Under the pieces are notes generated by a model. It did no database searches. It saw only the letters and a list, made by a program, of their open reading frames with translations, and was not told where the DNA came from. A stretch of DNA of 35,564 nucleotides. Origin: an uncultured Bacilli bacterium (GTDB lineage Bacteria; Bacillota_I; Bacilli_A; RF39; UBA660). How positions within the stretch are numbered: position 1 is the stretch's first letter; each line of letters opens with the position of its first letter. The translations under genes and the position numbers were made by a program. The stretch is taken from NCBI GenBank assembly GCA_947629375.1, contig CANRDN010000020.1:1-35564 (forward strand). The letters are read 5' to 3'. Shown here in pieces: positions 1-35,564 of this stretch.

Positions 1-45
1 TCAATTTAGTAATTATATAACAAAATTATGGTTAAAATATGATAA

Positions 46-1050
46 TTACTTATTTTTCTTTATTAACCTTTTTTGATTTGTAGATGAATTGTAATCAAGA
101 CTTAAAAGTTCCGAATAAAGAATCATTTTTCTAAGAAGGTTATCATCTTCTAAACATCTTTTTTCTATCTTTTCCTTTACTTTTTCTGGTATTATTTCAC
201 TAGGAATATTGACGATAAATCCACAGTTAGGGCATACCTCATAATATCTATTATGTCTTGAAGAAGGATTAACAAAGATTTCCTCTTCTTTAATTGTGAA
301 GTTCTCTCCACAAGGAAAAGTATTTGAGGGTCTTTCTATTGTTTCTGAATCGCTTAGATTTTCTTCTAAATAACTACAAGGTATTTCTAAGTCACAAGGT
401 AATTCATCATTGTACTCTAAGTAAACCTTCTGTTTTTCTTTCTCAGTAAAAATAGAGTTGTTATCTTCATAACGAGGGGCATTACTAATTGCCAATATAA
501 AGGGATTTTCTTTTATCCCAACATCTTTTTTATCTCTTATAGGAACTTTCTTTCTAGGAATCAAAAGAGAGTTACAATCGTGTAGATTTAAATTTCTTCC
601 ACTAGTTAGAATTCTTCCATCATTTTTATATCTGGCAATTCTATAATATTCATCAAGAACTTTTAATTTTCTCTCTTTATTATTTAAATCACCTGATTGA
701 TTCTCAATATAGTTACCTGCTACATCTAGTATCTTCCATATATCTAAACTTGTTTTAAAATAACTTTTTCCTTTGTTATGTTCATCTAATAATATAGCTA
801 TTTTCTTAATTTTTTCTAAATACTCTTTATCTTTCTTTTTATCTTCAGTCCATTTATATAAAGTAGTATTCTCCATCTTCTTATCTGTTAATAAAAATTC
901 TTCTAAAAGAGAATTAAACTCATCAGTAACATTTATAGTTAATCTATTATCTTTATCATTTTTTACAAAGGTGGAAAGCATAAGGAATGAATTCTCATAA
1001 AGATACTTATATCGTTTTATAATCTCTTGTTTTGCATCTTCTAATGTCAT
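46..1050 (-). CDS. Hypothetical protein with C-terminal CPNCG cysteine motif
   Basis: A 334-aa soluble, charged protein that I do not recognise. The N-terminal half is Lys/Glu-rich and mostly helical in composition. The middle is a less charged stretch with several prolines. Cysteines cluster in the C-terminal third (LPCD, IPCS, FPCG, then CPNCG), which suggests a small structural zinc-binding fold such as a zinc ribbon; the pairing is uncertain because only one CxxC is clean. The ATG follows an AGAGG ribosome binding site. The gene lies 1 base downstream of the 141-aa gene and is probably co-transcribed with it and with the acetyltransferase. No signal peptide or membrane segment is visible. 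Function unknown. Confidence 0.75.
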   Translation of the reverse strand: MTLEDAKQEIIKRYKYLYENSFLMLSTFVKNDKDNRLTINVTDEFNSLLEEFLLTDKKMENTTLYKWTEDKKKDKEYLEKIKKIAILLDEHNKGKSYFKTSLDIWKILDVAGNYIENQSGDLNNKERKLKVLDEYYRIARYKNDGRILTSGRNLNLHDCNSLLIPRKKVPIRDKKDVGIKENPFILAISNAPRYEDNNSIFTEKEKQKVYLEYNDELPCDLEIPCSYLEENLSDSETIERPSNTFPCGENFTIKEEEIFVNPSSRHNRYYEVCPNCGFIVNIPSEIIPEKVKEKIEKRCLEDDNLLRKMILYSELLSLDYNSSTNQKRLIKKNK

Positions 1051-1051
1051 T

Positions 1052-1477
1052 TTAAACCTCTCTTACTTTATCTAAATTACCTTTTAATATTACGGGATTA
1101 AACCCTTTTATTTCATCATAAAGCATATTATCTGGATAATCATTTAAAATAAAAATCTTCTTATTATTCATAAATGCTTCATACATCTCAAGAAAAGTGG
1201 ATGCTCCTATATAGTTTTTTTGCTCTACTCCATTTTTAATCTTAGAATAATTTAAAACAATTATCGCATCTACCTTATTTATCTTATCTCTACTTTCAAA
1301 GTACATATCTTTAAAGAATTTAAAATATTCTAAATCCGTCATCGAATCATAAGATTCATCCTGCTCTTCTCCATAACCATTTGGTAAGATTACAGTATTA
1401 CCTATACTTTCTAGTTTATCTTTTATCTTTCCAACTTTATCATAAAAGTTAGATGAGCACACAATCATTATTTTCAT
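1052..1477 (-). CDS. Nucleoside 2-deoxyribosyltransferase-fold protein
   Basis: A 141-aa soluble protein. It opens with a hydrophobic beta strand (MKIMIVCSS), continues through a strand ending in D-A-I-I-V-L-N at about residues 70-76, and has a Y-I-G-A-S-T-F-L-E-M-Y-E-A segment followed by a strand K-K-I-F-I-L-N. This is the layout of small nucleoside 2-deoxyribosyltransferase-like Rossmann proteins, where the Gly and the Glu of the G-x-x-T-x-x-E segment line the substrate pocket. Those proteins cleave or exchange N-glycosidic bonds of nucleosides or related compounds. The family call rests on motif pattern only and the substrate is not predictable. A clean AGAGG ribosome binding site precedes the ATG. 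Likely in an operon with both neighbours. Confidence 0.6.
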   Translation of the reverse strand: MKIMIVCSSNFYDKVGKIKDKLESIGNTVILPNGYGEEQDESYDSMTDLEYFKFFKDMYFESRDKINKVDAIIVLNYSKIKNGVEQKNYIGASTFLEMYEAFMNNKKIFILNDYPDNMLYDEIKGFNPVILKGNLDKVREV

Positions 1478-1485
1478 AAAAACCT

Positions 1486-1971
1486 CTATTCTACTTTCTT
1501 TATTACATTTACTGTTCTACTATGGTAACCATTCTTGGTATAAAAATTCAAAGCATTCTTATTATAGGCGAATACTTCTAATCCAATATATTCACAATCG
1601 ACACTTTTAAAATAGTCTTCCATCTTTTCAAGTAAAAGAGTACCAACACCTTTATTTCTTATTTTAGAAGACACAATAAGTTCTTTTACAACGCCATATT
1701 TAGGACATTTATAATCAAGATAATCTTCTTCATCATACTTTCTAATATACCCCATAATAAGACCCACAACCTTGTTATCTTCTAGAGCAAGAAAACATTT
1801 ACCATCGTTATTCTTAACTTCTTCTAAATCGTATAAAGCCATCTTTTCTCTATAATTGGGTCCAACTCTATCAAGATCATCTTCATCGATAGATACGATA
1901 TAATCTTCTAATTCTACAAGTAAATCTCTTACTTCTTCTAAATATTTATCTTCATATAAAATTATTTCCAT
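1486..1971 (-). CDS. GNAT-family N-acetyltransferase
   Basis: A 161-aa acetyl-CoA-dependent acyltransferase of the GNAT superfamily. The acetyl-CoA-binding motif A is seen as V-K-E-L-I-V-S followed by R-N-K-G-V-G-T-L-L-L-E (a Q/R-x-x-G-x-G/A type loop). Motif B follows, with Y-I-G-L-E-V and N-x-x-A-L-x-F-Y-x-K-N-G-Y near the C-terminus. The start was set at the ATG at 1971 because AAAAGGAG lies just upstream; an earlier in-frame ATG at 2004 would place the TATAAT-like -10 box inside the coding region. Substrate unknown. It is first in a three-gene minus-strand unit and diverges from the 227-aa gene. Confidence 0.85.
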   Translation of the reverse strand: MEIILYEDKYLEEVRDLLVELEDYIVSIDEDDLDRVGPNYREKMALYDLEEVKNNDGKCFLALEDNKVVGLIMGYIRKYDEEDYLDYKCPKYGVVKELIVSSKIRNKGVGTLLLEKMEDYFKSVDCEYIGLEVFAYNKNALNFYTKNGYHSRTVNVIKKVE

Positions 1972-1992
1972 AGTACTCCTTTTCATATTTAT

Positions 1993-1998
1993 ATTATA
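1993..1998 (-). promoter_or_regulatory. Putative -10 box for the acetyltransferase unit
   Basis: A perfect TATAAT on the minus strand, about 20 bases upstream of the GNAT start codon. No convincing -35 hexamer is seen at 16-18 bases upstream, so this is a weak assignment. It supports choosing the downstream start codon at 1971. Confidence 0.35.
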
Positions 1999-2021
1999 AT
2001 ACATTAATCGATAAATTGTTA

Positions 2022-2051
2022 TTGAACTTATAAATATAGATATGCTACAAT
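2022..2051 (+). promoter_or_regulatory. Sigma-A type promoter with extended -10
   Basis: TTGAAC at 2022-2027, an 18-base spacer, and TACAAT at 2046-2051 preceded by TGC, an extended -10. It sits 24 bases before the ATG of the 227-aa gene. The ribosome binding site AGAGGTG at 2061-2067 follows. Confidence 0.7.
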
Positions 2052-2074
2052 AGTGCCTAAAGAGGTGTTTTTTT

Positions 2075-2758
2075 ATGGAAGAAGAATGGAAACGCTATTT
2101 AATGTTATCTCAAGGAAGATTATCAGATAACACAAGAGCAGTATTAGAAAGTTTATTAAATGAAATTAAAGGAGAATTATATTTCACTGATTGTCCTGAT
2201 GGAGAAGTTGATAGATGCTATATCGATATAGATGCAGTAGCCGATGAAGATTGGGAAAAAGATGGAGTCAAGCAGATATTAGTCGATGGGCATAATAACA
2301 AATTAGTAGTACTAAGAAAAGATGGAGACTACTTTGTTACTGAAAATATTATTGGATCAAAAAACAAAAAGAATGATGATTTAAAAATAATATTTAGATA
2401 CTACGACATCGATAAAGAAACATCAAAAGACTTACATAAGACTTTTGACTTAAGTGATGATTTTAATGCTGATGATTTTTTAAATTATTACAATGCTTCT
2501 TTAGCATATGTAGGAGCAGTAAACACTTTATATAATCCTAATGTAGTATATTGCAATAAAGAAGAAGGTAAAGATTATCAAATATTACATTCTGAAGTTA
2601 TCGATAACATACCACATTCAAGTGCCTTTATGCATCTTGGTAAGAACCCTTATCCACACGCATATGAAGCATATAGAGAATATATAAATGAATTAAATAT
2701 AAAAGAAATAATCGATAATAAAAAAGAAAATGGAAAGAAGCTAGTAAAAACAAAATAA
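2075..2758 (+). CDS. Hypothetical acidic cytoplasmic protein
   Basis: A 227-aa protein with no recognised family. It is acidic in its first half, lacks a signal peptide or membrane segment and ends in a Lys-rich tail. The middle reads as alternating beta strands (K-L-V-V-L-R-K-D-G-D-Y-F-V). The C-terminal half has the segment P-H-S-S-A-F-M-H-L-G-K-N-P-Y-P-H-A-Y, which contains three histidines and could be a ligand or metal site, though this is speculation. It is monocistronic, with its own promoter (2022-2051) and a hairpin terminator directly after the stop. It is one of only three intact plus-strand genes in the window. Confidence 0.8.
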   Translation: MEEEWKRYLMLSQGRLSDNTRAVLESLLNEIKGELYFTDCPDGEVDRCYIDIDAVADEDWEKDGVKQILVDGHNNKLVVLRKDGDYFVTENIIGSKNKKNDDLKIIFRYYDIDKETSKDLHKTFDLSDDFNADDFLNYYNASLAYVGAVNTLYNPNVVYCNKEEGKDYQILHSEVIDNIPHSSAFMHLGKNPYPHAYEAYREYINELNIKEIIDNKKENGKKLVKTK

Positions 2759-2780
2759 AAAACTCCACTATTGGAGTTTT
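2759..2780. terminator. Bidirectional intrinsic terminator
   Basis: A 9-bp stem (AAAACTCCA paired with TGGAGTTTT) with a 4-base loop CTAT. It lies immediately after the stop of the 227-aa gene and overlaps the stop of the convergent 248-aa gene, so it can serve both. Confidence 0.8.
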
Positions 2781-3525
2781 ATCCATTATCTTGAGAAACT
2801 ATCAATTTAATTTTTAAGATTATGACACCTTCATCAGGGTGTTCTTTTTTGTATGGAATAGTTTGCTCTCCCCAGAATGTGTCGGCATCGTCACTTTCTA
2901 CATATAATCCACCGTGAACAGAACCAGCAAAGTTTTTCTCTGTAACATCTACTTGATGATATTCGCCTGTCTCTTCGTTATATTCATAATAAGGGCACCC
3001 TGGAACATAAGTATAAAAATCATTCAACCTGTAATACTCTTTTTCAGATTCAAAAGGCCAAGTTAAATTTACTTTAAATTTCATCATATCACCAGCATTT
3101 ATTTTGTCACTTTCATAACTAAAGGTAATTTTAAATGGAAGGTCACTATTAGCTATATTAAGTAAATTTTCATAACTATAATGTTCTCCAAAAACAATAA
3201 CTTCCTCAACTTCGTAAGAAAATTTTGCATTTAAATCACTTCTATTTCTTACTTCAACCTCGTGATTAAAATCAGGCATACCAGGATACAAATCATCTAT
3301 TTCTATATCTATAAGCTCAACTTGTGCTTCTTCATTTATAAAAGCAATATCCCAAGCAACGACATCAGCATCGATATGTCCTTGTCCATTAGTCATAAAG
3401 ACAAACCAAGCGAAAGAGTTAATTGCAAGCAAAAAACAAGCCATAAAAATCGCTCTTATTTTGATTTTATTTCTTCTTTTTTGTAGTTCATTGTATATCT
3501 TTCTCGTTCTCTTCACTTTCATCAT
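2779..3525 (-). CDS. TasA/camelysin-like secreted protein
   Basis: A 248-aa surface protein, last gene of the ATPase/signal-peptidase unit. A basic N-terminus (residues 1-25) is followed by a hydrophobic segment (about 26-45) ending N-S-F-A-W-F-V-F, the pattern of SipW-processed TasA/camelysin-like proteins. The mature part is acidic and beta-rich: strand D-A-D-V-V-A-W-D-I-A-F, then L-Y-P-G-M-P-D, then paired strands, as in TasA-type subunits with a jelly-roll fold. A single Cys lies in P-G-C-P-Y-Y. Its start overlaps the 3' end of the upstream SipW gene by 38 bases, suggesting translational coupling. The likely role is a minor subunit of a surface fibre or a cell-surface accessory protein. 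It lacks LPXTG, so retention would depend on polymerisation or on leaving the N-terminal helix uncleaved. Confidence 0.75.
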   Translation of the reverse strand: MMKVKRTRKIYNELQKRRNKIKIRAIFMACFLLAINSFAWFVFMTNGQGHIDADVVAWDIAFINEEAQVELIDIEIDDLYPGMPDFNHEVEVRNRSDLNAKFSYEVEEVIVFGEHYSYENLLNIANSDLPFKITFSYESDKINAGDMMKFKVNLTWPFESEKEYYRLNDFYTYVPGCPYYEYNEETGEYHQVDVTEKNFAGSVHGGLYVESDDADTFWGEQTIPYKKEHPDEGVIILKIKLIVSQDNG

Positions 3526-4057
3526 CCTTTGGTTTTGTAAAGAAATCGGCTATTTCTAAGAATGCTACTAGGACAAGTGGTATAAATATTAAGAAGTAAA
3601 ATCCTAATCTATTTCTTATTAAATGCGTTAATAAACTGATAAGTATAAAACGATATGTTACTTTACCATATAATTGTGTACTATCAATCTGAGGATCTTG
3701 TTCCTCGTTAGCAATACCTTTAGTAATTAAAGTTTTCTTTTCTTTGTCCATCTCTATAACACGGTGAGTTACAATACGGTCTTTAAAATCTGCTACCTTA
3801 CCTAAATATGTAACATCATCTCCAACTTCAATGTTGTTATAATCCTCTTCGTGAACTAAGATAACATCTCCTACTTTATATTCTGGTTCCATACTGCTTG
3901 TAGCAATCGTAAATACTCTATAACCAAAAATACTAGAATTGTTACTTACTTTTTGAATAACTAACATTAATACATATAAAACTACTACTGTAATAAATAG
4001 AGCTTTAATTGTATTATAAACTATTCTAAAAATTTTATTGTTTAATATTTTTCTCAT
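3488..4057 (-). CDS. sipW: SipW-type signal peptidase I
   Basis: A 189-aa membrane-bound ER/archaeal-type signal peptidase that removes signal peptides of secreted subunits. TM1 spans about residues 17-35. The catalytic region has T-S-S-M-E-P (Ser55) and the second conserved block has T-H-R-V (His98), the Ser-His pair of the SipW class rather than the Ser-Lys pair of LepB. A conserved G-D follows Ser55 at 63-64. A C-terminal hydrophobic region (about 140-175) gives a second membrane span. The start is placed at ATG 4057, preceded by GAGG at a 6-base spacing; an upstream TTG at 4084 would overlap the previous gene and has no site. It lies between the DUF2357-like gene and a TasA-like gene, so the 248-aa protein is its most likely substrate. 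Confidence 0.9.
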   Translation of the reverse strand: MRKILNNKIFRIVYNTIKALFITVVVLYVLMLVIQKVSNNSSIFGYRVFTIATSSMEPEYKVGDVILVHEEDYNNIEVGDDVTYLGKVADFKDRIVTHRVIEMDKEKKTLITKGIANEEQDPQIDSTQLYGKVTYRFILISLLTHLIRNRLGFYFLIFIPLVLVAFLEIADFFTKPKDDESEENEKDIQ

Positions 4058-4065
4058 TTTATACC

Positions 4066-5151
4066 TCAATCTAGTAATAAGCAAGCTTCATTAATTATAC
4101 TATTTGCTTCTTCAAGTTTTTCTTTTAATGTTCCAACAATCTTTTCATTTCTCTTATCATATTTACTTTTAGCAATATCGAATTCATCACTAAAAATACT
4201 TTTTAATTTATCTGCTAAAATCTCATCATTTATATCCAAAATATTTTCAATAACACGAGAAAGTGCTAAAGAAATAGCTTTCTTTTCTGTAACTTGATCT
4301 TTCTTTTTAGATAGAAAATTTATAGCTAAATAATCGAGTAAAAAAGACTGGTCGAACTGGTTTCTAATATATCCCACATCGTATATTTCTTCACTATTTT
4401 TAACAACTTTGCAGTCTTCATCTACATATTTTTGTAAATAGTTCCACAATTGTTCTGCTTTCTGGAAGTTAGGATTTTTTAAAATAACATTAGTCTTACG
4501 AATTGGAGAACGAACTGGTGGTACGTGTAAGTGAGTTAAAGTTTGATAAAGTTCACTGGTTGTAAACCCATCTAATTGAATCTTAATCTTCTTTAATCTA
4601 TCTTCAATTGTTTCTGAACCCTCATCTTTACTTTTCAAATTAGTATTTAATGATTCATACATAACTGTTATTTTAACAGTTTCTGTTCCTATTCTTGTAT
4701 TAGCTTCATATTTTGCTTTCTTTTCATCTTTAAAATAAGAGTCACCCAAAATTGTTACTGAGTGTTGTTCAAAAAAGGCTCTCATATTATTTAAAAGACT
4801 GAAAATGAATCTATTTTCGTAAGTATCCAAACTTTCATCTTTATTTATATTTAGTATTTTAACGGGTTTTACATCGCCCTTTTTTTCATCATAATCTTGA
4901 ATCAAGTTAGTATGCTGAGTTAAATGAATAATACTTTCTACTGTTACTTTCTTTGATAATTCAACTTTAACTACTTCTTCTTCATTTATGATAAATCTTT
5001 TAGGATTACGAAGAATATTGTCGATATATGGAATAACATCTTCAAATTGATAAACCCAATCGTAGTTATAATCTTTACTTTCAAAGTCAGTATTAATCTT
5101 AATATTAGAATTTAACTCTTCGACAAAGGAAGTACCAACTTCGTTATCCAT
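4066..5151 (-). CDS. DUF2357/McrC-like protein without visible nuclease domain
   Basis: A 361-aa soluble protein. Two blocks typical of DUF2357 proteins are visible: I-P-Y-I-D-N-I-L-R-N-P-K-R-F-I at 40-54 and E-S-L-D-T-Y-E-N-R-F at 106-115. DUF2357 proteins are encoded next to McrB-like AAA+ ATPases and are considered McrC-like partners; many are longer and carry a PD-(D/E)xK nuclease at the C-terminus. Here the C-terminal ~150 residues are helical and Lys/Glu-rich and show no D-x(n)-E-x-K signature, so the protein looks like a regulator or adaptor for the ATPase encoded 15 bases upstream rather than a nuclease. The AAA+ gene precedes it and sipW follows 8 bases downstream. Assignment is by motif only. 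Confidence 0.7.
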   Translation of the reverse strand: MDNEVGTSFVEELNSNIKINTDFESKDYNYDWVYQFEDVIPYIDNILRNPKRFIINEEEVVKVELSKKVTVESIIHLTQHTNLIQDYDEKKGDVKPVKILNINKDESLDTYENRFIFSLLNNMRAFFEQHSVTILGDSYFKDEKKAKYEANTRIGTETVKITVMYESLNTNLKSKDEGSETIEDRLKKIKIQLDGFTTSELYQTLTHLHVPPVRSPIRKTNVILKNPNFQKAEQLWNYLQKYVDEDCKVVKNSEEIYDVGYIRNQFDQSFLLDYLAINFLSKKKDQVTEKKAISLALSRVIENILDINDEILADKLKSIFSDEFDIAKSKYDKRNEKIVGTLKEKLEEANSIINEACLLLD

Positions 5152-5166
5152 ATAATCAATCCTTTC

Positions 5167-6726
5167 CTATACTAATTTCTTTAATCTTAATAAGTAATCC
5201 TTACATTCATTAAAATGTTCTTTACCGAACTCTTCATCTAGGAATTTAATAAATCCATCTATTTCATCACGGATATATGCTAGATTCAATTGTTCAAATT
5301 TTCTTAATATTTTTCTTGCTATGAAGTAATCTACTCCATCAACTTCTTGTCCACCACAAGCAACGTATGCTGATACGAAGTCACCCATCTGTTTAACAAT
5401 ACGGTTACCAAAAGCAATACGGAAATGTTTAATAACATAGTTATCCATCTCTTCTACTTTTTGATGCATTTCTTCAGATATTGGATATTTATTTTTAGCT
5501 TCCTCGTATAGACTTTCTAGGTAACTGCTATTTATATGCATTGCTTCTGTATCTATTGGTTCAAAAGGTTGTCCTTTATCATTTATATCTATCGGCATAG
5601 CACGGTCGTATACTTTATCAGTAACAGCAAATGTTGAGTCATCGTTATTGATTGTACCTATATACCACATATTTCCTGGTATTTTAAGTTTACCATCGAT
5701 AAGTTTTTTAGGGTCGTTTGGCCAGCTACTTGAAACAAGTTCGACAATCCACTCATCACGGCTAGGCATTTCAAGGATTGATAACATCTCGGCAAAGTAA
5801 TACTCGACACGAGCGATATTCATTTCATCTAGAACTGCTACATACACATCATCGTTGTATCCAGCTTCGTACATCTTCTTTAAGATTTCTGTTTCATTAA
5901 ACTTCTTTGTAAATTCATTGAAGTATCCGAAAAGTTCTGTACGGTCACGCCAAGATGGTTGAACTGACGCAATTATGGCATCATTTTTAATAAATTTACC
6001 CCAAGCATAAGCAAGGGAAGTTTTACCTGTTCCAGAAATACCTTGCAAGATTACAAGTCTCGTACAAGCAAGAGATGAGATAAACAAACGAATCATTTCT
6101 GTTGTGTAATACAAATGAAGTTTAGAGGCAGCAAAGTTTCTAAACAATTCAACTAACTCATCAAGTTTAAATGTATTGTTATAATTTTGTAATTTATAAT
6201 TTTGAAACATTAAGTCGATAGTACACAACTTAGTAAATCTAACTGAATCATCGACAACTGTTTCTTCACCATCTTCATTTTCTTCGTCAGTTTCAGTTTC
6301 ATCTTTAGCTTCCGGTGTATCAATAACTGCACTTTCATCGGGTTTCAATCCCATCTGTGAAACTTTCATTGCAAGTATTTCTTCTTTTTCTTTAACTAAA
6401 TCGCCAACTTTTTTATTTAAAACAGCTATTTCTGCAAGCATTCCTTCCTGCTCTACCAAAGTCTTACGAAAACGGATATATTTTCTAATAATCAAATAGA
6501 ATATTAAAATGATAAGTCCTAGAAGTGCAATCATAAAAGCTATAGCAATAATAGCAAGTATCCATTCTCCAATTCCAAATTCTGATTTATAAAATAAAAC
6601 AACATCGATATATTTAGGTATGTTAAAAATCTCTGCAAAACCATTTACAAAGCCCATAAATATCGATTTTATTCCATCAAAGAAAACGGACATAAATTCA
6701 TATAAAAAGTTTATAAATTTACTCAT
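5167..6726 (-). CDS. Membrane-tethered McrB-like AAA+ ATPase
   Basis: A 519-aa protein. The hydrophobic N-terminus holds a clear transmembrane helix at about 55-82, followed by a charged coiled coil (about 88-125), a Glu/Asp-rich linker (about 136-163) and a C-terminal AAA+ domain. Walker A is G-I-S-G-T-G-K-T-S near 228-236. Walker B is V-L-D-E-M-N-I-A-R-V-E-Y-Y-F-A-E near 297-311. The sensor region G-T-I-N-N-D-D-S-T and the D-K-V-Y-D-R-A arginine-finger segment lie near 356-375. This motif set is that of McrB/AAA_5-type ATPases paired with DUF2357 proteins. A membrane anchor is unusual for that group. The start is ATG 6726 after AGAGG; the GTG two codons upstream overlaps the ribosome binding site. 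It likely forms a ring at the inner membrane with the downstream DUF2357-like protein. Confidence 0.85.
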   Translation of the reverse strand: MSKFINFLYEFMSVFFDGIKSIFMGFVNGFAEIFNIPKYIDVVLFYKSEFGIGEWILAIIAIAFMIALLGLIILIFYLIIRKYIRFRKTLVEQEGMLAEIAVLNKKVGDLVKEKEEILAMKVSQMGLKPDESAVIDTPEAKDETETDEENEDGEETVVDDSVRFTKLCTIDLMFQNYKLQNYNNTFKLDELVELFRNFAASKLHLYYTTEMIRLFISSLACTRLVILQGISGTGKTSLAYAWGKFIKNDAIIASVQPSWRDRTELFGYFNEFTKKFNETEILKKMYEAGYNDDVYVAVLDEMNIARVEYYFAEMLSILEMPSRDEWIVELVSSSWPNDPKKLIDGKLKIPGNMWYIGTINNDDSTFAVTDKVYDRAMPIDINDKGQPFEPIDTEAMHINSSYLESLYEEAKNKYPISEEMHQKVEEMDNYVIKHFRIAFGNRIVKQMGDFVSAYVACGGQEVDGVDYFIARKILRKFEQLNLAYIRDEIDGFIKFLDEEFGKEHFNECKDYLLRLKKLV

Positions 6727-6735
6727 AAGCACCTC

Positions 6736-7779
6736 TTATATCATATTAATTTCATTTATGAATATTTCTTTACCTTTCATAACATAATTATCTATCAAAT
6801 TATAATCTTCTCTTTTAGCATCTCTTATGATGACATATTTAAACAAGTCAAACTTGGCTATCTCATCTAATATTGCTTCGACATCTAATACATCTTTTAA
6901 ACTTACTGAAATTGCAAAAGTAAACTTGTTATTATAGTGATTTAAAATCTCTTCATAATTTTTATAGTCGTTGTACTCTACTAAAAAGATAATATAGTCT
7001 TTAACTTTAATATTATCGAAAGTTGAAACAAGACCAGCAAGAGACTCCTTAGTAACTTCATAATTAAGTTCTAGAGGAACAAAATACTGTTTTAAATCTT
7101 CATTATTTAAAATCTTTTTAAGATAATCAATATCAAGTAAATCATAGAAAGTTTTATTTCTTTCTTCTCCTAATAAATTACCTTTAAAGTTTTTATCGAT
7201 TACAGGTTTTGTGTAAATCTTAGATAACTGTTCTATATCATAATCTAGTTCTACAAGTAATCTATTTTTATCCTCTATAATTTCTTTATAAGATAAAGAG
7301 AAGTTTGGAACATTAATTTTTTCTAAGAATTCTCTTTCCTTTAGAACATTTTTTGCTACTTCCTCTGTTAAGTTATTTAAACTTTCATTATCTTTTCCAC
7401 TGAAGATATTTTCTTTTAGTAAAGTGTTAAAATCTTCAGTAGAATTACAATTACTAAAATCAAGTAAATCTATAGCAATTGCAATAAAAGATAAGTTGTA
7501 ACAAGTATCGATTAAAGTATTATTTTTTAAAGAATTATCTTGAAATAATTCTAGTCTTTTACCTTTAAGTTCTTTAACGACAATCGATTTATCAAAGTTA
7601 GATACAACTCGGTCATAGTAAGTTTTTAAAATGTGATAATAATAAGAATTTATATAAGTGTCAAAGAAGGAATCTAGATAACCACTAGCTTCTTTATGAA
7701 CATTTTTTGAACAAAATATTAGGGAATAAGAAATTAAGTTTTTCTTCTTGAAGTTAAAATACTTATCAATTATGTTCAT
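6736..7779 (-). CDS. Hypothetical cytosolic protein, first gene of the ATPase unit
   Basis: A 347-aa soluble protein that I do not recognise. It is rich in Asn, Lys, Leu and aromatic residues, with no membrane span, signal peptide or nucleotide-binding loop. The C-terminal half has alternating strands and helices (for example D-Y-I-I-F-L-V-E-Y and F-K-Y-V-I-I-R-D-A) suggestive of an alpha/beta fold. Its stop is 9 bases from the start of the AAA+ gene, and it has its own promoter at 7816-7844, so it leads a five-gene unit with the AAA+ ATPase, the DUF2357-like protein, SipW and a TasA-like protein. It is a candidate third component of the ATPase complex, based on position only. Confidence 0.75.
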   Translation of the reverse strand: MNIIDKYFNFKKKNLISYSLIFCSKNVHKEASGYLDSFFDTYINSYYYHILKTYYDRVVSNFDKSIVVKELKGKRLELFQDNSLKNNTLIDTCYNLSFIAIAIDLLDFSNCNSTEDFNTLLKENIFSGKDNESLNNLTEEVAKNVLKEREFLEKINVPNFSLSYKEIIEDKNRLLVELDYDIEQLSKIYTKPVIDKNFKGNLLGEERNKTFYDLLDIDYLKKILNNEDLKQYFVPLELNYEVTKESLAGLVSTFDNIKVKDYIIFLVEYNDYKNYEEILNHYNNKFTFAISVSLKDVLDVEAILDEIAKFDLFKYVIIRDAKREDYNLIDNYVMKGKEIFINEINMI

Positions 7780-7815
7780 ATCACACCAAATCCTTCTTAT
7801 TTTTATCCATATTAA

Positions 7816-7844
7816 ATTATAACAAAAAACGACATCGTAAGTAA
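7816..7844 (-). promoter_or_regulatory. Promoter of the AAA+/DUF2357/SipW unit
   Basis: Minus strand: TTACTT at 7844-7839, a 17-base spacer, and TATAAT at 7821-7816 preceded by TGT (extended -10). The predicted transcript starts about 30 bases before the 347-aa gene. The promoter lies in the 80-base gap after the 317-aa gene, so it can separate the two expression units. Confidence 0.7.
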
Positions 7845-7859
7845 ATAGTTACAAAGAAT

Positions 7860-8813
7860 TTATTCATCTTCTGCAGTTGTTACGCTAATCTTTATAGTGG
7901 AGTCAGTTCCCCCTGGATATGTGTAGTCCTGTAGTGTATCTCTTTTGTAGAAATTTATCTTGGTATTCGAACTGGCATCCATATAAAAATCAAAGGAATT
8001 AACATAGTTATAACCATCTAATATTTCGAGTGTTTGCGTTGGTTTTCCTTGATACATATAAGTTCTATCAGTCATATCAAGTAAGATAACACTTGGGTCA
8101 AAGTTTAGATGAACTTTAGCAGAAAAACACTTCTTTTTATTTTCATCACTAAGTAATAAATAATCATCGATTGAAATATTATCACCGACACTGTGACCAT
8201 CAAAAGCTTCTGTTACTTTGTAATATGTTAAGGCATTGGTAAGCTCCAAAGTTAAATAGTCACTTCCTTGAGTATCAGTAATTTTATAAGAGAAATTAGA
8301 CTTTTGAATACCGATATGATAAGTTGCAGAAAGTTCTTTAACATAAGGAAAAGTAGAACGTGCTGTTGTAGTTACTTCAGCTTCTTGGTTTCTTGTAAAG
8401 TTACCAACTGGGTACACAGTAATTCTATAAGTATCTACGTGAGTTTCAGATCGTATTATCCCCGTTTCCTTACTTAAAACACATCTAATATTGGAAGAAC
8501 ATTCAACTTCAATATCATAAGTTATATCAGACTTAGTGTAGACCAAGTCATTTTTTTGATTATTAACGGTAATTGTAATCGGATAGGCACTAACACCATC
8601 CCAGTTATTAATACTTCTATGAGCTCCATTCATTGAAAGAACATAAGAGTTAAAATAGAATCCTTGACTTTCCAAAATATAGTTTCTTCCAAAGTTATAA
8701 ATATATCTACCAAAAGTTATTCCAATGGTTGTAATAACCAATAAAATAGAACATAGAATAATTAAATTTCTTTGTTTTTTGGTTAACTTAATTTTCTTCC
8801 TTTTCTTTTTCAT
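7860..8813 (-). CDS. N-terminally anchored surface protein, TasA/pilin-like
   Basis: A 317-aa protein with a Lys/Arg-rich start (K-K-K-R-K-K-I-K-L-T-K-K-Q-R), a single hydrophobic helix (about 17-38) and a long beta-rich exterior part. Just after the helix comes S-Q-G-F-Y-F-N-S-Y-V-L-S, then N-N-W-D-G, a pattern I associate with secreted subunits of sipW-linked clusters. Two Cys in E-C-S-S-N-I-R-C may form a disulfide. No LPXTG is present. Good ribosome binding site (AAGGAG). It is the last of three co-directional secreted-protein genes (195, 208, 317 aa); I see no hairpin after it, so some read-through into the ATPase unit is possible. The role as a structural or adhesive surface subunit is inferred. 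Confidence 0.7.
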   Translation of the reverse strand: MKKKRKKIKLTKKQRNLIILCSILLVITTIGITFGRYIYNFGRNYILESQGFYFNSYVLSMNGAHRSINNWDGVSAYPITITVNNQKNDLVYTKSDITYDIEVECSSNIRCVLSKETGIIRSETHVDTYRITVYPVGNFTRNQEAEVTTTARSTFPYVKELSATYHIGIQKSNFSYKITDTQGSDYLTLELTNALTYYKVTEAFDGHSVGDNISIDDYLLLSDENKKKCFSAKVHLNFDPSVILLDMTDRTYMYQGKPTQTLEILDGYNYVNSFDFYMDASSNTKINFYKRDTLQDYTYPGGTDSTIKISVTTAEDE

Positions 8814-8822
8814 TTTAACTCC

Positions 8823-9449
8823 TTAAATTACTTGTCTTGCATCGATAATTATGTAGATATTTTCTAAAGCATCACTATATTCTAGAACATTCTTATATGA
8901 TGGTGGAAAGTCTATTACTAAATAATACATATTAGTTATCTCTTCATTGAATCCAAAAAGATATTTAGTCTCATCTGTAAAAAGGTTATACCAAGCACCA
9001 TCATCATCTTGTTTTAGTTCACTTTTCGTAAGTAAATCGGCTCTATCAGGTGTATATTCATTTTCGTATAGACGATATGTAAGTGGTAGATTTGTAGTAG
9101 TTTGGATATACAAATTAAATTCAAGATCGACATCATTTCTTTTTGTTTCATTAAAGTTTGAAATACTGAAAGCATAAACATAAGAGTTCTCATTTGGTAT
9201 TATTTGGTCAACATCAATATTGTATTTCATTGTACCTGGTTCTACTACAAACATAGCAGTTTTAATGTCCAAAGATAGATTTGCACTAGATTCATAAAAG
9301 CTATAAGACCTTGTCAAAGAAAATAATCCAAGAGAAAGCAATGCGAATAAAAATAGACAAAACAAAACTAAGCGAATTTTATATCTCAACATTTTATTTC
9401 GCCATAATTTTCTTATATTATGTAAAAAACAATTAAACTTCCTCTTCAT
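8823..9449 (-). CDS. TasA-like secreted protein
   Basis: A 208-aa protein with a basic N-terminus, a hydrophobic helix (about 26-46) and the segment S-Y-S-F-Y-E-S-S-A-N-L-S-L-D-I-K-T-A, then strands Y-V-Y-A-F-S-I-S-N-F and N-L-P-L-T-Y-R-L-Y-E. This strand order is typical of TasA/camelysin-like subunits: the A-Y/F-x-x-N-x-N segment is followed by a T/Y-x-x-x-L strand. Likely exported and processed by one of the SipW enzymes in the locus. The ribosome binding site (AGGAG) sits inside the end of the preceding gene and is rather far from the ATG, so translation may be coupled. It overlaps neither neighbour; gaps are 8-9 bases. Confidence 0.7.
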   Translation of the reverse strand: MKRKFNCFLHNIRKLWRNKMLRYKIRLVLFCLFLFALLSLGLFSLTRSYSFYESSANLSLDIKTAMFVVEPGTMKYNIDVDQIIPNENSYVYAFSISNFNETKRNDVDLEFNLYIQTTTNLPLTYRLYENEYTPDRADLLTKSELKQDDDGAWYNLFTDETKYLFGFNEEITNMYYLVIDFPPSYKNVLEYSDALENIYIIIDARQVI

Positions 9450-9457
9450 CCTTTTCT

Positions 9458-10045
9458 TTATTCTCCTATATATTGATATGCTCTAAGTCCCAATTTCAAA
9501 TAAGTACCCTCTACATCTCCTTTTCCAACATTGGAATCAGTTTCATTTTCATTTTCATTATTAAGCCATTCGACATTAATAATTAGAGTCTTTTCTTCAC
9601 CATTTAAAACTTTATCTAAAGGAATAAATCCTTGAAATCTATTGCCTGAAAGATGCGTCAACTCTTCGTTTTCCAATTCGATAGAAGTAACTGTAAGTAA
9701 ACAATTGGGGTCCATCGTATGGTCATAATAAGTTATCTCGTAACCAACAGCAACCTGAGTATCTGTAGGATCAATCTTAATTCTTACTATTCCTTTACTA
9801 CCGGGTGCTACTGTATTTGCACTTGCATGTTCGTTTTCCCAAGTTATATTCTTTATTACAATATCAGAAGCAGCAGTGGCAATATTTTGATCATCTATTT
9901 TAAAACTCCAAACAGCAACTGGTAAATCTACTTCTCCTTCTCCCTCTGTTTCGTAGGAAGTATTCGTTCTTTTACTACTAAAATAGATAAAAGCACAAGA
10001 AAAAAGAAGAAGAACTACTATAATTACTTTAGTGCCTTGTTTCAT
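9458..10045 (-). CDS. TasA/camelysin-like secreted protein
   Basis: A 195-aa protein with a short N-terminal hydrophobic segment (about 6-23). The mature part has the order seen in the family: V-A-V-W-S-F-K-I-D-D-Q at the start, V-A-P-G-S-K-G-I-V-R-I-K-I-D, G-Y-E-I-T-Y, then L-I-I-N-V-E-W near the end. It resembles the 197-aa protein at 23713-24306 in plan (A/V-R/V-W-x-I/F-K-x-x, then L/V-A-P-G-x-x-G, then I-K/E-W), so the two are probably paralogues. It is the first gene of a new transcription unit, directly after a terminator and an extended -10 box. Likely a fibre subunit or accessory protein processed by SipW. Confidence 0.75.
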   Translation of the reverse strand: MKQGTKVIIVVLLLFSCAFIYFSSKRTNTSYETEGEGEVDLPVAVWSFKIDDQNIATAASDIVIKNITWENEHASANTVAPGSKGIVRIKIDPTDTQVAVGYEITYYDHTMDPNCLLTVTSIELENEELTHLSGNRFQGFIPLDKVLNGEEKTLIINVEWLNNENENETDSNVGKGDVEGTYLKLGLRAYQYIGE

Positions 10046-10066
10046 ATCCTCACTTCCTACAATAAA

Positions 10067-10075
10067 ATTATACCA
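10067..10075 (-). promoter_or_regulatory. Extended -10 element upstream of the 195-aa gene
   Basis: TGGTATAAT on the minus strand, about 22 bases before the ATG. The -35 position falls inside the hairpin of the preceding terminator and is not a good hexamer, so activity would rely on the extended -10. Confidence 0.45.
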
Positions 10076-10106
10076 AAAAAAAGAAATATTATCTATGATA
10101 ATACTT
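10075..10106 (-). terminator. Intrinsic terminator after the inactive signal-peptidase paralogue
   Basis: On the minus strand AGTATTATC and GATAATATT pair (9 bp with one G-T), loop ATA, followed by TC and eight T. It lies just after the 176-aa gene and immediately before the extended -10 of the next unit. Confidence 0.7.
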
Positions 10107-10117
10107 CTTAATTTTAC

Positions 10118-10648
10118 TTATTCATCTTTATCATATTTTAAAATCATAATTACACGATATACGTGGTAGATAAATAGTACCAAAACTGGTAGAATTACAA
10201 ATATTAAGAATCCAGCAGTCGATGTTAAGAAAGATATAATTGAACCGAAATTGCTCATCGACGTATTATATGTTCCTAAAACCTTATAATTAGGTATTAT
10301 TATGTTGCTTTCATTAATTGTATACTGTGAAGAACGATTATCTCCTGTTTTGGTTTTAACTGTTCCCATTCTTACAATATACTCGTCATTAAGTAAGTCA
10401 TAGTAGTATATTTCATCACCAATGTTTATATCGTTATAATTAACATTTTTTATTACTAGTAAATCTCCACTTTTATAATGAGTTAACTCTGTAGTATTGT
10501 AGTCGTCTATTAATATTAACGTATTACCTGCAAATGAAGTGTATCCAAAATCATTCTTAAGGAATACGATTCCAACCATTACGATGGCAAAGGCTATTAT
10601 TAGAAATTCTAAAAAGCCCAAGGCGAAATTCAAAATACGTTTTTTCAT
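10118..10648 (-). CDS. Catalytically dead SipW-like signal peptidase paralogue
   Basis: A 176-aa two-span membrane protein with the plan of the SipW proteins nearby: TM1 at about 12-30, an F-G-Y segment, an exterior beta domain with Y-K-S-G-D and I-N-I-G-D-E-I, and a C-terminal TM. Lining it up with the 189-aa SipW, the Ser of S-M-E-P becomes Thr53 (T-E-L-T) and the His of T-H-R-V becomes Arg93 (V-R-M-G). Both catalytic residues are therefore missing, so it should not cleave; a chaperone, scaffold or substrate-holding role is possible. The start is ATG 10648 with GGTGA five bases upstream; the ATG at 10660 overlaps that site. It follows the giant surface protein gene and precedes a terminator. 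Confidence 0.75.
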   Translation of the reverse strand: MKKRILNFALGFLEFLIIAFAIVMVGIVFLKNDFGYTSFAGNTLILIDDYNTTELTHYKSGDLLVIKNVNYNDINIGDEIYYYDLLNDEYIVRMGTVKTKTGDNRSSQYTINESNIIIPNYKVLGTYNTSMSNFGSIISFLTSTAGFLIFVILPVLVLFIYHVYRVIMILKYDKDE

Positions 10649-10664
10649 AATTATCACCATTTAT

Positions 10665-10693
10665 AGTATACCATTATCATTTTACAAATACAA
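10665..10693 (-). promoter_or_regulatory. Putative internal promoter for the inactive SipW paralogue
   Basis: Minus strand TTGTAT at 10693-10688, 17-base spacer, TATACT at 10670-10665 with TGG upstream (extended -10). The resulting leader would be only about 10 bases but would still include GGTGA. No terminator is seen after the giant gene, so this would add to read-through. Confidence 0.45.
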
Positions 10694-10715
10694 GAAACCT
10701 TTTTAAATTGTTCCT

Positions 10716-13700
10716 CTATTTGAACGGTATATCCTTTCTTACAATTATATATTCAAAGTCTTCATCGATTAGTTCGTTTTCATTATAAAGTTTAAATACT
10801 AGTTTATATGTTCCACTTTGCAGCTCGTCTTGTAGATTATAAGTAAGTTCTGTTAATTCTTTTGGACTAGTAGAAATCATATATTCATAATCTGATTGTT
10901 TAATATAAGTAGAAGTAGGCTCAGTAAATGAATCAGTAAATAACATATTAATATCCACTTCATTATAAAGAATTGAATCAGGACTAGATGTATCTCTTTT
11001 ATATAGAGCTACTCTTATATTTGGATCTTTTAAAACAGAATCATAAGTAATCGAGAATTTCTCTACTTTAGAATTATTCATATTTAGACCAGTTTCACCA
11101 ATTATCAGTTTCGATTCATCTTCTGTATCTACTACAATTAGGTTTTGGTCTCCAACGACAGTTAATTCTATTTCTTTTACTACTTCTTCAAGGTCACTAC
11201 TATTATGTAATCCATCACTTGATGCGAAAAGCGAGACTTTCATCGTATATCGTCCTGCCGGTAAAGTGTTACCAGTAACTAGTTGCAACGTTCTCGATAA
11301 GTTAGATACTTTATCAGATAACTTGATTCTAAATACTCCATTACTATCTACATAGTATGTTGTTCCATCTATTGTAATAGAAGTACTTGCAAGAAGTGAT
11401 GAAGATATTTGTTCACCTGTTGTATCATAGAATGTTATATTAAGACCCATACTACTACTTTCATAGTTAGTATCGACAATTGATTGACGAAGTTCAGTCT
11501 GTTTATATCCGACTGTTGAGTCATATGAAAAATCTTTTTGAGTGTCATAATATAAATAATCTGAGTCATACTTTATCGTTTGAGAAAGTGTTATGTTACT
11601 TGCTTCATACAAGTTATAAGTCATTATGTCCTGACGAATTCCAAGTACAGTGTATAAAGTAAAGTCATCAGGGTCCCTAATTTCCATTATTATTTTATTT
11701 CCCGTTTGTTCTCCAATTCCAGTAGTATCATAGAAATCAAAGATAAAGATATATTCTTCCATTAGATAATTCAAATCATCGTGATAATAGATTTTGTTAT
11801 TTTCAGCATCTTTATAATTATTATCAGCATCGATTGAATCCATTCTTATGAATTTAGATAACGGATATATTATTTCTTCATTTTCTGCAAGTTGCCTTAC
11901 AGAATCCTGGTATGTTGCTTCATCGACAATAAAGTAATAATGTCTTGGATTTGTTTCATTGAAACCAAAGTCTAACATCGTTATTTTAGTTCCAACTGGC
12001 AAAGCATAATTGGATACTAAAGCGTGATAGTTTTCATTGTTATGTCCATAGAAATCACTTGTTTTATCAGTGTTTGCGAACAATGAGTAATATGCCGTAA
12101 ACTGGCTTTTGTTTGTTATGTTAACAGTAGTAGTTGCAGGCATTTCGTACGCTTTAGCATATGTGATACTTGCGTCGTAAGCATCCTCTAAGTCATATAT
12201 TTTAGTATTTATATTAATTGATATTGTTATAAGTTTTACTTCATATTCGATTTCATTTTTTGGAATCAAAGCTTGAAGAGTGATAACAACTGTACCAAGT
12301 TCTTCTTCTGAACTTATGTTTTTAGCGTGATACAAGTAGAACATTAAAGAAGAGGCAATATCCTGGCTGTCGGATTCATAAGTTGTTGTACCTTCATAGC
12401 TACTTTTTGGATCTTTTAAATATTTTGTTGTTCCATAGTTTGCCCACTCGATTGTCTCTGCTTTCATAGCAAGACCCATAACACGATTAGCGTCATCTGG
12501 GTTAGTTGCAATCTTTGGAACTTCAAATGAATCTTTTAGGACAACACCTTCTGTTAATCCATCGGCATTAAATCCGATAACATTAAATATTGTATTACCT
12601 TTCGTGAAATCCATCATTTGTAACTCGTATGTACCTAAAGATGAATATTTAGACGCAGTTAAATCAAATTCATAGTTAACAGATGCTGTACCGATAATCC
12701 ATCTATAGAAGTTTGTATCTTTTGGTGTTGGATCGATATAGGCAGTTGTTATCTCTGTGTAATCATCATCTATATAGTTCGTATAGAATCCATCTACTGT
12801 AATATCGTGATTAACATTGTGAAGTCCAAGAACATACGAACCTCCGATTAAAACATCTGATGCGTCTCCACTAGATCCATAAGTTTTACTTTCATCGTAC
12901 ATACCATAAACATAAGTACCATTTGAATATGTTTGATACATTCCCATAAAAGTCATTCCAGAAACAACACCATATTCTGATGCATTTTCGTTAGTGGTAA
13001 CATTTAAGTTATTACCTGCAAGTAAATATAGACGGTTGTCGACATTCTTAGTTATTGTTTTACTTTCATCGTCGATTTGAACAGAGGCCTTTACTTCTTT
13101 TCCGTCTATATCAACTGCACTATCAAACTCTTTAAGCATATTCGCATTTTCTCTTAATAAAAGAGATGAATCGTTTTTAATTACAAATTTATCGATACGG
13201 TTTAAAGAGTATTTAATTGTTGAGTATTCATTAGTTCTATCGGTAGTTCCCGTTAGCTCAAGGTGAGAGTCATCAAGTGTTACAATATCGGCACGCTGAA
13301 TTGATACAGCTGTATCCGGTGTTCCTCTTTCACCAAGTTTTCTAATATATATTGATGATGGGCCAGCTGAAGATGATGCATTTCCTGAACCAAAGATACT
13401 TCCTGTTACAACGAAGTCTAAATCGTTTGGTCCATATCCTGTACCATCTACTAAAACTGTTATTCCTTTAGTAACACTTATGGCGTTATAGTCATAAACG
13501 TCACTTCCAGCTTCGTTTGCTTCTCCTCCACCAAAGATTGTACCTGTTACAGAAATATCTCCAGGTATAACTCCTTCGTGTTCTTGCAAAGCACTTTTTC
13601 CGATATATACCTCAGTTACTCCATAGACAACTGATGTATTACATCCGCCATACACGTTTCCTCCAACTTTGGCACCAGCTAGATGGACTTTAACAGTACT

Positions 13701-16700
13701 TGAGTCTTTTCCTTCTTCACCGATTGCGCCGTGGTTTCCTCCACCAAAGACATTTTTCTTGATGTTAGATACTCCATAGACGTGGACTGTAGAGTCTCCG
13801 TGAATTGCAGCTTGATTTCCTCCACCATAAACAGATTCTTCTACCATTACATCTTGAATTACAACTTCGGAGCTACCAGTAGAAATAGCTTGGTTTCCTC
13901 CACCGAAAATATTAGTATAATGTCCATTAACTAAATTAATTTCTGTATTGTTAGTCGTTCCTCCTAAGTTGTTACCACCATAGACATTGACAACATTAAG
14001 AGTATCTTTAGCAGTACCTTTTGTACTTACTAATGTTTTAGAAACATCACCATTTTGGTTAGATCCACCATAGACATTTTCTATTTTTCCATCTGACAAA
14101 TAAACATTAGAATTAGTAACACCTACTTGGTTTCCTCCACCATAAATATTAGTTATCGTACCATTGTTTACAGTAATCGATGTATCGCTAGTAATTCCAT
14201 CGGCGTTATTTCCACCAAAGACATCAGTAGCAGTTCCATTGTTGATAATGATATAAGAATTTGCTATATCACCACCAGCGTTACTTCCCCCAAACAACTG
14301 ACCAATTTGTCCACCGTTTTGCGTAACATTTGTGTTTGTTCTAACACTTGCTTGTTCTCCTCCACCGTAGACACTTGGGATGTTTGTTTCGTTTACTATT
14401 ACATTTGTTTCTCCTGATGTAGCAAGACGACCTCCACCATAAACGGCTTCTTTAATAGTTCCTCCATTTATTGTGACATTGGCAACATCTGTTTCACCAC
14501 CAGAGTTATTACCACCATAGATTGTATCTACAATACCACTTGTTGTTATGATATTAGATTCATCAACTGTTCCTCCAGAGTTACTTCCTCCAAAGATTTG
14601 AGTTACTGTAGCACCGGCTAGATATACGTGGTTTGTGTGAACACTGGCGTTGTTACCTCCACCAAATGTTCTACCTATTACTCCACCATTTAAATAAACA
14701 TTTATTTCACCATTTGGAGTACCTGCTGCATCGTTTCCTCCAAAGACATCAGTTATATTTCCATCATTAATATTTACATCGATGTCACCTAAAACATAAG
14801 GTGTAAATGTCGAGTTTCCTTTACCTCCACCAAAGACGGACTTCTTAACCGTTCCTTTATCCACTGTTACTGTTACTTTTTTATTAGCTACTGTAGTATT
14901 TCTTGTCGTTCCATTAACAGTACCGAAAGCACTTCCTCCATAGACTGAACCTTCAATAATTGGTGTCTCATTACTATTTTTGGAACCTATATTGATGTTT
15001 ACATTTCCACTTACATAGGTTCCATCCGATGTGTTAGAGTAACCACCATAACCGCCACCATAGATATCAGTATTTATTGTTCCACCAGTATGGTTTATAG
15101 TTACATCACCATAAATAGTTCCTGATTCATTAGACCCACCATAGATAGACCCGTTAACAGTTCCATTTTCCATATTAATGTAAACACTAGCAGGTCTATT
15201 AGATTGTCCAGAACCATTTCTGTTTCCTCCACCAAAAATGCTACCATTTACCGTTCCATTTAAAATATCAATATAAGTTTCAGAAGATGATACTTGAATT
15301 CCAACAGCTCCATAATTTCCACCACCATAGACATTTCGACGAACTAAGGCATCATCATTAATTATTATATAAGAATTATTAGCTGTTCCAATAGAATCGT
15401 AATTTTGTCTTCCATTACCAATTCCAAATACACTTCCTGCTTCAAAACCAAATAGGTTGCTGTTAGCATTTACATATTCTTCACTTCCAATAACAGCGTT
15501 ACCACCGATATAAATGTAAGGCGAACCAGTTAAAGCACCATCTGTACCAGATCCTGATACTCCATTAGATCCTCCAAAAACGCTATAATTGATTGTTCCA
15601 CCAGTTACTTGAATAATTCTATTCCCATATGTTGTAGACTGTCCAGCTCCACCGTTGATAGCATCAACTTCTCCACCTTTAACATAGATAAATGTATCGT
15701 TACGATTTTCATTACTCTGTTGAGAAAGTGGTCCTCCAATTAAATTGTAAATCCAACCACCTTCAATAAGAGCCTTTCTGGTAGTATAGTTTCCACCATA
15801 ACTACGACCGCCAACATACAAGCCGTGACTAAAGCTACTTGCATCTGTATTAGTTAGTGATGTAGGTCTTGCTGAACCTATTTTTCCACTTTTAACAATA
15901 GTATATAATGCAGCTTCATCGTAATCAGAACTTCTAATATTATTTCCCCAAGATCCTGCTGCACTAAAATAAACATCAAAATTATCGTTATTATTACTAA
16001 CTCTATCATAGTCATTACCATAGATTGCGGTAGCATTTACATAAACGTTCCTAGAGGAACTCGTAGAAACTCTCCCTGAGGTTACTGAAGTTGTTTCAAA
16101 AAATCCTGACTCTACTACGAATCGATATTTTGTAGGTGCACTAGCTGACCCGGTTGCACTATTATTTCCACCATAAGCAGAAACAAAGTTAACTTGAGTA
16201 GTTTGTGACTTAGTAATTCCACGACCAAACTTTGTATTATAATAGTTACCATAGAAATACTTACTTGTCGTATTAGCTGTAGAATTGGCAGGGTTTTCTG
16301 ATGTTCTTGTTTTATTAGAGTATATTATGATATTTTCGATAACTAAGTCGTCTCCTGCACTAACATAAGTATTAGTTATAGTCCAAGTTACAGGATATTT
16401 AGTACCACCATATGATCCAGTAAATGTTAAAGGTTTAGTCTGAGTAGTTCCCCAGCTACCTGTTAAGTTTGATTGCAATACAACAATATTTGTATCTCTT
16501 GTTACAAGATAATAATATTCTTTGTTTCGATCAAAAGTATTGAAGTTACCTGATTCATCATAGTACTGAATTAGTTGATAATAAGTACAAGATGTCTGAT
16601 TACAGTTACCACTTACTGCTTGTCCAGAAGCATCATAATAACCAGATGCATTCTCTCCTCGTCTTAATGTAACTTGTTCATAATAACTGCTCATATTGTC

Positions 16701-18563
16701 TTCTTGTGAGAATAAATCTTCGTAATCATAGACATATTCAACTGGTGGTGGTACTTCATCAACCGCTTGCATTGTACCACCGACAATTTCATAATATGTT
16801 GTATTTCTATTATAGAGTTGTCCATCCGTAGATTGATAGTAAGTACAATCTCCCCAAAAAGATCTACATCTACCAGTAAGTGCATCTCCATATTGGTCAA
16901 AGCTATTAGCGGGATAATTTTGGTTATATGAAGCTGTACCTCTTGTATAGTAACCATCCATTATTTTATCTTCCAAATTTCCAACAGTCTCACTAACAAT
17001 AATTTGTCTTTGAATTTCAAGGCGTTGCATACTTGTATCGTTAAACTGTCTAATTGCGTTAGTAAAATGTGTTGTTGAATTTGATGTAACAAAATAAATA
17101 TCGGCAACTACCCAAACAGCACTGAAGTCTATTGCTATACTTTCAGGTACACCATCTTTATAAGTTACAGGAACCTTGGCATAACGAGTATATATTTCGC
17201 TATCGAAACTAATAGTTACTCCTTTTGCACTTGTCTGCCATCCGTTAAATCCATAATCTTTTGGTCTATTAGTAAATGGATTATCAATAAGTTCTACTAA
17301 AACATAATCGTCCGTATAATTAGAAGGTGTACCATTATCGTTAACTTCAAGAGTCTTATAGTATACAAAAGTGTCTTGAGGTTCAGTTGTCGAAACAGAA
17401 GCATTTAAATCTTTTCCATTTGTGGTTACACTTCCGAAATAACTTATCTGCATTTTAACTAAATTATTATTGCTATAAAGATTTTTATTCTCCATTGTAG
17501 GAAGGCTTCCATCAAGACTAGTTGTATAGTTAAGTCCCATAAAATAGTTATAGTCAGATTCCATATCGTTTATATATACGATATTCCCAACTATTCCTGA
17601 GTCGTGCACTTCAAAATTAGGTACTACAACATCATAATTACTAGATTTATTATCTTCTACTCTTGTTAAAGTATAAACACCATCTGCCATAACCCAAATA
17701 TACTTATCAGCACCTTTATTTAAATTATCAAAGAAGTCATCTGTTATCGTATCTTTTGTATAAATTGAACTTGGTAAATCCGTATAAGAAATATTACTGT
17801 TAATATAAATATTATTTAAACTTGTATTCTCACCTAAGCTTGCAACAGCGTTAGTCTTAAGTAATTTGTTTTCAACAACTGTAACATTTGCAAAAACATT
17901 AGAAACTTTGCTATTTTCTAGATAACCGGATACATTACCAAAATTAGAAGAAGATGTAGTACTTTTTTTCTTTAAAGTAACTGAAACATTATTAATAGAA
18001 ATATTATTCAAATTAGAATTATTCAAAGTACTTCCTGATAATGTTCCAAAATAAATATCGTTTTCTTTAGACAAATCAATAGTTATTGTATCTAAATTTA
18101 TATTAGAAATTGTTGCCCCATCAACAACACTAAATAATCCAGAATACTCTTTTTCTTTAATTACTTGCGAATCATTTATTTTTAAATTAACAATCGTATG
18201 TCCCTGTCCATCAAAGTGACCACTAAAGGTTTTATTTTCTATACCTATTGGTTCAAAAGAAAGACCAGCCATATCAATATTGTCAGTAATTACATAGTAC
18301 TTATCTTTGTAACTATCGCTTTCATTACCTTCAATAACTTTTTTAAAATAAGCAAGTTCCTCTCCTCTTGATATTTGATAAGGATTATCAACTGTTCCGT
18401 TACCACCACTAAAAGAAGTCGCTGTTTCACCACTCCATACATTTTCTATTGCCACAAAGTTACTAAGTGTATTGGGAAGTAATTTATAAGTAATACCTAC
18501 TACTATTAACAATAGAAAAAGTCCACAAAGTATTAAGTTTAATCTTAAGCGTTTCTTCTTCAT
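10716..18563 (-). CDS. Giant repeat-containing surface protein (putative adhesin)
   Basis: A 2615-aa protein, the largest in the window. A basic N-terminus and one hydrophobic helix (about 7-28) act as signal or anchor. Residues ~45-270 contain G-N-G-T-V-D-N-P-Y-Q-I and F-S-G-H-F-D-G-Q-G-H-T-I-V-N-L with following I-S-N-I-N-L rungs, as in GLUG/parallel beta-helix adhesins. Residues ~330-950 are beta-rich, Tyr/Thr/Asn-rich, and include two C-T-Y-Y-Q loops (Cys566/573, Cys654/659). Residues ~990-1725 hold about 24 cycles ending in V/I-Y/F-G-G-G/S-N. The remainder looks like several Ig-like or beta-sandwich domains ending in I-I-V-R-K-D. No LPXTG, choline-binding or SLH module is seen, so it is held by its N-terminal helix or by partners. 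The start is ATG 18563 with GGAG six bases upstream; the TTG at 18575 overlaps that site. It follows the extended SipW by 17 bases. Confidence 0.9.
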   Translation of the reverse strand: MKKKRLRLNLILCGLFLLLIVVGITYKLLPNTLSNFVAIENVWSGETATSFSGGNGTVDNPYQISRGEELAYFKKVIEGNESDSYKDKYYVITDNIDMAGLSFEPIGIENKTFSGHFDGQGHTIVNLKINDSQVIKEKEYSGLFSVVDGATISNINLDTITIDLSKENDIYFGTLSGSTLNNSNLNNISINNVSVTLKKKSTTSSSNFGNVSGYLENSKVSNVFANVTVVENKLLKTNAVASLGENTSLNNIYINSNISYTDLPSSIYTKDTITDDFFDNLNKGADKYIWVMADGVYTLTRVEDNKSSNYDVVVPNFEVHDSGIVGNIVYINDMESDYNYFMGLNYTTSLDGSLPTMENKNLYSNNNLVKMQISYFGSVTTNGKDLNASVSTTEPQDTFVYYKTLEVNDNGTPSNYTDDYVLVELIDNPFTNRPKDYGFNGWQTSAKGVTISFDSEIYTRYAKVPVTYKDGVPESIAIDFSAVWVVADIYFVTSNSTTHFTNAIRQFNDTSMQRLEIQRQIIVSETVGNLEDKIMDGYYTRGTASYNQNYPANSFDQYGDALTGRCRSFWGDCTYYQSTDGQLYNRNTTYYEIVGGTMQAVDEVPPPVEYVYDYEDLFSQEDNMSSYYEQVTLRRGENASGYYDASGQAVSGNCNQTSCTYYQLIQYYDESGNFNTFDRNKEYYYLVTRDTNIVVLQSNLTGSWGTTQTKPLTFTGSYGGTKYPVTWTITNTYVSAGDDLVIENIIIYSNKTRTSENPANSTANTTSKYFYGNYYNTKFGRGITKSQTTQVNFVSAYGGNNSATGSASAPTKYRFVVESGFFETTSVTSGRVSTSSSRNVYVNATAIYGNDYDRVSNNNDNFDVYFSAAGSWGNNIRSSDYDEAALYTIVKSGKIGSARPTSLTNTDASSFSHGLYVGGRSYGGNYTTRKALIEGGWIYNLIGGPLSQQSNENRNDTFIYVKGGEVDAINGGAGQSTTYGNRIIQVTGGTINYSVFGGSNGVSGSGTDGALTGSPYIYIGGNAVIGSEEYVNANSNLFGFEAGSVFGIGNGRQNYDSIGTANNSYIIINDDALVRRNVYGGGNYGAVGIQVSSSETYIDILNGTVNGSIFGGGNRNGSGQSNRPASVYINMENGTVNGSIYGGSNESGTIYGDVTINHTGGTINTDIYGGGYGGYSNTSDGTYVSGNVNINIGSKNSNETPIIEGSVYGGSAFGTVNGTTRNTTVANKKVTVTVDKGTVKKSVFGGGKGNSTFTPYVLGDIDVNINDGNITDVFGGNDAAGTPNGEINVYLNGGVIGRTFGGGNNASVHTNHVYLAGATVTQIFGGSNSGGTVDESNIITTSGIVDTIYGGNNSGGETDVANVTINGGTIKEAVYGGGRLATSGETNVIVNETNIPSVYGGGEQASVRTNTNVTQNGGQIGQLFGGSNAGGDIANSYIIINNGTATDVFGGNNADGITSDTSITVNNGTITNIYGGGNQVGVTNSNVYLSDGKIENVYGGSNQNGDVSKTLVSTKGTAKDTLNVVNVYGGNNLGGTTNNTEINLVNGHYTNIFGGGNQAISTGSSEVVIQDVMVEESVYGGGNQAAIHGDSTVHVYGVSNIKKNVFGGGNHGAIGEEGKDSSTVKVHLAGAKVGGNVYGGCNTSVVYGVTEVYIGKSALQEHEGVIPGDISVTGTIFGGGEANEAGSDVYDYNAISVTKGITVLVDGTGYGPNDLDFVVTGSIFGSGNASSSAGPSSIYIRKLGERGTPDTAVSIQRADIVTLDDSHLELTGTTDRTNEYSTIKYSLNRIDKFVIKNDSSLLLRENANMLKEFDSAVDIDGKEVKASVQIDDESKTITKNVDNRLYLLAGNNLNVTTNENASEYGVVSGMTFMGMYQTYSNGTYVYGMYDESKTYGSSGDASDVLIGGSYVLGLHNVNHDITVDGFYTNYIDDDYTEITTAYIDPTPKDTNFYRWIIGTASVNYEFDLTASKYSSLGTYELQMMDFTKGNTIFNVIGFNADGLTEGVVLKDSFEVPKIATNPDDANRVMGLAMKAETIEWANYGTTKYLKDPKSSYEGTTTYESDSQDIASSLMFYLYHAKNISSEEELGTVVITLQALIPKNEIEYEVKLITISININTKIYDLEDAYDASITYAKAYEMPATTTVNITNKSQFTAYYSLFANTDKTSDFYGHNNENYHALVSNYALPVGTKITMLDFGFNETNPRHYYFIVDEATYQDSVRQLAENEEIIYPLSKFIRMDSIDADNNYKDAENNKIYYHDDLNYLMEEYIFIFDFYDTTGIGEQTGNKIIMEIRDPDDFTLYTVLGIRQDIMTYNLYEASNITLSQTIKYDSDYLYYDTQKDFSYDSTVGYKQTELRQSIVDTNYESSSMGLNITFYDTTGEQISSSLLASTSITIDGTTYYVDSNGVFRIKLSDKVSNLSRTLQLVTGNTLPAGRYTMKVSLFASSDGLHNSSDLEEVVKEIELTVVGDQNLIVVDTEDESKLIIGETGLNMNNSKVEKFSITYDSVLKDPNIRVALYKRDTSSPDSILYNEVDINMLFTDSFTEPTSTYIKQSDYEYMISTSPKELTELTYNLQDELQSGTYKLVFKLYNENELIDEDFEYIIVRKDIPFK
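13385..15600 (-). repeat. Tandem Y/F-G-G-G/S-N coding repeat array
   Basis: About 24 degenerate repeats of roughly 23-40 codons inside the giant gene. Each ends in a motif such as V-Y-G-G-G-N, I-F-G-G-S-N or V-F-G-G-N-N, preceded by an N-G-G/T-x-I/V strand. The unit length varies and the DNA is diverged, so these are protein-level repeats with the periodicity of parallel beta-helix rungs rather than recent DNA duplications. Confidence 0.85.
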
Positions 18564-18580
18564 ATACTTCTCCAAGATAT

Positions 18581-19693
18581 CTACTTTTTAGAAGAGATAT
18601 TTTTAATACTTTTATTATTAATTAACCTTTCTTTTATATCTTTTAATTCAAATTTTTCAGAATGACCTACTGTTTCTACAATTTTTTCTATTAGAGATAA
18701 TACATCTTTAATATGAGTTTTATCGTTGTAAAAGCTATCATTTTTATCAATTAATATTCTATATTTCATTATTTTAAATACTGTATCAAAGTACTCGTTC
18801 TCATCATAGATAAGTGTATAACTAAGAAGCATCAAAAATACATAAATAGGCATTTCATAAAGTTTTTCTTGAGCTTCCTTTGATATAGGAACGTTTTCCA
18901 TATCATAGTCATATAATTCTTCAAATGGTTTATCTTTGACATAAGATGGTATTTGATTACTATCTATTGATATTAATAAAGCTAATTCATATAGATATTT
19001 AAGTTTTAAAGAACCTTCGGTAGTTAATTTAAGTTTTTTATTTTTATGTTTTAATCTCAATTGTTTTACAAGAAGGTTAACAAATTCCATACCTTCTTCT
19101 GTTTCAAGTATTTCTACTTCATCTTTATGTACTAAAGGAATCTTAGTATCATTTTTAACACTTATTGTTTGGGTATAATCAAGAGGTGTTTTGCCTTTTT
19201 TAGATTTCTTTTTTTCTTTTAAAATATATTTTTTAAAGATTGATTCAAAGTTAAAAATTAAATAAATAATTATTAAGAATACTAAGACTGCTATTGCTTT
19301 TAAAATGCTTTCAAAAGATATTACTGATGATACTCTTCCAACGACATTCTCTTTTTTTACTGGATCATCAACAATATTATTTATATCTCCCTTAGTAGTA
19401 ATAGTATCCTTACCGATGCTTTCAACACGATGTGTAACAAACGCACCTTTTTCTTGATAAGTAACAATATCCCCTACTTGATAACCACTACCAATATTTA
19501 CAATTACTATATCGTTTACTTCGATTGTTCCAGACATACTTCCCGTTGCAACAATAAAATAAGTATAGCCAAAGACATCGACATAAGGCTGTCCGAAGAC
19601 TTTAGTGATAAAAAAAGTATACATAGAAAAAAGTACTAAAACTGATGTTAAAGTATAGACTAAGTATTTACTTGTTCTTTTTATGATATCCAT
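18581..19693 (-). CDS. SipW-type signal peptidase with long C-terminal extension
   Basis: A 370-aa membrane protein. TM1 at about 10-30, catalytic G-S-M-S-G-T-I (Ser52) and F-V-T-H-R-V (His88), conserved V-N-D and V-G-D turns, and TM2 at about 131-153 make a complete SipW-type (Ser-His) signal peptidase. After a Lys-rich linker comes an extra, mostly helical and charged domain (about 155-370) that should face the cytoplasm. SipW-class enzymes are usually under about 200 aa, so the extension is unusual; I recognise no family in it. The start is ATG 19693 with AGGTGAG upstream; the GTG at 19705 lies inside that site. It has its own promoter and is followed after 17 bases by the giant surface protein, its likely substrate. 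Confidence 0.85.
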   Translation of the reverse strand: MDIIKRTSKYLVYTLTSVLVLFSMYTFFITKVFGQPYVDVFGYTYFIVATGSMSGTIEVNDIVIVNIGSGYQVGDIVTYQEKGAFVTHRVESIGKDTITTKGDINNIVDDPVKKENVVGRVSSVISFESILKAIAVLVFLIIIYLIFNFESIFKKYILKEKKKSKKGKTPLDYTQTISVKNDTKIPLVHKDEVEILETEEGMEFVNLLVKQLRLKHKNKKLKLTTEGSLKLKYLYELALLISIDSNQIPSYVKDKPFEELYDYDMENVPISKEAQEKLYEMPIYVFLMLLSYTLIYDENEYFDTVFKIMKYRILIDKNDSFYNDKTHIKDVLSLIEKIVETVGHSEKFELKDIKERLINNKSIKNISSKK

Positions 19694-19715
19694 ATATATA
19701 CTCACCTATTCTATC

Positions 19716-19744
19716 AATATATAATGATATCACAGAAATGTAAA
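19716..19744 (-). promoter_or_regulatory. Promoter for the extended SipW/giant protein unit
   Basis: Minus strand TTTACA at 19744-19739, 17-base spacer, TATATT at 19721-19716. The -35 box directly adjoins the T-tract of the terminator of the previous unit. The predicted leader is short, about 16 bases, and contains AGGTGAG. Confidence 0.5.
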
Positions 19745-19779
19745 AAAAACTAGTGATTGTCACTCTTTTCACTAGTTTT
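19742..19779 (-). terminator. Intrinsic terminator overlapping the stop of the 550-aa gene
   Basis: On the minus strand AAAACTAGTGA pairs with TCACTAGTTTT (11 bp, 12-base loop) and runs into eight T. The TAG stop of the 550-aa gene is inside the second arm. Confidence 0.85.
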
Positions 19780-21402
19780 CACAATTTTATTATAATCTAC
19801 TAAAAACTTGATTGTATCAAAGTTAATATCACTATTATTTATGTTATTAACTAGATTAACATAATCAACATTTTTTTCTAAATCAGATAGACCATTTTCA
19901 AGTTGATCTTTAGTAATATTTAGATTTAGAATCTTATATTTCTCACAAATTAAGTCATTGATTTCTTGTTTATCATTTAACTTTAATTTTCTTATAAAAG
20001 TGTTATTGGTGTTATATACAAAGAAGAATAAGTCAACATACTCCTTTAAGTAATCAAAGTCCTTTTGATCAGCATTAAGTTTGGAATACAAAGTCTTAAA
20101 GTATGGATAAAAGGAAACGATAAGCTCTAGTCCATCGTTAATCGTGGAAGCATCGTTCAATTTATTTGCAATCATTTCATTTATTTTAGCGTCGTTAGCT
20201 TCTAGATAAGTTGCATCTATTTTTTTAATAATATCATTAAGTTCTACTTTTAATAAGGCTTCATCCTTCTGCTTTTTCTTCTTATGAAGGAAAGAGAACA
20301 AGCCTTTCTTTTTAGGTGTTGTATTAAGTTCTGAACAAATTGTTTCTCTTTGCTTTTCTAAAGCAGTTGCATCCTTTAATTTAGTTTGATATATTCCCTT
20401 GTAAGTATCTTTCTTTTGATATCTTTTTACTAAATCCTTAAGTAATTCACGATATTTATTATAGTTTGTTAGCTCTACAACGATATGTTTTAGGTTGTGA
20501 AGTTCTCTAAAGAACTCTTCTTTTTTAGTATCATCCAATTCATCAAAAGTTTTATCGATAAAGAAGCTATCAAACGTTTTTTGACGTTGTGATGAATCTT
20601 CCAAGTAATCGTTAATGTTTAACTCTTCACTTAAGAATTTATTTGTTAATAGATAAGTATCTTTCTCTTCTTGTGATTCCTGCTGTCTACATAGTTCATT
20701 ATATGTATGGAATATTTTATCACTTGTTATGTTATGAGATTCTAGAAGTTTTTTATACTCTTGTTGATAATAATCATTAAGTTGTTTTTCATATTTTCTA
20801 TATAGATATTTCGTATTTAATTTAACGTGAGTCAAGATATTTGGACATTCCCAGTACAATTTATTGAAGATATTTATCATATCATCTGCATACGTATCGG
20901 AGTTTCTCTTTTCTAGATATACTTCCATATATTTTTTAGAAAAGACTGAATAATCGAAGTCATCAATGGTTAATTCGACAGACGCATTCTTAAAAATATC
21001 AAATATCCTGTCGATTAAAGAGTTAACTCTCCATAAATTAGTTACATCTGTATCATTTATATTGCTCACAAACTTGTCAAAATCAAGTTTTTCATATACG
21101 TCATTAAATTCATTTCTATATTTTAATATTTTCTTAAAAGATTCGATTTTTTTATTTAGTTCCGTATAGTTAGCACTTGAGTCTTTTGGTACTAACTTAT
21201 CATATCTATCTTGTATATTTTGTAGTATTAAATTTTTAAATTCTGTATAGTATTTTATTTTCTTATTTACAAAGGCATTTCTTGTTTCGACTGCCATCTT
21301 GTGGTAATTTTGCATTACTTCCTCTGTACCAGTTGTGGTATTTAAAGGAAATTCTTCTAAATATTTTAATTCTTCCTCAATCTGCTCTAAGACTATATTC
21401 AT
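19750..21402 (-). CDS. Hypothetical coiled-coil-rich cytosolic protein
   Basis: A 550-aa, highly charged, mostly helical protein with no signal peptide or membrane span and no family that I recognise. Asp, Lys, Asn, Tyr and Leu dominate. Heptad-like stretches occur at several points. A very basic patch, K-K-K-G-L-F-S-F-L-H-K-K-K-K-Q-K, lies near residues 363-380 and could contact membrane lipids or nucleic acid. Its ATG overlaps the stop of the upstream 76-aa gene (ATGA overlap), indicating translational coupling. The pair forms its own unit with a strong promoter (21676-21704) and a terminator overlapping the stop. Being embedded among sipW/TasA-like genes, it may be a cytosolic partner of that system; this is inference from position. 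Confidence 0.75.
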   Translation of the reverse strand: MNIVLEQIEEELKYLEEFPLNTTTGTEEVMQNYHKMAVETRNAFVNKKIKYYTEFKNLILQNIQDRYDKLVPKDSSANYTELNKKIESFKKILKYRNEFNDVYEKLDFDKFVSNINDTDVTNLWRVNSLIDRIFDIFKNASVELTIDDFDYSVFSKKYMEVYLEKRNSDTYADDMINIFNKLYWECPNILTHVKLNTKYLYRKYEKQLNDYYQQEYKKLLESHNITSDKIFHTYNELCRQQESQEEKDTYLLTNKFLSEELNINDYLEDSSQRQKTFDSFFIDKTFDELDDTKKEEFFRELHNLKHIVVELTNYNKYRELLKDLVKRYQKKDTYKGIYQTKLKDATALEKQRETICSELNTTPKKKGLFSFLHKKKKQKDEALLKVELNDIIKKIDATYLEANDAKINEMIANKLNDASTINDGLELIVSFYPYFKTLYSKLNADQKDFDYLKEYVDLFFFVYNTNNTFIRKLKLNDKQEINDLICEKYKILNLNITKDQLENGLSDLEKNVDYVNLVNNINNSDINFDTIKFLVDYNKIVKTSEKSDNH

Positions 21403-21629
21403 TTGTTGTCCTCTTCATTAATTATTTGACTTTCTAGATATGCAATGTGTGAATCTATCTTGTTATATAAGTCAATTAATTTGTTGTTTTCAATCGCATC
21501 TAAATAAATAGAAGATAGAAGAACTTCAACTGGTTCATCTGGCATTTTCGGTTCCATAATTTGTTCTTGAACATTGTCCTTTTCGTCGCCAAATGCTTCA
21601 GTTGCTATATTTTCCAATTCTTTGGACAT
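21399..21629 (-). CDS. Small acidic hypothetical protein
   Basis: A 76-aa acidic protein (M-S-K-E-L-E-N-I-A-T-E-A-F-G-D-E-K) without a membrane span. The start is ATG 21629, preceded by a perfect GGAGGTG five bases away. A longer reading from 21749 would add a hydrophobic N-terminus but would place the promoter -10 and -35 boxes inside the coding region, so I reject it. The C-terminal part (L-D-A-I-E-N-N-K-L-I-D-L-Y-N-K-I-D-S-H-I-A-Y) is amphipathic. It overlaps the 550-aa gene by 4 bases and is probably its stoichiometric partner. Function unknown. Confidence 0.75.
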   Translation of the reverse strand: MSKELENIATEAFGDEKDNVQEQIMEPKMPDEPVEVLLSSIYLDAIENNKLIDLYNKIDSHIAYLESQIINEEDNK

Positions 21630-21675
21630 AGCAACACCTCCACAAGATTTTATCCTTAAGATACTATACACAATT

Positions 21676-21704
21676 ATTATACTTTTAATAAAAAAGATAA
21701 GCAA
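21676..21704 (-). promoter_or_regulatory. Promoter of the 76-aa/550-aa unit
   Basis: Minus strand TTGCTT at 21704-21699, exactly 17 bases, then TATAAT at 21681-21676. The transcript would start about 40 bases before the 76-aa gene. Confidence 0.75.
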
Positions 21705-21762
21705 GAAAAAAGAAAGAAATTTCGTATACATTACAGAAAAATCTTTCAAAGTTTACAAAGAA

Positions 21763-21780
21763 AAAGACCTATTGGTCTTT
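21763..21780 (-). terminator. Intrinsic terminator after the 340-aa gene
   Basis: A 7-bp stem AAAGACC/GGTCTTT with a 4-base loop, followed by T residues on the minus strand. It overlaps the stop codon of the 340-aa surface protein. Confidence 0.75.
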
Positions 21781-22801
21781 ATCCGTTTATACTTGCATTA
21801 GAGCTGAACTCTAGATCAAATGTAATATCTCCACCAGATACAACATCTTCACAGTCAACATCTTGTCCTTCAACCCATAAGTAAACTCTTACTTTTGAAA
21901 CACCTGCTGGTAATACAAATGCTTGTTTATATGCATCTACTGAAATTCCAGCAGTCTTTTGAGTTGATATGTCCGGTGTTACTTTTGTAAAATATGTTTC
22001 AGTACTATCTAGTTTAACTCCTACAGGAATAGCCTGATTAACGCCATAATATTCAACAGGGTCGTCAAGAGTACCAGTTAAATCTTCTTTGTGATATACG
22101 CTTAATGCGTTAGCAATACCTGATGGTGTATGAGTATCATTATTAGGTTCCCAAATTACAGCATCATTACCGTGTAAAGCTTGAATTGTTGTTGCGCCAG
22201 CACCAGCAGTTGTTGTGTTATCTTCTCCGCCAACTACAAATCCAACACGAGCAGCATTTTCAATACCAGTTTCCTTTCCACCTGCTTTTGCAGTTACTTT
22301 TGATTTTTCAGTTAAATAAACTGTTGTTTCTTCTTGAACTTTAATAAATAAATCGAATGCTATAAAATTTCCTGTTTGTCCCTTTGTTTCAACGTCAGCA
22401 CTTGCAGTTAAAGCATAACTTCCATCTCCTCCAGCTGAAACAGAACCTAAAAACATTTTCATTAATCCAGCTGCGTCAACATCACCAACCGTTGAAATAG
22501 GAGCTAAGCTTTCATCATCTTGTGGGAATTGGTTTTTATTATCAGGGTAATTTTCATTAGTTCCATTTATTGTGTTTATAATGTCTTCATTAGTTATAAC
22601 AGGTTTCCATTCAACACCATCGACAGAAATTTGTAAACCACTTGATGCAGCGACATTTACATTTATTGAATTTACGCTAACTGTTTTATTAGCAGTAAAC
22701 CACGCATAAGTACTTGTAACTGTCATAAGACCTGTTAACAATAACATTAAAAGTGCAAGTAACAATCTTCTTTTTTTGCTTCTTTTTCGTTTGTTTTGCA
22801 T
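21779..22801 (-). CDS. TasA-like major secreted subunit candidate
   Basis: A 340-aa exported protein. A basic start (residues 1-12) and hydrophobic core (about 13-29) end in S-T-Y-A-W-F-T (30-36), the hallmark N-terminus of SipW-processed surface proteins in Bacilli. The mature part is low in Lys, rich in Thr, Ala, Gly and Val, and ends in beta strands V-R-V-Y-L-W-V-E-G-Q-D-V-D-C (Trp309 to Cys317) and D-I-T-F-D-L-E-F. The W-x-E-G-x-D-x-D-C block recurs in the next protein. Its Ala/Gly/Thr-rich composition differs from the Asn/Lys-rich neighbours and fits a major structural subunit. AAAGGA lies upstream of the ATG. It follows the 234-aa gene by 15 bases and ends in a terminator. Confidence 0.8.
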   Translation of the reverse strand: MQNKRKRSKKRRLLLALLMLLLTGLMTVTSTYAWFTANKTVSVNSINVNVAASSGLQISVDGVEWKPVITNEDIINTINGTNENYPDNKNQFPQDDESLAPISTVGDVDAAGLMKMFLGSVSAGGDGSYALTASADVETKGQTGNFIAFDLFIKVQEETTVYLTEKSKVTAKAGGKETGIENAARVGFVVGGEDNTTTAGAGATTIQALHGNDAVIWEPNNDTHTPSGIANALSVYHKEDLTGTLDDPVEYYGVNQAIPVGVKLDSTETYFTKVTPDISTQKTAGISVDAYKQAFVLPAGVSKVRVYLWVEGQDVDCEDVVSGGDITFDLEFSSNASING

Positions 22802-22816
22802 TCCCTATCTTCCTTT

Positions 22817-23521
22817 CTAATCTCTTATTAATCTTTCTTCTGTAATATCCATATGCATTTTAATTCCTCCACCTAACAAATCATTATTGCAATCAGGATC
22901 GTCGCCTTCTATCCATACTACAATAGTAAATCTGTCTTTATCTCCAGGTGAGAAATCTTTTCTCTCTTCAAGTACTGCTATATCATCTGAAAAGAACTTA
23001 GTTGTTCCTTCTTCTGCTTCGCCAGTCTTTTCGTTGGCTTTAGCATAAATTGTTTTCTCTCCGTTGTGATAAATCATAACTCTTATAGCCTTGTCGAGAT
23101 TTCTAATTGAATCATCCACATCTATTTCATACCAATAGTTAATAGTATTCTTACCCTTATGTACTAAATAGAAACTATAAGCAAAATAGTTTGGCCCATT
23201 ATGTGGCCCATCAGCTTCCGTATCTACATCCTCGCTAATCCATTTAACAGAAATATTATCCATATATTCTGATGCATCGGCATACAGATTTCTGGATTTA
23301 GTATTTGTGCTTCCATCTTCTGATAAGAAAATACTACTTTTTAACATATCCCTATCAACAGAAATTGTAAAACTGCTTTCATTGTATATTACATAAAGTA
23401 TAAAATAAATTGATGAAACTAAAAGCAATAGCAATAAAAAGACTATTTTAGCAATTCGTAAGAAAAGTTTCTTTTTGTGGACTTTTGCTGCAGTAGTAGA
23501 AACACTATAATCTCTTTTCAT
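22817..23521 (-). CDS. TasA-like secreted protein with W-x-E-G-x-D-x-D-C block
   Basis: A 234-aa exported protein. It has a 22-residue basic N-terminal tail, a Leu-rich helix (about 24-46) and a beta-rich acidic mature part. Near the C-terminus V-V-W-I-E-G-D-D-P-D-C (Trp203 to Cys211) followed by L-L-G-G-G-I-K-M-H-M-D-I matches the end of the 340-aa protein encoded next, so the two are distant paralogues. Members of this group are usually secreted fibre or pilus-like subunits processed by SipW. The start is supported by GGTGA five bases upstream. It leads a two-gene unit whose promoter is at 23579-23607, diverging from the 197-aa gene. Confidence 0.75.
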   Translation of the reverse strand: MKRDYSVSTTAAKVHKKKLFLRIAKIVFLLLLLLVSSIYFILYVIYNESSFTISVDRDMLKSSIFLSEDGSTNTKSRNLYADASEYMDNISVKWISEDVDTEADGPHNGPNYFAYSFYLVHKGKNTINYWYEIDVDDSIRNLDKAIRVMIYHNGEKTIYAKANEKTGEAEEGTTKFFSDDIAVLEERKDFSPGDKDRFTIVVWIEGDDPDCNNDLLGGGIKMHMDITEERLIRD

Positions 23522-23578
23522 TTAAATCACCATTTTTCTTAATTTGAATATGAGTACTTCTACCATACTACTACCTAA

Positions 23579-23607
23579 ATTATAGACTAGCATATGTCAA
23601 TATGCAA
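23579..23607 (-). promoter_or_regulatory. Promoter of the 234-aa/340-aa unit
   Basis: Minus strand TTGCAT at 23607-23602, 17 bases, TATAAT at 23584-23579. The spacer carries CATATGCTA, and GCATA/TATGC arms at 23590-23605 form a short inverted repeat across the -35 side that could be an operator. The leader is about 50 bases. Confidence 0.7.
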
Positions 23608-23662
23608 CAAATTTAGACACCATTTTTTGTAAATTTACAATATTTTATTTTTAGTTTGACAT

Positions 23663-23691
23663 TTGACTACATTATTATCATATGCTACTAT
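23663..23691 (+). promoter_or_regulatory. Promoter of the 197-aa gene
   Basis: TTGACT at 23663-23668, 17-base spacer, TACTAT at 23686-23691 with TATGC in front (extended -10). The start of transcription would be near 23698, leaving a leader of about 15 bases with GGTGA at 23703-23707. Confidence 0.7.
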
Positions 23692-23702
23692 ATTAATATA
23701 GT
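23687..23702. promoter_or_regulatory. 16-bp perfect palindrome over -10 and start site
   Basis: ACTATATTAATATAGT is a perfect 16-bp inverted repeat overlapping the -10 box and the predicted transcription start of the 197-aa gene, a classic repressor-operator position. AT-rich palindromes arise by chance in such DNA, so this is tentative. Confidence 0.4.
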
Positions 23703-23712
23703 GGTGAATGGT

Positions 23713-24306
23713 ATGAATAAAAAGAGTTTTATTATTGTAATACTTTTACTTCTTTCTCTTTTTGGTATGAGTCTCTTTGTTCAAGATACTCTTGCTAAAT
23801 ATAGGAAGAAAGTTTCTCAAGAAGTAAGTTTAAATTTGGCAAGGTGGAATATTAAATTAAATAATGAAGATATTGTTGGAAAAGATGTTATAACAAGTAA
23901 GATTACTCCAGTCTTTAGCAAAAATGAATATGTTGCTGATAATGTTTTAGCACCAGGAATTACTGGATACTTCGATATAGAAATAGATGCTAGTGAAGTA
24001 GATGTATCTTTTACTTACCAGTTAACTTCCGTTATCGATGATTCTAAAACTTATCCAGATATCGTTGTTTATGGATACACTCTTGATCCAGATAACAGTG
24101 AAGAAATAACTCCATATACGGAAGAAGGAATTTCTGGAACAATTGAGCATAACGCAACAGAACCTGTTAAAGTAAGGATGCATATCAAGTGGGACGATAG
24201 TGCTGAAAATCAAATGGATAACTTACAAGATACAGCGCTTGCTATTGAAAAGTCCGAAGTAATAATGCGAGGTACATTTACATTTAAACAAATCAACATA
24301 CAATAA
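23713..24306 (+). CDS. TasA/camelysin-like secreted protein (divergent)
   Basis: A 197-aa exported protein. A hydrophobic segment (about 5-22) is followed by D-T-L-A-K-Y-R-K-K-V-S-Q-E-V and L-N-L-A-R-W-N-I-K-L-N, then V-L-A-P-G-I-T-G-Y-F-D-I-E-I-D and M-H-I-K-W-D. This is the strand plan of camelysin/TasA-like proteins and resembles the 195-aa protein at 9458-10045. The start is ATG 23713 with GGTGA five bases upstream; an upstream in-frame ATG at 23656 would place the -35 and -10 boxes inside the coding region. It is the only plus-strand member of the surface locus, shares its upstream region with the divergent 234-aa gene and is followed by a terminator. Confidence 0.75.
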   Translation: MNKKSFIIVILLLLSLFGMSLFVQDTLAKYRKKVSQEVSLNLARWNIKLNNEDIVGKDVITSKITPVFSKNEYVADNVLAPGITGYFDIEIDASEVDVSFTYQLTSVIDDSKTYPDIVVYGYTLDPDNSEEITPYTEEGISGTIEHNATEPVKVRMHIKWDDSAENQMDNLQDTALAIEKSEVIMRGTFTFKQINIQ

Positions 24307-24328
24307 AAGATGGAAACCCATCTTTTTT
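24305..24328. terminator. Bidirectional intrinsic terminator
   Basis: 9-bp stem AAAAGATGG/CCATCTTTT with a 4-base loop and six T on the plus strand. It lies between the converging 197-aa and ogt genes and overlaps both ends. Confidence 0.85.
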
Positions 24329-24800
24329 ATTTTTCTATATTTAATAAATATTTTTTGTATTCAATTCCACCGTTGTACCCAACAAGCTTATTATTAGAGC
24401 CAATTACTCTATGACACGGAACAATAATACTTATTGGATTTTTATTTATTGCGTTCCCAACAGCCCTACAAGATAATCTTTGGCTACTATCTAACTTATC
24501 TCTAATATCTTTATAAGTAACTGTTTTGCCATAAGGTACTTCTTGAAGTTGATTCCATACCTTTATTTGAAATTCAGTTCCTTTTAGTTTTATATCTATT
24601 CGAAGATTAGGAATCTCTTTTGCGAAATACATATCGAGCCACTTTTTAGTATCTTTAAATATTTTTAAATCGTCGTTTCTTAAGTATTTACTGTTATCTA
24701 TTTTATTTTTTTGACCTTCTAGATAAAGTCCTGTCAAATAATTATCTTCACAATATAGAGTAATAATTCCCAATGGAGAATTATATAAAGAATAATACAT
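24327..24800 (-). CDS. ogt: Methylated-DNA-[protein]-cysteine S-methyltransferase
   Basis: A 157-aa DNA repair protein that transfers alkyl groups from O6-alkylguanine to its own cysteine. The active-site block I-V-P-C-H-R-V is present with Cys129. The helix-turn-helix region G-T-E-F-Q-I-K-V-W and V-P-Y-G-K-T-V-T-Y and the arginine-finger block S-C-R-A-V-G-N-A precede it. G-Y-N-G-G-I-E-Y-K follows. Length and order fit Ogt/AdaB. It starts two bases past the stop of the NlpC/P60 gene with only a weak ribosome binding site, so translation is probably coupled. Its neighbours are wall and surface enzymes, unrelated to repair. Confidence 0.93.
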   Translation of the reverse strand: MYYSLYNSPLGIITLYCEDNYLTGLYLEGQKNKIDNSKYLRNDDLKIFKDTKKWLDMYFAKEIPNLRIDIKLKGTEFQIKVWNQLQEVPYGKTVTYKDIRDKLDSSQRLSCRAVGNAINKNPISIIVPCHRVIGSNNKLVGYNGGIEYKKYLLNIEK

Positions 24801-24802
24801 AG

Positions 24803-26293
24803 TTAACTTATAAAAGATTTATCCACTTTTATTACTTTATTAATATTTTTTAAATATGAAGAATTATTTAACACAGTAACTTCTACTTTTAGATCAGTAC
24901 CTGAAGAATGAATTATATAATCTTTACCATCAACTTTACCAATATAAAGCATTACGTGTCCATCTTGATATAGTAAAGATAAATTATTTTGTTCAATTAA
25001 CTTAAGTTTATCACTTGTACTTTTACTTGCAACTGATATTATTGTACCCACACTTTTATTTTGACTAGATGTGTTTCTTGGAAACATAATACCAAAAGAA
25101 CGGAAAACATTACTTACATAACTTGAACAGTCGACACCACTATCAAGACCACTCCAGCTATATCTTTCACCTTCATACTTGAAAGCTTGAATTATAAGAT
25201 TTCTTTTAGTGTATGGAAGATATCCAATATGGGCTTTATTTCTTGGAACTGTTACTAATCTTCTAGTGACATACCCATCTTCATCTTTTTGTGGTATCAA
25301 TAATTGGTATCCATCTTTTATGTATCCTATATAAGGAAGTATAACACTCATATCTAAATTAATATTATCAATCTTATAAGTCTTATCGGTAATAACTACA
25401 AAAAAAGGATTATTAATAAAGAAGTCATAGTCTTCATCTGTTGCAAGGGCGATATCATCTTTTTTGACCCATCCCGTATAAAAAGGAGTAATAACAAAGT
25501 CCCAAAGTTTATCTTTACTTTCGTGAACTATTAGAACTGGCGTGTTAAAAAGTAGTTCTGTTTCCTGAATTCTATCAAAATTATTATCATTTCTATAACT
25601 ATTAAAATGAATGTCTGTAGGAAATGATCTTAAATTTGCTCTATTTATAATTATTCCTTTTTGAATATTATCTAAGTCTTTAACATTAGAAAGGTTTCTG
25701 TTATCTAGAATCGAATTAATTTGTTCTTTCGTAACCTCTTTAGAACCATTGTATTTGGGAAGAGACGGAATGCTATAGGATTCAATATACTTTAATATTT
25801 CTTTTTTTGTTATTGATTTAATATCCATATCATAAATCATATCTACTTTTTCTTTTATATTTTGATTATATCTTTCTATTTCTTCTTCATTCATTATTAA
25901 GTCATCATTAACAAGTTTTAAAAACTTGTCACTATTTTTAGGTACTTCTTCTATATAATCATTATTTATCTCTTCTTCTATTTTATATTTTTCTATTTTA
26001 AGTCCTTTAGCATCTAAATCATCAATATTAAGAAGTTTCTTTTCAAGTGCTTCCTTAACTGTATAACTTTTACCATTTGAAAAAGAGACTTTTGTTTCAG
26101 CATCTTTATAACAAGATAAGTAATAAATATAATCATTATCTCTATATATTTCATTCAATGTTTCATAACAAGTTTTATCATTCAAGCTAACTTTGTATGT
26201 AATTTTCTCTTCTTTTTCTGTCTTCGTTATAAAAAATAATGAGCAAAATATAAATAAAGAGAGAATAGCTATTATCAATAATTTTTTATACAT
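24803..26293 (-). CDS. NlpC/P60 cell-wall peptidase with SH3-like domains
   Basis: A 496-aa exported peptidoglycan hydrolase. An N-terminal signal or anchor helix spans about 4-22. A Lys/Glu/Asp-rich helical region (to ~215) follows. The middle (about 215-360) reads as SH3b-type domains: R-A-N-L-R-S-F-P-T-D, L-F-N-T-P-V-L-I-V-H-E-S, F-Y-T-G-W-V-K-K-D-D-I. The NlpC/P60 domain has G-E-R-Y-S-W-S-G-L-D-S-G-V-D-C-S-S-Y-V (catalytic Cys near 389), G-H-V-M-L-Y-I-G (His near 446) and I-I-H-S-S-G (third residue near 460). This layout is that of NLPC_P60 proteins with SH3b1/SH3b2 modules, which cleave peptide stems after D-Glu. AGAGGTG precedes the ATG. It sits between the glycosyltransferase and ogt in one operon. 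Confidence 0.9.
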   Translation of the reverse strand: MYKKLLIIAILSLFIFCSLFFITKTEKEEKITYKVSLNDKTCYETLNEIYRDNDYIYYLSCYKDAETKVSFSNGKSYTVKEALEKKLLNIDDLDAKGLKIEKYKIEEEINNDYIEEVPKNSDKFLKLVNDDLIMNEEEIERYNQNIKEKVDMIYDMDIKSITKKEILKYIESYSIPSLPKYNGSKEVTKEQINSILDNRNLSNVKDLDNIQKGIIINRANLRSFPTDIHFNSYRNDNNFDRIQETELLFNTPVLIVHESKDKLWDFVITPFYTGWVKKDDIALATDEDYDFFINNPFFVVITDKTYKIDNINLDMSVILPYIGYIKDGYQLLIPQKDEDGYVTRRLVTVPRNKAHIGYLPYTKRNLIIQAFKYEGERYSWSGLDSGVDCSSYVSNVFRSFGIMFPRNTSSQNKSVGTIISVASKSTSDKLKLIEQNNLSLLYQDGHVMLYIGKVDGKDYIIHSSGTDLKVEVTVLNNSSYLKNINKVIKVDKSFIS

Positions 26294-26315
26294 TACTACA
26301 CCTCTACAAATGTAA

Positions 26316-28244
26316 TTACTTGTTTTCTGGTATCATAAAACTTTTTATTTCGTAATTAGGTTCGCCAATAAATTCATACCAAGTCCAAAGAGGTCTTACA
26401 TTTCCATTATCATAACGATAACGTTCCTCTACTGTTTTGCTAATCATATTATCAAGTCCTAAAATACACGAAGTAATATCATAATGAGTAATTTTTTCAT
26501 TCAATTCATAATCCTCTTTAAACCTTATTAAATATGATAAGTTTGAATAGTAAATATTTATACCACTTGTCCACAATCTAACAGAATAAGTAAAAGTGTG
26601 TTCAAAATATGATAAATTTGGATCTGGTAAAACTTTCTTTAAAACAGTTGATTGGCAAAACATAAATCCATCAGATATAAATCCTGTTTGAAGTGGTTTA
26701 TTTCTATTAATCATATCTATTCCTTCGTTATATCTTAACCCTGGTAAATAGCCATTAAAACCATTGTATTCTTTAATAACATTTTTATAACAAGGAAAAT
26801 CTTCTTTTTGTTCATTTGATTTCCATACCCAACTTGTAAGAACACCATTCAAATCAAATTTCTTCAAATTATCTGAATAATAAACATCCCAACCTTTTAT
26901 AAATCTAAAACTTGATTCAACAACAGCTACAAATCCGTCATTCAAAGATTCACAAAGTTTAGATAGATAACGCCCATATACTCCATATTCATCAACATGA
27001 ATAAACTTTTTTACAAACTTTCTATAATTGAATTTATTATTATCCTCTTCATTTAAAGTGGATGCAACTAAAAATATTAAGTTACTTGGGTATCTTGAAT
27101 TTCTTATACAAGACCTTATACATTCTTGATAATCATTATATCTATCAAAAATTACAACATAAATAGGTACTCGTAAATTTGCTAACTTTTCTCTATCAAT
27201 TTTCTTTCTTTGAAAATAATTTATTTTATCTTTTTGACTTGGATTATCATATTCTCCTGTTTCACTAGACATATGAATGATTCTGTTTTTGAAATCAACG
27301 CCAGAAAACTCTTCAAATTCTTTTAAAGTTCTAACCTTACCTAGACCGAATTCTCCTAGATCAACTTTGTTATCACCGATATCTAAAAGTGATCTTAATC
27401 TTTCACATTCATTTAGATGAGAATTTGTAACAGTTGGGAATTTTCTATCTTTTCTTTCGTATTTGTGATAAATGTATCCTTCTGGAGGATTATAAACATT
27501 CCATCCATAGGTAAAAAAGCGCACTGCCATTGCAAGTTCATCACCCAAGAAAAACATATTTTTGTCATTAAGAACTTCTTTGTGAGCTTCGCTATAACTA
27601 AAAAAGTTACCTCCAGATATGAAAGCATTCCTTTTAAATGCAAGTTTTTTATCGTCATACATTAGATTAGCGCGTAATTCTAGAAAATAAGATTTTGGTT
27701 CTGAAAAACCATTGGCATACATAAATCCCCCATAGGCAGGTTTATCAAACATAGGGTCATCAAGTGGTAAAGACATCATTTCCTCAGTGCAAGAAGGAGG
27801 ATAATATGAAAGAATTGCTTTTTTATCACCAATTGATTCTAGTAGTTCTATCATTTTGGTATCCCAATGTTTAACAAATCTCATATGTGAATCTATTGAA
27901 TAAATATATTTTTCGTCTTTTATCTCTTTTTGACACAAGTATCTAGCATAACAACAGCCTTTAGAGTCTTTTTCACTCATATGAATTATTTTACAGTTTT
28001 TAATTTTTTTTAGTTCATTTAAATCATCCATATTATCGCTTTGATAACAAACGACAAAATTGACTCTTTTAGGATCATCCGCCTGTATTATTGCACTATG
28101 AACAGTATTTAACAATTCAGGATCACAATAAGCTGCTATTTCGACTAGTATTTTATCCTTTGTATTTTTTTTCTTTTCATTTATATTCTTTTTCTTTACA
28201 TTCTTAGTATTTTTCTTTTTATTTTTAGTGTTTTTCTTTTCCAT
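26316..28244 (-). CDS. Tandem GlcNAc-type glycosyltransferase
   Basis: A 642-aa cytosolic protein. A Lys/Asn-rich low-complexity N-terminus (about 1-27) precedes two similar glycosyltransferase modules. Module 1 (about 28-330): I-L-V-E-I-A-A-Y-C-D-P-E-L, Y-I-Y-S-I-D-S-H-M-R-F with the D118-S-H120 metal/donor motif, and E-L-A-M-A-V-R-F-F-T-Y-G-W. This fits the GlcNAc-transferase family related to eukaryotic Skp1 GlcNAc transferases. Module 2 (about 355-625) repeats the plan, but the D-S-H becomes E443-S-S445 (V-V-E-S-S-F-R-F), so it is probably inactive or altered. The start is ATG 28244 with GAGG five bases upstream; the ATG at 28271 has no site. It may glycosylate a surface protein or glycan; the acceptor is unknown. 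Confidence 0.8.
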   Translation of the reverse strand: MEKKNTKNKKKNTKNVKKKNINEKKKNTKDKILVEIAAYCDPELLNTVHSAIIQADDPKRVNFVVCYQSDNMDDLNELKKIKNCKIIHMSEKDSKGCCYARYLCQKEIKDEKYIYSIDSHMRFVKHWDTKMIELLESIGDKKAILSYYPPSCTEEMMSLPLDDPMFDKPAYGGFMYANGFSEPKSYFLELRANLMYDDKKLAFKRNAFISGGNFFSYSEAHKEVLNDKNMFFLGDELAMAVRFFTYGWNVYNPPEGYIYHKYERKDRKFPTVTNSHLNECERLRSLLDIGDNKVDLGEFGLGKVRTLKEFEEFSGVDFKNRIIHMSSETGEYDNPSQKDKINYFQRKKIDREKLANLRVPIYVVIFDRYNDYQECIRSCIRNSRYPSNLIFLVASTLNEEDNNKFNYRKFVKKFIHVDEYGVYGRYLSKLCESLNDGFVAVVESSFRFIKGWDVYYSDNLKKFDLNGVLTSWVWKSNEQKEDFPCYKNVIKEYNGFNGYLPGLRYNEGIDMINRNKPLQTGFISDGFMFCQSTVLKKVLPDPNLSYFEHTFTYSVRLWTSGINIYYSNLSYLIRFKEDYELNEKITHYDITSCILGLDNMISKTVEERYRYDNGNVRPLWTWYEFIGEPNYEIKSFMIPENK

Positions 28245-28304
28245 TACTACCTCGCAAATATTTTTGTTCATTTCTATTTTAATTTTATCATAAATAACAA
28301 CAAA

Positions 28305-28973
28305 TTACTTCAATTTATACATCTGACTTGGTCTAAATCCATTTTTTGAATTTGTATTTATATTAGATTTTTCACAATATTTAATTATTCTTTTTCTAAA
28401 GTTTGACTTATCTACATTTTTATTCTTTATAAGTTCATATGCTAATCTTACTTCCTCTAAAGTAAAATATTGCTTCATAAAATTAAAAATAATATCAGTA
28501 TCATCAAGATTCTTTTTTACATAATAATAGGAAATCAAAAGATTTTGAATTGTTCTTTTTACTTTTCTATCTTTAATATCTAGTTCGTATCCTTGTTCTT
28601 GTAAATCTTCTTTGTAGTTATATTTGTTTTTATCTAAAGTAATAAAATCTTCACTTATTTCAACTTTTTTTAATTCATAATCTATATGTAATTTTTTTAT
28701 GTTTTCAATATTTGTTAAAGCAACATAAATTATATCGATACTTTTTTCATAGTTTTTGGTATATACCTGTTTTAGATAAAAAATATTTGAGTGAATCAAG
28801 TCCTTAATGTAGTTTCTTATTAACTTTTCTATTTCTCCACCATTAAATTCAAGAGAGGGAAGCATTCCATTTTTATTAAGTAATACCTTTAAATATGGAT
28901 TAGCATTTTTTCTTATATTTTCATTTTGTTCACTATCTAATATAAATAAAGAACAAACTATATTAACCTGCAT
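28305..28973 (-). CDS. NrtR-like regulator with degenerate Nudix domain
   Basis: A 222-aa cytosolic protein. The C-terminal ~80 residues (F-T-L-E-E-V-R-L-A-Y-E-L-I-K-N-K, V-D-K-S-N-F-R-K-R-I) match the winged-helix domain that follows Nudix domains in NrtR-type transcription factors, which regulate NAD metabolism in response to ADP-ribose. The N-terminal ~120 residues have the early Nudix strands (V-N-I-V-C-S-L-F-I-L-D, Y-L-K-V-L-L) but no Nudix box (G-x5-E-x7-R-E-x2-E-E-x-G). It is therefore likely a ligand sensor without hydrolase activity, or has a new ligand. Start supported by GGAGAT. It overlaps the upstream gene by 11 bases. Confidence 0.65.
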   Translation of the reverse strand: MQVNIVCSLFILDSEQNENIRKNANPYLKVLLNKNGMLPSLEFNGGEIEKLIRNYIKDLIHSNIFYLKQVYTKNYEKSIDIIYVALTNIENIKKLHIDYELKKVEISEDFITLDKNKYNYKEDLQEQGYELDIKDRKVKRTIQNLLISYYYVKKNLDDTDIIFNFMKQYFTLEEVRLAYELIKNKNVDKSNFRKRIIKYCEKSNINTNSKNGFRPSQMYKLK

Positions 28974-29505
28974 ATTCTTTTATCTCCTCACAAATTTTAT
29001 CTGATACTTCAAAAAGAAAGTTAGAAACCTCATCGAGTTTTAGGTATACAGTATTACCAGTTTCTTTATTTGTTAAGCAATTTAAATTCAATTTCAACTT
29101 ATCTTTATCTATATTAGAATTAAAATTACTAAGTATTTTTACAAGATAATCTACATCAAGGTTAAATTTTTTAATAAGTTTATAGTTTAGTAAATCATAC
29201 TCTTTATAAATTGTTTTGTCTTCAAACAGTTTGTTATTATGGGGCATAAATTCTTCTAAAAAATGTTTATCTAAAAGTAAATGTGTAAGAATACCTAAGT
29301 CCGTTTTATTTTTTAAATCTAAAGTTTCTTTAAAATATTTTATATCAGGTACTAGAAAGTAATTACCTTGGACTTTTTTATGGCTTTCCTCTTTGCTTTT
29401 GGCAATATCAGGAAGTAAATTTCCTATAATATAATCATCACTTTTAATATTTAATTTTTCACTTACTAATTTTGCCACAATCATGTGACATGCTATGCTA
29501 GGCAT
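28963..29505 (-). CDS. Zinc-dependent phospholipase C-like protein
   Basis: A 180-aa protein. The N-terminus M-P-S-I-A-C-H-M-I-V-A-K and the segment D-D-Y-I-I-G-N-L-L-P-D-I-A-K, followed by S-H-K-K and a later T-H-L-L-L-D-K-H, match the short zinc-phospholipase C-like family (S1-P1/PLC-like fold) common in Bacillota. Histidines and aspartates in those blocks would bind metal. There is no signal peptide, so it is probably cytosolic, and the real substrate is unknown; the name follows distant fold similarity. AGAGG precedes the ATG. It is located between a Tim44-like gene (19-base gap) and the NrtR-like gene in one operon. Confidence 0.7.
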   Translation of the reverse strand: MPSIACHMIVAKLVSEKLNIKSDDYIIGNLLPDIAKSKEESHKKVQGNYFLVPDIKYFKETLDLKNKTDLGILTHLLLDKHFLEEFMPHNNKLFEDKTIYKEYDLLNYKLIKKFNLDVDYLVKILSNFNSNIDKDKLKLNLNCLTNKETGNTVYLKLDEVSNFLFEVSDKICEEIKEYAG

Positions 29506-29524
29506 AATATAACCTCTTTCATTT

Positions 29525-30223
29525 TTATTTTTCTTCTATTCGTCTAATCGCACTTATTTTAAAATCATTGCTTCCAATAACTGTTTCACAATAATCACAT
29601 TTATTTCCATTAAGTTTGGCACCGCAATTTGGACAATTAGTAACTTCTTGTTCAAAATCTTTTCTAAATTCTACTTCAAATCTTTCAGTTATAGGCTTTT
29701 CTCTATTTCCACTATATAAGCTTCCATCTTTATTTGTAACATAGGAAATATAAGAAATACATATCATTGCAGATGCCATCTGTTTAGATGATGTGCTGTC
29801 AACTTCATAGATAATTACATTTTCTCTGTTTATATTGTTAATTACTTTTTTTCTTCCAACTTTTAAGTTAAGAGTTATACCAGTATAATACTTTTGAAAT
29901 AATTGCTTTGTTGCAAGATTACTCATATTGCCATAATCTAAATCGTTATAAGCTGTTTCAAATCTATAAAAAATATCATATAAATAATCTTTTAAAACAG
30001 CAATGTCGTCAACATTTAATCTATCTAGTTTGTTTTTGGAAACATCTATATAAAAGTTTTTCTTACCTCTTGTGCTGTCACCTTGAAGTTCTTTACTTAA
30101 AACAACCGTATCTTTAAAAAATTTAATAATGCTATTTCTTCTAAATGTATCGATTATAATATTAACAACTATAAAGATGAAAACAGATACGAAAAAGCAC
30201 ATAAATAAAAATGCTAAAAACAT
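29525..30223 (-). CDS. Tim44-like membrane protein with C-terminal zinc ribbon
   Basis: A 232-aa protein with an N-terminal transmembrane helix (about 3-24), then a Tim44-like domain (about 75-200). That region has the pattern L-K-D-Y-L-Y-D-I-F-Y-R-F-E-T-A-Y-N-D-L-D followed by strands around I-I-Y-E-V-D-S and M-I-C-I-S-Y-I-S-Y-V. The C-terminus is a zinc ribbon, C-P-N-C-G then C-D-Y-C. Bacterial proteins of this type are cytoplasmic-facing membrane proteins of unknown role. The start is supported by GGAGTG. It leads the 30223-28305 unit, with a promoter at 30249-30276. Confidence 0.75.
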   Translation of the reverse strand: MFLAFLFMCFFVSVFIFIVVNIIIDTFRRNSIIKFFKDTVVLSKELQGDSTRGKKNFYIDVSKNKLDRLNVDDIAVLKDYLYDIFYRFETAYNDLDYGNMSNLATKQLFQKYYTGITLNLKVGRKKVINNINRENVIIYEVDSTSSKQMASAMICISYISYVTNKDGSLYSGNREKPITERFEVEFRKDFEQEVTNCPNCGAKLNGNKCDYCETVIGSNDFKISAIRRIEEK

Positions 30224-30248
30224 AAGTTCACTCCTACTCTATATAACT

Positions 30249-30276
30249 ATTATAAAACTATATTTCTATTTTGTAA
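30249..30276 (-). promoter_or_regulatory. Promoter of the Tim44-like/PLC-like/NrtR-like unit
   Basis: Minus strand TTACAA at 30276-30271, 16 bases, TATAAT at 30254-30249, about 25 bases upstream of the Tim44-like start. Confidence 0.55.
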
Positions 30277-30308
30277 TTAAATTTAATAGTGACACTTTTA
30301 AAAATATT

Positions 30309-30332
30309 AAAAAAAGCCAAAATAATATTGGC
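30309..30332 (-). terminator. Putative terminator after the sigma factor gene
   Basis: GCCAA and TTGGC pair around a 7-base loop and are followed by seven T on the minus strand. The stem is short (5 bp), so strength is uncertain. Confidence 0.55.
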
Positions 30333-30347
30333 ATTTCTTTATTTTAA

Positions 30348-32636
30348 CTACATCTTTTTTGTTAAAGTTTTATCTATTACTTTTTGATCAATTGCAGCTT
30401 CTATAGATTTATCAAGCAAATTATTAACATTTTCTTTATATAATAATAAAGCTTTTTTTGTTATAGCAATTATTGCTTCAGGTTCAATACCTAAAAATTC
30501 TGATATTGCCTCTGTACTAAAGTATTTTCCATCAACATAACCAAGTTTAAGAGATATGATAACTGCTTCTTTAATTGATAATGTACTTATTATTTGAGCA
30601 AACATTGGAGTTTTTAATGTTTCAATAAGTTTTGCATAGTCATCATTTGAAATCTTAGAACTAGTTTGGGCTTCATCTTTTACTTCATTTTTAACTTCTT
30701 CTATTGGTGATTCCTTTGATACTTCTTTTGGTTCTTCCTTTGGTAATTCAACAGTTTTAACAGGTAAAGTTTCAGTTTGTTCAACCTCTTTTTCCTCGAC
30801 AACTTGTTCAGTTACTGTATTTAAATTTGCTGTGTGTTCTTTCTTAGTTCTATTTCTTCTTTTTACATTTGGATTTGCAAGTAATCTTTTCATCTTTGGA
30901 AGTAATGAACCATAGAATCTATCTTTTTCTTCGTCTGTTAATTTTTGTTTTACAGGATTTTCTAAGTCATCACCATATCTTAGTCTTAATAATTCTTTAT
31001 CCTCTTCTGATAGTTTAGATAACATTGTTTCAACTTGTTCTCTTGTATAATCTTTAAAATGTTCATAAATACTTAGTAATTTCATATCTTCTTTTTTCTC
31101 CTCTTCTTTAGTATCTATTCCTGATTTATACCTACGCTTATGCAGTGCATAATCCTCTCTATATTTATTAATATTTTCAATAGATTTATCAGGTGATTGC
31201 ATATAAATAGCAAAATCTTTTATATATCTTGATCTTCTAATTCTTCCAATAACTCCTGCTTCAATTTGCCTTACTCTTTCCCTTGTTACATTATATTTAC
31301 GAGAAACTTCTGATAAAGTCATCGGAGGATTACCATCAAAACCATATCTAAGTTTTATAATCTCAACTTCTCTTTCATTTAATTTAAATTTATGTAACAA
31401 TTCTTCTACATGCTTTTTTAATGTTTCTGATAACACTATATCTTCAGGCGTATCTTCTGTTGATGGTATAAAATCACCAAGTTCTGATTCTTGATCATCA
31501 TCTATCGATGAATTAATACTTACTGTATCAGATTGAAGTTCAGATAATCTAACTACTTCTGGTATAGATATATTCATCTCGTTTGCTATATCGTTAACTG
31601 TTGCTTTTCTTCCTAATCTACTTTCAATTTTATTAACAGTATGTCTATATTGTGCTAATTTTCTTTGTAAATAAACTGGTATTCTAACATTTCTACTTTT
31701 GTTAGACAAAGATCTGAAGAGTGCTTGCCTTATCCACTGTGTTGCATATGTAGTAAACCTATACCCTTTATTTACATCGTACTTATCTACTGCTTTCATT
31801 AATCCAAGATTTCCCTCTTGAATGAGATCAAGAAAAGATAGTCCTCTTCCTAAAAACTTTCTTGCTATATTTACAACCAATTTTAAATTACTTTCAATCA
31901 ATATTTCTTTTGCTTTTAAATCACCTTCAGAAATTCTCGTAGCAAGTTCTTGCTCTTGTTCACAAGTTAATAATGGTCTTTTGGCAATTTCTCGAAGATA
32001 CATTCCTATAGAATCACTATCATCTATATCTTGATTATAAATAAAAGTTTGATTAGAATCATTTACTTTTATATTTTTCAACTTACAATATGTTTCGATA
32101 GATAACAAGATAATGGTGTCATCAAACAAGTTTTGAGCACCACCGGATACTATTTGTTTTTCCCATTTATTAAAAACATCAGTTATCATTTTATTAAACA
32201 ATGCATTTTTATTTATTAGTTCTGTTAAAACACTCATACTTGGCAAACAATCATATGTATCTAAAAATGTTCCCAATCGTTTAAAGGCATTTAGTTCTTC
32301 TGTATATTTAGATATGCTAGAAAAATTTTGATTAATGTAATCATTTAAAATTTTAAAAGACATTTCAGGATTATTTAGTTTATCTTTAGTTTCTTCAACT
32401 AATCTATATTTTATTTTATTTGAAATAAAATCTATGTATTTTTCAGTATCTTTAAATGTTTTTTTAGATTTTTCTATCTCTTCTAAAACTACTTTGGAAT
32501 AGTCATCGAGAGAAATATTGGTATATTTATATTGTTGATATATATCATTTATATAAGGTAGTAATAAATCAAATAATTGCTTAGAATTCATAGTCTTAAC
32601 TTCATTAGCTTTAATTTTATCTAAGTCAATATCCAT
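30348..32636 (-). CDS. RpoD/SigA-family sigma-70 factor with C-terminal extension
   Basis: A 762-aa sigma factor that directs RNA polymerase to promoters. Region 1.2 (D-S-I-G-M-Y-L-R-E-I) starts near 215. Region 2 includes L-V-V-N-I-A-R-K-F, D-L-I-Q-E-G-N-L-G-L-M-K-A-V and F-T-T-Y-A-T-Q-W-I-R-Q-A. Region 3 follows at about 330-395. Region 4 (about 405-468) has L-R-Y-G-F-D-G and T-R-E-R-V-R-Q-I-E-A. Unusually, about 290 residues follow. They include L-L-R-L-R-Y-G-D-D-L-E-N-P-V and S-L-L-P-K-M-K-R-L-L-A-N-P-N, then a Glu/Lys/Pro-rich linker, then another helix-turn-helix-like segment near the end. The N-terminal ~210 residues are helical and not recognised. The start is ATG 32636 after GGAGG. 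It may be the primary sigma, but no dnaG lies nearby. Confidence 0.92.
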   Translation of the reverse strand: MDIDLDKIKANEVKTMNSKQLFDLLLPYINDIYQQYKYTNISLDDYSKVVLEEIEKSKKTFKDTEKYIDFISNKIKYRLVEETKDKLNNPEMSFKILNDYINQNFSSISKYTEELNAFKRLGTFLDTYDCLPSMSVLTELINKNALFNKMITDVFNKWEKQIVSGGAQNLFDDTIILLSIETYCKLKNIKVNDSNQTFIYNQDIDDSDSIGMYLREIAKRPLLTCEQEQELATRISEGDLKAKEILIESNLKLVVNIARKFLGRGLSFLDLIQEGNLGLMKAVDKYDVNKGYRFTTYATQWIRQALFRSLSNKSRNVRIPVYLQRKLAQYRHTVNKIESRLGRKATVNDIANEMNISIPEVVRLSELQSDTVSINSSIDDDQESELGDFIPSTEDTPEDIVLSETLKKHVEELLHKFKLNEREVEIIKLRYGFDGNPPMTLSEVSRKYNVTRERVRQIEAGVIGRIRRSRYIKDFAIYMQSPDKSIENINKYREDYALHKRRYKSGIDTKEEEKKEDMKLLSIYEHFKDYTREQVETMLSKLSEEDKELLRLRYGDDLENPVKQKLTDEEKDRFYGSLLPKMKRLLANPNVKRRNRTKKEHTANLNTVTEQVVEEKEVEQTETLPVKTVELPKEEPKEVSKESPIEEVKNEVKDEAQTSSKISNDDYAKLIETLKTPMFAQIISTLSIKEAVIISLKLGYVDGKYFSTEAISEFLGIEPEAIIAITKKALLLYKENVNNLLDKSIEAAIDQKVIDKTLTKKM

Positions 32637-32672
32637 ACTTACTACCTCCATTCTTCTCAAGGTTTGCCTTTT

Positions 32673-32702
32673 ATTCTAACATAAAAGGGCTTATCATTTC
32701 AA
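32673..32702 (-). promoter_or_regulatory. Promoter of the sigma factor gene
   Basis: Minus strand TTGAAA at 32702-32697, 18-base spacer, TAGAAT at 32678-32673 preceded by TGT (extended -10). About 37 bases before the chosen ATG. Confidence 0.65.
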
Positions 32703-32732
32703 TTAAATTACAAAATTTTATTCATTATTAAA

Positions 32733-32750
32733 GGATGACATTGGCCATCC
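32733..32750 (-). terminator. Hairpin after the methyltransferase gene
   Basis: GGATGGC/GTCATCC stem (7 bp with one G-T), loop CAAT, followed by an AT-rich but interrupted T stretch on the minus strand. A likely weak intrinsic terminator. Confidence 0.5.
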
Positions 32751-32759
32751 CATTCATTT

Positions 32760-33392
32760 TTATTTCTTGAATGCTTTTGTTAATCGATAATTACTCTTAT
32801 CTACTTCACTCGATGTAATATCACTAAACCCTTGAGTTTCTAAAATATTTACTTCTGTTTCCACCGTTAGTGGTGTATCAATGTGTTTATAATTATCGAT
32901 ATTATTATCTAACTCATAGATACTGTGATTTTGTTCAGCAATAGTAAAACTTATTTTGTCACAGTTAAGAAACATTCCACCTGTTTTTAAAGAGTCGTAT
33001 ATTTTCTTATATAAGATATTCTTTTCTTCTGGTTTAAAGTGATGTAATGCAGAAGTAGATATCACTGCGTCATAATTGTTTCCAAAATCAACTTCAAAAA
33101 AATCTCCACAAATTGTTTTTATATTACTAGCAAAATCTCTTTTAGATAATTCCTCTAACATCTTTTCTGAAATATCCACAACTGTTACAGATGCATTAGG
33201 ATATTTTTCAAATAATGGAATCAACTCTAACCCTGTACCTGCACCTAAGTCTAAAATTTTATTAGTATCTTTATCTAAATTATCTACTAAAGCTTTTTTA
33301 GTTTCCATAAATGACTCGTGAACATCATCATAAGTATCTATTTTTTCATTAAAAAATTCTCTTTGCTTTTGGTTTCTTTCATATAGATTCAT
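32760..33392 (-). CDS. Class I SAM-dependent methyltransferase
   Basis: A 210-aa cytosolic methyltransferase. Motif I is I-L-D-L-G-A-G-T-G-L-E, the SAM-binding glycine loop. The acidic end of strand 2 is V-T-V-V-D-I-S-E-K-M-L. Strand 4 is Y-D-A-V-I-S-T-S-A-L-H-H-F, followed by L-K-T-G-G-M-F-L-N. This is the methyltransferase type 11/12 layout; the substrate is not evident. The start is ATG 33392, with AGAGGTG upstream; an in-frame GTG at 33401 belongs to that site. It follows the metallophosphoesterase gene by 17 bases and is likely co-transcribed with it. Confidence 0.88.
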   Translation of the reverse strand: MNLYERNQKQREFFNEKIDTYDDVHESFMETKKALVDNLDKDTNKILDLGAGTGLELIPLFEKYPNASVTVVDISEKMLEELSKRDFASNIKTICGDFFEVDFGNNYDAVISTSALHHFKPEEKNILYKKIYDSLKTGGMFLNCDKISFTIAEQNHSIYELDNNIDNYKHIDTPLTVETEVNILETQGFSDITSSEVDKSNYRLTKAFKK

Positions 33393-33409
33393 TATAATCA
33401 CCTCTTATA

Positions 33410-34081
33410 CTATATTTTTTCTTCAAATACTATCTTTCCATTTTGTATATTAATAAGTTCTATTCCATACACACCTTTTACTTGAGTTCCGTTTTTTAAT
33501 TCCGAATAATAGCTTTTATGAATATGACCATGAATATTAATAGGAACCTTTTTGTCATATAAATAATTTGTTATTCCCTTTAACCCGTCATGAGCTGGAT
33601 CCTTATAATCATATGTAAATGGTTTATCGTGAGACAACAATATATCAACTTCTGGCATATTATTTAAAAATTCAATACTTTCTTCATGAGTAAATGATGG
33701 AAAGTTCTCTCTTTTATATTTAAAACTTCCTTGAATTGCTCCGATTCTTACTCCATTAATTTCGATTACCTTACCGTTTATATCATTTAATCCTTGCCTT
33801 GCTAAAAGGTTAAACATGTCGTGATTTCCAAGTATCGCTACAATCTTATCTTTAGGGATATATTTAAATATAATATCGTAGTCAAAATCGTGAATATCAC
33901 CAAGAATACAACATAAGTCATAATCCACATTTTCAAGTTTTTTATACATATTGCTACTTAAAGACAAATCGCCGTGAGTATCTGCTATTACCAATAATTT
34001 TATATTTTTATCAAAAGAATTAACTCCTTTGTTTTTTAAAGATTTCTCAAAATTTAAATTATCTAATGTATCATAAAGCAT
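33410..34081 (-). CDS. Calcineurin-like metallophosphoesterase
   Basis: A 223-aa cytosolic metal-dependent phosphoesterase. All family blocks are present in order: I-A-D-T-H-G-D, I-L-G-D-I-H-D, I-L-G-N-H-D, L-L-S-H-D-K-P and I-H-G-H-I-H-K, which bind the two metal ions. Size and layout fit YfcE/MJ0936-like small phosphodiesterases, but the physiological substrate is unknown. The start is set at ATG 34081, downstream of AGGAAGTGAT; the ATG at 34111 overlaps a TATAAT-like -10 box region (34116-34121) and lacks a site. It leads a two-gene unit with the methyltransferase and diverges from the 226-aa gene. Confidence 0.88.
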   Translation of the reverse strand: MLYDTLDNLNFEKSLKNKGVNSFDKNIKLLVIADTHGDLSLSSNMYKKLENVDYDLCCILGDIHDFDYDIIFKYIPKDKIVAILGNHDMFNLLARQGLNDINGKVIEINGVRIGAIQGSFKYKRENFPSFTHEESIEFLNNMPEVDILLSHDKPFTYDYKDPAHDGLKGITNYLYDKKVPINIHGHIHKSYYSELKNGTQVKGVYGIELINIQNGKIVFEEKI

Positions 34082-34138
34082 ATAATCACTTCCTAACATA
34101 GATCGTATCATATAAATTATAATATATTTTGTTTAAGA

Positions 34139-34168
34139 TTGACGATATTATTTAACAGATGCTAAAAT
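34139..34168 (+). promoter_or_regulatory. Promoter of the 226-aa membrane protein gene
   Basis: TTGACG at 34139-34144, 18-base spacer, TAAAAT at 34163-34168 with TGC in front (extended -10). The ribosome binding site GAGGAT follows at 34181-34186. Confidence 0.7.
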
Positions 34169-34191
34169 TAAGTAGAAAGTGAGGATAGAAA

Positions 34192-34872
34192 ATGAATCAA
34201 AATTATAATAATCAAGGCAACAATTATTACCCTAATCAAGTTCCAAATGATCAGATGCCAAACAATCAATTTCCAAACAATCAATCTCTATATCAACCTA
34301 CACCAAGCAAAAAAAGTAATACACCTTTAATTATCATAATCATCATTCTTATAGCTTTAATATCCGTTGTGGTAGCAGTAGTAGTTCTAAGTAAGCCTGA
34401 TGATACGGATAATAAAAAAGATTCTGAAACTACTGAAACTGAACAAAAGAAATTAAAAATATACGGTGATTGGAAAACACAATCATACGATGCTGAAACA
34501 TACTGGGTATTCAAAGATAACGAATTTTGGTGGTATCAATCATATAATAATTTAAATGACAATTATTGGTATGGAAAGACGACCATTGAAACAGGACGCC
34601 AAGGAATTAAAAATGTTGGTCTTAACGAAAATGCAATAGAGACCATTTTAGAAAATTCACAGGGCAGAGTAACAGAAGATGATATATATACTCTAACACT
34701 TACACCTGAAAAGATTATCTCAAATGGTATCGATAAAAGTTCAACAAATATTCCTGAAAACAGCAAGTGGCATTATGTATGGATTATTGTTGATTATGGT
34801 GAAGATGGAGTGGAAGCACAAGTTCTTAATGTTGATACTCTTGATACAACATATTATACTCGTTCTAACTAA
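34192..34872 (+). CDS. Single-pass membrane protein with Asn/Gln/Pro-rich N-terminus
   Basis: A 226-aa protein. Residues 1-42 are a low-complexity Asn/Gln/Pro/Tyr-rich cytoplasmic tail with repeated P-N-x-Q/P-N-N-Q units. A strongly hydrophobic helix follows (about 45-67), then an acidic linker and an exterior beta-rich domain beginning I-Y-G-D-W-K-T-Q-S-Y with many Trp and Tyr (F-W-W-Y-Q-S-Y-N-N-L). That exterior domain has the feel of small lipocalin-like barrels found in Bacillota surface proteins, but I cannot name a family. It is monocistronic, with its own promoter and a terminator. Likely surface-exposed; role unknown. Confidence 0.8.
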   Translation: MNQNYNNQGNNYYPNQVPNDQMPNNQFPNNQSLYQPTPSKKSNTPLIIIIIILIALISVVVAVVVLSKPDDTDNKKDSETTETEQKKLKIYGDWKTQSYDAETYWVFKDNEFWWYQSYNNLNDNYWYGKTTIETGRQGIKNVGLNENAIETILENSQGRVTEDDIYTLTLTPEKIISNGIDKSSTNIPENSKWHYVWIIVDYGEDGVEAQVLNVDTLDTTYYTRSN

Positions 34873-34884
34873 AAAATATAATTT

Positions 34885-34917
34885 AGACTGTTGATGAAAA
34901 ATCAAACAGTCTTTTTT
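34885..34917 (+). terminator. Intrinsic terminator after the 226-aa gene
   Basis: AGACTGTT/AACAGTCT stem (8 bp) with a 12-base loop that can pair further, then six T. Confidence 0.8.
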
Positions 34918-34930
34918 ATGAAAGAAAGCT

Positions 34931-34957
34931 AAAAAAACTAGCAAAATTATTTTGCTA
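34931..34957 (-). terminator. Minus-strand hairpin terminator near the RhuM remnant
   Basis: TAGCAAAAT/ATTTTGCTA near-perfect palindrome followed, after GT context, by seven T on the minus strand. It sits just downstream of the RhuM remnant and was probably its terminator. Confidence 0.6.
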
Positions 34958-34983
34958 ACTATATTTGTCTTTGATTTTTTATT

Positions 34984-35318
34984 AATATCTTTCAATATTT
35001 CAGTAGTTCATTCCTTAAAATTAGTACCTATTTTAGATTTTATACGATATCGTAAAGAAATAATTATGTCTAAATTATAATATGGAAAGATTCTTTTAAC
35101 TTTACGAGAACCTTCATTTTGAACTTGTGCATTTTTTGCACAAGTTAAATTTTCATCTAATTCTTCATCTTTATAAATATTATTTATAAATCTTACAATA
35201 CCACTTCTATCAATATTAAATAAAGTTGCTAAAGCTTCAGTGTTTAGCCATACATCTTCATTTTAAAGTAATACTTCACTCTAATATTTTCTTCTTCATT
35301 ATTATAAAACAATTTTTT
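34984..35318 (-). pseudogene. RhuM-family (virulence RhuM) gene remnant
   Basis: Minus-strand translation gives N-E-D-V-W-L-N-T-E-A-L-A-T-L-F-N-I-D-R-S, then C-A-K-N-A-Q-V-Q-N-E-G, then Y-Y-N-L-D-I-I-I-S-L-R-Y-R, then G-T-N-F-K-E-stop-T-T-E-I-L-K-D. This is the RhuM order (V-W-L-T-x-x-Q/E-x-A-x-L-F, Y-Y-N-L-D-V-I-I-S-V-G-Y-R, G-T-x-F-R-x-W-A-T-x-x-L-K-D). The conserved Trp is replaced by TGA at 35008-35010. A frameshift near 35263-35267 separates the preceding strand (L-F-Y-N-N-E-E-E-N-I-R-V-K-Y-Y-F), whose frame stays open back to 35369 without an ATG. Similarity ends after L-K-D, so the 3' part is lost. RhuM genes are typical accessory genes, so this is a relic of past gene gain. Confidence 0.75.
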
Positions 35319-35430
35319 TACGTTTCCAATTAGTTTATCTTTTATATTGCGCCCTTTGATATGGTCTTTTTAATCATATTACAAATAGAGCTAAAAAAGT
35401 TATTTAAATAATTCAATCAAATGTAATTCA

Positions 35431-35472
35431 AAAAAAGCATATGAACTTTTATTATGATGTTTCATATGCTTT
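35431..35472 (-). terminator. Intrinsic terminator after the SEC-C gene
   Basis: Perfect 12-bp stem AAAGCATATGAA/TTCATATGCTTT with a 14-base loop, followed by seven T on the minus strand, 48 bases past the SEC-C stop codon. Confidence 0.85.
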
Positions 35473-35519
35473 AATTATTCTTACTATTTCTAATTACATT
35501 TTAGAAACCATTTTTCAGG

Positions 35520-35564
35520 CTACTTACCACAACAATTTTTGTATTTCTTACCACTTCCACAAGG
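35520..35564 (-). CDS. C-terminus of a SEC-C metal-binding protein (partial)
   Basis: The last 45 bases read on the minus strand as P-C-G-S-G-K-K-Y-K-N-C-C-G-K and a TAG stop, open to the window edge. This is the SEC-C motif, a zinc-binding tail. It occurs at the end of SecA, where it contacts SecB and ribosomes, and at the end of several small proteins such as YecA-like ones. Which protein this is cannot be told from 14 residues; the C-C-G-K ending fits either SecA or a stand-alone SEC-C protein. A strong terminator follows. Confidence 0.8.
   Translation of the reverse strand, partial: PCGSGKKYKNCCGK

Follow-up and report, generated by a model that had tools for sequence, protein, structure and literature searches.

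The window, i.e., the entire 35,564-nt stretch of DNA analysed, corresponds to contig C20 in the 1.87-Mb assembly of an uncultured Bacilli bacterium (GCA_947629375.1). It contains a run of 15 genes on one strand (positions 2779-23521, no gap exceeding 80 nt), in which the gene of a McrB-type NTPase lies 15 nt from that of a DUF2357 protein, the latter overlapping a SipW-type signal peptidase gene by 19 nt (Table 1). Two SipW-type peptidases that possess the catalytic motifs are encoded in the same run, together with one degenerate SipW-like protein, a 2,619-aa surface protein and small secreted proteins. The genes for an NlpC/P60 peptidase with an SH3 domain and a GlcNAc-type glycosyltransferase (24806-28271, minus strand) adjoin this cluster. 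Promoter and terminator scans of the window gave counts no higher than chance allows.

Table 1. Genes and sequence features of the NTPase/DUF2357 cluster, in order of position in the window.
Feature	Position	Strand	Basis
Candidate SipW-processed secreted protein; conserved FAWF after signal helix	2779-3525	-	alignment, conserved position
SipW-type signal peptidase, directly 3' of DUF2357 gene, overlapping	3488-4084	-	TIGR02228 2.5e-21, SipW 4e-19; SSM serine, THRV histidine
DUF2357 / McrC N-terminal-domain protein, 361 aa, no nuclease	4066-5151	-	PF09823; AlphaFold2 model
McrB-type AAA+ NTPase, membrane-anchored	5167-6726	-	519 aa from ATG at 6726; McrB 6hz4 match
GTPase signature N-x-D-D (NxD type), N362-D365	5638-5649	-	motif scan of homologues
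Walker B LDEMN	5818-5832	-	invariant in NTPase alignment
Walker A GISGTGKT	6019-6042	-	largely invariant in NTPase alignment
Coiled-coil region of NTPase, ~residues 90-125	6352-6459	-	heptad-like Leu/Ile pattern, by eye
Transmembrane helix of NTPase, ~residues 53-84, predicted N-out/C-in	6475-6570	-	hydropathy and charge asymmetry
Third operon gene, 347 aa: N-terminal helical bundle and degenerate EAL-like alpha/beta domain	6736-7779	-	model, Foldseek, hhalign
Conserved secreted protein, 317 aa	7860-8813	-	recurs in relatives' loci
Conserved secreted protein, 208 aa	8823-9449	-	recurs in relatives' loci
Secreted protein, grouped by the same profile with 23656-24306	9458-10045	-	alignment
Degenerate SipW-like membrane protein	10118-10660	-	TIGR02228 only 0.026
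Giant 2,619-aa surface protein, N-terminal signal helix, repeated (Y/F)GG(G/S) motifs	10716-18575	-	sequence reading
SipW-type peptidase with C-terminal cytosolic extension	18581-19705	-	SipW 2.2e-10; TGSM and THRV
Secreted protein, SipW-dependent-type signal (TYAWFT)	21779-22801	-	TIGR04088 E=0.0048, just under cut-off; alignment
Conserved secreted protein, paired with 21779-22801 in Bacilli and Clostridia	22817-23521	-	alignment
Divergently transcribed secreted protein, conserved in cluster	23656-24306	+	relatives' loci, alignment

The open reading frame of the NTPase extends to a GTG at 6732 (5167-6732, minus strand, 521 aa), and the ATG at 6726 is the start to which the N-termini of its relatives align. 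The protein matches an AAA_5-type ATPase in Pfam (E=0.0035) and McrB in NCBIfam (2.2e-6), and the PDB matches of its profile are McrB chains only (best 6hz4, E=3.2e-6). It possesses the Walker A and B motifs and the Nx(x)D signature by which the McrB AAA+ family is recognized. In the window this signature is N362-x-D364-D365, residues that can also be read as NxxD, and wherever the motif could be located in a homologue it reads N-x-D-[DE]. From N- to C-terminus the NTPase consists of an amphipathic stretch, one strong transmembrane helix, a positive stretch, a coiled-coil-like stretch, an acidic linker and the AAA+ core. No modified-base reader domain was found on it; the N-terminus is composed of the transmembrane helix and the coiled coil and gave no other domain match. 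The original prediction of a McrB-like ATPase with a transmembrane helix and coiled coil ahead of the AAA+ domain was, thus, borne out: the 19-residue mean hydropathy reaches 3.26 (around residues 56-75), a hydrophobic helix occurs in all 106 distinct homologues (minimum hydropathy 2.45), and the coiled coil can be recognized by eye. The 20 residues after the helix are more positive than the 20 before it in 113 of 117 NTPases (mean +2.5 vs -1.1), and because of this charge asymmetry the helix of the protein encoded at 5167-6726 is predicted to span the membrane with the N-terminus outside and the AAA+ core in the cytosol.

The 361-aa partner was identified by its Pfam DUF2357 domain (PF09823, E=1.4e-11, residues 36-131). 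None of the Pfam nuclease models matched this protein; with this library a positive control, the partners of cytosolic McrBs of the same class, did match PDDEXK_7 (7e-27 and 9.5e-52). Its AlphaFold2 model is moderately confident (pLDDT 79, pTM 0.48), and residues 182-361 are helical with a single strand, so that the model contains no PD-(D/E)xK core. A PD-(D/E)xK nuclease on the McrC partner, the hallmark of McrBC type IV restriction, is, therefore, found neither as a Pfam match nor as a fold in the model, in agreement with the earlier claim that the small McrC-like protein lacks it. A hidden nuclease within 4066-5151 was also considered and is ruled out by the profile search, the working controls and the predicted structure, which revealed no conserved nuclease site. 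The extra length of longer homologues (584-861 aa) consists, by inspection, of coiled-coil-like or acidic tails and not of a nuclease, and the nuclease loss is, consequently, a property of the whole clade.

In McrBC the finger domain of McrC sits inside the McrB ring (PMC7680126). The DUF2357 model contains a helix (residues 111-134) and a long beta hairpin (138-173), elements expected of the McrC finger and stalk, and the order of these secondary structure elements suggests a McrC-like finger. A Foldseek search with the model gave no significant match and did not recover McrC, insignificant ones including TolC. The DUF2357 profile matched a canonical McrC template weakly near YENRF (probability 7.7%, E=0.0045), a comparison limited by the small size of this two-sequence template. 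The model further predicts a 48-residue C-terminal helix (313-360). A second DUF2357 gene was not found in the window's own genome.

The protein model of the third gene of the operon is confident (pLDDT 91.8, pTM 0.88). The first 23 PDB matches obtained with it by Foldseek are EAL domains or EAL-containing enzymes, FimX being the first, with a best E-value of 7.3e-3 and TM-scores, normalised by target length, of at most ~0.5. The family showed no significant Pfam EAL match (one of its 56 members matches PF00563, weakly, at 0.011), and no EAL catalytic motif was found, its alignment having no invariant columns. The gene evolves fast (~20% identity), yet its position is kept. In sister lineages its domain follows a SipW peptidase in a single fused protein (hhalign to the C-terminus of the fusion 99.95%, E=1.7e-37); judged from sequence, no other single observation ties SipW as strongly to the NTPase operon. 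Sampling across the class recovered the domain in the window's own family only, in one copy per genome.

Signal motifs and synteny point to several of the exported proteins as candidate substrates of the SipW-type peptidases. Profiles of the secreted neighbours searched against Pfam and the PDB did not match TasA, and the SipW-type signal motif was obtained near the cut-off only. The profiles searched gave no support for these neighbours as TasA/camelysin homologues, matching no TasA structure or Pfam family. A motif scan of the protein encoded at 10118-10660 recovered neither the SM serine nor the THR(V/I) histidine; homologues of this gene recur in the cluster, and the protein is possibly an inactive partner subunit. 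In the 2,619-aa protein, residues 1000-1681 contain 18 (Y/F)GG(G/S) motifs at a spacing of mostly ~25-55 residues, and this region appears beta-helix-like by eye.

Gene neighborhoods were compared for 35 loci from relatives and 80 from named genomes, the latter being for the most part assemblies of uncultured Bacilli, Erysipelotrichaceae, Clostridia and Oscillospiraceae, many of them with a gut-sample label. Among these loci the order NTPase-DUF2357-SipW is the rule: DUF2357 is adjacent in 109 of 114 NTPases, and SipW directly follows DUF2357 in 88 out of 114. After removal of duplicates, DUF2357 is adjacent in 102 of 106 distinct homologues (2 more are at contig ends), a SipW-type peptidase is found no more than three genes away in 96 and candidate SipW substrates are present in the locus in 96, percentages that hold for this clade rather than for McrB proteins in general since the loci were picked by similarity. 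A giant surface protein is often encoded alongside the candidate substrates. The association with SipW and secreted proteins persists under differing gene orders in other families of the Bacilli and in Clostridia. The NTPase profile matched in 83 of 392 genomes of an even phylum sample (E<=1e-30), a number that includes more distant relatives, a few of them cytosolic. The window's own genome holds SipW-type genes above the family cut-off on at least three other contigs and just one such NTPase, and SipW, therefore, does not generally need the NTPase.

Where SipW is absent near the pair (L055, L056, L059 and L061), the pair is followed by the gene of a membrane-anchored protein whose ectodomain contains Asp-rich repeats. 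In L108 and L116 the NTPase and DUF2357 genes are directly followed by that of a ~2,760-aa surface protein, and SipW was not detected in the locus. Some paralogous NTPases are without a DUF2357 of their own (L195, L196). Related membrane-anchored types comprise twin NTPases that flank a DUF2357 gene beside giant surface proteins, a 600-aa NTPase with two hydrophobic helices, often accompanied by a SipW-type gene, and a 900-aa NTPase. The twin arrangement was observed in L072 (7963-17746), where the cores of the two membrane NTPases are near-identical, and in L073; the next gene in L072 encodes a 1,676-aa protein with transglutaminase and antigen I/II-type domain matches, and SipW was not found in this locus. 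In L188 (8858-17993) a zinc-ribbon protein takes the DUF2357 position behind the 600-aa type, and the locus further encodes an ABC ATPase (PF00005 1.7e-24) together with its membrane protein, as well as large secreted proteins. Plasmids of Deinococcus and Polaromonas (L185/L186) carry a cytosolic 800-aa McrB-like NTPase and a DUF2357-like protein without PDDEXK in PP2C/kinase operons; the Deinococcus DUF2357-like protein has a weak zinc-ribbon match. In a tree of the NTPases the SipW-type proteins form one group (support 88/79), to which the twin type is sister (99/94), followed by the 600-aa type; cytosolic McrBs fall outside the membrane types, on long branches.

A clade named CoCoPALM is introduced in one paragraph of the main text of Bell et al. 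(2024; PMC11090510), which gives no detail on the partner. It is described there as an NxD-type McrB domain fused to an FtsB-like transmembrane helix and coiled coil, with a DUF2357 partner containing coiled coils and signal peptidase neighbors. The window NTPase and its homologues show the NxD signature followed by D or E, the universal transmembrane helix with a heptad-like stretch that resembles the FtsB-like arrangement in layout, and, in most cases, the signal peptidase, of the SipW type, in close proximity. Since the testable features listed in that paragraph are all encountered, we assign the pair to CoCoPALM, and the idea of repurposing is, consequently, less novel than it looked. Compared with that main text, our study adds the SipW type of the peptidase, the candidate substrates, the giant surface protein, the clade-wide absence of a nuclease and the EAL-like subunit fused to SipW. 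Our literature search yielded no dedicated study of CoCoPALM and, apart from this paragraph, no papers tying SipW or TasA to McrB or DUF2357.

The cluster shares features with several known systems. The SipW-TasA/CalY biofilm fibre operons of Bacillus likewise bring together genes for small exported proteins and a SipW-type peptidase, but TasA homology of the window's exported proteins was not found in the Pfam and PDB profile searches. These Bacillus operons contain, to our knowledge, no AAA+ or DUF2357 gene. With McrBC of E. coli and Thermococcus gammatolerans the pair shares the AAA+ domain and a DUF2357 protein with a predicted finger and stalk, but it is without a modified-base reader and a nuclease and possesses instead a membrane anchor and a surface-protein context. 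PDC-M26 proteins in PADLOC have a related AAA+ domain, and the plasmid examples also pair with a DUF2357 protein without PDDEXK; unlike the window NTPase, however, they are cytosolic, 800 aa long and encoded in kinase/phosphatase operons. CoCoNuTs, as described in PMC11090510, resemble the pair in the NxD motif, the coiled coil and a McrC homologue that is often without a nuclease. Those with a nuclease-less McrC are described there as always having an adjoining HEPN or other nuclease, whereas no Pfam nuclease was detected among the scanned proteins of the cluster and neighboring proteins of the window.

Taken together, the pair is probably a membrane-tethered, nuclease-free CoCoPALM derivative of McrBC that serves the biogenesis of SipW-dependent surface proteins and not restriction. 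This reading is built on the AAA+ domain, in which Walker A, Walker B and NxD(D) are intact, the transmembrane helix, the coiled coil, the nuclease-less DUF2357 protein, the order of the SipW and secreted-protein genes and the fusion of the EAL-like domain to SipW. Comparative genomics lends good support to the original suggestion that a membrane process has replaced DNA restriction as the role of the pair, namely by the clade-wide absence of the nuclease, the universal anchor, the synteny with SipW and surface proteins and the lack of a full-length relative in phage and plasmid records, comparisons of sequence from which we infer such a change of function.

As to the mechanism, the AAA+ domains would form a hexameric ring under the membrane, which the DUF2357 finger may enter to control NTP hydrolysis, by analogy with the action of McrC on McrB. 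The EAL-like protein would couple this ring to SipW, and NTP hydrolysis would gate or order the release, processing or assembly of exported subunits at the SipW site. We put forward only tentatively that an NTP-driven McrB-type ring, coupled through an EAL-like adaptor to SipW, powers or gates the export and assembly of surface fibres. Gating of a specific step by NTP hydrolysis is likewise possible rather than probable, and the identity of the powered step is where the proposal is weakest.

Alternatively, the NTPase could be a positioning scaffold rather than a motor and mark the sites of surface fibres, as PcdA marks the division plane in Staphylococcus. PcdA of Staphylococcus aureus, also a member of the McrB family that has left restriction for an envelope-related process (PMC10602043), provides a precedent, and the FtsB-like transmembrane and coiled-coil N-terminus named for CoCoPALM in the paragraph of PMC11090510 would be in line with such a role. 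However, PcdA carries EVE domains, its Walker A motif is degraded and it is without a McrC-NTD partner (PMC10602043), whereas in the window NTPase and its homologues Walker A, Walker B and the signature residues are conserved and the DUF2357 activator is retained. This argues for active hydrolysis, as predicted from the motifs, and renders a mere scaffold unlikely.

We assign a still lower probability to a membrane-located anti-phage defence system with another effector, in which the surface genes would be effectors or chance neighbors. McrBC and the CoCoNuTs are defence systems, the PADLOC model PDC-M26A, a candidate defence protein, matches the NTPase (7e-39), and the closest plasmid relatives are the cytosolic NTPase/DUF2357 pairs of the PP2C/kinase operons. 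It is difficult to reconcile such a role, however, with the synteny with SipW and secreted proteins that is kept across many genera in both Bacilli and Clostridia, with the lack of any full-length match in 50,697 phage and 72,556 plasmid records, and with the result of the Pfam nuclease scan of the cluster and neighboring window proteins. That the pair is a decayed McrBC restriction system with an accidental hydrophobic helix would account for the missing nuclease but is hardly credible, as the NTPase motifs are conserved and the helix is universal, and this clade-wide conservation excludes decay.

A role of the pair in the biogenesis of SipW-dependent surface proteins would have consequences beyond this locus. 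PADLOC-style calls such as PDC-M26A may mislabel proteins of surface biogenesis as defence. We know of no other energised, cytosol-facing motor for the SipW-dependent fibre pathway, and the NTPase, if our interpretation is correct, would be the first known to us. It would then show how a restriction motor became an envelope machine, and the SipW-dependent surface fibres of gut bacteria would gain an energy-using component.
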